Assembly: GCA_037178625.1 (NCBI GenBank)
Contig: CM074143.1
Coordinates: forward strand, 124,001 to 188,000
Length of the DNA stretch: 64,000 nucleotides
Direction: 5' to 3'
Source: Skeletonema tropicum
Taxonomy: Eukaryota; Bacillariophyta; Thalassiosirophyceae; Thalassiosirales; Thalassiosiraceae
Positions 1-64,000 of the stretch are shown here, piece by piece. Numbering within the stretch: the first letter of the stretch is position 1; each line of letters begins with the position of its first letter. A program made the translations under genes and the position numbers. Below the pieces are notes generated by a model. The model did not search any database. It was not told where the DNA came from and saw only the letters and a program-made list of their open reading frames with translations.

Positions 1-460
1 ACAACTCAATTAAGCGTCTGCATCTGGTGATCAGTAAAACATCTGCAAGCGCACGATTCGATATATCAAGCACAGTTTTACAAAAAGACATTTTCTCGTG
101 ACGAAGAAAGACAAAAACTAAATCGACTAACGCCCGTGTAAAACCTGTATTTCTTTCTCGTACAGACCGATTTAGATGCTCAAAAAGCGCATCTAGTACA
201 GTCAATTTCTCGCTTTCAACAGGTACTTCTTGCTTTCTACATAGGAACACATACAGATCCTACACCGGTAGTCTCTACCGAGGACTCTACGTGTCCCTAA
301 AGTAAACCTTCTCACTAAAAAACACATGTACTGATTCCTACCTATAACTCTGTAGAATAATGGGGGTGAAAAATAATGAATTTTCCCACCTGTAATAGAA
401 GGGCACCTGCGGCCCCCTATTACGCTGCTCTGCACTCCATGAACGGGGGCCCCGAGGGCC
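1..460 (+). repeat. Diverged copy of gypsy-element leader/LTR-like sequence
   Basis: From about 90 to 460 this stretch matches, with many differences, the sequence at about 1739-2101 that leads into the gag frame of the gypsy element. Shared blocks include CCTGTATTTCTTTCT, GGTACTTC...GCTTTCTAC.TAGGAAC, CTCTACGTGTCC and the terminal GGGGCCCCGAGGGCC (446-460). It ends exactly where the duplicated host segment begins. I read it as an older or partial LTR/leader copy; its true 5' end may lie outside the window. No gene is supported here. Confidence 0.6.
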
Positions 461-1799
461 GATGACGATGTCGAGCAGGCGAGTTCTTTGTTAAAGTTAA
501 AGCAATCATCAAAAAATTATGACATCGAACAGCAGTGCCCTAAAGAGAGCAATGGTAGTGCCGCAACTCCAGTGAATACTCATCATCCGTCTGAAACGGA
601 CATACCAGCGTCTACTCCTTCTGGTGAGGAGTCAGCAGTTGACCCAACTAATCTTCCGGCGTTGCTGTATCATGCTGGGGAACAACCTGCTACTGTTCGC
701 GCATATCGCCGCTGCTCAGAAGATCACAGTCTTGTGGGCCGCCAAACCATTCGCGATCATTTATATGATTCTCTGTCTACCAGTAGACTTCCGCGCAGCT
801 GTCTCGACCGCCTGTTTCATGAGTCTTCTGGTTCTACCGTGAAGGATTATCCGTGTCGTAATGCTACTTCGGTTGCTAGACTGTCAGGAGAACGTGATAA
901 TGATGGCACCAATATGGGTGTTGGTAATGTTGATAACGCCCCCTTGGAAGCAGACGATGCTGGTGTATTTCGTAGCAATAATGGCAATGCAGCTCGGCCA
1001 GTTGGAGTTGGAGAAATTCCACAGAACACAAAAGCGTCTGGAACTATTGGATCTATGTTGGGAGAGCTGTCGGAAAAGGTCATTCCAGTTCCAGTTGTGA
1101 CACCTGTAAAAGATACAACATCGTCCATTGCTAGACAAGGTGAGTTATTATACTTGTACGAGTGTCACTGGTACGGTGTACGATTCTGAAAATAAATTTG
1201 TCCTCACGACAAAAATATTTTGAGGTCCGATACTTCACTTCATCGCTGACATTTTTGGTCTTTTCCCAATGTTACTTCCAGCTCCGAATATATCGTTAAA
1301 ACATATAATATTCTTTGTGACAACCTGGCTTCAAAAAGTCCTATGTGTCAAGCAAGTCCGACACAAAGGCATACCTCTGAAGGAGATCAAGAAGCAAAGT
1401 ATGGTCGCTGAACAAAATTTGGTAGACGGTCATCGCGAGACGAAGCTTCGTTTCATTCCGAAACATAAATCACAGGAACTTGATGACATAAAATCGTGTT
1501 AGTGACACTTGGCAACATAATGGACTTACAGAAACACTCCTTAGACAGTCCTGTTTGCCACACCATTTGCGACAGCTTGGTCAGTTCAGGTATATCATCC
1601 CTGGAGAGAAGTTCTTTTCCAATGCAATATTCACAACTTGCATGGAAAATAAATTTGTCTTGAAGACAAATTTATTTTCAATCGCGGCAACATGACAAAT
1701 TAACGACAATCAATAAAGGATACAACAAAGGGAGAATATTTCTCGTGATGAAGAAACATGTCACCTATAATGACAATGTACCTGTATTTCTTTCTGCAA
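461..1799 (+). pseudogene. Truncated second copy of the 8.4-10.6 kb gene
   Basis: This segment is almost base-for-base identical to 9426-10790. It lacks exon 1 and the first part of exon 2 of the intact gene, starting in the middle of exon 2 (codons continue from 461 to about 1139). It retains the exon 2 donor (CAAG/GTGAGT at about 1139) and the exon 3 acceptor (TTCCAG at about 1281). Differences I see are one substitution (about 971, Arg versus Pro codon), a 2-base insertion in exon 3 (about 1494) that shifts the frame to an early stop at 1500-1502, and absence of a 25-base insert found in the other copy. It has no start codon context of its own and is flanked on both sides by gypsy-element sequence, so I call it a duplicated pseudogene fragment. 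Confidence 0.85.
1645..1679. repeat. 35-base perfect palindrome (17-base arms)
   Basis: The left arm GAAAATAAATTTGTCTT and its exact reverse complement are separated by one G. It lies at the end of exon 3 of the truncated gene copy. The same palindrome in the intact copy (around 10608-10667) is split by a 25-base repeat insertion. A related imperfect hairpin lies inside intron 2 (1189-1221 here, 10154-10186 in the other copy). Confidence 0.9.
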
Positions 1800-2164
1800 A
1801 TGACGGTATCCTCGACAGATATAGCCAATCAATTTCTGTAAAAAGCACCTTTAAGCCAGGTACTTCTCGCTTTCTACGTAGGAACAAGTACAAATCCTAC
1901 AGCGGTATGGTCTACAGAGCCTCTACGTGTCCACCAGGTAAACTTTCTCACTAAATAGCTACTATACTGATTCCTACCAAGATCCCTGTAGAAAAAAGTT
2001 TGGAAAAAAATGGAGAATTTGTGACCATAAGGGGTTGGGCACCTCCCGGCCCCGTTATCGACACTTCACTGCGCTTGTTTCGACCCGGGGCCCCGAGGGC
2101 CGATCATGCCAGAACTACGGTAACGTACTATTCCCTTCCACATAATGTTGGACAACACACCTAC
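1680..2164 (+). other. LTR/leader region of the Ty3/gypsy element
   Basis: The sequence leads into the gag frame and resembles 90-460. It includes a GC-rich near-palindrome GGGGCCCCGAGGGCC at 2087-2101, also seen at 446-460 and, inverted, at 6964-6977. The first part (to 1799) is also present after the intact host gene copy (10670-10790), so the exact LTR start is unclear. No primer-binding site was confidently identified. Confidence 0.5.
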
Positions 2165-3574
2165 ATGGTACTCAAACTCATCGAATATGAAAGTCTAATC
2201 TTCGAGCTTGGTTGGGACGACCACGAGAAGAAGCTCATGACTCAACTCATCTTCAATCAGCAAAAAGCGTCCTAGCTAGAAGCCGACATCGCAAACAAAT
2301 TCAACGGTATCACCGGTGATCCTCTCGCTAAGAAGGACATCGACGAATTGAAAAAGACACTATCGCAGCATAAAAAGCAAATCACCCATCATGTGAACTC
2401 TCTGAACGATAATGCAGATCGTGCAGGAGGTATGCTTGGAAAGCTCATGGGTCATTTCGATAAGAAATTCGCTGTCATCATGGACAACTACTTCAATCAG
2501 GGGGGTGCGCCGTACCAAGTGACGAAGTGGAGGGCAGTCAACCATGCATTTTGCAAGGACGCCATGGACTCTTCCAAAATAATGATCCCTCTGATGTCTT
2601 ACACAGGGACGGTCTTCGATGACAAAGACGAAACATCAGACTACTTGATGTGTCGTAAAGCGATGCTCTGCACTCAAACAGAAACAGGGCCTCGTTTGAA
2701 AACTCTTAAGGATATTCTCAAGTGCGCTAATTTATTGTTAGTCGAGCAACATGGTTACGGCCTCGCGGAAGCAACCAGAAACTACTTGGAATCCAACATT
2801 AAATTCCATCGTGCATTCACATGCAAGCAGTGGGTAGGGATGATCACAGCAATCAATCAATATCTACGTCTCCTTACCACCTACAAAGATGATGAACAGT
2901 ACGCGGACAACGCTAGTATTCCACGTGCCAACGTTCCCTACAACGAAGTGGAGCTGTGCAAGATTGTCTTGGCCAGCATGCCCAGAGAGGTTAGGGATAC
3001 TCTTCGAGCGACGTCTCCAAATCGTCCACTTGAAACAGAGCTGGAGCCTTTGGTTGCTCGCATTGACGCCATCTTGGTTCAGCAGAAGACCCAACGCGCT
3101 TCACATCAAACGGATAAGTCTACCAAGAACGGAGCTTCCAACCCCAACCCTAGAAACCAGAAGAAGAATGGTGGAGGTGGCGGTGGAGGTGGTGGTGGTG
3201 GCAATCCAAGTACTAAACCTACGCCTGAAAATCCCAAAGACGGTGGGTGTGGCAACTGTCAGAAGAATGGAGTCAAAGCTTGGTTTACCCATCCTACGGT
3301 TCAATGCCGCAACTACGAAGTCAATGGTCAAAAGAAGAGGCGTGATGGTGAAAACCGTCAACTACGCGATCACGAAAAAGAAGAAGGATCTGTGAAGGAC
3401 CTCATCAAAAGCGAAATTGCAGCCGCACTCAGAGACATGCGTTCTGGTGGTGGTGGTCGTGATCATTACAGGCATGACCGACGTGAGCGCTCTCGTTCTC
3501 GCTCTAGGTCTCGCTCTCGTAGTCCTGAATACCATCGACGCAGCCGTAGCTATCGCCGTCGAGATGACTATTGA
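2165..3574 (+). pseudogene. gag: Gag-like protein of gypsy element, in-frame amber stop
   Basis: This would be the structural RNA-binding protein of the retrotransposon particle. One frame runs from a possible ATG at 2165 to 3574 but is broken by a TAG at 2273-2275; the frame is identical on both sides. The region after the stop has a capsid-like helical part, a poly-Gly run (about 3170-3205), a stretched zinc-knuckle-like motif CGNCQKNGVKAWFTHPTVQC (C-x2-C-x10-H-x4-C, wider than the usual C-x2-C-x4-H-x4-C) and an Arg/Ser-dipeptide-rich tail (about 3488-3560) resembling SR splicing factors. Pol starts 21 bases downstream in another frame. The stop is either a decay mutation or a readthrough signal; decay is more likely given other lesions in the element. 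Confidence 0.75.
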
Positions 3575-3595
3575 ATCATTGGGTCCGACACTCGA

Positions 3596-5755
3596 ATGGA
3601 AAATAGTAACTTAAAAGTAAATAATGAATCTGATTCTTATGAACGTTCAGTTAAACGAAGGAAACCTAATACTATCGATTTCGATTTGTATAACCTTGAC
3701 CATTCGCCGATTAAAGGTGTCATACCCGATTGGAGCGGTGTAAAAGACATGCACGCATCGCTTCGTCAAAAAGTAATCAGGGGAAATGGACTTAAGACTG
3801 TTGTTGTCGCAGCGTCCCTGACCAAGAAGGGAAACCGTAACTCACGCCCCTTGGTTTTATTACTTGACTCCGGTGCAGATGATGACATCATCTTTCTGCC
3901 CGATGAAGAAGTAAAGGCTTTTGACCCTATACCTCTAGCTCATCCAAACGTGTGGACTACGTCCAATGGCCAGTTCAACACAGGTGAAGTCGCAGAACTA
4001 TCTTTCTTGCTTCCGGAGTATTCTCAAAGTAAGATTATGTCTTGTACTGCTGACATCAGACGCATCCACAACAGGAGGAGCGTTCAATACGACGCCATTA
4101 TTGGTGTTAAAACCCTTCATGCTTGGGGAGTTACTATGCATTTCAAAGAGAAAGTCCTTGAAATTGATGGCATCTCCCGTCCTATGAAAAACAAGGACGA
4201 ATTCAAAGATGAAAACGTCTTGATGAACATCTATAATGAAGCCCTAGAGCCTCAGTCAACCAAAGAGGAGACTGACAGAGCCGTCAAGATTTTGGATGCC
4301 AAGTATGAAGCCGCCGATCTAGAAAAGATCGTCGATGAAAATTGCTCTCATCTCTCCAGAATGCAGAGACTTCAACTACTCAACTTACTCAAGAAACATG
4401 AGAAGATGTTTAGCGGATCTCTCGGTGAATGGAAAGGTGAGGAAGTCCATTTTGAGCTTAAGCCAGATGTGAAACCGTTCCGTGGTAGACCGTTTGATGT
4501 CCCACAGATACACAAAGCAACAATTATGAAAGAACTTCAACGCTTAATTGATATAGGAGTTCTGGAGCAGGTGCAACAAGCAGACTGGCTCAGTCCATCT
4601 TTTATTATTCCTAAGTCAGACGGCACAGTCCGCTTCCTCTCCGACTTCCGCCAGCTTAACAAAGCGCTAGTGCGACGCCCCTTCCCGCTTCCTAAGGTAT
4701 CGGGTATGTTGCAACAGATGGAAGGCTTTACTTTTGCCTCAGCGATTGATCTCAATATGGGATATTACCATTTGAAGCTTGATCTCGAGACGATGAAGAT
4801 TTGCGCCATTGTATTTCCTTGGGGAATTTACAGGTACAAAAGACTTCCAATGGGAGTTGCTTGTAGCCCGGACATCTTCCAAAGTAAAATGAGTTCACTC
4901 TTTGCTGAGTTGGACTACGTGCAGGCTTACATTGATGATTTGCTCTGCCTATCCAAAGGAACCTTTGAAGACCACCTGGAGAAACTCGACGTGGTATTAC
5001 AAAAATTAAGCGACGCTGGTCTGCAGGTCAACGCAGCCAAAAGTAAATTCGCAGCCGTAGAGATTGATTACCTTGGGTATCATCTCACCAAACAAGGAAT
5101 TGCACCACAACATTCCAAAGTCGCCGCTATCCTTGCTCTCAAACCACCTCGTAACGTGAAAGATCTTCGACGTTGCCTCGGTATTATTCAGTATTACCGT
5201 GACCTGTGGGTAAAAGAACACAGCTCCTCGCTCCACTCACTGATCTAGTTGGAGAATGTGGAACCACTAAACGCTCTACCAAAAAGAAGCCGCCGTGGCG
5301 GTGGGAGCAGGTTCATCAGGATGCTTTTGATGAGATCAAGAAGGTAATCGCCCGAGATGTTATCCTGGCCTACCCGAACTTCGGTGAAGAGTTCACTATC
5401 TTTACTGATGCTTCAACTCGCCAGCTTGGGGGAGTGATTACGCAAAATAACCGTCCCATTGCCTTTTTCAGCCGGAAGTTAACTGCCGCGCAAATGAAGT
5501 ACACTGTGACGGAACTTGAATTGCTTTCTATCGTCGAACTCTTGAAAGAATTCAAAGGTATGCTGCTTGGACAGAAGCTGGTGATTTATACAGATCATCA
5601 GAATCTCGTTCGAGATAGCTTAGGCAGCACCTCTGACAGAGTGCAGAGATGGAATCTACTCCTCAATGAGTATGGAGCCGACATTAGGTACATCAAGGGT
5701 GTTGATAATACCGTTGCTGATGCCATTAGTCGATTAGATTATTGCCCAAAAATCA
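3596..5755 (+). pseudogene. pol: Ty3/gypsy pol: protease, reverse transcriptase, RNase H (frameshifted)
   Basis: The first frame (3596-5248) carries a retropepsin-type active site LLLDSGADDD (residues about 88-97) and a reverse transcriptase with LSDFRQLNK, FPLPKVSGML, the LPMGV block and catalytic YIDD near residue 445, typical of Ty3/gypsy. At about 5210-5217 the reading must move by one base (an A-run, GTAAAAGA) to enter the frame starting at 5206. That frame carries the tether and RNase H (FTDASTRQLGG, TELELLSIVELLKEF, YTDHQNL, VADAISRLD). A single lost A is the simplest explanation. The plus-strand frame then meets an inverted repeat at 5741-5755, and the integrase continues on the opposite strand. 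Confidence 0.85.
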
Positions 5756-6905
5756 CGTCCAAAAATTGCTTCACCAGGAGTAGCCTTGAGCACGGTGTGG
5801 TAAGTAGATCGAATTGCCCATGCAGCATTTGTGATAAATTGGTCAATTCGGTGGCCATCGACGGTATCATCGTCGTCGAGGCCCGAGGTGCGGAGCATGT
5901 CGTTAAAGACTCCGTGAACTCGTTCTAAAATCGCATTAGCTTGCGGATTCTTACTGGTAGTCGGCTTACGTCCAATCTGATACTGTTCACACAGATCCTT
6001 CAGATGCAGTTCGAATTCAGAACCATTATCACACACCAAATACTTCGGGCGCGGATAACGACTTAACCAGCACTTATTCAAGAGGTGGGAAACTGTAGCG
6101 GAAGTTTTATCAATGATTTCTACTTCGACAGTTTTTCCTGTCCGAGGACATTTCTTCTCGATCATCCTATTAGGGAGTTCGACTATTTCGAACCATCCAG
6201 TAGCAGCGTCAATCATGGTTAAACACATGAAATCCATTTCAGTTCCATCTTTTGATTTGATTGTTGTTGGACCGATTAAATCGCAATGGAGCGTCTGCCA
6301 TGGAACAACGATCGCATCCTTAGGAGGAAGTTGACCGTACTTACGCTTGCGTGCCTTAGATTTCTGACACCTGGGACAATATTTACACAATCTACAGATT
6401 TGTGCACTCATGCCACGCCAATACATGACGGCGCCGATAGTACCTTCCATACGGTCAGTACCAGGATGTTGAGGCAGATAGTGGTGATACCACATAAGAA
6501 CTTTAGATTGCAGCTTCTCAGGGATGATGAGCTTCGGACGAGCCGAAGGTCTGTCCTTTCGAACCAAGACAACAGTGTCGTCTATGATCATCTTCTGATT
6601 ACGACTGTCGGCACCAGGCCGTTCGAAAATGTGCTTCATCTTTGGATCTTCCCGTTGGGCATCTGCTATCTCCTTGACGGTGACTGGGTAAATTTCCTCG
6701 TCATCGGCTGCTGAATTTGCAAACACATGTGACATGCAATCCTTTGGCTCTATCACATCTTCTCTATCCAGAACACACTCATCATCGTTTTGATAATGAG
6801 AGAAGAGAGAGACCAGCTTATTCCACTTGCGGTGAGAATATTCTGACCTGAAGTTCCCTTTGCTGTCGAGTTCGTCTTCTGGATGAGGGTTGATTTTTGG
6901 GCAAT
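5741..6905. mobile_element. Inverted segment bounded by perfect 15-base inverted repeats
   Basis: ATTGCCCAAAAATCA at 5741-5755 is the exact reverse complement of TGATTTTTGGGCAAT at 6891-6905. Between them the integrase lies on the minus strand while gag, protease, RT and RNase H are on the plus strand. Re-inverting the segment on paper places RNase H and integrase in one continuous frame, so an inversion at these repeats is the simplest history. Confidence 0.85.
5756..6890 (-). pseudogene. int: Gypsy integrase segment, inverted relative to gag-pol
   Basis: The minus-strand frame encodes the integrase expected after RNase H. It shows an HHCC zinc-binding N-terminus (WYHHYLPQHPGT ... CKYCPRCQKSK) and a DDE core with HCDLIGP, YLVCDNGSEFE and NPQANAILERVHG, followed by the GEAIFGRD end block. 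All three acidic residues are present. The frame remains open to 6993, but sequence beyond 6905 lies outside the inverted segment and is probably not integrase. Flanking 15-base inverted repeats (5741-5755 and 6891-6905) show that the segment was flipped in place: at 5755 the RNase H frame and this frame share the same CPKI codons. The integrase C-terminal domain appears missing. Confidence 0.85.
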
Positions 6906-6963
6906 GAAATGGTGCGCGCGGCGATTTGTGACTGCATGTTGTGTGTGGTGTGTAGTGCGGCGC

Positions 6964-7142
6964 GGGCCCTCGGGGCCTGTTTTTTTTTTGCAATGTACCC
7001 GTCTATAAATTTGCTCTGCAATGCTTGTTTTTGTAACATAAATGTGTCATGATGTCAAAATTATTCTGTGGATTTCGTGTTGGATTTTTTTTTGCAATGT
7101 ATCCGTCTATAAAGTTGCTCTGCAATGCTTGTTTAATAACAT
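6964..7142. repeat. GC-rich motif followed by a 50-60-base direct repeat pair
   Basis: GGGCCCTCGGGGCC at 6964-6977 is the reverse complement form of the GC block ending both leader copies. Downstream, TTTTGCAATGTACCCGTCTA with its following bases (about 6980-7034) is repeated at about 7086-7137 with few changes, roughly 105 bases apart. This probably marks the 3' boundary zone of the gypsy element. No gene is supported. Confidence 0.6.
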
Positions 7143-8389
7143 TCTTATAACAGAAACGTTTTATAGTACATACTCACTTACTTACTTAGAGCCGTTCCAA
7201 GCAAAATTGCATCGTAGATGCATAAGATTTTGATAGCAGCTAACAAAAAAGTGCAGCGCGCTGTCCGAGCAACCTGGAGCGCAACTGCATGCATGCATGT
7301 TTTTTCGTTCGACAGTCAGTATCTAACATGATAGCCGCTACTCTCATAGCCACCACGTTGCACAAACCCTACCAATAGTAATATCCAGTGAACTATATCG
7401 CAGACAACACCCTTTGCAACTATTCAGCCGCAGGGTTTTATTATTACAACTGTCTACACCGCATAAATAAATGACTAATACATGCTACATAAATGTCATT
7501 TCTGTCTATGATGTTGCTATTTTTATCCAGCCTATTGCAATATTATGGACAATAAATAGCCGACACTTCTGATATATAATAATGTTGATGAGTTGCGGTC
7601 TTTAGAGCCGCTCGATCCGCCGTCTACAGGCTTATTGTTGTGTTAGAGTGTCAAATTATTTATGCAATTTTGTGCACATCTTGTGTCCTTGGTATTTTGG
7701 AGGTGTGGGGGGGCTTTAATGGTCATTCCGAGCAACCAGAATCTCACTTCATATTACCATCGGCGATGGGTAGCGGAGGGGTAGTGCCTATAGATGTTTA
7801 TCATCTTCGATGGGTGCAGGGAAGGTGGTTGTTTTCATTTCAAATCTCAATGAAGTGGATTGCAATGATATTATCTCCACCCCTACAGCAGCCGAAACGC
7901 CACACTGCTGCGAAAAAATCGCCATAATGTCGTTTAAGGGATGGGCCATCGATACCTTATGAAATATACTCATGGACTGAGATAGGCGGCCATACTAGGG
8001 GTGCCATTGTAGGCCATTGTGGTGGCATCTTTTTCTCTTTTTCTGCACGATCATCGATCATGCAAAAACCGAGTTACCGATCGCGTTTGACAGTACTTTA
8101 TATCGATCGCGTTTTACATATTCTCAAATATATGACGTCACTTGTTCCTCTCCTAACTTCAACGTGTCAGCTTCTCTGCTGGCAGGAAGAACATGTCGCC
8201 ATCCGTGACTTTTCCGCGCAGCCACTCATCGACTATCATGCTACGGAACACCACATGCAATTAGAAGAGTGCATAAATAATAATGAGTGGCTTGCGTATG
8301 ACATTCCTCGCACGCAAATCAATATCTTAAATATGTGACCATTACGGACCGGCATAACCAAACCACGAACAAAATTGACCGTATAAAAT
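7143..8389. other. Intergenic stretch
   Basis: AT-rich sequence with stops in all frames and only short incidental ORFs (for example 7640-7927 and 8017-8208). It contains a run of alternating GCATGCATGCATG (about 7288-7300). I see no convincing exon, RNA gene or repeat family here. The promoter of the gene starting at 8390 presumably lies at its end. Confidence 0.5.
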
Positions 8390-10620
8390 ATGCACACTTC
8401 AAGAGAGAAAGCGCAGCAACAGCAACCATCCTCTTCCGACGTGAACAGCAAGAGCGCTCGGAAGGGTGTTAGATGCTCATTTCTGTCTATTCGTCAAATA
8501 ATTTACAACGTCCAATGGCCGAAAGTGCGTGTAGGCGATCATATCTTCCGCGAAATAGTAGAATTACAATCATCGCGCAATCCATGCTTCGAACACTCTA
8601 CTGATCCACATACTCTTCTGAGGCTTGTTCTTTCCTCTTGCAATATGCGTGAACTAAAACATGTATTGTCTGAGCTAGGATGCGTAATGGATCTATATCG
8701 CACCAGACAGGAACAATTATCTATCGCTTACAATGTCATTTCCAATCGCAACGTTACCTGTAACGGTTCAAGCTCGGCTCAGTTCTACAAATCGGATGCA
8801 GAAAGCAAAGCTGGAATAATGAATTATGGCCGTTGTGTAAATAACAGTCATAACTTGCAGTCGTTGGCTGCTCCAGAGTGTTCCAGCGTATTGTCTAATG
8901 GGTAAGTCCGAAAGTGTATTGTTAAGATGAGCTGAAATTGGAAGAAGCGTCTTATGTGATTCAGAATTTCATGTATAAGCGAAACGCTTAACACTGCGTA
9001 AAACATTACGTAGATTGATCGTACGAACATAGAAAGGATCGCTCATTCATCTACATTTAAGTCGCTTTTTGCTGTGTGGTATTAACCTTCCATAGAGTTC
9101 ATGCCAAAAATAAAATTGTGATGTATGCAAATTTATTTTAAACTTGAACTGGTATTGTTTCTCCCATATGAATGTCGTCATGTCAAAAACTAATCACTTA
9201 TCCTTACTTATCCCTATTTTCATTTACTTCAGCAATGGCGGTGTGACAGCGGGCAACAAAAAAGATGTTGTCGACAACAACAAGAACGAGCATGATATAC
9301 CTCTTCTGCAGACAAAGCAAGGCGATTGCATCTCTCCCGCTCATGTTAGATGCACTAACTTTGAGCAGGCAGAAGCATTTGATGCATCATGCAAATCATG
9401 GAGATCATGCGATAATAATAATGATTATGACGATGTCGAGCAGGCGAGTTCTTTGTTAAAGTTAAAGCAATCATCAAAAAATTATGACATCGAACAGCAG
9501 TGCCCTAAAGAGAGCAATGGTAGTGCCGCAACTCCAGTGAATACTCATCATCCGTCTGAAACGGACATACCAGCGTCTACTCCTTCTGGTGAGGAGTCAG
9601 CAGTTGACCCAACTAATCTTCCGGCGTTGCTGTATCATGCTGGGGAACAACCTGCTACTGTTCGCGCATATCGCCGCTGCTCAGAAGATCACAGTCTTGT
9701 GGGCCGCCAAACCATTCGCGATCATTTATATGATTCTCTGTCTACCAGTAGACTTCCGCGCAGCTGTCTCGACCGCCTGTTTCATGAGTCTTCTGGTTCT
9801 ACCGTGAAGGATTATCCGTGTCGTAATGCTACTTCGGTTGCTAGACTGTCAGGAGAACGTGATAATGATGGCACCAATATGGGTGTTGGTAATGTTGATA
9901 ACGCCCCCTTGGAAGCAGACGATGCTGGTGTATTTCCTAGCAATAATGGCAATGCAGCTCGGCCAGTTGGAGTTGGAGAAATTCCACAGAACACAAAAGC
10001 GTCTGGAACTATTGGATCTATGTTGGGAGAGCTGTCGGAAAAGGTCATTCCAGTTCCAGTTGTGACACCTGTAAAAGATACAACATCGTCCATTGCTAGA
10101 CAAGGTGAGTTATTATACTTGTACGAGTGTCACTGGTACGGTGTACGATTCTGAAAATAAATTTGTCCTCACGACAAAAATATTTTGAGGTCCGATACTT
10201 CACTTCATCGCTGACATTTTTGGTCTTTTCCCAATGTTACTTCCAGCTCCGAATATATCGTTAAAACATATAATATTCTTTGTGACAACCTGGCTTCAAA
10301 AAGTCCTATGTGTCAAGCAAGTCCGACACAAAGGCATACCTCTGAAGGAGATCAAGAAGCAAAGTATGGTCGCTGAACAAAATTTGGTAGACGGTCATCG
10401 CGAGACGAAGCTTCGTTTCATTCCGAAACATAAATCACAGGAACTTGATGACATAATCGTGTTAGTGACACTTGGCAACATAATGGACTTACAGAAACAC
10501 TCCTTAGACAGTCCTGTTTGCCACACCATTTGCGACAGCTTGGTCAGTTCAGGTATATCATCCCTGGAGAGAAGTTCTTTTCCAATGCAATATTCACAAC
10601 TTGCATGGAAAATACTTTAA
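8390..10620 (+). CDS. Unrecognised three-exon protein, intact copy
   Basis: Model: join(8390..8901, 9233..10104, 10247..10620). The donor at 8902 (GG/GTAAGT) and acceptor at 9231-9232 (TTCAG) keep frame by a split Gly codon. The donor at 10105 (CAAG/GTGAGT) and acceptor at 10245-10246 (TTCCAG) keep frame by a split Ala codon. The predicted protein is about 585 residues. The N-terminal exon has a compact charged/hydrophobic part (KVRVGDHIFREIV, LRLVLSSCNMRELKHVLSEL) that may fold; exon 2 is largely low-complexity, rich in Ser, Asn, Asp and Pro; exon 3 is basic. I do not recognise the family. The stop at 10618-10620 is supplied by a 25-base insertion of an interspersed repeat that the duplicate copy lacks. 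Confidence 0.65.
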
Positions 10621-10637
10621 AATTTCTGTTATATTAT
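10613..10637. repeat. Fragment of interspersed short repeat (copy 1)
   Basis: ACTTTAAAATTTCTGTTATA and following bases match one end of a repeat found at least seven more times in the window (15450, 15544, 17392, 23614, 24645, 49531, 63351). The duplicate locus at 1650 lacks these 25 bases, so this copy is an insertion here or a precise loss there. Confidence 0.75.
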
Positions 10638-10795
10638 TAAATTTGTCTTGAAGACAAATTTATTTTCAATCGCGGCAACATGACAAATTAACGACAATCA
10701 ATAAAGGATACAACAAAGGGAGAATATTTCTCGTGATGAAGAAACATGTCACCTATAATGACAATGTACCTGTATTTCTTTCTGCAAATTCACCG

Positions 10796-12069
10796 TGTTG
10801 CCCTAAGCACATTGGAAAGGGAACGCGATGGATTATTGGAGATGTAATAGCAAGGACGTCGAATCATAGGGGGATGACGAACGGGAGCTTGGACAAGGCT
10901 TGGATATGGATTCTAGTACTTGCTGGTACGGCATTGAGATATGTATCTTTGAGGGTAGGTACGACACGTATGAGGGGCAGAGAAGTTCTCGGCACTTCCG
11001 AAGAGGTTTTAGGCAGCAAAAGATATCAGAGAGAGGCATTTTGGAGGGAAAACTCCAACAATGACGATCGTATCCAAGATAAGGACGATCGTATCCAAGA
11101 TAAGGATGTTTCTTGGATGATTGTTTTCCATGATAAGGAAAGCTTACAATTCGAATTCTAAAGTAAACGCAAGTTAACAAACGACCAAGTGTGGTAACGC
11201 ATGAATTAGCTCCTAGCAAGGGCTTTAGCTGGGGTCAGGGTTTGACACCATCTGTCAGATTTCCAGTCGTCGGATTCTACTTTTATTCCATTACGGAATC
11301 GAGTGAGCCGACTGCTGCCTTCGCACCTACGACATCCCTACTCCCATCGATTTGAGGACCCCGTGTGTGTGACTCCGCGTTGCACCCTGTAAGCGATCTA
11401 TTGGACAAAGTGAGTACATGACCGTGGCAAAGCGGTGAAGTGTGTAAATCAGCTCAAGACTATCTCAATTACTACCGAAGAGCTTCGGTGAGATTTGTTC
11501 GGAAATTCCCCAACCTGACTCCGTGTTGGAAATAAGGAATAAAGATTCCTGTACTCTTCATTAGCGAGGAGAGGCAGAATCTGCAGCGTGAACTGTGGGT
11601 GACTCCGTGTTGCCCTAAGCACATTGGAAAGGGAACGCGATGGATTATTGGAGATGTAATAGCAAGGACGTCGAATCATAGGGGGATGACGAACGGGAGC
11701 TTGGACAAGGCTTGGATATGGATTCTAGTACTTGCTGGTACGGCATTGAGATATGTATCTTTGAGGGTAGGTACGACACGTATGAGGGGCAGAGAAGTTC
11801 TCGGCACTTCCGAAGAGGTTTTAGGCAGCAAAAGATATCAGAGAGAGGCATTTTGGAGGGAAAACTCCAACAATGACGATCGTATCCAAGATAAGGACGA
11901 TCGTATCCAAGATAAGGATGTTTCTTGGATGATTGTTTTCCATGATAAGGAAAGCTTACAATTCGAATTCTAAAGTAAACGCAAGTTAACAAACGACCAA
12001 GTGTGGTAACGCATGAATTAGCTCCCAGCAAGGGCTTTAGCTGGGGTCAGGGTTTGACACCATCTGTCA
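10796..12069. mobile_element. TRIM-like element with two 462-base terminal direct repeats
   Basis: The repeats at 10796-11257 and 11608-12069 are equal in length and differ, as far as I can see, by one base (T versus C near 11211/12023). Each begins TGTTGCCC and ends CTGTCA, the TG...CA pattern of LTRs. The 350-base interior (11258-11607) has no protein domain. It contains two more GACTCCG(T/C)GTTG blocks like the one before the second repeat. Inside each repeat a 21-base unit (GACGATCGTATCCAAGATAA plus one base) occurs twice. No clean target-site duplication (flanks CACCG / CCACT), primer-binding site or polypurine tract is evident. A simple tandem duplication therefore remains possible. Confidence 0.6.
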
Positions 12070-14148
12070 CCACTTCTGTTGGAGCCTCAGGCTCAGGCCG
12101 TCAGCGTCAGCTCGGGCTCGGGCGTAGCAAATCCAACAAAATTACAGCAGGAGGTAATGCACAAGACATCTCTCAAAACTCGAGAGATGGTAATTGGATA
12201 GTGGCAGAGGACATGAAGATGAATAAGGGCAAAGGCAAAGGAGGAGCTTATGAAGTGTGGGGTGCTGACCAGTCCAACTCCGTAGCAGGAGAGTCATCTG
12301 CAGGTGCAAGGGGCGGCTTCCTCTGGATATGGGATTCGGATTCCATTCAAGATCAAGTCGCTGGTGGAGCCGATGCAAAGCCGCTGAGCTGTACTCCCAG
12401 CGACACTGAAGGACCGTGCGACTTGCTGGACATCTTCCCTCAAGATTTGAAAGAGGTAGGGACTGACACCCTCCTCGGAGAACTCCCTGCTTTTGGTCGT
12501 CTTCATGGAGTCATCAAGGACCCTTCCAACCGTTATGTGGCCGCAAGCATCTTCAACCCGACTGGTGGTTACGTTGGTGTGGTGGACACTGAAACAAAAG
12601 AAGCTGTTGCCCTCTTCCGTGTTACGGCAACTAATGGAAACACTTCCCAGAGAAGTGTCCACATGAACTTCTGGGCGACGGATGGGTCGGCAATCCTTGT
12701 TGATAATCTCCACGGGAAGATGATTGAACGCATTGATGTTACAAGGGACGAGAAGGGAAAGATCATCGATCTCGTGTTCAACAAAAGTGCTGGAGTTTAT
12801 TTTGGAAAAGATTTCAGTCTACAAGCAGAAGCCTCTGCGTTCTATGGAACTAATGCCTTTGGTAATAATCTTATCGGCTCAGTGGATGGAGATTATGATG
12901 AAGCAGGTAAGTCATACTCGTTTGCATGTTTGCTTTCTAGATATGTCACTGAGACCGATCAATACTCACTGTTTTCCTAAATCTAAATCGTCATCTACGC
13001 ATGTTTCCGCAAACAGATACTGGCAATCTCACTCCAGCAGGAAAGCGGAAGGAATGGAATTGCATTGATGCTATCCCTGATGATGAAAAACCTTTGGGTG
13101 GCTGTCGCCCAAATAATGTCCCAATTTGTCCCATACCATCTACTAACAATAATCTGTATGTAACGCTTGGAGGTGGAGGCCTCTTTGTGACAAAAATTGG
13201 TGAGTCTTTCTCATTTTCATCATTGTCGTACTATCAATAGTGCTCATGCTCTGAGATGAATTAAATGAAGTTGTGGCTAACATGTTGCCTTCTTTTCTTA
13301 TCTTAATTTTAAAGACGAAACTCCCATGCGCATTGTTGGTGAATACGGTAACAGGATTGTCACTGGAGCAGGGTGTGTTGGAGTTGAAGCACAGGGAAGC
13401 TTGTTCTTCAGTGGTGGAGTATCGGCCAGTTGTATCGGCCAGTTCAGCTGGCGCCACTCAGAGTACTTTCGTAATATATGCCCTTGATGACTCCAAGTTT
13501 GATGCTAATGTTAATGATCCAAAGGAGAACGTCCCTTTTCCCTCGCAGATCTTCAATGATGCGACCAACACCAACACGATCGGCAACATCGATGGCACGA
13601 TTGATAGCAATGATTCAGGACAGCTCCCTAACCTTTCAACTCGTCGAGATTCTCATGGTGGTGCCACTACCCTTGACGAAAAGTACGTTCATGTTGTGGA
13701 TCGCATTCAGAATGTTGTGGAAGTGTTTGATGTTACCACGGAAGAACGTGTAAGCACGTACGATTTGGTGTCAAAAGATGGCAAGAGCGGCCGTGAAGGC
13801 CATGCTGGGCCCTGCCTCAAGAGGAGCGTGCTAGATGATTATGGATTGCATTTAAATGACCCTGCTCCTGATTTGTTGGAGTTGACTCCAGATGGGAAGT
13901 ACCTCATGATTGCTTTCCGTGGTCCCAAGCCCGTTTCAGTGAGCCATGCTGCTCAGGGAAGCTGCCCAGGTGTGGGCATTGTGGAACTGTCTGAAGATGG
14001 TATGTCTGGAAAGCTCGTTGATGTATTGAGGGCGACGAATACGATTGATACTGTGCCTGTAGGTACCATCACAGGAGGCCGTGATTATACTGGTTCAGAG
14101 AGGAGTGATGTCCATGGCGCGATTGTTGTGACTAAGACGAAGAAGTGA
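12003..14148 (+). pseudogene. Beta-propeller-like protein gene with 13-base frameshifting duplication
   Basis: Model: join(<12003..12906, 13017..13199, 13315..14148); both introns are phase 1 with GTAAGT/GTGAGT donors. The protein shows repeated strand-rich units such as YVGVVDTETKEAVALFRV, YVHVVDRIQNVVEVFDVTT and LLELTPDGKYLMIAFRGP, reminiscent of YVTN/lactonase-type propellers; function unknown. In exon 3 the 13-base unit GTATCGGCCAGTT is present twice (13419-13431, 13432-13444), shifting the frame. With one unit the exon stays open to 14148; with two it stops at 13489. The only upstream ATG lies inside the terminal repeat of the adjacent TRIM-like element, and no signal peptide is seen, so the true 5' end may be lost or replaced. 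Confidence 0.65.
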
Positions 14149-14711
14149 GTTTGGATGTATGTGTATGTGTCGCGGGGCTTGGGTTTAGGATGGGGTGGGA
14201 TGATGAAATTTACGCGTCGACTTGTGTCAACAAGATAAGTGAAAGTAGGGCAAAGGGGCTCAGCCAAGACGACGACGAAGTGTACAGATGCTTTGCAGGT
14301 AGAAGTACTTTGCAATGAGTAAGATTAAGATGAAGTTAACGTCAACGTTTGAGCTTTTCATATTTCTTCTTTCCACGACCGAGGTACGTCCATGTCCATC
14401 ATACTATTGCTATTGTCACACCTTCCGGGTCAATAGAGAGTGTTGATTGTGATTGGACTTGGACCTGGACGCAGATCAAACTTAAATAGAGAGCTGAGTG
14501 TCATACAGCTTAAATAGAGAACCAAATCATTTACTCCTTGCCCCATACACGTTCGTAGACAAACATCAGTCCAGTCTTGAAACGGCATCACTTCCAGCAA
14601 TCTTCGATGCAATAGGCAAGTCCTTCGCAATCAACAAAGACGATCATCGGCTGCACAGACAAAGCCTGCTGGACGAGAAAGCTGCTGACCTCTCTGCCTC
14701 TGCGGCTGTGG
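14149..14711. other. Intergenic stretch after propeller gene
   Basis: No convincing gene. A tract of short related phrases (TTAAATAGAGAG..., about 14484-14522) occurs twice. The long plus-strand ORF that starts at 14498 looks like an antisense shadow of the minus-strand frame described next. Confidence 0.4.
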
Positions 14712-15153
14712 TTAAGGTGACGGCGTTGAGGATGCGACCCCCTCACCCAGCTGCTCGTGATCGTGAGCAGAGCCACTTGAATTGGAACTGCAGCTACACA
14801 CAGAGTTGTCATCACCTCTACTCAAATCCTGTTGTTGCTGCTACTGTTGTCGCGCTTCCGCCAATTTACGTTGACGGCGATGAAAGTAGGCTATTTTCCT
14901 TCGCTCCCAAATTGAATACAATTCTTCTGCGCTCATGCCAGCATATCGACTTGTGTCGTCAGAGTCCTCGCTGTCGGAAGAGCGGATGGACGTGGAGGGA
15001 GGTATTGATATTGATCCTGATCTTATTGTTTCTGTTGTTGGTTTTCGTACTTCTGTTGCCAAAACGTTTACATTGTAGCCGCGGCTTGGTTGAATTGTTG
15101 TTGCAACTTACTTTTGGTAAGGTGGAAGCGCTGGATGGAAGCTGCCTGAACAT
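14712..15153 (-). pseudogene. Possible minus-strand gene remnant, Ser/Asp-rich then basic helix
   Basis: A minus-strand frame is open from about 15107 to 14844, stops at TAG (14843-14841) inside a CAG/CAA run, and continues in the same frame to TAA at 14714-14712. The composition looks protein-like: RSSDSEDSDDTSRYAG, then SAEELYSIWERRKIAYFHR, then Gln-rich and Ser-rich segments. A short upstream exon starting ATG at 15153 ends at a good donor (AAA/GTAAGT, near 15111), but the obvious acceptor (GGCAACAG) gives the wrong phase. It could be a gene with one nonsense change and an unresolved splice, or chance. The overlapping plus-strand ORF (14498-15250) has an unnatural Leu/Ile run and is less likely. 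Confidence 0.3.
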
Positions 15154-15449
15154 TTTGGTATCTCCAGCTCTCTATGAGCTTAGACGGGACTCACAAGTCA
15201 CGCCTCGACATTTGTGGAAACCTCTTGACATATTCAATGACGCAGAATGAACACATCACGTGCATCATCGTCGCTTTGCCACGTTGACTTGCATTCAATG
15301 AGCAATGAACAAGTAAACCTAGCCTAACCCTAACTAATCACACAATTCTCTTTCATTAGAAAATTGTCGACATCGTCGTAGAAGCGTTAGCTTTCCATTG
15401 CCAATTGCAATGTTCGTTATCACTTACATACTTAGCATAGATAATGTTA

Positions 15450-15599
15450 ATGTCGCCTCTTGAGCTTGAGGGTGACCACCAGACGTACTTTAAATTTCTG
15501 TTACATACAATTGCCATCAAAGATGACTACACTTAGCATAGATAATGTCGCCTCTTGAGGGCCCACCCCCAGACGTACTTCAAAATTTCTGTTATATGC
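15450..15599. repeat. Two adjacent copies of the interspersed short repeat
   Basis: Copy A (about 15450-15510) and copy B (about 15544-15599) share TGTCGCCTCTTGAG, CCAGACGTACTT and AAATTTCTGTTA. Each is preceded by CTTAGCATAGATAATG, so a unit of roughly 95 bases has been tandemly duplicated. They are in the opposite orientation to the copies at 17392, 23614, 24645 and 49531. Confidence 0.8.
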
Positions 15600-16490
15600 G
15601 ACAGCTGCATCACCCAAGAAACCTAACACTCTCTCTAGCCCTATAGCCATCGAAGAGAACCTGTCTCTCACAACTTCCTACTTACGTACATGTAGAATGC
15701 GAAGATGACCGCGGAGAGCAGAAATGTAATACCTGATAGATCGTAAAAGCAAGGCCCATGGCCCATATTTGGTAAAAAAACTCAATCAGAACAACAACAG
15801 AGCGTGGTCGCCACCTGCGTTGGGATCCATGAGAGGAGGCCTGCAAGAAATGGTCAATACTATTGGGAGTCCTGACTACTTCAACTCTGATCGGAACTCA
15901 AGTTTGCGTCGAAGAAGAAGCGGTTTCTCCGGCAGTAGGGTTTTTGATGAGAACCGAACCCCGAGAGATTGGGCTTGATCATCGAGAGAACTGGAGAGAA
16001 CCGAACTCCAAGTTTGGTAGGGCTATCGATGATCACTAGATGATTTCCGTGAGTTGCTTCCATAATTTATATGCGACTAGACCGGACCAGCTCGGCTTGC
16101 TGGTCCGCTAGCCCCCCCCCGCCCGAAATGGGTCTTGCGGACAGTTATTTTTGTTGGCATGAGAACGAACGCTCCGAAGCGGCTCTAACTTGTTGTTGGA
16201 AGCGAATGCAAACCTGAAGCGTCATGAATCTGAAAGGGTATGGTTTTATTCTTTTTAGTTTTGATTCATGTTGGCCTTACCTTGCTTGCTATTTGGAATG
16301 AGAATAGACTTGTACGAAGCGGCTCTAACTTGCTTGCTAAAACGTCTGTAGCGAATGCAAACCTGAAGGGCAAAAAATCTCAAAGGAAATGGTTTTATCC
16401 CTTTCAGATTTTCACTATCGCAGGCATGGTGTCAACGGTCCGCTTATTGATGAGAATTGAGAATTCCCCTTGACATAATCATTTTCCACA
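15600..16490. other. Intergenic stretch
   Basis: Short unsupported ORFs only. It contains internal echoes such as GCGGCTCTAACTTG (about 16179 and 16319) and GCGAATGCAAACCTGAAG (about 16202 and 16350), about 145 bases apart, which suggests an old local duplication. There is a C-run at about 16113-16121. Confidence 0.4.
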
Positions 16491-16750
16491 GACCAAACGG
16501 TGTGGGGGGATGGGGATCTATGGGGATGAGAATTCCAAGCTACGTCTTTCTCATCTCAGAATACTACACGCGAAGCGATCCAGCAGTAGCTCCTTTTGAA
16601 ACGGTGTGGGAGACCAAACGGTGTGGGGGGATGGGGATCTATGGGGATGAGAATTCCAAGCTACGTCTTTCTGATCTCAGAATACTACACGCGAAGCGAT
16701 CCAGTAGTAGCTCCTTTTGAAACGGTGTGGGAGACCAAACGGTGTGGGCG
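16491..16750. repeat. Tandem repeat, 121-base unit, about 2.1 copies
   Basis: Units begin GACCAAACGGTGTGGG at 16491, 16612 and 16733 (the third is partial). The first two are almost identical, with a few substitutions such as CTCATC/CTGATC and CAGCAG/CAGTAG. The unit contains another AACGGTGTGGGA near its end, so it may itself derive from a shorter repeat. Confidence 0.9.
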
Positions 16751-17204
16751 GATAACAATTGTTTTTTATAGTTATTAGATAGATTATAGTTATTAGATTG
16801 CTTGGCCAGATTCTTTGGAAGCTGTAGAGAATATAGCGAAGAGAGAGTTTTTTTCTCCCACCCACCCTCCCTTGGTGCCTGCCCTACGTCACGGTACCCT
16901 GCGACATTGTTGGGCATGTTTGTTATAGAGACGTCTCCCTGTCTAATTCAGGCCAGGATGAGCAATCCGTCCCCCTGGTTATGAACTAACTATGACTATG
17001 GCATGTTCGCAATGAGTTCGTGTGAGCTGGCAATACCAGCCATGTGGACTACTGGAGGTGTATTTGGGTGCGACCTTGACACACGTTTTTGCCCTTCATA
17101 CGATTGCATAATAACAGTAGTTAGGATTCCTTTTGACCATTTATGAAGCCTGAGGATTTTATGATCCCTATCACCCTGACTCATCATCTCGGCATATGTA
17201 CATA
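16751..17204. other. Intergenic stretch
   Basis: I see no gene, RNA or recognised repeat here beyond short incidental ORFs. A small echo (ATAGTTATTAGAT, about 16769 and 16785) is present. Confidence 0.4.
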
Positions 17205-17320
17205 CAGGGAAACTCCGCGAACTATCCCCCTACTCGGCTTATACCCCCCTCCAAAACATAGCCTAGCCAAAATATATACCCCTCCTCCGGTTTCAACTAG
17301 GAGTAGTAGGCAACTTAGTT
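17205..17320 (+). mobile_element. Solo end of the 26-base-TIR transposon family
   Basis: The sequence starts TACAGGGAAACTCCGCGAAC and runs through TACTCGGCTTATACCC, CCTAGCCAAA and CCTCCTCCGGTTTCAAC. It matches, end to end, the reverse complement of one end (about 56825-56947) of the complete element at 56302-56947. Only this end is present, so it is a deletion remnant. Confidence 0.8.
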
Positions 17321-17391
17321 TAGTCTCAATCACAGCCTAAGTCCACGACCATGGGCGTCTCCTCAGTACGGCGTCGCTACCGGCGCTATTA

Positions 17392-17450
17392 CAATAATAA
17401 TATAACAGAAATTTTAAAGTACGTCTGATTAGCCCTCTAGGGGCGAAATT
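17392..17450. repeat. Interspersed short repeat copy
   Basis: AATAATATAACAGAAATTTT leads into AAAGTACGTCTGATTAGCCC and TCTAGGGGCGAAAT. It is nearly identical to the copy at 23614-23669. Confidence 0.85.
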
Positions 17451-17747
17451 CCTACCACGGATAAACGTCTACCGCCTAAGAAAAAGCCACCTGATAGAAA
17501 TCAGAGGACAACAAGTTCCAACAATGCTCGCCAAATATCCCGCCTCGAATGTGAAGTCCAACGCCGTTTTGTGCGTCATGTTCTCCAGTATCGACGCGGA
17601 ACAGCACGAATCAAAGCAGGAAAGAGGGCCTCCTCCTTGCCTTGGTACAAAGTTAGAGCACGTGCTAATCAACGGCGATCTGTAGTGTTACCCTATCCAA
17701 TAAATCGCCAATTGTTAGTTCTCTTCTGCCATGGGAGTAACCTACCC

Positions 17748-18020
17748 TTTAAAGGTGCTTAAAATGCTGCTCTCGGTGAGCTGAGTTCGAATCCGTGCTG
17801 TATCTCATTTTTTATAAAAAAAAATTGTTAAGTAGCCCCACTTCTAGCTGGGCTGGAGGGTTAACCCCAAAAAAACTCGCCTTATCCAGTTTCCTTGGGT
17901 CTTTGGCTCCATATCACACATTCATCGCACCATGATTCGAAACTAACCAAGATACACCCCGGATTTGAACTCAGCTCACTGAGAGGATTTCAGAACTGTG
18001 CTCACCTTTATCATAGCACC
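17748..18020. repeat. Inverted pair of tRNA-like (B-box) sequences
   Basis: On the plus strand, GTGAGCTGAGTTCGAATCCG (about 17776-17795) carries a good RNA polymerase III B-box and is followed by TGTATCT and a T-run. On the minus strand (17951-18020) a related sequence, AGTGAGCTGAGTTCAAATCC then GGGGTGTATCTTGG, faces the other way. Neither folds into a full cloverleaf by eye. They look like tRNA-derived SINE fragments or tRNA pseudogenes. Confidence 0.45.
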
Positions 18021-18247
18021 AATATTCGAAGAGAACTAATCTGCTGGATAGGCTAACACTATAGATCGCCCAACGCCATGATTTCTATCGCCCCATTGGA
18101 ACAACGCCACCCCAGCAAAGAGGCGCCCGCCTCAAGCACCTTCGTAAAGCACCTCCATCAAAGCTCCTTCATCAAAAAGCCAACGGTTTTATCGCCACTT
18201 TCGCACGGTTCCTTCTTTTATCCTATCTCCCTATTGGTTATGTCCGC

Positions 18248-21200
18248 GTGACGCAGATCATAAGGTTCCTGTCCTTCCTCATCTCCGATATAAAGGCGTC
18301 ACATCAACTGTACAAATTTGATCTGCAAAGCAACTACGACTTCACACGGTACTCGAGTATCACGGCACTACTAATTCCCTTGACCATCCTTATCATCTTC
18401 GGCATCAAACTAAAGACTCAACTTCAATCACGCCAGAGACCCCGCGAAGCCAACGCAACATCGACCCAAAGCACATCAACTAAAACATTCCATCTTTTAA
18501 AGCCAGAGGAGCAGCCCCAACATTGCCCCTTCAAGGGCTGCTCTCAACATCATTCTCGCCCCAAAGCAACAGGATGGCTAGATAAAGGAAAGACTCTAGC
18601 CCGCCACCTACGTGACATCCATGCACATGAATTGTCCGACATTCCATCGTCGGTCACACAAAAACTGAACATCTTCGTATGCCACCTATGTGAATCCACA
18701 GTATATTCCAGAGAGTCGGATTTAACCAAGCACATTCAAAAAAAGCATCTTACCTACCGCACCAGCCCCAACAAAGAAATCGCCACATCAAAGTTGTACA
18801 AAGAAGGCTACACCAATGAAGAGAACCATTGTGATGAAGGACTTACATGGCTTTCAACAATCGACGCACCAAAACCTCCTCCATTCAGACAAACTTTATT
18901 CCTAAAGGTTCAGTGGAAATTGCGCTCCGAAATTCTTGACCTATTTGCAGATATATTGGAGGCTACAGCAGAATCATCAAAGAAACCAAAACAAGATAGA
19001 GACGTCGAGTCGCCTTCATTTGATTCCACCCCTTTCTGGTTACTACTCATCCTTTATGAGCAATTAGTGCTCGCGCCAATCCCAAGAGAAAAGTCTATCT
19101 CCTCCAGCAAATCCAAATCCAAGCAATCAACCTCCGCCACAATCTATCGACGTATTCGAATGTTCCGAGCCGGCCGTCTACAGGAACTCTTTGAGGAATC
19201 TCGACAAGTCATTAGCAAATCTCCAGACCAGTTTTCATCAATGCAGAAGAGCACCACAGAATCCATGGAGAAAACAGCCCAACTCGCAGCAGATAATGAC
19301 AATTATCGCACAGCCAACGCCCGTCTAACAAAAGCAACCCCGGTCGCCCGCATCACATCGACGTTACTACCTCATCTGCAGAAGTTATACCCTCCAGTTC
19401 TCTCTCGCCATCGTGCAAGAAGTCAATCACCGCGCAAAAGAGCATCCAACCGCCTCCGTAATCAACGCCGCATAGTATTTAATCCCAAGGCCATCACGTC
19501 GTGCATCCTCAAACTGAAGAAGGGGAAGGCCCCAGGCCTCCAATGCGACTCACTCGACATCTTCATTGCCCTTGCTTCCAGAATCAAGCATGCATCTAAA
19601 TCCAATCCCTGCCCAACATCAGCTGAAACACTTGCCACAATATTTAATCACCTTGCAAACGGTGATCCGCCTCCCAAAATCCAGGAAATCTTCAAAAATA
19701 CATACCTTGTAGCCCTTCACAAGGATGAATCCGATCCTACTAAGCTCCGGCCATTAGGTGTACCCGCCGCCATCCGCCGCATTACTGCAAACGCAGTTGC
19801 CAGCCAAACCCGCTCCGAATTCGCTTCGTTCCTCCTTCCTTTCAACTACGCTGTAGGAGTAAGAGGTGGAATCAACTTCATCCAAACATCAATCCGCCTT
19901 GCAGTTGAAAAGTACATCAGCCATAGAGAAGAAAAGAACCTCCTGCCCACAAGAGCACTTGTATCAATCGATATAAAGAATATGTTTAATGCCATCTCCC
20001 GCCACAAGCTCCGCGAAATAGTACAACAAGAATTCCCACACCTCGCAGCATTTGTTGACTACCTCTACGAAACACCCGGACAAACATTCGTAAAAATGTC
20101 AGATGGAACTTGGGAATCAATTGAAGTAGCAGAAGGTTTTGCCAAGGCTGCCCATTGTCTCCCATTTTAGCAGCAATCGTCCTCGATCACTTACTCAGAA
20201 AGATTAATAATAATAAGAAACTCGTCAACGCAGCCCGGAAGAGAGATAAAGCAAGCAGCGACGACGGTGAAGGTGGTCTTCCTATCATCATGGCTTATGT
20301 AGACGATGCAAATTTTGTTATCCCTCTTGAAGACGTCCAACTCCTCCTTGATACGTTCGCTGAAATCGGCCCTGAGCTTGGTGCCGTAATGAACACCGAT
20401 AAGACTCGCATCCTCACCGCCACAAACAATAAAAGCATCCTCCAAAGACTCCAAGATGAAGCCCATCCAGCAGCCTCCTCCCTCTCACAAGCCATCAATC
20501 AATACTCGCAGAACAAAGGCATCCCAGTCGAAGTCACGGATGGCCTCCGCATACTAGGTGTTCCAATCGGTTCAAAGAATTTCTGCCACAACTTTCACAT
20601 GTCCAAACTCCAAGAAGCAGAGTCAGATGCAGCCTGTATCCAACAAAATCTGACTGATAAGCAAACCAAGACACGCCTCTTCAAAACGTGCACTCTCCAT
20701 AAAATCACCCACCTATTCGCCTCCGATGTTGTCAACACTGACGAGTCTCTCCTTCCTGATGACTGGCACAATTGGAAAAGCCCTCTTGCAGACGCATTCT
20801 CCACAGTAATAAACACCTTCATGTCTGAAGCCCTCTCCATCGAATCCTTCCCAGCACATTCCTCCACCATCGCAACCCTTCCAATATCTAGCGGCGGCTT
20901 GGGCTTCCAACATCCTCGTGCAGCAGCAATACCATCATTCGTCTTCACCATCAAACAATCCATCAACTACGCCCTTAATGGAATCCATCTTCCGCACCAA
21001 CCTTCAGCTATCATCCTTCCTCCCAGCATCACCAGCCTCTACGATGAGTGGGACAGCAATTCAATGAGCAAAACATTCACCACTTTCAACACCTCGCCTC
21101 CGTATGCACTGCTGATGACATCAACAACCCACCTGATCATGAGGCAACCAATCAGTTCATTTCTTCCGGATCCACCAGCTTCCACCGTGATATCATCAAT

Positions 21201-22514
21201 ACCTTCGCCGGCGAACTCGCTATCCATGAACTCTACGCTTCAGCAGACACCTCTATCCTCCACGCTCTACCAGGCCTCCTCAACGCACTTTCCTCCTACC
21301 CTTTAGTAGCCATGTCACGTATTGACTCCAAAAATAGACTGGACAACCAGGCATTCACTACCGCCATTCTTCGCAAGCTACGCATTCCTTTCTTCCGTCC
21401 TGCCGATGCCCCCAAATGTTTCTGTGGAGAGAAAATTGACTGTCACCTCGATCACTTCTTTCAATGTGGCGACTACAAAAAAACAACAATGAGTAATGCA
21501 ATTAGAGACGGTACCTCGAAAGTCTTCAAGAAAATAGCCCCATTAGCCCGGTACTGCAAATCTCAACACGATGTCGATACAGAACGCAGAGGCGTCGTTG
21601 CCAAAATGAAACACAAAAGACCATTTGATTGGTACTTTCTCGTCAACCACCATGTTGCCTCCAAGCTCAGTAACTCGACCTATCTTTCGGAAATCGGATT
21701 TGACGTCGTCTGCGTGCCTCCTTCTTCTCCTTCAGACATCACTCAAGACTCTACTTCGCAAGAAGTTCAACAAAATTCATTATCATATCTTGAGGATGGC
21801 GAAAAGAAGAAGTTTGCACCAGACGGCAAGTACTCTGACAAATCGAATGGTATCACTCTCACAGGTGATGAATTCATCGGAGAAATCGTCAACAACAACA
21901 AAGCCCTCATCCCACAAGCAGTAGACCAATTCGGACAAATAGGACCCTTATTTCACAAGTTCTTACTTGGCACCCCCGACGACTTTCCAGATCCACATGA
22001 CTATAGCACCTCCAAAGACGCACGCCCCAACGCCATCAAGATAAATCAACTAGCATGCTCTAGCAAAGTCCCCTACGGAATCCTAAACACTGCCAACAAG
22101 CAATGGGTATCCTCCAACCCACACTCGTGGTACGGAGAATCTTACATGGAAGCTGACCCTAAAACTTGGGCACAACACCAGCTCGGTCTCTCCATCATCA
22201 ATGCAATCACCAACCACATCGACAGAGCATTCACCCGACTGAACAATCCCTCAAGCAAATCTTACTACTCCCAACGACGACTACACCCCTCTCCTGCCCC
22301 TCCTTGTCCTTGCAATGCCAACCCCACGATCAATGTCAATGCTGCTGAAGATATCAACACTTACCAGCCAAATTACGACCATTCAAACAGCCAACAATCA
22401 ACACCAATCTTCACCCAGGAGACAACCGACTCGTATTACAAGTCGACTCAATCCAGCTCCCAGTTTGCTTCGCAATGCTCCTTGTACAATGATCTACCTT
22501 CGTCTTTGCCGTAG
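18248..22514 (+). pseudogene. R2-like non-LTR retrotransposon protein, two frameshifts
   Basis: Three successive frames (18248-20170, 20155-21306, 21048-22514) form one protein. The N-terminal part has two C2H2 fingers (CPFKGC...HLRDIHAH and FVCHLCESTVY...HIQKKH, residues about 93-176). The RT domain has KKGKAPGLQCDSLDIF, RPLGVPAAIRR, LVSIDIKNMFNAI and catalytic AYVDDANF. The C-terminal part has a Cys/His cluster (CFCGEKIDCHLDHFFQC) and then KRPFDWYFLV ... IGFDVVCV ... LIPQAVDQFGQIGPLFHKFL, which I read as a restriction-like PD-(D/E)xK endonuclease as in R2-type elements. The first frame break (about 20143) falls in the QGCPLSP motif where one base seems lost; the second is near 21050. No poly(A) tail or target duplication was found. 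The start codon is uncertain. Confidence 0.8.
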
Positions 22515-22789
22515 ATAGATGTTAACAGTACCAATAGAATTGTATTATATAATTTTCTTCGGTGCCGTTTCATTGGCATGCCTTAATTTGGCATGAACCG
22601 GTAAACCTTGCGGAGAAAAATGATCAAAACACTCCCAGCCTGCTCGCATCAGACGCCGCGAGGTTGCTTCCGGCGGTGCTTCCGTCGTTTCCCCGTTTTC
22701 AACCAATTGCAGCATGTCTTGGTCTTGTTCTATCTTGTGATGCTATGGTATCGAGTGCTATTTACTTCTAATAACAACCCATCACAGTC
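22515..22789. other. Sequence between LINE remnant and transposon fragment
   Basis: This may contain the 3' untranslated part of the non-LTR element and the outer part of the next transposon fragment. No gene is supported. TTGGCATG occurs twice near 22573 and 22588. Confidence 0.35.
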
Positions 22790-22985
22790 AAAACGCATTG
22801 AAGGACGGCGGACAATTCAACGGATGCTTTCGCGATTTTAAACAAGATCCAACTGACTGCACAATTAGATCCAGCACTGCATCAACACACAAAACCACAT
22901 CATGGCGGCGGGGTCTTTTGGGTGAAAACTCAACTTGTACCCCCCTAGAGCGGGCTAGCCAAAAATTTTATCCCCCGGGGGGTAG
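22790..22985 (-). mobile_element. Internal fragment of the 26-base-TIR transposon family
   Basis: AACGCATTGAAGG..., GGACAATTCAACGG, GATTTTAAACAAGATCCAAC, GGTGAAAACTCAA and GGCTAGCCAAAAATTTTAT match the reverse complement of about 56340-56560 in the complete copy. The terminal GCGGAGTTTCCCTG part is absent here. It is in the opposite orientation to the copy at 56.3 kb. Confidence 0.75.
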
Positions 22986-23049
22986 AGTTGAAGAGCTTCC
23001 TGTCGAGAGACAGAGTAGACGGTGATGTCAACCAGTACAAAAAGTTTGT

Positions 23050-23121
23050 TCCGCTACTGGGACTCGAACCCAGGTATCCTGCGTGAAAGGCAAGTATGAT
23101 AACCACCTACATCATAGCGGA
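23050..23121 (-). tRNA. tRNA-Glu (anticodon UUC)
   Basis: The minus strand folds as a standard 72-base cloverleaf. The acceptor arms TCCGCTA and TAGCGGA pair perfectly. The anticodon stem is CTTGC/GCAGG with loop CTTTCAC (anticodon TTC), and the T arm is CTGGG-TTCGAGT-CCCAG. A short three-pair D stem and an A-box (TGATGTAGGTGG) are present. CCA is not encoded and no intron is seen. This is a rare functional RNA gene within a repeat-rich interval and looks intact. Confidence 0.9.
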
Positions 23122-23613
23122 TTGGCGATTTTTGGCGAAAACTGTAAGTTTATAAAGATATTATAAAGATATTGCTCAAGGACCAGAGAGGCACCCCTCT
23201 TCGCTTTCTGAAGTAGGCCAAGCTACCACACCACCTCTTACGGCACCAAATGCGATGCCAACATCTTTAGTCGACTCAATGATAAGTAGACCATAAATCC
23301 TCGAACTTTCATTCCAGGTCTTTACATGGCTGGATCAGATGTCTTCCTTCTGGCACTGTGCGGAGCAATGTACGATATGGGGGAATCTTAAGCTTAAGGT
23401 GAGGGGCCGCTTCCATCCTCTTTCTCTCGGAATTTGCTAACGATGAACAAGATGAGAATTCAAAGATGAGTCGCGTTGCAGCTATTTGATGGCCACCAAG
23501 AACATTATCACCGATCCTGTTGCCAATACAATTAGACCGGGAAACTTTTATTCATAAACATGACTAGAGGCTTCAACATGAGACTTATTTTATCAAATAG
23601 CACAGTAAGTTAA

Positions 23614-23669
23614 ATAATAATATAACAGAAATTTTAAAGTACGTCTGATTAGCCCTCTAGGGGCGAAAA
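23614..23669. repeat. Interspersed short repeat copy
   Basis: AATAATATAACAGAAATTTT then AAAGTACGTCTGATTAGCCC and TCTAGGGGCGAAA, almost identical to 17392-17450, over 6 kb away. Confidence 0.85.
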
Positions 23670-24644
23670 TATTGTGTGGGATCTTTCTCTCTTCTACTTA
23701 AGCAGTTGGTGCAGAGGTAGGCTCGTATTTTTGCTTTATTTTGTGACAAACAACGAATCTAATCAAGCGTATCGATATATCATATCTAATATTTTTTGTT
23801 CAGCCGAACAGTACAAATGGGGATGATGCGATGACGTCACCCCATCATCGTCACAGTAGATACAGGTACTTTTCTTTGTAAGCGGAACAAGAAACAACAT
23901 GGCCCCTGCCTCGAATCTCGATTCCTGCCGGCATCATAAAATCACAAATCGGCTACAAATCAACAACCTACTTACACCACACTTTAGAGACCATACTACT
24001 TCTTATCACATCACTATCCGACCTACTTTAGTTGTAGAGTTTTAGAGTCGATTGTCGATTGTTCACAATTCACACCTGACACCGGCATGATCAGCTGCGC
24101 CAACGCCGTTCAATAGATTTGGCGGCATTCTCAAACAAAACAATATATTGCGTCACGTGACCATGATGCCATGATGCCGGTGCTACCACATCGCCATCAA
24201 GCCGCTGTAGAAAGTCTCTTCTCGCTAGGTACCACTTGTTGTGTCATGTGGCATTGACTTTCTCACGCGAGTTTTGAACTGACACTGACACACACTCGCA
24301 TGCAACCCGATCTTGTCAACGTGGATGCCGGGCCACTTCCTCAACGAATTGCATCTTGATCCAGCAGAAAAATGCAGTTCGTGCATGATTGTAAGTAATG
24401 TGCTGAATCTAATTTAATTGGATTTGGATAAGAATAAAACTTTTCAAGAAAGAATTTTGAAGCTCAACATTTGAATATGCCCAGAAAACGCCCATCTCTT
24501 TTTGTGGGTAGTTTCTTTTGACCCTTCAGCTTCCTCAGGAGTTTGCACATGTTTTCTCTTGGTGTCATGGCTTTTGTGTTAGTGTCTGGGGTTTTCTTAT
24601 TGACTTTGTTTGATAAGATGGTTCTGTTTCACTCAACAAGGCAA

Positions 24645-24699
24645 AAAAATTAACGGAAATCTTAAAGTACGTCATGGTTGGCCCTCCAGGGGCGAAATT
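24645..24699. repeat. Interspersed short repeat copy, diverged
   Basis: TTAACGGAAATCTTAAAGTA then CGTCATGGTTGGCCCTCCAG and GGGCGAAATT. Same family and orientation as 23614-23669 with several substitutions. Confidence 0.75.
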
Positions 24700-25847
24700 A
24701 TCTACAATTATCTAGAGCAATGTCACAAGTTACTACCCTTCGAGTGTAATTAAGCAAATAACCAACAAGTGAAACAGTCAAGCATCCGGAAATGATATGA
24801 GATTTCCGGCTCTCGCTGCCCTTTGGAGGTACAAGGTTGCTACTATCAAGGTGTGACGTGTCTGCTTGATAGCTGCAGCTACAGCTACAGCTCTTGGAGG
24901 CCACTTCACTTGGGTAGAAATGCTTGCTCGGACAGAGGAACTGGAGTGCTGAGGTTCGGGACTTGTGTCCTGTGTTTGCAGGAGTATTTTCTTGTTAATC
25001 TAAATAGGACAAGATAGAAATTGGGGCTGGGGTCCTATGAGCCCAACCAACATTCATAGGTTTGTCACGGTTGGAGTGACAATCTAGGAGCTGCATACTT
25101 GTTATGTCTTACTGAACGAGAGACTGGGATCTTAGTTTTATTGTGTTCATCTCAACGCTTGCCATTGTCAGTGCTTTGGATGCTTCGCTTAATATGTAAT
25201 GAGAATGTTGTTTCATTTGTATCTCAATGACAATGAGTCGTGTTGGACTTTGATTTGTACGCAGGCTTCCCACCCTACTGCTAACTACTTCTTGTGAGCA
25301 CTCTTAAATGGCTCTACTATTTCTTCACTCTAGCAAACCTCTCAGTATGATAGAGAATGCATTTAATCACTTAATCTACAGTTTGTCTCATGTGTCTATT
25401 GTACCTCTTAACACATCGAGTTACAGTTTTGGATCTGCTCTGCTGTCACACAATGTTATTTAAGACTGGTCCAATAAAAAGTTGCAGTAAAATAAAGGGG
25501 CTAGAGAGACGGACGAAAAACTCACACATCACAAAAAAAGTGTCAATAAGTAGTAGGTGAATGTGATATGAACGCTTTGTGCAGTATAAATGTATGATAT
25601 ATCGTTGTAAAGCTAATTATATTGTCTTTCTAAAGATTTAAAGAAGAGCTTAATAAATTTGCATAAGGCTGATCCAACGCCAATCCTTTTTGACCCTTTT
25701 GTGAGTGGACCGTCTGTCCATCTTTTCTCGAAGTTCGACTAAAATAGTAGGAGTAACTGCCACTTTTTATTGGACCAGTCTTATTTACAGTTCACCTGTG
25801 AACCTCTTCCCAAACGAACCAAAACGGCAACGTTTTTGTGCTGGGGC

Positions 25848-25912
25848 TGCAAAAACCGGTCACGGAGGGTGCAAAAACCGATCACGGAGGAGTGCAAAAA
25901 CCGGTCACCTCC
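25848..25912. repeat. Short degenerate tandem repeat, about 21-base unit x3
   Basis: TGCAAAAACCGGTCACGGAG recurs at 25848, 25870 and 25893 with one or two changes; GATCGGTTTTGA nearby (about 25979) is an inverted echo. Confidence 0.8.
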
Positions 25913-26380
25913 AGTCACGAGGTTCAACGTTTATCGTGTAACACATAAAAAAACTAGTCACGTAGAGTTTTGATACGTGATCGGTTTTGACATCAAACCC
26001 ATCAAACTCCCATCAAACCATGATGTCCGTCAGAGATAGCCGGCGCCAACTGCTGCATACACAAATAATGACTTGATCGTCGGCCGCACCCAGCCGGTCC
26101 TTTGGATCGATCTGTAGAGGCAAAACACTCAAATCGCCGACGTAGTTATTCAAATTGTGTACAAACATCAGGAGCGATGTTTGTGGCACCTCTCAGCGTC
26201 GACGGCTCCTTCTAAACTCCATCTTCGGACGATTCCTTAAACCAATCCAGCATAAATGAGGATAAAGAATATTGCAATACTGCTGACAATCCGATAAATT
26301 CATTGCATCATCAAGATCACAAAATACTCAACACGTGGTGATTGGGATGCTTTGGGCATTGCTCGACGTCAACCAAACCG

Positions 26381-26798
26381 ATGCGTCGGGTGAAGCTAGT
26401 GTCCCTCCTGGTAGTGGAAACACTCTTCGAATGGTTCATATCCATCGGCTTGGTCAAAGATACGGTTTTGCTGGCGCTGGTGGCCGTATCATTCGGTTAT
26501 GCAAGTGGCTTTGTAGCGTATGTAATAGGGCATATGTCCGCACACATAACATCTTCATGCTACAATTATTATCTAGTATGAGCAGCATCAACAATAACGC
26601 ATGGAATTACTCTACTTGTGCCATTTTGTGTGGTTTTGCAGTGGAGAAGGTTTCAAAGTTTGGAACAAGCGAATACATAATATGTGAGGGCGAGGAAGCA
26701 TTACTGATAGTATTCAACTCTTGCGGCAAAAAAGATTTGAGATTCGACAACAAATCAGTTCTACCGCACAGCAGAAGATTGGAGAGGACTGTAACTGA
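26381..26798 (+). CDS. Small spliced membrane protein, unrecognised
   Basis: Model: join(26381..26517, 26642..26683, 26735..26798), about 80 residues. Exon 1 starts MRRVKLVSLLVVETLFEWF and is a run of hydrophobic helices up to SFGYASGFVA. The donor GC/GTATGT (26518) and acceptor TTTTGCAG (26641) join to give AGEGFKVWNKRIHN. A second short intron (26684-26734, donor GTGAGG) leads to IFEIRQQISSTAQQKIGED and a stop. I infer one or two membrane-spanning helices and a short charged C-terminal tail. The family is not recognised. A competing unspliced 176-residue ORF in another frame covers 26335-26865; I prefer the spliced model because its exons read more like protein. The last exon is the least certain. 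Confidence 0.5.
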
Positions 26799-27307
26799 TA
26801 TAATAAAGAAAGTTGACACACATGAAAGAGAGTTCACAGCCTTACTATCCATATCAAGAGTTTAGGTCCTGCAGGTCCTGCGTGATGCATTCAAGAAGCC
26901 ATCGATGTAGCCTTGAGCTTGAGGCTTGAATAAACATTAATATAGGAGAAAAATAACAATATATTTATTTATTAGAAGAATAACAATAGTAATCTGCATC
27001 TTTCATCTGTTGATGCAGCTACCAGACGACACGAACTTTCCTCCTTCTTTCCTCCCTTCTTTTTCGCCCCCAAAATCGACGAAGGAACCGCCACGAAAAA
27101 AATGCCACCAAAACAACAATAACAACGAAGTACATAACAACAACATACACATGGCGACCATGCCATAGCCAAGTGGGTTGGTGATTCATTAATCAGCTGG
27201 GAGTCTTGTTGTTCCCGAGAAGAGGTTTCAATCAGTTAGGTGTATAATATCTTGATGGCGACGGCACATCACCACGCACCACCCGTTAGGTACGATAGAT
27301 GTGAAAA
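26799..27307. other. Intergenic stretch
   Basis: No gene seen. It presumably contains the 3' end of the upstream gene and the promoter of the 27308 gene. GGTCCTGCAGGTCCTGCGTG (26866-26885) is a small local repeat. Confidence 0.4.
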
Positions 27308-28273
27308 ATGAGTTGTCGATATCAAATAAACCGCCTTTGGAACGGCATTGCACCCATTTTAACCACCAATCTCATAGAAGCTGGAGTCATCGAGGCGGCT
27401 GCTAATGAATCGCTAACCTGTTCGGCGGTAACTGCTTTTGATCGATACACTAATTATTCGCCACTGACATCACCGGCAGCAGCAGCAGCAGCGCAGGAAC
27501 TGGATGCATTTCCTACCAATAATCGGAGGCGTCGTCGTCGTCGTCGTCCATCTTCCCAATCAAAGCAGGCGGCAGACGATCTTAATAACGAGTCATCTAC
27601 GGCGTCTACGCCGAATGATAATTTCTTTGAGTATCAAAGACGTATGGGCTACACGTTCGGCAGCAATCAATCTGATGACTTGTTACGCCAGCAATTGAAA
27701 GAAACACATATTATTGATGCAATAGTCTACTATCTGCAGCACTTTCATGCCATCAATGATGGAGAAGATGATAATAGTGCGAGCAATCTATCGCAACAAC
27801 GCTTGGCTAGCTCTATTATCCACGAGTTGCAATCTGATTCTCCCGAAGTTACTATTGATTTATGGGCGGCTGTCCAGCGTGGGAAAGGGTCGCATCACAA
27901 ATTTCATGTCCATGAGGGTGCAGTCGTTAGTGGAGTGTACTATAGCAGTTGCCCTACGGGTTGTGCTCCACTTGTTCTAAGAAGGCCATTGTTGGATGGT
28001 GATTATGATAATCTCGAATGTGTGACACAAAAAAATAATAGTAATGATGATGATGGAGAGGAGAGAGATGATGACGAAGTAATGATACATCCAAACAATG
28101 GACAGCTAGTGCTCTTTCCTTCGTGGCTCATTCATGGAGTGCCCTTGGCGAAGGAACAAAATGAAGAACCGCCGTCTTCTTCTCTGCCTAGAGTGTCGTG
28201 GGCATTCAATTTGAATGCCAGGCTAGCGTATGTCGGCAATGCATGGGATGTGACTCGACCCTTGATGAGGTGA
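27308..28273 (+). CDS. Putative 2OG-Fe(II) oxygenase-like protein
   Basis: A 321-residue single-exon protein. The C-terminal half has the hallmarks of the TIGR02466-type 2-oxoglutarate/Fe(II) oxygenase fold: HHKFHVHEGAVVSGVYY (metal-binding His region, residues about 196-212), GQLVLFPSWLIHGVPL (second metal His, about 265-280) and PRVSWAFNL (2OG-contacting Arg, about 295-303). The N-terminal part has alanine and arginine runs (RRRRRRRR from a CGT repeat) and is probably disordered. An acidic insert (DDDGEERDDDE) lies inside the core. Substrate unknown. The next gene is on the opposite strand 619 bases away, so transcription is convergent. Confidence 0.75.
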   Translation: MSCRYQINRLWNGIAPILTTNLIEAGVIEAAANESLTCSAVTAFDRYTNYSPLTSPAAAAAAQELDAFPTNNRRRRRRRRPSSQSKQAADDLNNESSTASTPNDNFFEYQRRMGYTFGSNQSDDLLRQQLKETHIIDAIVYYLQHFHAINDGEDDNSASNLSQQRLASSIIHELQSDSPEVTIDLWAAVQRGKGSHHKFHVHEGAVVSGVYYSSCPTGCAPLVLRRPLLDGDYDNLECVTQKNNSNDDDGEERDDDEVMIHPNNGQLVLFPSWLIHGVPLAKEQNEEPPSSSLPRVSWAFNLNARLAYVGNAWDVTRPLMR

Positions 28274-28891
28274 GAATGCTGATTGCGAGTCAAGGTAGCA
28301 ACAAGAATTGTGTACTGGTAACGTAGCAATCGTGGTTCAGCTACGCTTGTTAGGTTCCATTAGTGTTGGTGGGTATTGTACACTCTTAAATCAGATCCCG
28401 GCAGATTGCCGAAGTGAGAATTAGCCTCAGTTGCCTTCGTTGCGGCCTTGCATGCTGTGCGTGTAAACACACGGCAATTGAACAGACCACGAGTCTACTC
28501 AGCACAAGTATATTGTAGGATAGTTGAGTAATTTCGAAGTTATTATTATTATTATTAGAATGTGATTGAACAAATAATAGAAGAATGTTTGATATCCGAA
28601 CTACCATATCATAGTTTTATCGAGCTGAGGAGGCTACGTTCTACGTTGCTTAAGGAGATCACAAGTGGGAGAGAAGGACCAAGTAAGTGAGATGGGGGGA
28701 GTTAGTGGCGCAAAGGAAGGAACATTAATATAGATACTTGGCCGGCACCGTATCTTTCACTGGTACCTACTGGCTAATTCATCAGTTGGAATTGGACGGG
28801 AGCAAGAGATAAGTTAAAAATGACGAATCAAAGATGAATCACCGTGCACTCCCTAATATCTAATAATATGTTTGATTGCTTTATGTAATTA
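28274..28891. other. Convergent intergenic spacer
   Basis: Lies between the ends of two convergent genes. It holds a short TTATTATTATTATTA microsatellite (about 28541-28557). No ORF with protein-like features is seen. Confidence 0.45.
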
Positions 28892-31800
28892 TTACGCATC
28901 GTCCCCTCTTCGTAAACGTGCAAAGACACCCTCGTCCCGAGGCCAGGGAGCCTGGGGCAAAATACCACCAGAGTTTTGTGAAGAGAATTGACCCAAACTC
29001 AAATCCCCCTCAAAGGAAAAAGAATCCAACCCATTATTATTCGTAGTAGTAGTAGTAGATCGGAGCGATGATGATGACACATTGGAATTATGCTGGTTGT
29101 GATCTCCTTCATCCATAGGTGGTAACACACTCGTCCGTTGCGGTGGCGGCATTTGCTGCTGCTGCACATGATGATACGATGGAGGAGATGGCGCTGGTGC
29201 TGCTTGGACTGCAGCATAACTTACAGTCTTGATCGCCTCATTGGTTTCAGTCCGGACAACTTCTCGGGTTGTCAATTCCGTCACCGCATCGACTAATACT
29301 GCCTCTAGCCAAGCTGCACGCTCTTCGGCAGCATCTTTGGCAGTGTCGGATATGTACGACTTGAGCTGCACTCTCTGTAATGCTTCTACCGCACTTTGTC
29401 TATCGGCAGTAATTTGATTGCGCAACGCTTCAATCTCCGCACGAAGAGATTGATTTTCGGATTCCAAAAAGTTGGCCTTTGCCGTTAGCACTTCATTGTC
29501 TGCGGTGAGGGAGGATATACGTGAGACGATGGAAGGACTAATTGGTTGGGAGGTTGGTGCACCACTTCTCATTGGCGAGGAGGAGTTGTTGCTCATTATT
29601 TGTGATTGCTGCACTGGATGAGGAGGAGGTGCGACATTCGGAGTTGTTGGGGATGGTGAAGAATCCTGCATTATGAAGAGATCGGACGATTGTTCCAGCG
29701 CTAAACTTGGAGATTTGCTTCCAATAATAGGTGCTTGAGGGAGTGCAGTATCATTCACTCTATCACCGTAATCTATTGTCGATGACTTCATGGCCTGAGC
29801 AATTTCCATTGGCACTGGCGACTTGGAAACAAGACCAGGAGGTGGTCTCTTTTGATTGGTTGTTTGTGAAGGGCCCGATTCTTTTGCTGACACTGCCTTG
29901 TTGGCGACAACTGGTGGTGCGACGACTTTCTTTGACTTGTTTGCGGAGATGTTGTCCTTTTGTGCAGTTTGGTTGGAAGCAGCAGCAGCTGCGGCGGCGG
30001 CTGCTGCTGCTGCTGCCTTCTTCTTTTCTTTTTTGGCAGCGGCTGCTGCTTTCTTCTTCTCCTTCTTACTCAACGCTTTGGCTGCATCTTTTTCCGACAT
30101 CATCGGCTTTGACTTTTCAGGTGGTGGAGTTGACGACACTTCTACGATCTTCGGTTTGACGGCAATGGGAGCAGGCGTTGCCTTTTTCGCTGGTGTTTTA
30201 CTCACAGCACTTCTAACAAATTGCTCCAAATTCAAATCATCATCCGAGTCTGATTCATCATCGGAATAATCCACCGATGGGATGACGGGGGTAGTAGCAG
30301 GCTTAACATTCTCTTCCACTTTCTGTTCCGAGTTGGTAGCTTTTTTGGAGGATTCCTTCGCTTCCTCTTCTTCTTTGGCTTTCTTTTCAGACCATTCTAA
30401 AGCAAGTGAATCCATCATCTCGGTAATATTGACTTCTTTGGAAGAATCACCCGCCAGTTTCTTTGCCGCGTAGGATGTCCCACGCTGCCGAGTTGTCAAC
30501 GACTTTGGTAATCCTCCTCCCCCCTTGACATTATCATCAATAACTTTGGCAACTTCTTCTGCTGCTTCTTCAGCATTCGATCCCCCCTCTCCTCCATCAG
30601 TCTTCTTTGCTGGTCGTATATCGAAATCTTCATCATTATCACCGACTTTGTACCGTCCTTTATTGACTTCTTCCATTTCCTCTTCCGTCTTTGGTCTTTC
30701 ACTGCATGTAGTCTAAATATAATTAATAATCATGAGCGATCTGTAAGTACAAATGGGGGAGGGGGGACGAACAATAAACACACATACACATTGATGTACT
30801 CACCTCATGCAACGCCGCCTCCGCAAACGTAGGAAAGGTAGCAGTCTTACAAAAATCACAACACCACGCATATGGCATCCCCTTCCCATCCTTTTCAGTA
30901 GCAGTGGTAACATCTTTGGTAACATCCTCTTCATTGAGACCGGTCCGTTCCAATGCATCCCGGATAATTTGTCGATCTTTCTCATCGTAATTTTCCAACA
31001 TGTGTGGTTTTTGTTTCTGTTGTTGCTCACGTAAGTATTTCATTTGATCTGGACTTAGTGGACCTGGTGATGAGGGACGTCCTCCTGCTTTATTGTTGTT
31101 GGCTGTTGTTGTTGTTGTTGTTGATTCTCCTTCGTCATTTTCCTTCGTTTTCTTTTCACCCATTGTTGTTGTTGTCGTTGATTTTTGCTGCTGCTGCTCC
31201 TTTTCTTTTTGTTGTTGTTGGAGTTTTAATTGCTCAGCTTCATTTTGTTTCCGTCGTGCTTCTGCTACGGCAAATTCAATCCTTCGTCGTTTTTCTTCTA
31301 CAGTTTCTTTTTTGGTAGTGGTGGTAGTTGCTGCGGGTGGTGGTGGTGGTGTGGTAGATTTTGATAGTGGTGGAGGCGGTGGTGATTGTTGTTGTTGTGA
31401 TTGATTCGAAGAGGAGGAGGAATCACCAGATGTTGATGAAATCTCCGACTTTTTCTTGGCAGCAGCAGCAGCCTTTTTCTTTGCCTTCTTTTTAGCATTC
31501 TTCCCCTTCCCACCTCCATTATTCCCATTATTATTATTGTTGTTATTCCCATTGTTGCCACCCTGCTGCTGCTGCTGCTGCGTCTCAGCAATCTCCCTAT
31601 CCAAATCCTCCAACAATTCTTTCTCCGCCTGCTTGGCCAACCCATCTAAATATCCCATCATGGTGGCCTTCATTTTCATCCGCTTTTCTTCATCCGTCAC
31701 AATCATTCGAGGACTTAGCGTGAATAATGGCGGCGGGGAGAACACTCGCATGTGCTTGTCACGGAGAGCCCCCACCATGGTGGCGGCAGTGGCCGGATCG

Positions 31801-32282
31801 TAGCCCAGCAGTAGTAAATTCTGCCATCGCTGATTGTGATATTCATCTTGTAGTAATTCGAATCGCTTCTTTTCGGCGGCCGTGAATGTGCGTGGATAGG
31901 TCCGCTTCCCGTCCGAGGAGCGTCGTCGTCCACCCAATGTTGGTCCGAAGACGTCGTGTGGGTCGTCGATTGTGGAGTAGGCCGATTTGAAGTCGCAGCT
32001 CAGATTGGCCAGCCATACGATCGGTTTGGTGATTTTCAGTTTGTCCTGCAGCGGGCCGAGGCGGAATGCGTTGCTCAGTGATTCTGGTAAATTATGCGGC
32101 TCGAAGCCTGCGAGCCACTTGACGATGGCAAAGTCGCCCTTGTCTTCTAGCTGTGGGTATTGAGCGGGAGCATTGTTGCTGACCGTGGGCACGTTGATTT
32201 TAGCAGCGACCGCCTCTGCATTGAGGGGGCCACTACTGCCGTTATTAGTAGTTCCATCGTTATTGCTGGCGGCTCCACTCAT
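28892..32282 (-). CDS. Long zinc-finger/coiled-coil protein, two exons, unrecognised
   Basis: Model on the minus strand: join(32282..30804, 30712..28892), 1,099 residues. The donor CATGAG/GTGAGT and acceptor ATTTAG join in phase 0 and create a C-x2-C...H-x3-C finger: WCCDFCKTATFPTFAEAALH followed by ETTC. Exon 1 has a globular N-terminal part (GDFAIVKWLAGFEPHNLP, FSPPPLFTLSPRM), then long Gln/Glu/Lys coiled coils and poly-Pro. Exon 2 is acidic and Ala/Lys-rich with a leucine-zipper-like coiled coil (NEVLTAKANFLESENQSLRA) and an end block GGILPQAPWPRDEGVFARL. I infer a scaffold or nucleic-acid-associated protein; the family is not recognised. The intron spans 91 bases. The two halves would look like separate genes without splicing. 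Confidence 0.75.
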
Positions 32283-32477
32283 TATTACTAATCTCTAATT
32301 GTTGGCCGCCTTATTATTCTATTTTATTACGGTTGGTTTGATTTTGGCAGGCTACTAGGACGTAGCGGAGGCCATGGTTCACACAAGATGTGTGTGTGAG
32401 TTCAGCTGGGTTAAAAAAGAGAGAAAAAGGAAGAAAGAGGTGACAGGCAGACAGCGGATGATGACGTGTCAACACCG

Positions 32478-32648
32478 CGGCTGGCCAATTTGAGTGTCGT
32501 ATCACTATAACCCTTATTAACACCTCCACTGGGCGTTAACTTCATTCAATCAAATAACTTGAATTTGATCCCCGCTACAACTACCTTCTCTTACGCGTTA
32601 CGACAAAATCTGGATGCAGAAGAACACAAACGAACACGCAGGAAGATT
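32478..32648 (+). promoter_or_regulatory. Orphan upstream module, copy without a gene
   Basis: CAATTTGAGTGTCGTATCAC ... AACTTGAATTTGATCCCCGC ... ACACAAACGAACACGCAGGA matches the region upstream of the paralog gene at 34140 (33817-33978) and, in part, that at 36340 (36107-36240). Here it is followed by a copia remnant instead of a gene. It could be a leftover of a lost paralog, or now serve the divergent gene starting at 32282. Confidence 0.65.
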
Positions 32649-32879
32649 TATTTTCATTTCATTTTTCTTACGGTGGAGATGACCAATCTATAAGTATTAT
32701 AACACACTATATCGATAATTTTCACTTATTAGGGTAATACGTATTTTATCGATTGTGAGCTCATCGATCTTGGCTCTTGTCATGATCAGCCCTTCTTGGC
32801 TGATACGTGGAGGTAGATGATTGCATTAGCTGCGAGAGACGACGTCAGCATACGTGGGCTGCTTCTTACCTTTCGTGCC

Positions 32880-33805
32880 AGCCCACTTATCCTGTTCACT
32901 CTGATTTCCAACACACTCCTATGAGCCTGAATCAATGGATTGCATTGGTTTAGACTCATCAATTCTTTCCTTCATTTTATCATAGTGACTGGCCATGAGT
33001 TCATCAACATCCACTGGACCATGCTCATCGTGGGTAATGTTCATGATTATGTTCCTGAATCGTCGGAACTTTGCTCCGCCGAGAGGTTTTGTGAAGAAGT
33101 CTCCGATCATTTCATCGGTTGGACAATACTTATCGTAAGACTGCTTCCTTTCGCTTCAACACGTCCGCTACAAAGAAGTACCTGACATTCATATGTCTGG
33201 TTCGCTTGCTGCTTGAGCCTCTCCCGTTGGTCTCTAGCATCATGGCACTCATGTTGTCCTGATGAATGACAGATGGCTTGAGTGGATATCCCTGTGCCTC
33301 CATGAAATATCAAGTCCAAAGGATGGCAGGCATATTATTATCATGCACCCCCACGACTTCAGCTTCTGTTGAACTGGTTGTGTTTATCTTTTGATCACTG
33401 GATGACCCGTCGATCATTCCCCTTCCGAAGGTCATGTACCCTCCAGTGTGACTTCTCATGTCATCGTGCACCGCAAATGCTCCATCAATGAACCAGTGAT
33501 TCTGGTCGAGGTATTCTGCTTCGATGGTCAGCCGTAGCCATTTTGTTCTTCTGATGTATTTCATAGCTCTTGCTAGCTTCTTGTAATCATCCTCGTCAGG
33601 TGTCTTCACTCTCTTGGTGAGGAAGGATACGACCAGCCTTAGATCGGACCTAGCCCGCTGGGATCCAAACAGTTGTATGTGGGGCTTGAGGTTATTTAAA
33701 TCTGTGCTGTCTTGGATCGGAACAGTTCATCTCTTTTTTCGTCAAGCTTCGGCGCGTTATCTCTTGTTTTGAAGAGGTGATCAGCTGCTGGAGTCAACAC
33801 CACAC
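32880..33805 (-). pseudogene. Ty1/copia pol remnant (RT end and RNase H)
   Basis: Three minus-strand frames read in order: VLTPAADHLFKTRDNAPKLD (about 33800) and TPDEDDYKKLARAMKYIRRT with SSSDQKINTTSSTEAEVVGV (RNase H, 33310-33609); QAICHSSGQHECHDARDQRE-frame DNA (33107-33319); and MIGDFFTKPLGGAKFRRFRN (32919-33110), the typical copia end block. At least two frameshifts separate them. Gag, protease, integrase and LTRs are not seen, so it is a dead 3' fragment. Confidence 0.8.
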
Positions 33806-33816
33806 TGGCCATCCAG

Positions 33817-34139
33817 GCCAATTTGAGTGTCGTAAGGTATCACTTTAACCCTTATTAACCCTTCTACTGGGCGTTAACTTCAAATAACTTGAATTTGATC
33901 CCCGCTACGACTACCTTCTCTTCCGCGCTGCGGCAGAATCTGGATACAGAAGAACACAAACGAACACGCAGGAAGAACATCAACGACACGGCACGCGCGC
34001 ACGGGGAATAGATACTTATTTTTTCTTATGACCATGCCGGCCATCCATGTCGAAGTACGTTTTAGTACGTCGCATCATAAAAAAATCTGCAACAGGCAAC
34101 AGGCCACAGGCCTGCAATTGACAGTTAGTCGCCCCAAAC
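33817..34139 (+). promoter_or_regulatory. Upstream module of paralog 1
   Basis: Contains the repeated block starting CAATTTGAGTGTCGTAAGGT and AACTTGAATTTGATCCCCGC, shared with 32478-32648 and 36107-36240, followed by TCTTATGACCATGCC and GTACGTCGCATCATAA just before the ATG. Conservation between copies suggests it holds the promoter, but no defined element was recognised. Confidence 0.55.
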
Positions 34140-35819
34140 ATGATGAAGCAAGAATTGCTCACAAATGAAGAAGCGCCTGATCGTCTCTCAGTCGTTCTCC
34201 AAAATCCATCTGCAGAATGGTCCGACATCCGAGCAGCCATGAAAGCTCAGGGAGCTGGCGGCTTCACCAATCTTGCCGTCGTGAATGCTCTCTCCTCAAA
34301 AGGCAGTGATCAAGCAGACAAGTCGTCCGACAATAGTAATGACAAGAGACCGATGCGATCGAAATACATTGAGCCGACTGCTAGCGCCGATGACGACGGC
34401 CAAGCAGCCAAAGAAAAAGATTATGTTGTGTCTTCTGCAAGCGGTGGTGATGATACGCTCATGCCACTAGGCCATAGGAGAGCAACACTGGCATCCCAAG
34501 ACAGCAACAACAGCGGCAGCACTACCCGACCATCTCTCCGAACCCTTCCTCGCCAGAAGTCACGACGACGTATGCGTCGTACGGGGTCGTCGCGACGTAT
34601 GCGTCTACTACGTTCATCAGTGAACACATCCATCAAATCGCTTACTTTGGACTCATTGGCTGAATCCGAATCAGCATCTGGATCACTTCACAATTCGTCT
34701 ACTGATTTTAATAACAGTTCATCGTTCAAGCTTGCAGGAGGAGGCGTCGTCGGCTTTGAAGACTCGGTCAATATTATGGATTTTGGTATCAGTCAACGTC
34801 GTTTGAGGGAAGCTTTAGATGGGAGTGATCGAAGTTGTTCATCGTTGGACACGGGTATGTTGGATGATCTGCAAGAAGAGTACAATGATAATGATGGAGA
34901 TTTATCGGGGAGTAGGCAGACCCTGCTTGTGAGCTGGCAACACGACAGTTCAGTGAGTGGTGGCGACGACGGAGATTTTAGGGGAAGTAGTAGGAGGGCA
35001 TTGATTTTGAGTTGGCGACAGGATAGTACAATGAGTGGTCTCGATGAGTCGTCGGTACGGTCGGAAGGGGATTTGAATAGCTATTATGATGTAGATTCGT
35101 GTGGTTTCTTGGATTGGCCTGCCGCCGCTAGGGAAGGAGACGAAGAGGGTGAAAGTGATGCTATTAAAACAGGGGAAGACACTGTTGATAGGGCAAATAA
35201 TGATGTTGAAGGAGGCACTCGTATTATTGAAGATGAAATCCACCATAAAGTCCAACAACAAGAGGAGGAGGAGGAGGAGTGGAATATTGAGGACTATGAG
35301 GGAGGAGGGGATGATTCGCATCATCCAGGTCGTAAAAAACCACGGTCTCATAGCATCAGTACCAGCACCATGGGATTGGCTGTCACAAATACATTTAAGA
35401 AGTTTACAAGGTCTAATGCCTCTTCTAATGCTTCTCAGGATGATGTGGACCTAATGAAGATCAAAGAGGCACTACCAACTATCATTGCCAAGAACAGACA
35501 GCAACACACTGAAGTGGATGACACTACTGCCGGCAAAAAGAAGCGTGCAGGATCCATCTCTGTAATTAGTAGGTTCCAGCAAAGCATGGAGGCTGAATTG
35601 AAGAAGGACAAAAAAAAGCCTGCTGAACGCATGATGTCTCGAAAGGAAGTAATTTGGGCAAAAGATAGCGTGAACTTTGGCTCGAATGACGAATACAAAA
35701 AGTTGTATGCTCTTGCCCCGAAGAAAAAGGCACCACAGCGGAATAGCTGGAATGTTTTTGAAAGGTTGAAGGGTCATACAATTGAAGACGACTTTTCAGA
35801 GCGAAGAAGCTCAAATTGA
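34140..35819 (+). CDS. Paralog family member 1 (Ser-rich acidic protein)
   Basis: A 559-residue single-exon protein of a family I do not recognise. Blocks shared by all members, in order: NPSAEWSDIRAAMKAQG (residues 22-38); a basic Arg/Ser region with RRxS motifs (about 135-165); NIMDFGISQRRL (about 210); RSEGDLNSY...CGFLDWP (about 306-325); EEWNIEDYE (about 378); a DLMKIKEALPTIIAKN helix (about 433); and a C-terminal block RKEVIWAKD...EYKKLYA (about 500-525). Between blocks the sequence is Ser/Asp/Gly-rich and probably disordered. The many RRxS and acidic-flanked Ser sites suggest phosphorylation. No signal peptide or membrane helix. It pairs with the gene at 36340 at a 2,200-base spacing; upstream and 3' flanks are duplicated too. 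Confidence 0.8.
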   Translation: MMKQELLTNEEAPDRLSVVLQNPSAEWSDIRAAMKAQGAGGFTNLAVVNALSSKGSDQADKSSDNSNDKRPMRSKYIEPTASADDDGQAAKEKDYVVSSASGGDDTLMPLGHRRATLASQDSNNSGSTTRPSLRTLPRQKSRRRMRRTGSSRRMRLLRSSVNTSIKSLTLDSLAESESASGSLHNSSTDFNNSSSFKLAGGGVVGFEDSVNIMDFGISQRRLREALDGSDRSCSSLDTGMLDDLQEEYNDNDGDLSGSRQTLLVSWQHDSSVSGGDDGDFRGSSRRALILSWRQDSTMSGLDESSVRSEGDLNSYYDVDSCGFLDWPAAAREGDEEGESDAIKTGEDTVDRANNDVEGGTRIIEDEIHHKVQQQEEEEEEWNIEDYEGGGDDSHHPGRKKPRSHSISTSTMGLAVTNTFKKFTRSNASSNASQDDVDLMKIKEALPTIIAKNRQQHTEVDDTTAGKKKRAGSISVISRFQQSMEAELKKDKKKPAERMMSRKEVIWAKDSVNFGSNDEYKKLYALAPKKKAPQRNSWNVFERLKGHTIEDDFSERRSSN

Positions 35820-36106
35820 AGATTGTGCAAATATTTTATGTAGGCTTTTAGGTTGATAATTGATATAAGATGAAAGTTAACTGAATCCTACATACTTCAA
35901 TGGTAATGGTATACCATTCAGAATTTCATTATGGAGGCCTATTTTTGATGATGACGCGAACATATACAGAAACTTGATCTACGCTTAGACTGCGAAAACG
36001 AAAAAAGTTTAGGTTATCAAGCGATTGAGGCATACAACCGACCGACCGACGCGACCGAGGAACCACGTAAGTACTTACGATACTTACCACAATTTTTTTA
36101 TGTATT

Positions 36107-36339
36107 TGTTAGATAACTTGAATTTGATCCCCGCTACGACTACCTTCTCTTACGCGCTGCGACAGAATCTGTAGAAGGAAATATGTATCTGGATACAGAA
36201 GGACACAAACGAACATCGAACATGTACTTGTGCAGGAATAAACATCAACACACGGGGATTTTATGTTCTCTTATGACCATGCCATGTCGAAGTACTTGGT
36301 CCGTCGCATCATAATCTGCAACAGGCCATCGCCCCAAAC
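36107..36339 (+). promoter_or_regulatory. Upstream module of paralog 2
   Basis: Repeats AACTTGAATTTGATCCCCGC, CTACCTTCTCTTACGCGCTG and TGGATACAGAAGGACACAAA from the modules at 32478 and 33817, with an extra insertion (TAGAAGGAAATATGTATC). The first 50 bases of the longer module are missing here. Confidence 0.55.
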
Positions 36340-37965
36340 ATGATGAAGCAATCCAAAACTGAATTGCTCACGAATGAAGAAGCGCCTGATCGTCTCTCAG
36401 TCGTTCTCCAAAATCCATCTGCAGAATGGTCCGACATCCGAGCAGCCATGAAAGCTCAGGGAGCTGGCGGCTGCACCAATCTTGCCGTCGTGAATGCTAC
36501 ATTCTCCTCAAAAGGCAGTGATTCAAAAGACAAATCCGACAATAGTAAAGATAAGAGATCGAAATACATTGAGCCGACTGCTAGTGCCGATGACGACGGC
36601 CAAGCAGCCAAAGAAAAAGATGTTGTGTCCGCCAGCGGTGGTGGTGGTGATGATGATACGCTCATGCCACTAGGCCATAGGAGAGCATCCCACGACAGCA
36701 ACAGCGGCAGCACCCGGCCATCTCTCCGAACCATTCCTCGCCAGACGTCACGACGACGTATGCGTCGTGCGGGGTCGCGACGTATGCGTCTACTACGTTC
36801 ATCATCGGTGAACACATCCATCAAATCGCTTACTTTGGACTCATTGGCTGAATCAGAAGGTACATCTGGCTCAATTAACAATTCGTCCACTGATTTTAAT
36901 AACAGTTCATCGTTCAAGCTTGCAGGAGACTCGGTCAATATTATGGATTTTGGTATCAGTCAACGTCGTTTGAGGGAAGCTTTAGATGGGAGTGATCGAA
37001 GTTGTTCATCGTTGGACACGGGTGTGTTGGATGATCTGCTAGAAGAATACGATGATGATGGAGATTTGTCGGGGAGTAGGCAGACCCTGATTGTGAGCTG
37101 GCAACGCGACAGGTCAACAGTGAGTGGTGGCGACGACGGAGATTTTAGGGGAAGTAGGAGGGCATTGATTTTGAGTTGGCGACAGGATAGTACAATGAGT
37201 GGTTTCGATGAAATGTCGGTACGGTCGGAAGGGGATTTGAATAGCTATGATGTAGATTCGTGTGGTTTCTTGGATTGGCCTGCCGCCGCTAGGGAAGGAG
37301 ACGAAGAGGGTGAAAGTGATGCTATTAAAACAGGGGAAGACACTGTTGTTAGGGCAAAAAATAATGATGTTGAAGGAGGCACTCGTATTGAAGATGAAAT
37401 CCAACATAAAGTCCAAAAACAAGAGGAGGAGTGGAATATTGAGGACTATGAGGGAGGTGGGGATGATTCGCATCATCCAGGTCGTAAAAAACCACGGTCT
37501 CATAGCATCAGTACCAGCACCATGGGATTGGCTGTCACAAATACATTCAAGAAGTTTACAAGGTCTAATGCCTCTTCTAATGCTTCTCAGGATGATATGG
37601 ACCTAATGAAGATCAAAGAGGCACTACCAACTATCATTGCCAAGAACAGACAGCAACACACCGAAGTGGATGGCACTACCGGCAAAAAGAAGCGTGCAGG
37701 ATCCATCTCTGTAATTAGTATGCTCCAGCAAAGCATGGAAACTGAATTGAAGAAGGACAAAAAGCCTGCTGAACGCATGTCTCGAAAGGAAGTAATTTGG
37801 GTAAAAGAAGATAGCGTGAAGTTTGGCTCTAATGACGAATACAAAAAGTTGTATACTCCTGCCCCGAAGAAAAGGGGACCACAGCGGAATAGCTGGAATG
37901 TTTTTGAAAGGTTGAAAGGTTATTCAATCGAAGACAACTTTTCAGAGCGAAGAAGCTCAAATTGA
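36340..37965 (+). CDS. Paralog family member 2
   Basis: A 541-residue single-exon protein, very similar to member 1 along its whole length. Differences are mostly in-frame indels in low-complexity stretches: an extra SKT near the N-terminus, loss of GGGVVGFE before DSVNIMDFG, and a shorter Glu run before EWNIEDYE. All shared blocks are present: NPSAEWSDIRAAMKAQG, NIMDFGISQRRL, RSEGDLNSY, EEWNIEDYE, RKEVIWVKED...EYKKLY. The 3' flank (GGTTGATAATTGATTTAAGA) also matches that of member 1, so the duplication unit includes both flanks. That indels preserve frame suggests both copies have been under selection to remain open. Confidence 0.8.
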   Translation: MMKQSKTELLTNEEAPDRLSVVLQNPSAEWSDIRAAMKAQGAGGCTNLAVVNATFSSKGSDSKDKSDNSKDKRSKYIEPTASADDDGQAAKEKDVVSASGGGGDDDTLMPLGHRRASHDSNSGSTRPSLRTIPRQTSRRRMRRAGSRRMRLLRSSSVNTSIKSLTLDSLAESEGTSGSINNSSTDFNNSSSFKLAGDSVNIMDFGISQRRLREALDGSDRSCSSLDTGVLDDLLEEYDDDGDLSGSRQTLIVSWQRDRSTVSGGDDGDFRGSRRALILSWRQDSTMSGFDEMSVRSEGDLNSYDVDSCGFLDWPAAAREGDEEGESDAIKTGEDTVVRAKNNDVEGGTRIEDEIQHKVQKQEEEWNIEDYEGGGDDSHHPGRKKPRSHSISTSTMGLAVTNTFKKFTRSNASSNASQDDMDLMKIKEALPTIIAKNRQQHTEVDGTTGKKKRAGSISVISMLQQSMETELKKDKKPAERMSRKEVIWVKEDSVKFGSNDEYKKLYTPAPKKRGPQRNSWNVFERLKGYSIEDNFSERRSSN

Positions 37966-38198
37966 AGATTGTGCATGTTATTGTTTGTAGGTTTTTAGGT
38001 TGATAATTGATTTAAGATGAAAGTTAACTGAATCCTTCATAATAGAGATAATCTCTATTGTCTATCGTCCATCCATCGTCAGCTCAAATCAATCGTCATC
38101 GGCAATGCTAAGTAGGACCCTACCATTAAGCACGTCCAATCAAAAAATAATCACACACCATCACAACCTATTCCCACCACAAATCAACCTATCTATCT

Positions 38199-39056
38199 CT
38201 ACAACTTTCCATCTCTATGCTTTTGTAATAGTTCCACAAACTCCCGTTTCTCCATCAAACCCAACGCCAATCTCCCCAAACCCGCCTTGGAAATTGCCCC
38301 CTTGAGTTCCTTCACACTCATTTCCGATGGATCCTTCAATTTGACTTTGAATTCACCTTCTCCCCCCGGTGGCAAGATTTGTTGCAAAAATGACAATACA
38401 TCCCCAATTTCTTGTGGATTTACTGAATGAGCTAAACCTGGATATGTCTTCAATGTGTAATTAGTAGCCCCCTTGGCCTTGACAGCTGATTGACTTTCAT
38501 TGGCGGCGGTAATTCTCACAAGTGGATCTGCTGCCCCGTGTCCATGCCAAATAGGCGTATCGTGCAATCCGTTTGCAATATTAAATCCACTTTCATGTGG
38601 CAAGTACCCACTCATGATGACAATCCCGGCAAGTTTCGATGACAGTTGCATCCCCGTGTAGAGACTGAGTGCCCCTCCCTGCGAAAATCCCGCCAGAACC
38701 ATGCGATTGTATGGCACACCCAAATGTTCGTGCTCATCTTTCAACAACTTCTCGATGCGCTGCTGTGATTCCTCAATTCCGTTGCAGAATTCATTGGATC
38801 GCTTATCCAGTCCGACAATATCGTACCAGCTTGGCATGGCCATGCCCATGTTCATTGTGACTTTTTGCGTCTTGGCGGTTGGGAGGATAAATTTAACATG
38901 TGGCATTTGTGATGCGAGATGTTCGGCCACGTCGACAAAGCCCTCGCTTGAGTCACCTAAGCCATGGCAGATGACTATGGTGGCACTTTGGAGGGACTCG
39001 TTGCTGGGGGAGACGATTATGGTACCGTCTCCCTGCCGTGTTGTTGTGGATGGCAT
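38199..39056 (-). CDS. Acyl-protein thioesterase / lysophospholipase-like hydrolase
   Basis: A 285-residue alpha/beta hydrolase of the APT1/LYPLA family, which removes palmitate from protein cysteines or acyl chains from lysophospholipids in the cytosol. Visible signatures: VICHGLGDSSEGF (oxyanion loop, residues about 28-40), LPTAKTQKVTMNMGMAMPSW (substrate loop), GFSQGGALSLYTG with nucleophile Ser (about 122), PIWHGHGAADPLV with the Asp (about 176) and YPGLAHSVNPQE with the His (about 211). A C-terminal extension beyond the usual end (EMSVKELKGAISKAGLGRLA) looks like a small helical SAP-like add-on. It lies on the opposite strand in the middle of the paralog array and is unrelated to it. Very likely functional. 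Confidence 0.9.
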   Translation of the reverse strand: MPSTTTRQGDGTIIVSPSNESLQSATIVICHGLGDSSEGFVDVAEHLASQMPHVKFILPTAKTQKVTMNMGMAMPSWYDIVGLDKRSNEFCNGIEESQQRIEKLLKDEHEHLGVPYNRMVLAGFSQGGALSLYTGMQLSSKLAGIVIMSGYLPHESGFNIANGLHDTPIWHGHGAADPLVRITAANESQSAVKAKGATNYTLKTYPGLAHSVNPQEIGDVLSFLQQILPPGGEGEFKVKLKDPSEMSVKELKGAISKAGLGRLALGLMEKREFVELLQKHRDGKL

Positions 39057-39607
39057 TGTTGGTATGTATTATTATTTTTGAAAGTGAAGGAGGGTTGTGA
39101 GTTGTGAGGGGTTTGATTTATTTGCTACGCACGAGAGTTGTGGCTGGCTTTTGTTACAGTTTACAGTATTCAACGGCTCCCTCGAAGAAAAATGTTACCA
39201 TACTTGGTCCCGTAACAAAGGCTTTACGACAGGCCAAAGGCTGATGAACAGGCCTTTTTAATCCGTACCATTCTACGCTGCGACATTCTCTCTTTGAAAG
39301 TAACCAAGCTTACGTTACTTAAATTGGTTCCTCTGTAGACTGAGACATGGTAAAGCTGTTCAGGGAAAGCACACAAAACCAGCAGCAGGAGATGCTCCGA
39401 GATGTCCAACTTCAATGTGCAGTAAATGTCTTTGCGTAAAGCTAAGCAATGTTTGTGAAGTGTTCGTTGCAGGCTACTCACTCACACAACAATCTACATC
39501 TTCGGCTGGCAGGAGCTTCTCTGCTACCCTGCATTGCATCATAAGAATTCATCAGCAGACAATCACGCCACTACTTATCAAGTACTTCTACAAATCATTC
39601 ACCGACG
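39057..39607. other. Spacer upstream of paralog 3
   Basis: Contains TTCCTCTGTAGACTGAG (about 39329), repeated upstream of the paralog 4 pseudogene (about 41349), and CAGACAATCACGCC...AGTACTTCTAC close to the start codon, also repeated (about 41682). These are shared upstream sequences of the second doublet. No gene seen. Confidence 0.5.
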
Positions 39608-41251
39608 ATGACAAACGACCAGGAAGATCCTCGCATACTCGTGCGTTCGCTCTCAACCGTCTTGAACGGTAAGTAACCAACTGGTGCAACGTAAAAGAAA
39701 ATTGTGCGTGTAATCGTAGTTTTGTGGAGTTCATATCTTATGAAATGATCATATCAACTTCTTCGTACTGCCACAACAGACCCAAACGCAGAATGGAAAG
39801 ATATCCGATCTGCCATGAAGGCAAAAACGCATGGACTCAAGTGCAGCACTAATCTTGCCATCGTCAATGCTTCCTGCTCTGGAGGCGTTGGGCCTGATGA
39901 TAATGATAACACTGCTGAGCTTATCAAACAAGGAGAAGGAAGCTACAGCAGCAATCGACGTCCATCTCGCAGAGCTAACCGCCGTGTATCTAGAAAACGT
40001 TCCTCACTCCGATGGTCGGCCAGAAGTTCCTCTGCCAGTCTTCAATCATCCTTCAACATCGATGATTCCGCCACTTCAAGAGGCTCTGTGAACATGATGG
40101 ATTTTGGTGTTAGCCAACGCTGTTTGGCAGTTCTAGACGAGAGTCTAAGAGGTTGTGCGCTAGATGATGATACTCGAAGCTGTGCTTCCTTGGATGAGCT
40201 GGACCAGTTGAAAGAAGAGTTTGAGTTTGATAACTCGGATGAAGAGGGAAGAGGAAGAGAGCTTGTAGGTAACCTCGACGGATCAATTCGATCGGAGGGA
40301 GATTTGGATGATTATGTGGATTCTTATGATGGATTCATGAATCAGCCTTCAACCCCACAGGAGAAAGAAGTTGGCGGATCTACTCTGAACGATCCTCCTG
40401 GAGAAGATGAAGAAGGGAATAAAATCAGCAGCAGCCGACGACCATCTCGACGTAGTGTCCGCCGCCAATCAAGACGACACGGATCACACCGATTGTCAGG
40501 TAGAAGTTCCGCTGGCAGTCTTGGTTCATCCTTCAGCTTCACTGATTCACTCATCTCTGAATCTGGTTTCATGGGTTGGCCATCTGCTGCTCAACAAGAA
40601 ATTGCTGGTGATTTGAATGAGGATGGAGGTGATGCCAATGATACTATTCAAGAGGAGCATGCTGATGAAATGAAGAGAGAAGAAGAAGAGTGGCACATCG
40701 AGGATTACGAGAAAAGCACAGATGATTCAGGTCATATCCAGCACTGTCTGAGTGAGGGCAGTAGTGGCTCTAGTGCATTTGCCAAAACGTTCCAACTCTT
40801 TGCTCGAGTGCCTATTAGTAATAGGCGTGCCTCGAATGCCTCGTCTGATCCTTGCCTGGATGGCACGATGGACTTGCTCAAGATCAAGCGGATGCTGCTC
40901 AGCGCCAAAAATAAGGAGCAGGGCGTGGAAGAAGAGGAAGACAATTACGATGAAGACGAAAAGAAGTGTGGTGGCTCCATGACCCTGTTTAGCATGTTCC
41001 AGCAAAGCTTGGCAGCGGAAATGGATGAAGTTACCGTCGAAAAAAATAGCGAACCTTTGCCAATAGCCAGCATGTATGATGGCGATAATGGACCGACCAG
41101 ACGCAGGACTCGAGAAGATGCAATCTGGATGCGACATAATAGCATTATCCACGACGACCCTGATGTATACAAAAAGCTGTATGCCCAACCTCCCAGTGAG
41201 GCAATGCCTCGGCAGAGTTTGAATATTTTTGGAAGGCCAAATAAGAAGTGA
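39608..41251 (+). CDS. Paralog family member 3 (two exons)
   Basis: Model: join(39608..39668, 39780..41251), 510 residues. The donor AACG/GTAAGT and acceptor CCACAACAG restore the family N-terminal block as VLNDPNAEWKDIRSAMKAK, split by the intron inside the Asp codon. Other blocks: NMMDFGVSQR, RSEGDLDDY, EEWHIEDYE, a TMDLLKIKRMLLSAKN helix, FSMFQQSLAAEM and REDAIWMRHN...VYKKLYA. This member carries the basic module twice (RRPSRRANRRVSRKRSSLRW and RRPSRRSVRRQSRRHGSHRL), each followed by a Ser-rich SL.SSF segment, which indicates an internal duplication. Members 1, 2, 5 and 6 have no intron here; the pseudogene at 41719 keeps traces of one. Confidence 0.75.
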
Positions 41252-41718
41252 GTTATGGCAGGGAAGGGATTGTACTGATGTTGTGGCGTGGGTGGTGGCT
41301 CGGATGAATTATCTATGCTTTCGCGAACGTGGGAGTATCAAATATTAGTTCCTCTGTAGACTGAGTCATAGTTTAGAATTACACATTTACTTGACGTGTC
41401 TGTTCTCACACCTATGTACACGCGCACAACCACAAAATCAGTACCTATCGCCAACAACATGTGGCAGATCTACTTCACAAAGATACATTAGCTCTCAGTC
41501 GACTCAATCTTCTCAGCCATTCACAGATGCTTTTCTTTTTCAAAATACCATTGATACGTTGTTTACCGTAGCACAGAAATAACCTAAAGCCCCACATACA
41601 TATCATCTAAGTAAAGTATATTGACGGAAAGCTAGCATTCATTTGCTGCCTCCCGCTTCCGCTTCCGCATACTTAATTCGTCAGACAATCACACCTATCG
41701 AGTACTTCTACCAACGAC

Positions 41719-43021
41719 GATGACGAACGACCAGGAAGATCCCCACCGCCTGAACGGTAACGGTAAGTAATGGTGCAAAGTAGGAAATTGTGCTTTTAAT
41801 CGTTCTAAATGATTTTATGTCGACTTCTATTGCCACCACAGGTTGCTCTGAATGCGTTGAGCCTGATAGAGCAAACTCAGTTATCCAATAACCGCGGCTG
41901 CTGAGATAATCAAAGTAGAAGAAGGGAGCAGAGCCAGAGCAGCAATCGACGTCCATCTCGCACCTCGCAGAGCTAGCCGCCGTGCATCTAGAAAACTTTT
42001 CTCACTCAGACTCAGACTCAGATGGTCGGCTAGAAGTTCCGCTACCAGTCTTCAATCATCCTTCAATTTCAATGATTCTAAGGTTTGATTGGACGGCTAT
42101 ACGTTTTTCAAGGTATTGTAGAAGAGATAAAGATGAGGAAAAGAATAAGACTACATCGCAAACGTCCCACGAGAGCAGCAGCAGCCGACGACGACGACCA
42201 TCTCGAAGACGAAGTTTCCACCGCAAATCAAGACGGCACTCCTCACGACACGGATCACAACGATTGTTAGGTAGAAGTGCCGCCGGCAGTCTTGGTCTTG
42301 GTTCATCCTTCAACATGAGTGATTCCCTCGTCTCTCTGAATCTGGTTTCATGGGATGGCCATCTGCCGCTCAAGAAGAAATTGCTGGTGAGGATGGAGCT
42401 GATGCCGATGATACTATTACTATTCAAGAGGAACATGCTAATGATATGAAGAGAGAAGAAAAAGAATGGCATATCGAGGATTGCGAGAAAAATACAGATG
42501 ATTCAGGCCACATAATCAGTGTCGTCTGAATGGCACGATGGACTTGCTCAAGATCAAGCAGATTCTGCTCAGCTCCAAAAATAAGGATAAGGAGCAGGGC
42601 GTGGAAGAAGTTGAAGTTTGAAGAGAATGACGACGAAAAGATGCGTGGTGGCTCCATGACCCTGATTAGCATGTTCCAGCAAAGTTTGGCTGTTGACGAC
42701 TATCCATGGTCTAGTTGGTTAACCCTTTCAACATTGGCATTGGCAGCAGAAATGGATGAAGTAAACGTCGAAAAAATAGCGAACCTTTGCCAATAGCCAG
42801 CATGTATGTGATGGCGATAATGAACCGACCAGACGCAGGACTCGAGAAGATGCAATCTGGATGCGACATAATACTACAATCTATGACGACCCTGATGTAT
42901 ACAAAAAGCTTATGCCCAACCTCCCAGTGAGGCAATGCCTTAGCAGCAGAGTTTGAATTGTTTTTGGAAGGCCAAAAAGTAAAGATAAAGATAAAGATAA
43001 AGAATTCAAGATGCCCACTTG
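41719..43021 (+). pseudogene. Paralog family member 4, decayed
   Basis: Closely related to member 3. Exon 1 (MTNDQEDP...) begins at 41719 but is shortened, and the start of exon 2 with the AEW block is missing. Afterwards the sequence follows member 3 through several frameshifts: RRRPSRRR...SRRHSSRHGSQ, GSSFNMSDSLV, a MARWTCSRSSR-frame copy of the DLLKIK region, MFQQSLAV, and GLSKMQSGCDI-frame DNA of the AIWMRHN block. A stretch of about 110 bases is deleted near 42525. A 54-base insert with a tRNA-like A-box sits at 42691-42744. The end carries AAAGAT tandem repeats (about 42976-43001). No continuous frame survives. Confidence 0.85.
42691..42744 (+). mobile_element. 54-base insertion carrying a tRNA-like A-box
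   Basis: Compared with member 3 (TTGGCAGCGGAAATGG), this copy has 54 extra bases flanked by TTGGC direct repeats (42686-42690 and 42740-42744). The insert contains TATCCATGGTCTAGTTGGTT, the 5' half of a tRNA with a good A-box (TGGTCTAGTTGG). I read it as insertion of a tRNA fragment with a 5-base target duplication. Confidence 0.6.
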
Positions 43022-45452
43022 ATTTCTTCAAGATAATGGAGATGGAGTGGCTTGTACTAGCCAACTTTGATGTTGATGTCAGTCGCAAATTATCGTGTGT
43101 ATAATGAATGAAGTATGTAGAAGTAGAGCGAAACACTATGGTATTGGTATGCAGGATAAATATAAATATTATTGAATATTATTTTACTCTCCTTTCCCCA
43201 CCACTGGTCATGCTATATGGTAACGAGCAAGCTTTAACGATGAAGCAAACAGCATCATAGTCATAGAGCGTGACCTATTGCTATTGAACTGTGCTCAAGT
43301 CCATCAAATATATAATTATCATGGCCTAAGCCTAAGGATATCCCTGCATGCATCACATGTGAAGTTCGAGTGGAAATGCGTCGTTGAGAGAAGTCGAGTA
43401 GAAGTAAAGGGCTTCTCCAAGGAAGGGGTGGTGACATCATGACACCATTTAAGTTTAAGATTCAAGGTCATTGAAACCATTCTTTTATGTGCCCTGATGA
43501 AATCCACCACCACAGTACTCACTTTCCCACTTTTAGACTTTATGTGGTAGTAGGTACTTGACTAAGTTACTTCCAGCTAGATCGTTCAGAGCGAGTTATT
43601 GCAGAGAATCAATCGATGAACAATGACAATGACAATGACAAAATGACAATGAACGATCTGGTGGATCTTGTGCTTCTGTTTCTGTCTGCATACACTGTGA
43701 ACAAGTCGCGGTGTGGACTCTAGCTCAATGCGGGAGCCGAGGTGAAAGTGGAGGTGAGGCTAGACCTGCTGGACCTGACCTGCTGGACCTGACCTTGCGG
43801 GTCATGTCTGCTCTGCCAAGCACAGAAACAGAAATGACCAGAATCAAATCCGATTCAGTGTAATGGAGATGTAATGAAGGTTCATTATGTTATCGTAGAA
43901 TTATTATGAGGATCATGCTGCGCTTGCGTCGAGAGAACATGATTGGTGAAATAGCATTCGGACCAGCTGTTCCAGTTCCAACTGTCGACGTCAACTCCAA
44001 TCCTTGTGTCAGCAACCATGTAGTTGAGACATACGTTTTCTTTCAGGAATCCAGAGAATACCTAGGCAATGACCGTACTAGTCGTAGTCGTACTGGGCAA
44101 TGCCAATGCACTCTTCCCCACCATGATCATTGGCGCTGGTCTTGATCAATGTCAATGAGAATGTAAGAGTAAACAGTAAGAATACTAATTCTAGTTTACT
44201 AATGTAACTGTATACTTCCTCAGAAGAGGTTTGGCCAAAGCCACAAAGTACAGAGAGCCAGCTCTTTTACTGTGTGCGTGTATGTAGATGAAGGGAAAAA
44301 GAAAGAAAACTTCGCAAGAAGGGAAAACTCGAAAACCCTCGGTAATGTGTCACCGAATGACTCGCACTCGCGTTCTTCTTCTTCGCGTGGGAGTGGAGGA
44401 TGTGGAATTGGAATATGATCGATGAGGCTCTCGCCTTTCGATTGCATGTATTTGTATTCGTATTCGTTCAACTACTCCTGTGGCTGTGGTCTGAGTCTGA
44501 GTCTGATCTGAATCTGAATTTGAATCTGACTAGGATAGAATTTGATAGAAAACCTTCAACTTCAATGTGATGTAAGACGGACCAATCGCGTCCTGTGACT
44601 GTGACAAGATAAAGACTATCATCGAGGAAAGGGGAAAAAGGAAAACCCTTGTGTGGTGCTGGATCGAACTTACTTTATGTTTATGATGTATCCGTAGTCC
44701 AAATGTAGTGGTACCTAGTGTATCTGATACCTGTACCTGTACCTGGCTCACGTGTATCTTGTGTCTGAACTCTGAACGAGACTTGCTTCGCAACATAACT
44801 CTATATAATATTAATATTTATATAAGTTGTTTGAGTTGCTTGTATGGCCAGGTCTAATAGATATGTATGTTTCTTATGTAATTATGTACAGCTGGCTTCG
44901 CAGCGTATCGGGAATCGGGAGAATTGTCTGGCGTCTGGCGTCTGGCGTCTGGCTACCGTACCGGACTAATGGAAGAATAGTGTTTCCTAATTTTTTATGT
45001 ACCAACAAAGTTCTTGTAGATTTAAATTTGGATTTGGAAACCTCGTCGCCTCTTCTTGTCGTGCAATATCTCCCTACAATACTCCCTACTTGCCCCAACG
45101 AGAACGAGAATCAGACCACCGCGCCCTACATATCTCCCAGAGCCTCCCAGTCATTTTGATTTCTGGCACAGGTCACAGATAGCACACACAAATCAACCGG
45201 CTACGACACCAACACCATTCAAGATTCCAGGTCATTTGAAATCCACCATAGGTGGTGCTAAAGTACTCACTTTCCCCTTTTGGACTTTATGTGTTGATAG
45301 GTACTTATATTTGAAGCATACACATACACCTTCCGCGCCCTCCCAGTCATTTTGACTCTGTTTCCATTCGCCGTTCGCCGCCAGCCCAAGCCCAAGCGAT
45401 GGGGCAGAGCATTACTCACATAACTTTCAACAATAACAAAAAGTCATGCAAC
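43022..45452. other. Long spacer with orphan upstream module and short tandem repeats
   Basis: 43340-43570 repeats the upstream module of members 5 and 6 (ATTCAAGGTCATT...GAAATCCACCA...AGTACTCACTTTCCC) but no gene follows. Many short direct repeats occur: ACAATG units (43621-43655), CTGCTGGACCTGAC units (43767-43795), CTGAATCTGAATTTGAATCT (about 44509), ACCTGTACCTGTACC (about 44730), GTCTGGCGTCTGGCGTCTGG (about 44928). The small ORFs are unsupported. The last 230 bases (45225-45452) are the upstream module of member 5. Confidence 0.55.
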
Positions 45453-46781
45453 ATGTCAGACCCAGACCAATCTAAGCAACCACCTCGCCGCCTCACAGCT
45501 GTTCTCAACGATCCCTCAGCTGAATGGTCTGAAATTATATCCGCTTTGGAGGCAAGGGCAAGAGCGCAGGGAGGTGGTGCGGTAAAAAATCATGCCCTCG
45601 CCAAATACCTTTCCTCTACCAAGACACGGGATGATCATGCGGCAGAGCAGTCGATGAACAATAAGGCCACTGACAGTGACAGCAGCGATGATGAAGAGCA
45701 AGCAGCTAAAACAGGCAGCAGCGATGATAAACTGATGCCTCTGGGAAATATGAATAGGAGGGCATCTCTGGCATCCCAATCCAGTATTGAACGCCATTCT
45801 CGTCGATCTCTCTTCCGCCGCGAAGCATTAAGAAGACAATCATTAAGAAGAAACACTTCTCTTGAATCGGTTGGAAAGAACAGCAGTGCCTCAAGCCGCT
45901 CTACTCCTAGGCCAGAATCCAGTAGATCAACCTTTTCTGGCAAATCCATTACTATTACACCAGCGCTCAACTGCTCCACTAGCAGTATCAATAGTGTCAA
46001 TATTATGGATTTTGGTGTCAGTAATCGTGCTCTAGCGGCATCGCTGGATTCTAGTAGGCGAAGTTTTTCTTCGTTAGATGATGATGTTTTGGATGAGCTG
46101 GAAGAAGAGTTGTGTGGCGACGGTAATGCAGAGGAGTGGGGGGGCAGCAGGAGCAGGAGGGGGTTACTAGTGAGTTGGCGTAGTAAAAATGATTCCAGTC
46201 TTAGATCGATACATAATGGTGGCAGCAATGAGCAACCAACGAGATCGGAAGGTGATTTGGATGACTACCAAGATACGTGTGGTTACATGGATTGGCCATC
46301 TGTAGCTGATGGTGCAAATTCAAACGATACTATTCAAGAGGAAAACGAACCAATCAAAACAGAAGAAGAGTGGAACATTGAGGATTATGAGCAAAACATT
46401 GATGATGCGGTTCGATCTGGCAAAAGGTTATCGGTTCAAAGGCATTTTCTGAGCCAAAGCCAAAGCCTCACGAAATCATTGCGTTTTTTTGATCGATTGG
46501 TGTCTAGCTTGGACATGGAATCGTCCTTCACGTCTCAGTCGTCTCAGGAGGGAATTACCGACTTGAAAAGAAAGAAGCCTAACCGCTTTAGCTTCACCTC
46601 CGCACTCAGGAGATTATCAATATCAAGTGATGCTAATGAGAGAACTAAGTCGGAAGAGGCAATCTGGGTGCGAGAAGAGAGTGATGATCCAGGCGTAGGC
46701 GAGCAATACAGAAACATTTACGCTGCTGCTGCTGCTGCTGCTGCAAACTCGCCCCAAGCGCGGAGGTTTTCTCATTTTTGA
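45453..46781 (+). CDS. Paralog family member 5
   Basis: A 442-residue protein. I place the start at 45453 (MSDPDQSKQPPRRLTAVLND) rather than the in-frame ATG at 45399, because the otherwise conserved upstream sequence of member 6 has no ATG at the matching place. Blocks: NDPSAEWSEIISALEARARA (about 20-39), the basic Arg/Ser region RRASLASQSSIERHSRRSLF, NIMDFGVSNRALAASL, RSEGDLDDYQDTCGYMDWPS, EEWNIEDYEQN and the C-terminal EEAIWVREESDDPG...YRNIYA followed by an Ala run from a GCT repeat. It lacks the DL.K...L helix partly retained in member 6. Forms the third doublet with 47983, spaced 2,530 bases. Confidence 0.8.
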   Translation: MSDPDQSKQPPRRLTAVLNDPSAEWSEIISALEARARAQGGGAVKNHALAKYLSSTKTRDDHAAEQSMNNKATDSDSSDDEEQAAKTGSSDDKLMPLGNMNRRASLASQSSIERHSRRSLFRREALRRQSLRRNTSLESVGKNSSASSRSTPRPESSRSTFSGKSITITPALNCSTSSINSVNIMDFGVSNRALAASLDSSRRSFSSLDDDVLDELEEELCGDGNAEEWGGSRSRRGLLVSWRSKNDSSLRSIHNGGSNEQPTRSEGDLDDYQDTCGYMDWPSVADGANSNDTIQEENEPIKTEEEWNIEDYEQNIDDAVRSGKRLSVQRHFLSQSQSLTKSLRFFDRLVSSLDMESSFTSQSSQEGITDLKRKKPNRFSFTSALRRLSISSDANERTKSEEAIWVREESDDPGVGEQYRNIYAAAAAAAANSPQARRFSHF

Positions 46782-47982
46782 TTGGTAAACAATATTCACC
46801 AGATGATAGAGACACGTTTCTCCTCTCATCTTGCAAATAAATGCATTTACCCGTAATTTGTGAATGGATGTGAGTAATAATGATAGTTCTTCGGTCTTCG
46901 GAGACAGGTATAGGTATCACTATCACGATCACAAGATAATGAATTTAAATTCAAGGAAATTCGAAAAGATGTATAGTATAGGTCGTTTTGAGCAGACATT
47001 TACATTTTTATGTGAGTAAAAATGACTTATCATACTTAGCCTGCGGCAGCCTGCCCTTGGTTCCAGGTTTTTATCTTGTTGCATCCCTCAGCATTCCCCT
47101 CACATTCACATTTCACATCAAGATCAAGATCTGTGGCTGCGGCTGTGGTGGGGTGGTGGGCTTTATAATGTCCTTCGCATTTTAGCACAAATATATTCGG
47201 CCAAGTAAGCATCCCATGTGAAGAACGAATATTTTCGAAATGTGTCGTTAGTTGGCAGAAGTCGAGAGTTACAGTACCGACATCATGCTGACACCATTCG
47301 AGATTCAAGGTCATTTTGAAATCCACCATATGTGGTGATACGGTACTCACTTTCCCCTTTTGGACTTCATGTGGTGCTATATAGGTATTTACTATTTACA
47401 TATATAGAGTAAGTACTTACATACTTGAAGTTACTTCTTGATCAGTACCGGCCCTCCCACCTCCCAGTCATTTTGACTCTGTTTCCATTGCAATGGTCAA
47501 TGTTTTTTATCTGAATCTGAATCTGAAACGTTCGCCTTCCTGATTTACTTATGCCTCTTTCCAATCCGCGATCATCCGGCATCAACATTGTTCAAGATGT
47601 GACATTTGCAACACATCAAGGAGGAACGTCAACGTTTCAGATTCAGAATAAGTGGCGTTTTTGGCTCTGATTCTGAAACGTTTAATTTCGGAGAAACTCA
47701 AATAACCCTAACCAAAGCGGCACCAAAACAACGATTAAAAAATAAGTGGCACTCATCCACACTCAAAGCCAAATCCAACTCCCCGTACGTAGACATACTA
47801 ATTCCTAAGGCCAACGTTTCAGATTCAGATTCAGAAAAAAACATACTTGAAGTTACTTCTTGATTGAAAGGAGACACATACTGCGTACAATAGAGAGTGC
47901 CGGCCCTCCCAGTCATTTTGACTCTTTCCTTGCAGCCGGGGCGGAGCATTACTCACATAACTTTCAACAATAACAAAAAGTC
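46782..47982. other. Spacer with duplicated upstream module and foldback element
   Basis: 47200-47400 is the upstream module shared with 43340 and 45225. ACTTGAAGTTACTTCTTGAT with following GGCCCTCCCA...CAGTCATTTTGACTCT occurs twice (about 47421-47482 and 47845-47926), flanking an inverted-repeat element at 47511-47834. Confidence 0.6.
47511..47834. mobile_element. Foldback-like element upstream of paralog 6
   Basis: The left end CTGAATCTGAATCTGAAACG is the reverse complement of the right end CGTTTCAGATTCAGATTCAG. Two further internal copies occur, CAACGTTTCAGATTCAGAA (about 47629) and GATTCTGAAACGTTTAA (about 47669), in opposite orientations. AATAAGTGGC also occurs twice inside. There is no coding capacity. 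It could be a small foldback transposon, or a cluster of inverted regulatory motifs. Confidence 0.6.
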
Positions 47983-49323
47983 ATGCAAGATTCAGACCAA
48001 CCAAAGCAACCACCTCGCCGCCTCACAGCTGTTCTCAACGATCCCTCAGCTGAATGGCCTGAAATTATATCCGCTGTGGAGGCAAGGGCAAGAGCGCAGG
48101 GAGGTGGTGCGGTCACAAATCATGCCCTTTCCTCTACCAGGAAATTGGATGATCATGCGGCAGAGCAGTCGATGAACAATAAGGCGACTGACAGTGACAG
48201 CAGCGATGATGAAGAGCAAGCAGCTAAAACAGGCAGCAGCGATGATAAACTGATGCCTCTGGGGAATATAAATAGGAGGGCATCTCTGGCATCCCAATCC
48301 AGTATTGAACGCCATTCTCGTCGATCTCTCTTCCGCCGTGAAGCATTAAGAAGACAATCATTAAGAAGAAACGCAACTCTTGAATCGGTTGGAAAGAGCG
48401 GCAGTGCCTCAAGCCGCTCTACTCCTAGGCCAGAATCCAGTAGATCATCTTTTTCTGGCAAATCTATTACCATTTCACCAGCATTCAACTGCTCCACTAG
48501 CAGTATCAATAGTGTCAATATTATGGATTTTGGTGTCAGTCATCGTGCTCTAGCGGCATCGCTGGATCCTAATAGGCAAAGTTTTTCTTCGTTAGATGAT
48601 GATGTTTTGGATGAGCTGGAAGGAGAGTTGTACGGCGACGGTAATGAAGAGGGAATGGGGGGCAGCAGGAGGGGATTACTAGTGAGTTGGCGTAGTAAAA
48701 ATGATTCCAGTCTTAGATCGATACATAATGGTGGCAGCAATGAGCAACCAACGAGATCGGAAGGTGATTTGGATGACTACCAAGATACGTGTGGTTTCAT
48801 GGATTGGCCATCTGCGGCTGATGGTTCAAACGATACTATTCAAGAGGAAAACGAACCAATCAAAACAGAAGAAGAGTGGAACATTGAGGATTATGAGCAA
48901 AACATTGATGATACGGTTCGATCGGGTCAAAGGCGATCTGGTCAAAGGCGATCGGGTCGAAATTTTCTGAGCCAAAGCCTCACGAAATCATTGCGTGTCT
49001 TTGAGCGGTCGCCTAGCTTGGAATCGTCCTTTGCTTCTCAGGAGGGAATTACGGACTTGATTAAACAAAAACTACTCAGCACCAAGAATAATCACCAGCA
49101 GCAAGAGAATAACGACAGAAAGAAGCATAACCACTTTAGCTTCACCTCCGCACTCAGGAGATCATCAAGTGATGCTGATGAGAGAACTAAGTCTGGAGAG
49201 GCAATCTGGGTGCGAGAAGAGAGTGATGATCCAGGCGTAGGTGAGCAATACAGAAACATTTATGCTGCTGCTGCCGCTGAGTCACCGAAAACGCAAAAGA
49301 AGAGCTTATTTTCTTACTTTTAA
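47983..49323 (+). CDS. Paralog family member 6
   Basis: A 446-residue protein, nearly identical to member 5 over most of its length (MQDSDQPKQPPRRLTAVLND, AEWPEIISAVEARARA, RRASLASQSSIERHSRRSLF, NIMDFGVSHRALAASL, RSEGDLDDYQDTCGFMDWPS, EEWNIEDYEQN, EAIWVREESDDPGVGEQYRN). It differs by in-frame indels, three tandem RSGQR-type repeats (about residues 313-327) and a retained helix TDLIKQKLLSTKN that member 5 has lost. The start at 47983 (GTCATGC) is the only suitable ATG. The high similarity to member 5 implies a recent duplication; the region between them holds the foldback-like element, so upstream control may now differ. Confidence 0.8.
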   Translation: MQDSDQPKQPPRRLTAVLNDPSAEWPEIISAVEARARAQGGGAVTNHALSSTRKLDDHAAEQSMNNKATDSDSSDDEEQAAKTGSSDDKLMPLGNINRRASLASQSSIERHSRRSLFRREALRRQSLRRNATLESVGKSGSASSRSTPRPESSRSSFSGKSITISPAFNCSTSSINSVNIMDFGVSHRALAASLDPNRQSFSSLDDDVLDELEGELYGDGNEEGMGGSRRGLLVSWRSKNDSSLRSIHNGGSNEQPTRSEGDLDDYQDTCGFMDWPSAADGSNDTIQEENEPIKTEEEWNIEDYEQNIDDTVRSGQRRSGQRRSGRNFLSQSLTKSLRVFERSPSLESSFASQEGITDLIKQKLLSTKNNHQQQENNDRKKHNHFSFTSALRRSSSDADERTKSGEAIWVREESDDPGVGEQYRNIYAAAAAESPKTQKKSLFSYF

Positions 49324-50510
49324 TATTAACCCATCTGAGTCTAATCCACGTATTACCATAAAAGGCACAGACGGTTGACTTACCACTCGTCCTCTTCACT
49401 TTCGCCTTCTTTCGTTTCCTGCCAATCATATCATTGCTCATTGTCATTGGAATCAACGATAGATAGTCGTTCGCATTCGGGTGCCTCCTCACTATCATAG
49501 TTATTAGTCCGCCCTTTGACTAAAACTCGTATATATATGTAATAGAAATTTTTAGGTACATCTTTTGTGCCCTCTCAGAGGCGACATCATATAATATGGT
49601 AAATGATTACGAACATGTGCTGCAATAGCCTTATATTTCCCAGATCGCACCCTAAGCCCGCTGTCTTTCAAGAAAGGCCAGGCAGGACAAGGGTGATACC
49701 CTTGCTTGATGCATTCAAATTCAAATCATTCTTTTGTTTGCTGGAGTACTTCCATGTACTAAGTCAGTTCTCACACTTGCGACAGTCTTCGGTGCGGTTC
49801 ACATTGTTTTCATGTCAGACCCTCGTAGTGTCTAGAGAGTGTCTACTCAGCAATACGGGTACGTATGTGGTTAGGTTGTAAAATTCTCATCATTGCTCGA
49901 TGTCACTTACCATACTTGAAAAGGCAGACGAAAGCTCTAGATCTTTCTCTCTCCTTTGCATTTAGCTTTTAGTTGAGCTGCCTGGGGCTGATTCGGAATA
50001 AAGAGGTTGTCCCTCGCCTACGGTTGATATCTGTTTGGTAATTCAGTTCTGCTCTTTGAGTCGTACAGTAGATTGACGAACTTCACTCGCATCGGTACAA
50101 TAAACATTGATTTGTAAATGTGTAAATGTGTAAAATGTGTAAAATGTGTAAATGTGCCAGTCTTAGTTACATCAAGTATTAGTATCATGTTTGATCTTGC
50201 AAAGTACTTTGCTTTGCATCTCGTGAGCAATAGCAACAGTGCAGGATGGCATCGGCGATCGGCGGGCAGTAAGTTGTCATCATCAAGCGATGAAACTGCT
50301 TCAACAAGCCGTCGATACGTCTGCAGGTGCTCGATTTCGTGACCTGCCGACTACAGCAGCGTTTTCTACGTCGAAAATTGGTTTAGATGCTGTTGTTACT
50401 ATTATTATTTGTCATTTCTTCAGCATCGCCCAAGTGCTCTGATACAGATACGCCATTCTGAAGCGCCCTAGCCCTAGATGGGCTGGGTGGAGATGCTAGC
50501 GAGGCCGAAG
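49324..50510. other. Intergenic stretch
   Basis: Contains an interspersed short-repeat copy (49531-49588) and a TGTAAA/ATGTGTAA microsatellite (50115-50157). No protein-like ORF is seen. Confidence 0.5.
49531..49588. repeat. Interspersed short repeat copy, diverged
   Basis: ATATATGTAATAGAAATTTT then TAGGTACATC, GCCCTCTCAGAGGCGACATC. Same orientation as the 17392 and 23614 copies, with several changes. Confidence 0.65.
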
Positions 50511-51281
50511 TCACCATGTTGTTGAGGCTCTTATTCTGTCTTGGGAGGCACGCGAGTAGGCTAAGTAGGAAGTAGTGGGGGAGCGAGGCGAGCCCCCTCT
50601 TGCGCTTTGGAGGGTTGGTTTCGATCCATGACCTATCTGAATCGAATCATCTCCTCCGGTAGCGGCGGACGCGGGTGCACTGTCAACACCCAGTCTTTTG
50701 AAAGTAGGTAAACAAAACTCGTAACAGTTGCTCCGTTCATTTGGTATTCGTCTGAAGCCCCATCGAGAGAGTTTGCCTAGGAAGCTAGAGAGCATAATTG
50801 GTTTGTCAAAATAAGTCGGAATGATGTGCTGTCGGAATGCAAAGGTGGAAGCAGTCATGATAGGTTAGTCATATATATTGGCATGTCGACACATGAAGTT
50901 TTTACAAGCACATCATCACCTTCTCAAACTCGAGTTGATCCATGATGACGAAGCTGCTTCCATCAGCAGACCACTGAACGGCAGTACTGTTATTTTGGCT
51001 TTCTCTACTTTTCGAGCATTACTCTGAGCTGATATTACGTTACATTGAGATGAGAAAAAGAGTTAGAGTGGACTTAATGGGGACAAGAACGTGAGGTATA
51101 TATTTCTGAATGATACTCCTACCTGTTGTAGGAACTGCTCTCGGAAGCCAGCCCTTCTTGGCTTCTTCTTGACAGGAGGATCTGTGGGTGCAGCCGCCGC
51201 TGCTGCAGCAGCAAAAGATGGTAATCCCAGCGTCTGCCTTGCTGCCACTGAATCTGTGGCTGACGGCGATGATGACTCCAT
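50511..51281 (-). pseudogene. HSF-type DNA-binding protein, broken in exon 2
   Basis: A heat-shock-factor DNA-binding domain is spread over three minus-strand exons: 51281-51123 (MESSSPSATDSVAARQTLGL ... PRRAGFREQFLQQ), 51028-50920 (LRVMLEK, then STAVQWSADGSSFVIMDQLE) and 50828-50511 (HIIPTYFDKPIMLSSFLGK, LSRWGFRRIPNERSNCYEF). The exon 2/exon 3 junction (GAGAAG/GTGATG ... TTCCGACAG) is in phase 0 and recreates the expected helix order ending in the recognition helix and GFRRI. Exon 2 is 109 bases and contains a one-base frame slip between MLEK and the following part (near 51010), with a TAG, so the gene looks dead unless another splice rescues it. The C-terminal part after the domain is short. 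A large transposon begins just upstream of exon 1. Confidence 0.65.
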
Positions 51282-51694
51282 ATGATGATGATGCAATAAT
51301 AGCAGCAAATTGCAGATGATGCTAACAGGTGATGCAACAGCGCAGCCTGGAGAAAATGCTCTGAACAGAAATAATGTATGAACCCTGAGAATAGGGCAAA
51401 TAAGTACGTAGGAATTCCATACATGCCTGTCCCCCGTTTTTTTTTGGTTCCGACGATCTCCACTTTTTGCTCTCCACCGCCGCAGCCACAAAGATCCGCC
51501 CTCCCGTAGTATCATATTACCACCCATACCATAGGGCACACACAACGCATAATAACTTGATAACATACTGTCCCCTACAGAATTTTCCGTAGAATTCAAC
51601 GGCGGCCGCCGATTTGTTACGTTTGCAGCGGTTTTATTTACGTATCGTCATAAAGCTGACGGTGCTTTTTCTTATCATCATCGCATCTTTCATC

Positions 51695-53317
51695 ATGGTT
51701 TCGACCAAACAATTGTCTCCCAAGACTCCGAAGGTAGGAAAGAAGCGCCGATCAACAAAAGTTACTCCCTCTCCTGTGGCAGTGAAAAAGAAAAAGAATG
51801 CATGTGACTGCAATTGGAAAGATTGCGCTAAACTTCTGGCAATTTTTAACAAAAACAAACACCCTGACTTTGCTGGCAGATGCATCAATATTGAAGTGTC
51901 CGACACAGTCAATGCATTGAATTTTATTAATTGTGCATGTAAAAACCTTGGTATTTCCGTATCCGACTACAAAGAACTAAAACAGAAAGCAACAGATGAC
52001 TCTAATATGAAACGGACACGTGCAACACACACGGAGGGAGGGAGGAGGAAGAAGAACAACATATTCATTGCACGGCATCACTTCAAGCCTGGGCTATGGA
52101 GAATGAAAAAAGCGAGTAAGAAAAAGTGGCAATGGCTTCAGCCCATATCATCAGACGACGTTAAAAAATACAAAGTGTTGGCTGATAACTACACAACCGA
52201 CAAAGTTGTACGGTTCGATCCGGACATATCCAACAAACTACAAAATGGGAGAGAGAAGAAAGTCGACTGTGAATCAGAGGAGGGGAGACTGTATATCAAA
52301 GCGCCATGCGCTACAAAGGAGGATGTGCGGCAGATTGCAGAACCTCGTCAAGGACTTGACAGCAACACTCTTGATGAAAAGAGGGAAGCTGCACTTACAG
52401 CAGAGGAAATGAAAGCAACGATTGCTTCAAAGGATGCAATGATTGAAACGCTGCGAAAGCAACTAGAACAATCCAATGCAGAGAAGAAAAAGAAAGATGA
52501 CGAACTAAAGCGAATAAAATTACAAAAGGATGTTGCAAAGTCACAAAAGAAAGCTGTGCAGAAAAGTATCAAAAGAACGACGGCCAAGCATGCTGAGGAT
52601 GTTGCAAACATTGCGGTGGAACTGCAGGAATCCACTATTTTGCAAGAAGCAAAGGAGATCGTCTTGAACGCTGGTGGTCTGTCAAGGTTAACACTATTTA
52701 GTGACCGATTTCACAACAAAAACAAACATGCAGCAAAGGTTCTGTTTGGGTATGAAAGTTGGGACGAAACAAAGCAATACTTGCGTGTTCACTTCCCGAA
52801 GGAGATTGAAGCCGACTTCAACATGGATAACATCATATTCACAACTAACAGGAAGAGGAAGAAGTCAAAGGAAAAGTCAAACCAGTTCAAGATGCCAAAT
52901 CTTCATCAGTTTGAGAAGGCTCTTATCTGCCGAATGTTCCTTCACCGTATCAGTGACCAACAAATGATTGCATTGATGTTGGCTCGCCACCGAACGACTA
53001 TTAGCAATATACTGTACGAGTGGGGACCAAAGTGGGGTGAAGTAGGAGATGATTTATGCAATCTTGACATTACTGAGGAATATCTTGAAGTCGAGCTTCC
53101 CAATAAATTAGTTGAGAATGGATACCCAAAAGTTGTTATGATTGATGGAAAGGATGTTACTATTGGCACAAAAGTTAATGATGGCACCGCAAGTAGAGTC
53201 ACTTTCAGCTCCAAGACGGACTGTGATGCAGCCCGATGTTTGACTTGGTCCACAGCTGCGGGACTTGTATTTGAACATACGCCATTGTTTGGGGCCCGTG
53301 CATCAGAAACCTCTTAG
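51695..53317 (+). pseudogene. DDE transposase, N-terminal part only
   Basis: The frame opens at 51614, but MVSTKQLSPKTPKVG at 51695 is the likelier start, giving 540 residues. A Lys-rich head is followed by a Cys-containing part (ACDCNWKDCAKLLAIF), a coiled coil (TIASKDAMIETLRKQLEQSN) and a helix-turn-helix-like part (FEKALICRMFLHRISDQQMI...RTTISNILYEW). It then enters a DDE core of the PIF/Harbinger or IS4-like type: VVMIDGKDV (first catalytic Asp), FSSKTDCDAARCLTWSTAAG and TPLFGARASE. The protein stops right after RASE, before the second Asp and the Glu, at a point overlapping the end of the nuclease gene. I infer an internal deletion that removed the transposase C-terminus, so it should be inactive. 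Confidence 0.7.
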
Positions 53318-55256
53318 TTTGAGCTTGCTGCCTATTAAAAATATCTAATGCATGCAAGTTCTCAATCAATACTGGTTCAGCTTGTACAAGCTTTGGAGAC
53401 ACAGGATATCCTGTCTCAAATTCCTTCTGTGAAGCACTACGCTGCACTAATGCTAGCACCAAGAGGAAAGCAATCATATGCGAGCAAAAGAGTGATCCAT
53501 CTTCGCAACTGCATGTTGACAGTGGGGATGATAGAAAGTCCCCGTCCTTCTTATCTTCAAAGACGGCATGGATGGTATGGATGACAGGTCGGACAGAACT
53601 CAGAGCTTCGCAGCGCAATAGCAGGCAAGATGAATTGTCTATTTTGGATGTCACATTGCAACATTGGATAGAGCGTGGATTGATGTTTCCTCCTTTCAAG
53701 AGTAGTATTGCTCGTGATCTCATTCCTGGAAGGGCTCCATCCAACTTCTCTTCCATGTAGCTGTCACTTACATCTCTAACGAGTTTTGCAATTGTGTAGT
53801 AGTCTTTGTCCCAAGAGTCAAACTTATTGTTAGCAATTCGTGCCTCTAACGCCTCAAATCCGTTGTACTTTCCCATTAGAAACTTGATACTAGGAGGAAG
53901 CACAGGTTTGTTGTTAGCTAATGCCCACCGTACATTCCGCTCGATAATTGATCTCGACTCCTTCTGAAGTGTTTTAATCCCTCTTGACTGCAGCCAAAGT
54001 ATTAGACACAATCGCGGTTGTGCTTCAAGTGGAACCTTTTCAAAGTCAAGGCGGGCAAATGTTGGAAGCGGCTCACTTGTTGCAACAGTTGCATTATCAG
54101 CAGCAGAATAACAGGGGCCACGCTCCTCATCAACTGGCTTCCCAGTCAATGGTACGACATTGCGTACATGGTAAACATCATCGTATTGATGCGGGGTGAT
54201 GGCAGCATCTCTGTCGAAGGCGATTTGAAGATATGATTCTAAATCGTCAACACCTTCTGGCAATGGAGTCAATGGTACAACCGACACATTCCCGGTACTC
54301 TGACATTTCTGAAATACCGGTGCATGCAAGAGGTAACGGCGTGCTGCTTCGTAATCTGCCGCATAATTGTCGGGTGCATTCTTATTTGTAGCCCCCAATG
54401 TCTTCACCCACTCCTCGCGGTCACTTGCTGCGGCTAGTTTATCAATCAATCCACCATCTTTCAGAACAGTCTTCTTTCCAACTAAGCGGATGTTTGGATG
54501 GTAATCATTACCTAGGAGCAGAGCGATGTCAACAATATTGTTGGGATGTTGTGCCAATTTAGACGATGTTTCTCGCTCAATGAATTCTTTCTTTTCGTAG
54601 ATGCGTGAAAATAACTTTCCTGATTCTGTTTTCCATTTAGATAGAACCATCTCGCTGTTCAGGATAATCAGGTCGCCATCCTCTGTCGCAATTGCGTCAA
54701 CAACACCGTCCATCTCCAGCTTCCTCATCTGTTGGTCTGCCTCAAATAAAGAGCCAACCATCCAGATGCCTTTACTTGCCATCCAAGAAATAACTGCTGC
54801 ATGATCGGCTGCGGTAGGATGCGCCTTTTTCATTCTACTTGCAATTGCTTGTTCCACCTCTTCTTCTTCAAAGTTAAGGGGTGCAGCATCATCTTGCAGT
54901 TGCAACACATCACACAAAAACTTATCATACTCTTCCCCACCTTTGTTGCGATCACCTTGCCTACGCAACTTCTCTCTATTCTTTATTGGCGGCGCTTTCC
55001 CGTCAAATACGTAGCAGGGTATTACTCCTGCATCAATCACCAGGTCGTGAAACTCTTGCACGTAGTCTAATATATCCGGAGATGCATAAGTTGGTTCGTT
55101 TGTTGAAGTCAGTTTCGTCAGCTCCTTGCCGTTTACCTTGTTCAATATGATTGCAGCATCGAAGGCAACTCTTTTCCCTTTCAAAATAGATAATGCTTGG
55201 TGTGGTTTGCTGCTAAAGCCACCCAAAGCATGCACCCAGAGGTGACGGACTGTCAT
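53205..55256 (-). CDS. XPG/FEN1-like nuclease with SWIM-type zinc motif
   Basis: A 683-residue protein inside the transposon. The N-terminal region matches the structure-specific nuclease fold of the XPG/FEN1/EXO1 group: LKGKRVAFDAAIILNK (first Asp), VIPCYVFDGKAPP (second Asp), GSLFEADQQMRKLEMDG, DAIATEDGDLIILNSE (paired acids) and LLLGNDYHPNI (start of the helix-hairpin-helix). The usual metal-binding acids all appear present. Near the C-terminus, STCSCEDGSLFCSHMIAFLL fits the SWIM pattern C-x-C-xn-C-x-H. The last 40 residues overlap the transposase on the other strand and may not be original. The role in transposition is unknown; processing of DNA ends or flaps is a plausible inference. The frame is open and undamaged. 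Confidence 0.75.
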   Translation of the reverse strand: MTVRHLWVHALGGFSSKPHQALSILKGKRVAFDAAIILNKVNGKELTKLTSTNEPTYASPDILDYVQEFHDLVIDAGVIPCYVFDGKAPPIKNREKLRRQGDRNKGGEEYDKFLCDVLQLQDDAAPLNFEEEEVEQAIASRMKKAHPTAADHAAVISWMASKGIWMVGSLFEADQQMRKLEMDGVVDAIATEDGDLIILNSEMVLSKWKTESGKLFSRIYEKKEFIERETSSKLAQHPNNIVDIALLLGNDYHPNIRLVGKKTVLKDGGLIDKLAAASDREEWVKTLGATNKNAPDNYAADYEAARRYLLHAPVFQKCQSTGNVSVVPLTPLPEGVDDLESYLQIAFDRDAAITPHQYDDVYHVRNVVPLTGKPVDEERGPCYSAADNATVATSEPLPTFARLDFEKVPLEAQPRLCLILWLQSRGIKTLQKESRSIIERNVRWALANNKPVLPPSIKFLMGKYNGFEALEARIANNKFDSWDKDYYTIAKLVRDVSDSYMEEKLDGALPGMRSRAILLLKGGNINPRSIQCCNVTSKIDNSSCLLLRCEALSSVRPVIHTIHAVFEDKKDGDFLSSPLSTCSCEDGSLFCSHMIAFLLVLALVQRSASQKEFETGYPVSPKLVQAEPVLIENLHALDIFNRQQAQTKRFLMHGPQTMAYVQIQVPQLWTKSNIGLHHSPSWS

Positions 55257-55523
55257 CGGCGTGGAATAAATTAATTATCACGCACCGTCAGCTTTATGAC
55301 GATACGTAAATAAAACCGCTGCAAACGTAAGAAATCGGCGGCCACCGTTGAATTCTACGGAAAATTCTGTAGGGGACAGTATGTTATCAAGTTATTATGC
55401 GTTGTGTGTGCCCTATGGTATGGTTGGTAGTATGATACTACGGGAGGGCGGATCTTTTGTGGCTACGGTGGTGGAGAGCAAAAAGTTGAGATCGTCGGAA
55501 CCAAAAAAAAACGGGGGACAGGC

Positions 55524-56301
55524 TTTACGTGTAGGGATTCTCACGGTTCATGTAGCTGACCAATGATGTCTTGGAACGCGTGTTCGCAGCTGGGGGCCCA
55601 GTTGAAGTTGAAGGTGAAGTTGATTGTCCAGTTGAAGTTGAGCGTGAAGTTGAAGTTGCAGATGAGATCCTGGTGCGTGACCTAGTTACAATGCCACACC
55701 ATTTCAATCACAACAGGCTCTACACCAGTTGAAGTTGAGCGTGAAGTTGAAGTTGCAGATGAGATCCTGGTGCGTGACCTAGTTAGAATGCCACACCATT
55801 TCCCGAATTCTTCGCAAAGGCAGCCCAATATTCGCGAAGTGGGAAGGGACCCACGCACGAAGCGCTCAAATCGAAATCTATCTGTCGAATCGCATGTTAT
55901 GGGTGAAATGGCGGGAAATCCTTAAGTCGGAAACAGCAGCGTTTTAGTGTGCAGTCGACTGTGTTTGACGGAATGCAATCATTAGTGACGATGTTTAGAG
56001 TCCTGCAGCTGCAGTCCTTCCGTGCCTGCAGTAAACTTGTCCTCTTTGCGCTTGTGCAGACCATGAGGGAGGTACTCTTGACCTCCGTATGCTATTCTGC
56101 GCATCGAGAGCCTCTTGATCGATGAGACCATTCTGTATGGTACGTATCTCTTTGCTCATTCGTCCAGATATGTGTAAGTGGCCCTTTCTTTTTCTTGTTC
56201 GAATCGCCTAACCCCCCCCCCCTGTGAATTACGCCTATGGCGTCGAAAGACCGGCGCGTGCGGGGAGGGACCCGCGAGCGCCTAAAAAAAAAATCTGGGA
56301 A
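55524..56301. other. Spacer with a pair of about 77-base direct repeats
   Basis: CCAGTTGAAGTTGAGCGTGA ... ATGCCACACCATTTC occurs at 55628-55703 and 55725-55801 with one or two differences. Shorter GTTGAAGTTGAAGGTGAAG units precede it. In one plus frame it reads PVEVEREVEVADEILVRDLV, and the reading stays open across the first copy, so it may derive from a coding exon. No gene start is seen. A run of C near 56211-56222 precedes the next element. Confidence 0.6.
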
Positions 56302-56947
56302 CTACAGGGAAACTCCGCGAACTATACCCCCCCCCCTGGGTATAAAATTTTTGGCTAGCCTGCTCTAGGTGGGTATAACTTGAGTTTTCACCCCTGAGTC
56401 CCCGCCCCCTCCGCAACCACCACCTTCATGATGTTGTGCGTTGATAGATGCGGAGCTGGATCCAATTCTGCAGTTGGATCTTGTTTAAAATCGGGAAAGC
56501 GTCCGTTGAATTGTCCACCCTCCAATGCCAATGCTTTTGAACCACCTCCTCCAATGCGTTTCGACTGCCTGTGGGTTGAATTGGCAGGACAGCCCACAGC
56601 CCTTTCGTTACATACATGTGCAAGAAGGAGAAGACGTATTACAAGATTGTCAAGAAGCATAGTCAAGAGAAATGTATCAAGTGCTTGACCAAAAATAGAA
56701 ATAAAAAATGCACCACCAAAATGTGCAAGCCATGCTGTGCAGAGCACGGTGCTTCTATCTGTTCTGCACACAAAAAGAAGTAGATGTAAAGACGAAATTA
56801 ACGTTTATTTGTCCCCCTATTGGTCGCCTTACTAAGTCACCTACTGGTTGAAACCGGAGGAGGTGGATAAATACTTTGGCTAGGCTGTAATTTCGAGGGT
56901 GGGTGTAAGCCGAGTAGGTGGGTATAGTTCGCGGAGTTTCCCTGTAG
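56302..56947. mobile_element. 646-base transposon with perfect 26-base terminal inverted repeats
   Basis: CTACAGGGAAACTCCGCGAA plus CTATAC (56302-56327) is the exact reverse complement of 56922-56947. Related pieces are at 17205-17320 (one end) and 22790-22985 (interior and other end, inverted). The only coding potential is a short Cys/Lys-rich ORF. This looks like a MITE or a much reduced DNA transposon. No clear target duplication; flanks GGGAA / CGAACGG. Confidence 0.85.
56616..56783 (+). CDS. 55-residue Cys/Lys-rich small protein in transposon
   Basis: ATG at 56616, TAG at 56781-56783. The product begins MCKKEKTYYKIVKKHSQEK and then carries a cysteine array: CIKCLTKNRNKKC, TTKMCKPCCAEHGASIC and SAHKKK, i.e. 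C-x2-C-x8-C-x4-C-x2-CC-x6-C-x2-H. This spacing is typical of small zinc-binding clusters found near the ends of some eukaryotic transposon proteins, but I cannot name the family. An in-frame TGA at 56577 limits upstream extension, so it is either a complete micro-ORF or the last exon of a lost larger gene. It lies wholly within the 26-base-TIR element. Confidence 0.5.
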   Translation: MCKKEKTYYKIVKKHSQEKCIKCLTKNRNKKCTTKMCKPCCAEHGASICSAHKKK

Positions 56948-57932
56948 CGAACGGAACGGCTTATTAATAAATCGCAAATGAATTTTAAATTTATCTAGCG
57001 TGTTAAGTTTTTGTTACATTTCGTTACCCGGAAAGGTCGAATCGTTACAAATGTTACAGTCGTTTCGCGTCGCACAGTCAAACTACAATCAATTCGATTG
57101 ATCGAATAAGGCAATGGTGCCTGGTTGAGCAATGAAACGGCTAGCAATGCGAAAGAAAAGAAATAGATTTTAATAGCAACATAGAGTATTGGAGTGGACG
57201 AATCTGCCGCCGACCCCATCGCCTGCCTTTCGCAGGCATGGGGTCGGCGCTCGAAAATCGATGATGCCTGACTTCATGCGGTTACCGCCTCTCTTTCAGC
57301 TGGCGTGCAGGCGCCTAAACTGCTATTATCTCTTGTCTCTTCTAGCACATTTAGGGCACTCTCGTTCGTCTTCGTCGTCTTCCAACTCCGAGGACGAGTA
57401 GGAGCGCTTGCTACCTTGTTTCGCTTTGTGTCCTGTCCATTCCGTCTCTCTCGTTTCCTCTTCTGGGGAGAAGGCATGGTGAATAGTGAGCATCTTGACA
57501 GAGAAGTGGGCCGTCTGGAGAGCAAAAAATTTAAAAATCGATATTTTATGTCGAATCAAAATCCGTAAAAAATCCGCAAATCGATCTGAGAGCGAATCGT
57601 CGACTTTCTGCCATTGAGCGCACACAGATCATTCAATAAGTGGTCTACCAATTATATTATGTATATCTACTTGATCGCAAGATCGTGTACTACAATATTG
57701 CCGCTTTGAAGCACTCAAATCGGGCCAGAATTGATGTCAGACAGCATTATTCCGAGAACTCATCATTTGCCGAGAACTAGTTTTTAACTCGTACTTCTCA
57801 GGAGTCAATAAGTCTTGCCACAGCAAGAAGCAACCTGTCTTCGGCATCTGAAAACAGTTACAGGACGAGTCGCTCAACGTTTTCGTCTCCATCTCATTAC
57901 CACTCGAGGAGTCGGATCCAGATAGATTCGCG
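56948..57932. other. Intergenic stretch with strong hairpin
   Basis: Apart from the hairpin at 57208-57249, only short competing ORFs are present. A minus-strand reading from 57478 (MPSPQKRKRERRNGQDTKRN, then a possible GTAGCA donor) could be the start of a gene, but no continuation was found. Confidence 0.4.
57208..57249. repeat. 42-base hairpin
   Basis: CCGCCGACCCCAT and GCCTGC on one side pair with GCAGGC and ATGGGGTCGGCG on the other, around a TTTC-containing loop, with one unpaired base (C at about 57220). It is GC-rich within AT-rich surroundings. It could be a structured RNA element, a recombination remnant or transposon-derived. Confidence 0.8.
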
Positions 57933-59278
57933 ATGCGGTACACTCGGGAAGAGGTAAATGCTCTACATTTGATATTCAAATACACATTTAAAGAAATTGA
58001 CGTTCACCACAATGAGGACAATGGCAGCCCACTATTCATCTATCCCAATCAAATCTTCAACATAATAGACAAGCTGGGTAGAAATGACGAAGAGCGAACG
58101 AGGATGAAAAAAGCTCTGACGGAATTCCAACAGCACCAACAACTACACCGTCGCGATCCCTCATCCTCGACAGCTGCATGCGGCGTCAGAGTAGCGTCCG
58201 AGACATCCACGATAGCGTCACTTCAATCCACCATTAACGAGCCAAATGCGGTGCAGATTGTAGCGGACGTTCCAATGGGGTGTATTACATTCGATTCCTT
58301 TGTGAACATCATCAACCAAGGTCGGCAGAATCCAACAAAAGACAACGATGACGATGACTCCCGCTTTCACTTCCTTTGCATCGTCAACCAGTATCAGAAT
58401 CGATGCGACTCGGAAGGGAAGTATCTTTTAGCCAAAGACTTTATGGATCAAATTTCTTCCTTACAGAAGGAAGAGGAGAATAGAGTTTTGGGGAAGGTAA
58501 AGGATAGATTGATGGAAGAACGAGTCAAGATTTTGACAGCACATGAGCATCAGCTCGATGAGTTCACTCAAAGTGAGTAGTTTGGTAGCATCCATACTTT
58601 GTTCTTCGTTCTCGGTCTCGGATGTCACTCACACTTTTCTCTGGGAAGGCTGGGACGAATATATGTCAGGATTCGAACAGAAATCCGAACAATACATGGA
58701 TGAAATGCGGCAAACTCACGAACAACAGCTCGTCTCTCTACGCAAAAATCTCACCGATGAGATAGAAAACAAGCCGAAGAAATGGTCAAAAGATTTGATT
58801 GACTGCCGGAGGTCACTCGAAAATGTTGCCAAACAAGCTAGCTCGGGCCAAACGCAGCTTTACCGCGAGGCACAGCAGATTAAGCAGGTAGCTGACGCCT
58901 TGCACGAATATGAGAAAGATGATATGAACTCAAAATTCAATAGTTTACTATGTGCAAAGGTGAGAAATCTGGAGAAGAAGCAGCAAGCTGAGATGGCTGC
59001 GCTGGCAAAGAAGATTGACACTAAGCGGAGGGAGGTGACCAAGAAGCGAGAAGTAGATACATTGAGACTTCAGCAAAGGAACAGAAACATTGTAAAGATG
59101 CTCGACGCCAAGAACGTAAGTCCGTTCTCTGAATTCTTCTTATTTAGATCGATGCGCTCAACTTTAAATTATTACTTCTTCTCTCTTTCACCATTGCATC
59201 CTGTACAAGAAATTGGAGTGCTCAAGAGTTGCCTCAGATATTCAATTACGCATCAAGCGCGTGCTGAAGCAACGCTAG
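57933..59278 (+). CDS. EF-hand-like, coiled-coil protein (three exons)
   Basis: Model: join(57933..58572, 58649..59115, 59210..59278), 391 residues. Donors CAAA/GTGAGT and AGAAC/GTAAGT with acceptors GGGAAG and TACAAG keep frame in phase 1 and phase 0. The N-terminus (RYTREEVNALHLIFKYTFKE ... YPNQIFNIIDKLGRNDEE) resembles a pair of EF-hand helices with poor calcium loops. After an acidic/Ser-rich linker the C-terminal 200 residues form a long coiled coil (DEMRQTHEQQLVSLRKNLTD, KKIDTKRREVTKKREVDTLR) ending SDIQLRIKRVLKQR. The architecture resembles cytoskeletal or centrosome/cilium-associated proteins, but I cannot name it. Confidence 0.75.
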
Positions 59279-59538
59279 AATGAAGGCAAAATGCTGATGT
59301 GCCACTCATCTATAGAGAGAAAGACAAGCAGTAGTCAATCAACAAATCATCATTATGCAATAAAATATATCTTGCAAAGGTTCCAAGAAGTTTACGTTTG
59401 TCTTCGTCCAGCTTGAAATACTCAAGACTATCCACCTCTTCTATTAAGTAGTGCTTGTTTCATCGATACCACCTCCTCCCTCATTAAGTGTAGTACTCAC
59501 TCACCCTCCAATCCAGCCCTTAATCCCACATTTTCTAA
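59279..59538. other. Convergent spacer
   Basis: A 260-base gap between convergent genes. No ORF or structured element is recognised; it should hold both polyadenylation regions. Confidence 0.4.
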
Positions 59539-59680
59539 TCAGATCTCCATCATTGCAGCACCTCCTGACTTTTTCTCACTATCACGTGAAAGCCGAATTA
59601 ACATCTCTGCGACATCGTTAGCCTCATCATTGTTGTCCACGGACATTACCGACATTCTATCACTTGACATTCTTGCTGAT

Positions 59681-59713
<33 letters not shown>

Positions 59714-61471
59714 CCTGACTGCGCAGAAGTAGAGGGCGTAGAATATTCATCATATGGCGCAAAGCTTAGCACTGTATCTCTCTGCATTAGACTACTATTA
59801 GTAGTGGATTCCGAGGGTCTAGCAGCATCAGCATCATCATCCTCTTTGTTAGGGAGGATCTCATCACCACGACCAGTAAATCTAATGGAACTATCTCTAC
59901 CCAACCCAGATTGCATTAGTTCGGAATTGGATTGCCGCACAAGCTCCACCAATTGGTTGGTGAAGGGATCTGTTGTTCCTCGTTCTCCGTTGGCGGTGAG
60001 TCGCAATATTTCACTTAGGGAGAGACGAGAGATATCAGTGACTTGACTGGACATGGTTTCACGCATGGGTGATCCGGAGGATGGGACTGCTGGTCTTGGT
60101 AGATTAGGGGGCATATTGGGGTGCGTCGTCGCCTGTTGTTGTTGCTGCTGCTGCGATTGAACTGGCACCATTCCATCAAACTGATCATAAACAGCAGCCA
60201 TATGTGCCGAAGAAACACCAGCAGGTGTAGAAACGATTGGTGGAAGAACTGGCATCGTATTATTATCCGATGAAACAATTCTGCCCCCTCCCTTGCTTCT
60301 ATTATGTTCTTTCCTCTTCTGCACTCCCAATCCCAATTGAGTTGCCACCGAATGTGGAGCCGGTCGTGCTGCCATTTCCGGTGTCATGTTATCCTCTGCC
60401 TTGTACAACTCATGCAACACCTTGACCGAATATTCGACGTATCCCTCACCCGATATTTCCCATTTACCATCGGGACTGATTGGTGGGGGTGGGAGCGTTG
60501 GTTGCATTCCCGTATCCTTGTTCTTGTAGGCGTCTTGGCGGATCTTGGTTTGACCCTCCCGGAGAGCCTGGCTGGTCTTTTCGGTGGCCTTTTTGTCCCC
60601 AATGTCGGTGTAAATGTTTGTTCGCTCATCGAGGTCTAGAAATCTACCTCCGAATTGTCGGACTGCCGCAACGATGCCCTGTGGAAAATAATGTTGATAG
60701 TTTATAGTGGGTATGTGCATTGATATTGCGAGAGTGAGTATATAATATGAATAAAGTTCACCTGCAGTCTGTTCAAACCACAATTCATTGTTCCGTAGGG
60801 AAAAGAGACTTACCCTGGATATTTTAATCTTGTCATTTCGTGGACACTTGGCGTATAATGTCTGAAGATCAAATATGATAGAGAGGGGGTGAGGGGGGAG
60901 ATAGAGACAGTTAGTCAAATTGATGGTTTGCTCAATGACACATCACAGGAGAAAGATGATAATTTTCACTGCACTTTGTTGTGCCTCATTCATCCACCGC
61001 ACGATATGTGGATAAAGATAGTGTAGAAGGACTGTGATAGCCAAGGAACGGCAATCATAAAATACACACCATGATGTGCACCTAATAAGACCAAATAATA
61101 TTATGACCGCTCTGGTAATCGTGAATCCATATACACTCATCGCAGGCAACAACCGGCCTAAATACATCATGATGAAATAAATGAACCAGAACCCCCCCCT
61201 TATTTAAACGACTCACCTTGTTGACAAACACCAGCGTACGATATTTGACATTCCCGGGATGACGCTGCACTCCCTGTCCACGACCATTCAGCACATCCCG
61301 CGCCGTGTAGGTTCGGATGATGTTGTCGTCGCAGGAGGTTGTGAAGTCGTCTGAGCTGGCAGCATCGGGACGGAGCATGATGGGTAACGTGGGCCGATTA
61401 TTATTAATTGCAGGAGGAATGTTGTTCGTGGAGGTGATGGATTGTTCCGCTGTTTGATAGGGTGTTACCAT
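59539..61471 (-). CDS. DUF6824-containing protein (three exons)
   Basis: Model on the minus strand: join(61471..61217, 60861..60814, 60678..59539), 480 residues. All junctions are phase 0 (AACAAG/GTGAGT, CTTCAG, TCCAGG/GTAAGT, TCCACAG). Together the three exons build the domain named DUF6824 in diatoms: DVLNGRGQGVQRHPGNVKYR, TLVFVNKTLYAKCPRNDKIK, ISRGIVAAVRQFGGRFLDLD, ERTNIYTDIGDKKATEKTSQ. The 16-residue middle exon (ACATTA...TCCAGG) is easy to miss. The rest is low-complexity with Gln runs from CTG/CAG repeats and Ser-rich parts; LSLSEILRLTANGE may be a short helix. Function unknown; such proteins are often guessed to be nuclear. An alternative upstream ATG lies at 61522. Confidence 0.85.
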
Positions 61472-61522
61472 TATTATTTTTTGTCGTGTAGTGTGGAGTG
61501 TGGGGAATAAGATCACGACCAT

Positions 61523-61991
61523 CGTGAGGCGCCGTTCAGAACGTGGTCTTGCTCATTGCTCAAGGTCTTGCTTCGATCGTACGTCTTTCCCGTGTACATA
61601 ATATTATCGTGGATATTATCGTCTTGCGTCGTCAGATTATTTTGGTACAAAATTGAAAAGGTGTTAGGAAATGACTGGACAGAGTACCCTTAGAAATAAA
61701 CGATGTGGTGTGTATCTCCCGCCCATACCATTGCGAGAAATTCCGTGGGGAACCGAACTGGACTGCTGACATACCTGATGACGTGTTGCGTGACGTGTTG
61801 TGGAGGTAATATGAATTCCTATGTGAATCGTAACCGGAGTAGCAAGTACCGCAGATAGATTTCTATCGATTTCTGAGTTTTTCGGTCCCGGATTGACATG
61901 AAAAGCAAGAACAAGACTAACGTTACGTGTTGGCTAACTTAGCCAGATAAGTTTCGGCCTTTTCAGATTATTCTAAAAAATCTTTTGTGTC
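61523..61991. promoter_or_regulatory. Divergent intergenic region
   Basis: Separates two divergent genes (minus-strand 61471 start, plus-strand 61992 start) and so should hold both promoters. I see no defined regulatory element. ACGTGTTGCGTGACGTGTTG (61780-61799) is a short direct repeat of possible interest. Confidence 0.4.
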
Positions 61992-63345
61992 ATGATACCT
62001 GCGAAAAAATCATTGATTGCCGCTGCACACATCATACAAGCAAGTAGGAGTAGATGCTTACCATCTGATAACAGATATATACAGCAACTACAAACATTAG
62101 CAATGAGTGAAGCAATCATCTCTCTCCTCTGCTCCCTCGGAGTACTCTTGGTCGCCTCACTAGGCTACAATTTCCTCCAACCAAACGGCGGCACAAGTAT
62201 CAAATTCCATCTCGTCTACTTTGTCTGTGCCATCTGCCTCGTTGCCTTTCTCCCCGCCAGCATTGCCAACCGTGTCTTTACTGCGCTTAGTGTGGCACTT
62301 GTTGGGGCGATGTATCCGGTGTATCGTGCTACGAAGGCGGTGTGTACTCCTGAGGAAGATGATGATAAGGAGTGGCTGCAGTATTGGGTAAGTTGGAATC
62401 CATCATCATGATGTTGTGTCCATCACATCATCTTCAAGTTGTATCTTTTATTCGCGCACTAACTCCTTGTCTTTTCATCACTTACACATCATCTCTACAC
62501 ATCATCTCATAACCACTCAGATGCTCGGTGGAGTGCTCTTTGTGATCACAACATGGGTCGACGACGTCATCAAAAAAGACTCAGTTGATACAATTTGGTT
62601 GGGCAGCCTTCTCTTCCTCTTCTATTGGCTCTACTTTCCACTCACATGTGGGGCACTCGTAATCTACGAAAAATTTACCGAGCCGTATGTAGGCCCGAAA
62701 TTGAGACCACTGCAACGAAAAATGAGCAACTTTTTCATTGCTCTGCAGCAGATGGCCTCCAATGTGTCTCATTTGTACCTTGTGTGGATCATTTTCATGT
62801 TTTTGCCCGCTGGATTGAAGCGTATTATTGCCATTGCCATTGGTACGGTTTATCCCACTATATGCTCTATCTCTGCAGTTGCAACGGAAGAGATTGAAGA
62901 TGATACCTATTGGCTAACGTATTGGTCGGTATATGGATGTCTCTTCCTCATCATGGACGTTACCGAAGACTTCATTGGGCGCATCCCAGGATTTTACACC
63001 CTCATCATCTTAACCACCATCTACTTGATGTTGCCAATGTTTCGTGGTGCAGACAAGGTATTCCGTAAGGTTCTAGTACCCCTTGCTGGACTACAAGAAC
63101 TGCTCATGTTGCGTGATGCCATCATGATCAAGAAACAATCGCTCAAAGATTTGGATCCAGAGAGAGCAGTTGTCCTTCAAAAATCGATTGCCAAATTCTT
63201 TGATGGGTCGAGTTCGGATTCTGATCCAAGTGTATTGAAGGGAGAGTTGATGCAGGGTTGGAGCAATATTAAATTGCGAAAAATCAAACTCCCTTTTGGA
63301 AAGGCAGAGGGGGATGAGCCAACTGAAAAGACAAATCTCGTGTAG
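61992..63345 (+). CDS. Membrane protein with two TB2/DP1/HVA22-type domains
   Basis: Model: join(61992..62387, 62521..63345), 406 residues. The donor TATTGG/GTAAGT and acceptor CCACTCAG join in phase 0. The TB2/DP1/HVA22 (REEP) family shapes endoplasmic reticulum tubules. Its signature (YPxYxxxKA...WLxYW) is seen twice: MYPVYRATKAVCTPEEDDDKE then WLQYW at the end of exon 1, and VYPTICSISAVATEEIEDDT then YWLTYWSVYGCLFLIMDVTE in exon 2. Each is followed by hydrophobic hairpins (LFLFYWLYFPLTCGALVIYE; YTLIILTTIYLMLP) and a conserved-looking FRGADKVF block. The C-terminus is charged. An alternative start at 62103 (MSEAIISLLCSL) is equally plausible. Tandem domains in one chain are unusual for this family as I know it. 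Confidence 0.8.
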
Positions 63346-63350
63346 TCTCG

Positions 63351-63387
63351 CCGTACTTGAAAAATTTCTGTTATATTATTATATAAC
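63351..63387. repeat. Interspersed short repeat, partial copy at gene 3' end
   Basis: CGTACTTGAAAAATTTCTGT followed by TATATTATTATATAAC, beginning a few bases after the stop codon at 63343-63345. It has the same half of the repeat as the copy at 10613-10637. Confidence 0.7.
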
Positions 63388-63449
63388 AATAATAACAATT
63401 TTGTGTTTGGAGTAACAAAGGTGGTACTTAGTATGTTACGTTCCTCTCT

Positions 63450-64000
63450 CTAGCTTTCAGTTCCTACTTTCGTCGTCACCTCCGCATCCATCTCCTCCTC
63501 CACTTGCATATCAACATTAGTTGATGATTCAAAGCCACTCGCCTCAATTGATTCAATACTCGGCACAAATTCCTTGACAAACACACTCAATCGAGTGGTC
63601 CACCCCTTCACAAAGCCATTTGTCCCATCAGGACCTTTGGCCATACGAGATTGTGCCATTATTTGACCACCCATCCCCTTCAGCTCCTTCTTTACGGTCA
63701 AATTCAGTCTTGGGCGTTCTTTCAACCCCCCGCTGCTTCCACTTCGGTCCCGATTGAACGAAGATGCAAGGTGAATGTCCTTTGTCCGGCACACTCCATA
63801 CATTTGGCCTTCGTACAATATTCCATCTACTTTCTCCTTATCCTGGAGGAGAGACTTGTGGCAACTGATCACTTCCGACAATTTGATTTCATATCTTTGC
63901 TCATTATTTGAAGATGACACAAAGACTGCTGTATCTGCCTCCATGTTGATATCTTCAAGTGTACCGCCCACGTTCGTAGCGGCACCCGCCTTCTCGACAC
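63450..64000 (-). CDS. Partial gene, unrecognised protein C-terminus
   Basis: The minus-strand frame is open from the window edge (64000) to the stop at 63450. The visible 180 or so residues are GGTLEDINMEADTAVFVSSS, YEIKLSEVISCHKSLLQDKE, GILYEGQMYGVCRTKDIHLA, RPRLNLTVKKELKGMGGQIM, AQSRMAKGPDGTNGFVKGWT and an acidic end. The even mix of hydrophobic and charged residues suggests a folded domain rather than a disordered tail. I do not recognise it. The start lies beyond the window. It converges with the REEP-like gene, about 100 bases away. Confidence 0.65.
   Translation of the reverse strand, partial: VEKAGAATNVGGTLEDINMEADTAVFVSSSNNEQRYEIKLSEVISCHKSLLQDKEKVDGILYEGQMYGVCRTKDIHLASSFNRDRSGSSGGLKERPRLNLTVKKELKGMGGQIMAQSRMAKGPDGTNGFVKGWTTRLSVFVKEFVPSIESIEASGFESSTNVDMQVEEEMDAEVTTKVGTES

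Follow-up and report, generated by a model that had tools for sequence, protein, structure and literature searches.

An ordered-motif protein family under purifying selection in the diatom Skeletonema

A large part of each diatom gene set is without known function, and one stretch of Skeletonema tropicum chromosome 17 carries a run of similar plus-strand genes of this kind. Do these genes form a protein family kept by selection, and if so, what might its proteins do? The stretch analyzed here, called the window, comprises bases 124001 to 188000 of the chromosome (64,000 nucleotides), and positions refer to the window unless another chromosome is named. A preliminary description made from the sequence had proposed six tandem genes for Ser-rich acidic proteins, arranged as three doublets, as a candidate for an undescribed system.

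All six proposed copies are present, at positions correct to within 1 base, and the five described as open (M1, M2, M3, M5, and M6) are intact. M1 (34140 to 35819) and M2 (36340 to 37965) are sister genes of subfamily A. M1 is a single exon with two adjacent Met codons as likely starts, at 34140 (559 amino acids) and at 34143 (558 amino acids, the version used for analyses). M2 encodes 541 amino acids. Read from stop to stop, the two open frames span 34122 to 35819 (565 amino acids) and 36277 to 37965 (562 amino acids).

M3 (39608 to 41251) belongs to subfamily B and consists of a short first exon (39608 to 39668), a 111-nucleotide GT-AG intron (39669 to 39779), and a second exon (39780 to 41251), giving 510 amino acids when spliced. 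The stop-to-stop frame runs from 39749 to 41251 (500 amino acids). The splice falls inside a conserved block, between LND and PNAEW, and the intron is supported by the protein of MMETSP transcript cluster P0017, which is uninterrupted across the same splice point. The other B copy, M4, is a pseudogene that begins with an ATG at 41720 (given earlier as 41719) and ends at approximately 42990. Exon 1 survives with its donor site, but the DPNAEW block has been lost and the reading frame is disrupted. M5 (45453 to 46781; 442 amino acids) and M6 (47983 to 49323; 446 amino acids) are intact sisters of subfamily C, within stop-to-stop frames of 45315 to 46781 (488 amino acids) and 47974 to 49323 (449 amino acids). 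M5 is a single exon; one further ATG lies upstream in frame at 45399, and we set the start at 45453 because relatives start there. A phospholipase/carboxylesterase gene (Abhydrolase_2, E 1e-53; 38199 to 39068, minus strand) interrupts the tandem array between the A and B pairs.

A family of six turned out to be too low a count once the 78.39-Mb S. tropicum genome was searched. Three more intact B relatives were found. One lies on chromosome 17 near 1.446 Mb, and the other two, on chromosome 23, are oppositely oriented and differ by one residue. Defective B copies are also present: chromosome 1 has a truncated one near 0.878 Mb, chromosome 22 a broken one, and chromosome 23 two N-terminal fragments. 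Two divergent members with intact frames and the same block order lie on chromosome 10 (320 amino acids) and on chromosome 1 near 2.586 Mb (610 amino acids, both from the first Met). A family HMM built from 23 members scored them at 52.5 and 60.2 bits, respectively, whereas the highest score among 2,000 shuffles was 10.6 bits. A match on chromosome 19 (E 0.002) lay in a poly-Gln frame, by eye an MRE11-like gene, and was dismissed as low complexity.

The chromosome 23 copies sit in near-identical inverted places at about 36 to 43 kb and 645 to 652 kb (L005, L007, and L033), each holding an intact B gene together with an N-terminal B fragment about 6 kb from it. The fragment near 43 kb is a short frame of its own, and the one near 645 kb is known as a search match only. 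These places may be a genuine duplication, or redundancy in the assembly may account for them.

A tree of 28 proteins recovered the three subfamilies, with support of 99/99 for A, 99/99 for B, and 90/88 for C, and each also contains sequences from other sources. M1 and M2 are close sisters, as are M5 and M6, and M3 groups closely with family members B5 and B7. Seven forks of this tree are open, and the divergent members D and E are on long branches with unsure placement. Because A, B, and C hold outside sequences while the window pairs are close sisters, the subfamilies are older than the species, and the window holds an old A-B-C tandem set whose members have each undergone a recent duplication, with one of the B copies now dead. 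The proposed doublets thus stand as pairs, here refined to three recently doubled old subfamilies within a larger, dispersed family.

Relatives were also found outside this genome. A protein database search, queried with family members other than the two divergent ones on chromosomes 1 and 10, returned at least 20 proteins at E≤1 (7,996 candidates scored by a method that needs shared 5-residue words). Species names were attached to 4 of the 20, all Skeletonema. The relatives include P0004 (S. dohrnii), P0005 (S. marinoi), MMETSP clusters P0010 and P0017, and metagenome proteins; two MMETSP transcript clusters have 13 and 5 member sequences, and relatives of both A and B types are present as transcripts. 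These proteins share the block order and are true homologues, with 37 to 76% identity to M5 within alignment A2. A profile search of proteins added one new protein (P0021), and a search with the N-terminal region, which scored 33 candidates, gave 5 proteins, every one a family member and the query itself among them. Pattern stretches in viral contigs (13) and prokaryote contigs (85) yielded no confirmed relative.

Searches for a known family behind these proteins were negative, in line with the preliminary description. The five intact window copies matched no Pfam family at E≤1. Among the 23 members of alignment A2, 11 Pfam families appeared at E≤5, each in one member only, with a best E of 0.007 in a table without cut-offs; the two divergent members gave one weak match (E 0.052; 14.4 bits versus a cut-off of 27.6). 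No significant PDB match was found by sequence or fold, the N-terminal piece included, and neither the five block motifs as text nor diatom orphan or disordered genes led to anything in the literature searched. The database check found no known annotated family, and neither annotation nor function is attached to the relatives. This is a new family, not found described in Pfam, PDB, or the literature searched, although the kind is familiar, namely families of mostly disordered proteins that multiply by duplication and, here as far as found, are lineage-restricted. "Undescribed system" was too strong, since the evidence is for a family, and neither a partner gene nor a larger system came to light.

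The proteins share about 45 conserved residues at the N terminus, followed by short blocks in fixed order (MDFG, SLDD..LDELxEE, RSEGDLD, GFLDW, WNIEDYE, and IWxR..YKKLYA) within Ser/Arg/Asp-rich spacers. The shared block order claimed earlier was recovered in an alignment of seven members from this genome, and we then counted motifs over 28 family proteins, using patterns written after the sequences were seen. [MLY]DFG and [WL].I[EA]D[YH] each occur in all 28, the N-terminal core in 27, G[FY][LMV][DGNA]W in 26, and IW.[RK] in 24; P0004 and P0005, the two exceptions to the FLDW-type pattern, read DFLDW. The F[LMV][DG]W motif occurs four times in the chromosome 1 divergent member (L054, 899 to 2728), in part inside repeated RRPSSRSSF-type units, hinting that FLDW could be a reusable docking motif.

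The description as acidic and Ser-rich also fits, with a pI of 4.9 to 5.8 and 14 to 17% Ser in the five intact window copies. Their highest 19-residue hydropathy mean is 0.62 to 0.74, indicating no hydrophobic segment, so we take the proteins to be soluble. An AlphaFold2 model of M5 built with 23 sequences had a mean pLDDT of 49.8, with 284 of 442 residues below 50 and the spacers at low confidence, suggesting that most of the protein is probably disordered. Residues 11 to 40 contain the sole ten-residue blocks with a mean pLDDT of at least 84 (84 to 91), and the modeled helices span residues 14 to 19, 25 to 38, and 47 to 54. This predicted helical piece corresponds to about residues 10 to 54 (45480 to 45614, plus strand). 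Modeled alone, the first 64 residues had a mean pLDDT of 66.4, with helices at 14 to 19, 25 to 38, and 47 to 57.

Comparison of duplicates shows that the proteins are under purifying selection. Gaps in nucleotide alignments were multiples of three in 22 of 22 cases for M1/M2, 8 of 8 for M5/M6, 4 of 4 for M3/B5, and 18 of 18 for M3/B8, or 52 of 52 over four coding pairs, two of which share M3. The same was true of only 11 of 22 gaps between M3 and the dead M4 (whole genes, intron included) and of 7 of 30 in six flanking comparisons of the window pairs. Identity was 85 to 96% in coding sequence versus 40 to 73% in those six flanks. The preliminary description had read the in-frame indels as selection on the protein, and dN/dS within pairs agrees, as it is not near 1. 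By NG86, with bootstrap intervals, it was 0.53 (0.33 to 0.74) for M1/M2, 0.48 (0.36 to 0.72) for M5/M6, 0.40 (0.24 to 0.66) for M3/B5, 0.41 (0.30 to 0.56) for M3/B8, and 0.43 (0.32 to 0.59) for B5/B8. None of these five intervals reaches 1; B5/B7 has too few changes for a bootstrap. Two other estimators gave 0.47 to 0.59 for M1/M2, M5/M6, M3/B5, and M3/B8.

Within the proteins, blocks had a lower dN than linkers in four of four pairs, a contrast that is partly circular because block borders were picked from family conservation. The ratio dN/dS was not reduced in blocks in two of the four, namely M1/M2 (1.11 versus 0.46, from few changes) and M5/M6 (0.49 versus 0.47).

The spacers also carry candidate phosphorylation sites. 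An RRx[S/T] site at the NRRASL block, a putative target of PKA/AGC-type kinases, occurs in 20 of 23 alignment rows, M2 missing it only via an alignment gap, and B5 and B7 read RRTP there. Counts of RRx[S/T] lie above those of almost every shuffle in M3, M5, and M6 but are not enriched in M1 and M2, where 160 and 179 of 500 shuffles, respectively, reach the observed count. The earlier proposal that RRxS sites imply kinase regulation is thus plausible, with predicted sites enriched in three of the intact window copies and not in the other two. We take RRxS to be a basophilic site type and SLDD and SEGD to be perhaps acidophilic ones.

Together, the low predicted structure, the helical N-terminal piece, the invariant acidic-aromatic blocks, and the kinase-type spacer sites fit a phosphorylation-switched soluble hub or co-regulator. 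Our main reading, to which we assign a probability of roughly 0.4, is that these proteins act as soluble, kinase-regulated docking hubs or co-regulators through the N-terminal piece and the acidic-aromatic motifs (DFG, FLDW, and WNIEDYE). The helical piece would bind one constant partner or dimerize, and the acidic-aromatic motifs would dock other partners. Basophilic RRxS and perhaps acidophilic SLDD and SEGD kinase sites in the spacers could switch these contacts, and duplication might then tune dosage or partner choice. Each step beyond a selected, mostly disordered, motif-bearing protein is one that we infer. Against the hub reading we count the modest pLDDT of the N-terminal piece modeled alone, the lack of RRx[S/T] enrichment in M1 and M2, the RRTP in B5 and B7, the two pairs without lower dN/dS in blocks, and KKxR-type nuclear signals absent from 12 of 28 proteins.

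Several other explanations address the same features. The family could be fast-evolving genomic baggage, near neutral, with frames intact because the duplicates are young or homogenized by gene conversion. Low dS (0.07 to 0.15 in M1/M2, M5/M6, and M3/B5) is in keeping with this, as are the dead copy M4 and the damaged or incomplete B copies of chromosomes 22, 1, and 23. However, the dN/dS intervals and the uniformly in-frame indels, together with blocks conserved across subfamilies that predate the species and transcription of relatives, make it very unlikely in our view. In taxon-restricted (orphan) disordered families that grew by tandem duplication, narrow distribution (here as far as found), low structure, tandem and dispersed copies, and pseudogenes are likewise present; this family differs in its strict block order across five divergent groups of this genome (subfamilies A, B, and C plus the divergent members of chromosomes 1 and 10). 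Silaffins, silacidins, and cingulins are low-complexity Ser/acid-rich diatom proteins, and a silica or cell-wall matrix protein of that type would suit a diatom host and acidic window copies of such Ser content. The window copies differ from them in having no signal-peptide-like N terminus, judged by the hydropathy maximum, a crude test for a signal peptide, and in their conserved W/I/Y docking-type blocks, which would not be expected of silaffins. With the signal peptide wanting, a matrix role is extremely improbable.

A transcriptional co-regulator would have activation-domain-like acidic-aromatic blocks, Arg/Lys-rich spacers for nuclear entry, and an N-terminal piece that binds a transcription factor. 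Of the 28 proteins, 23 contain strict tiles of acidic plus W/F/Y/L residues that resemble acidic activation domains, compared with 2.5 to 27.5% of shuffles, depending on the protein, although this count is weak since the 28 sequences are related and five fail under the thresholds that we chose. A K[KR]x[KR] cluster is present in 16 proteins, in 13 of them as the same KK[KR]R-type site, but it is missing in the other 12 and shuffles yield 0.1 to 0.9 clusters per protein. Pfam shows no DNA-binding or known co-regulator domain either, and we find this role rather unlikely. The Arg/Ser-rich spacers, such as RRPSRRASRR, resemble those of SR/RS-domain splicing factors, but no RRM was found in the five window copies (E≤1), the 23 A2 members (E≤5), or the two divergent members (E≤1). 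Short acidic-aromatic motifs are the usual form of adaptor docking sites, and a clade-specific cytoskeletal, trafficking, or membrane adaptor, in which FLDW and WNIEDYE bind a TPR or appendage-type domain, could account for them and for the four F[LMV][DG]W motifs of the chromosome 1 member. No adaptor was matched significantly by sequence or fold, and we regard this identity as doubtful.

Returning to the docking-hub reading, if the motifs dock real partners, the family would show how a mostly unstructured, lineage-restricted family becomes fixed in the regulation of an ecologically important alga. A bolder version, which we hold to be improbable, has a family of phospho-switched hubs born within Skeletonema; it would define a helical mini-domain, new and about 45 residues long, together with a reusable acidic-aromatic docking code, and its subfamilies would have rewired motif number and so changed partners between closely related bloom-forming diatoms. 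The family lends itself to testing: its motif order is conserved, the dead copy serves as an internal control, the subfamilies are older than the species, and the N-terminal piece is small and can be expressed.

The window holds several further features. The upstream region of the A genes is itself repeated, with copies upstream of M1 and M2 and a third, gene-less copy at 32499 to 32646 (plus strand). A retroelement origin was considered for this repeat and rejected, since the matches found in the genome (at least three) all lie at this place, so that it does not resemble a genome-wide repeat. Between the A-type upstream copies, in the region from 32499 to 33976, a minus-strand frame (33310 to 33726) resembles a Copia RNase H remnant, judged by eye. 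Exact repeats about 8.97 kb apart (462/9427, 1492/10455, and 1650/10638) at 462 to 10789 enclose a reverse transcriptase frame (3575 to 5248, plus strand) and an integrase-type frame on the opposite strand (5734 to 7002, minus strand), an arrangement suggestive of a young LTR element whose interior is rearranged or nested. At 51425 to 55523, inverted repeat arms of about 240 nucleotides (96 to 98% complementary) flank an XPG-type nuclease frame (53205 to 55274, minus strand) and a 574-amino-acid frame without a Pfam match (51593 to 53317, plus strand). A minus-strand frame at 59539 to 60942 carries DUF6824, a domain of unknown function. Long plus-strand frames at 18001 to 22514 include one with a borderline reverse transcriptase match, with a strong GC skew of about -0.3 across 18001 to 22000, and an array of a 121-bp unit (2.2 copies, 97% matches) lies at 16490 to 16753.
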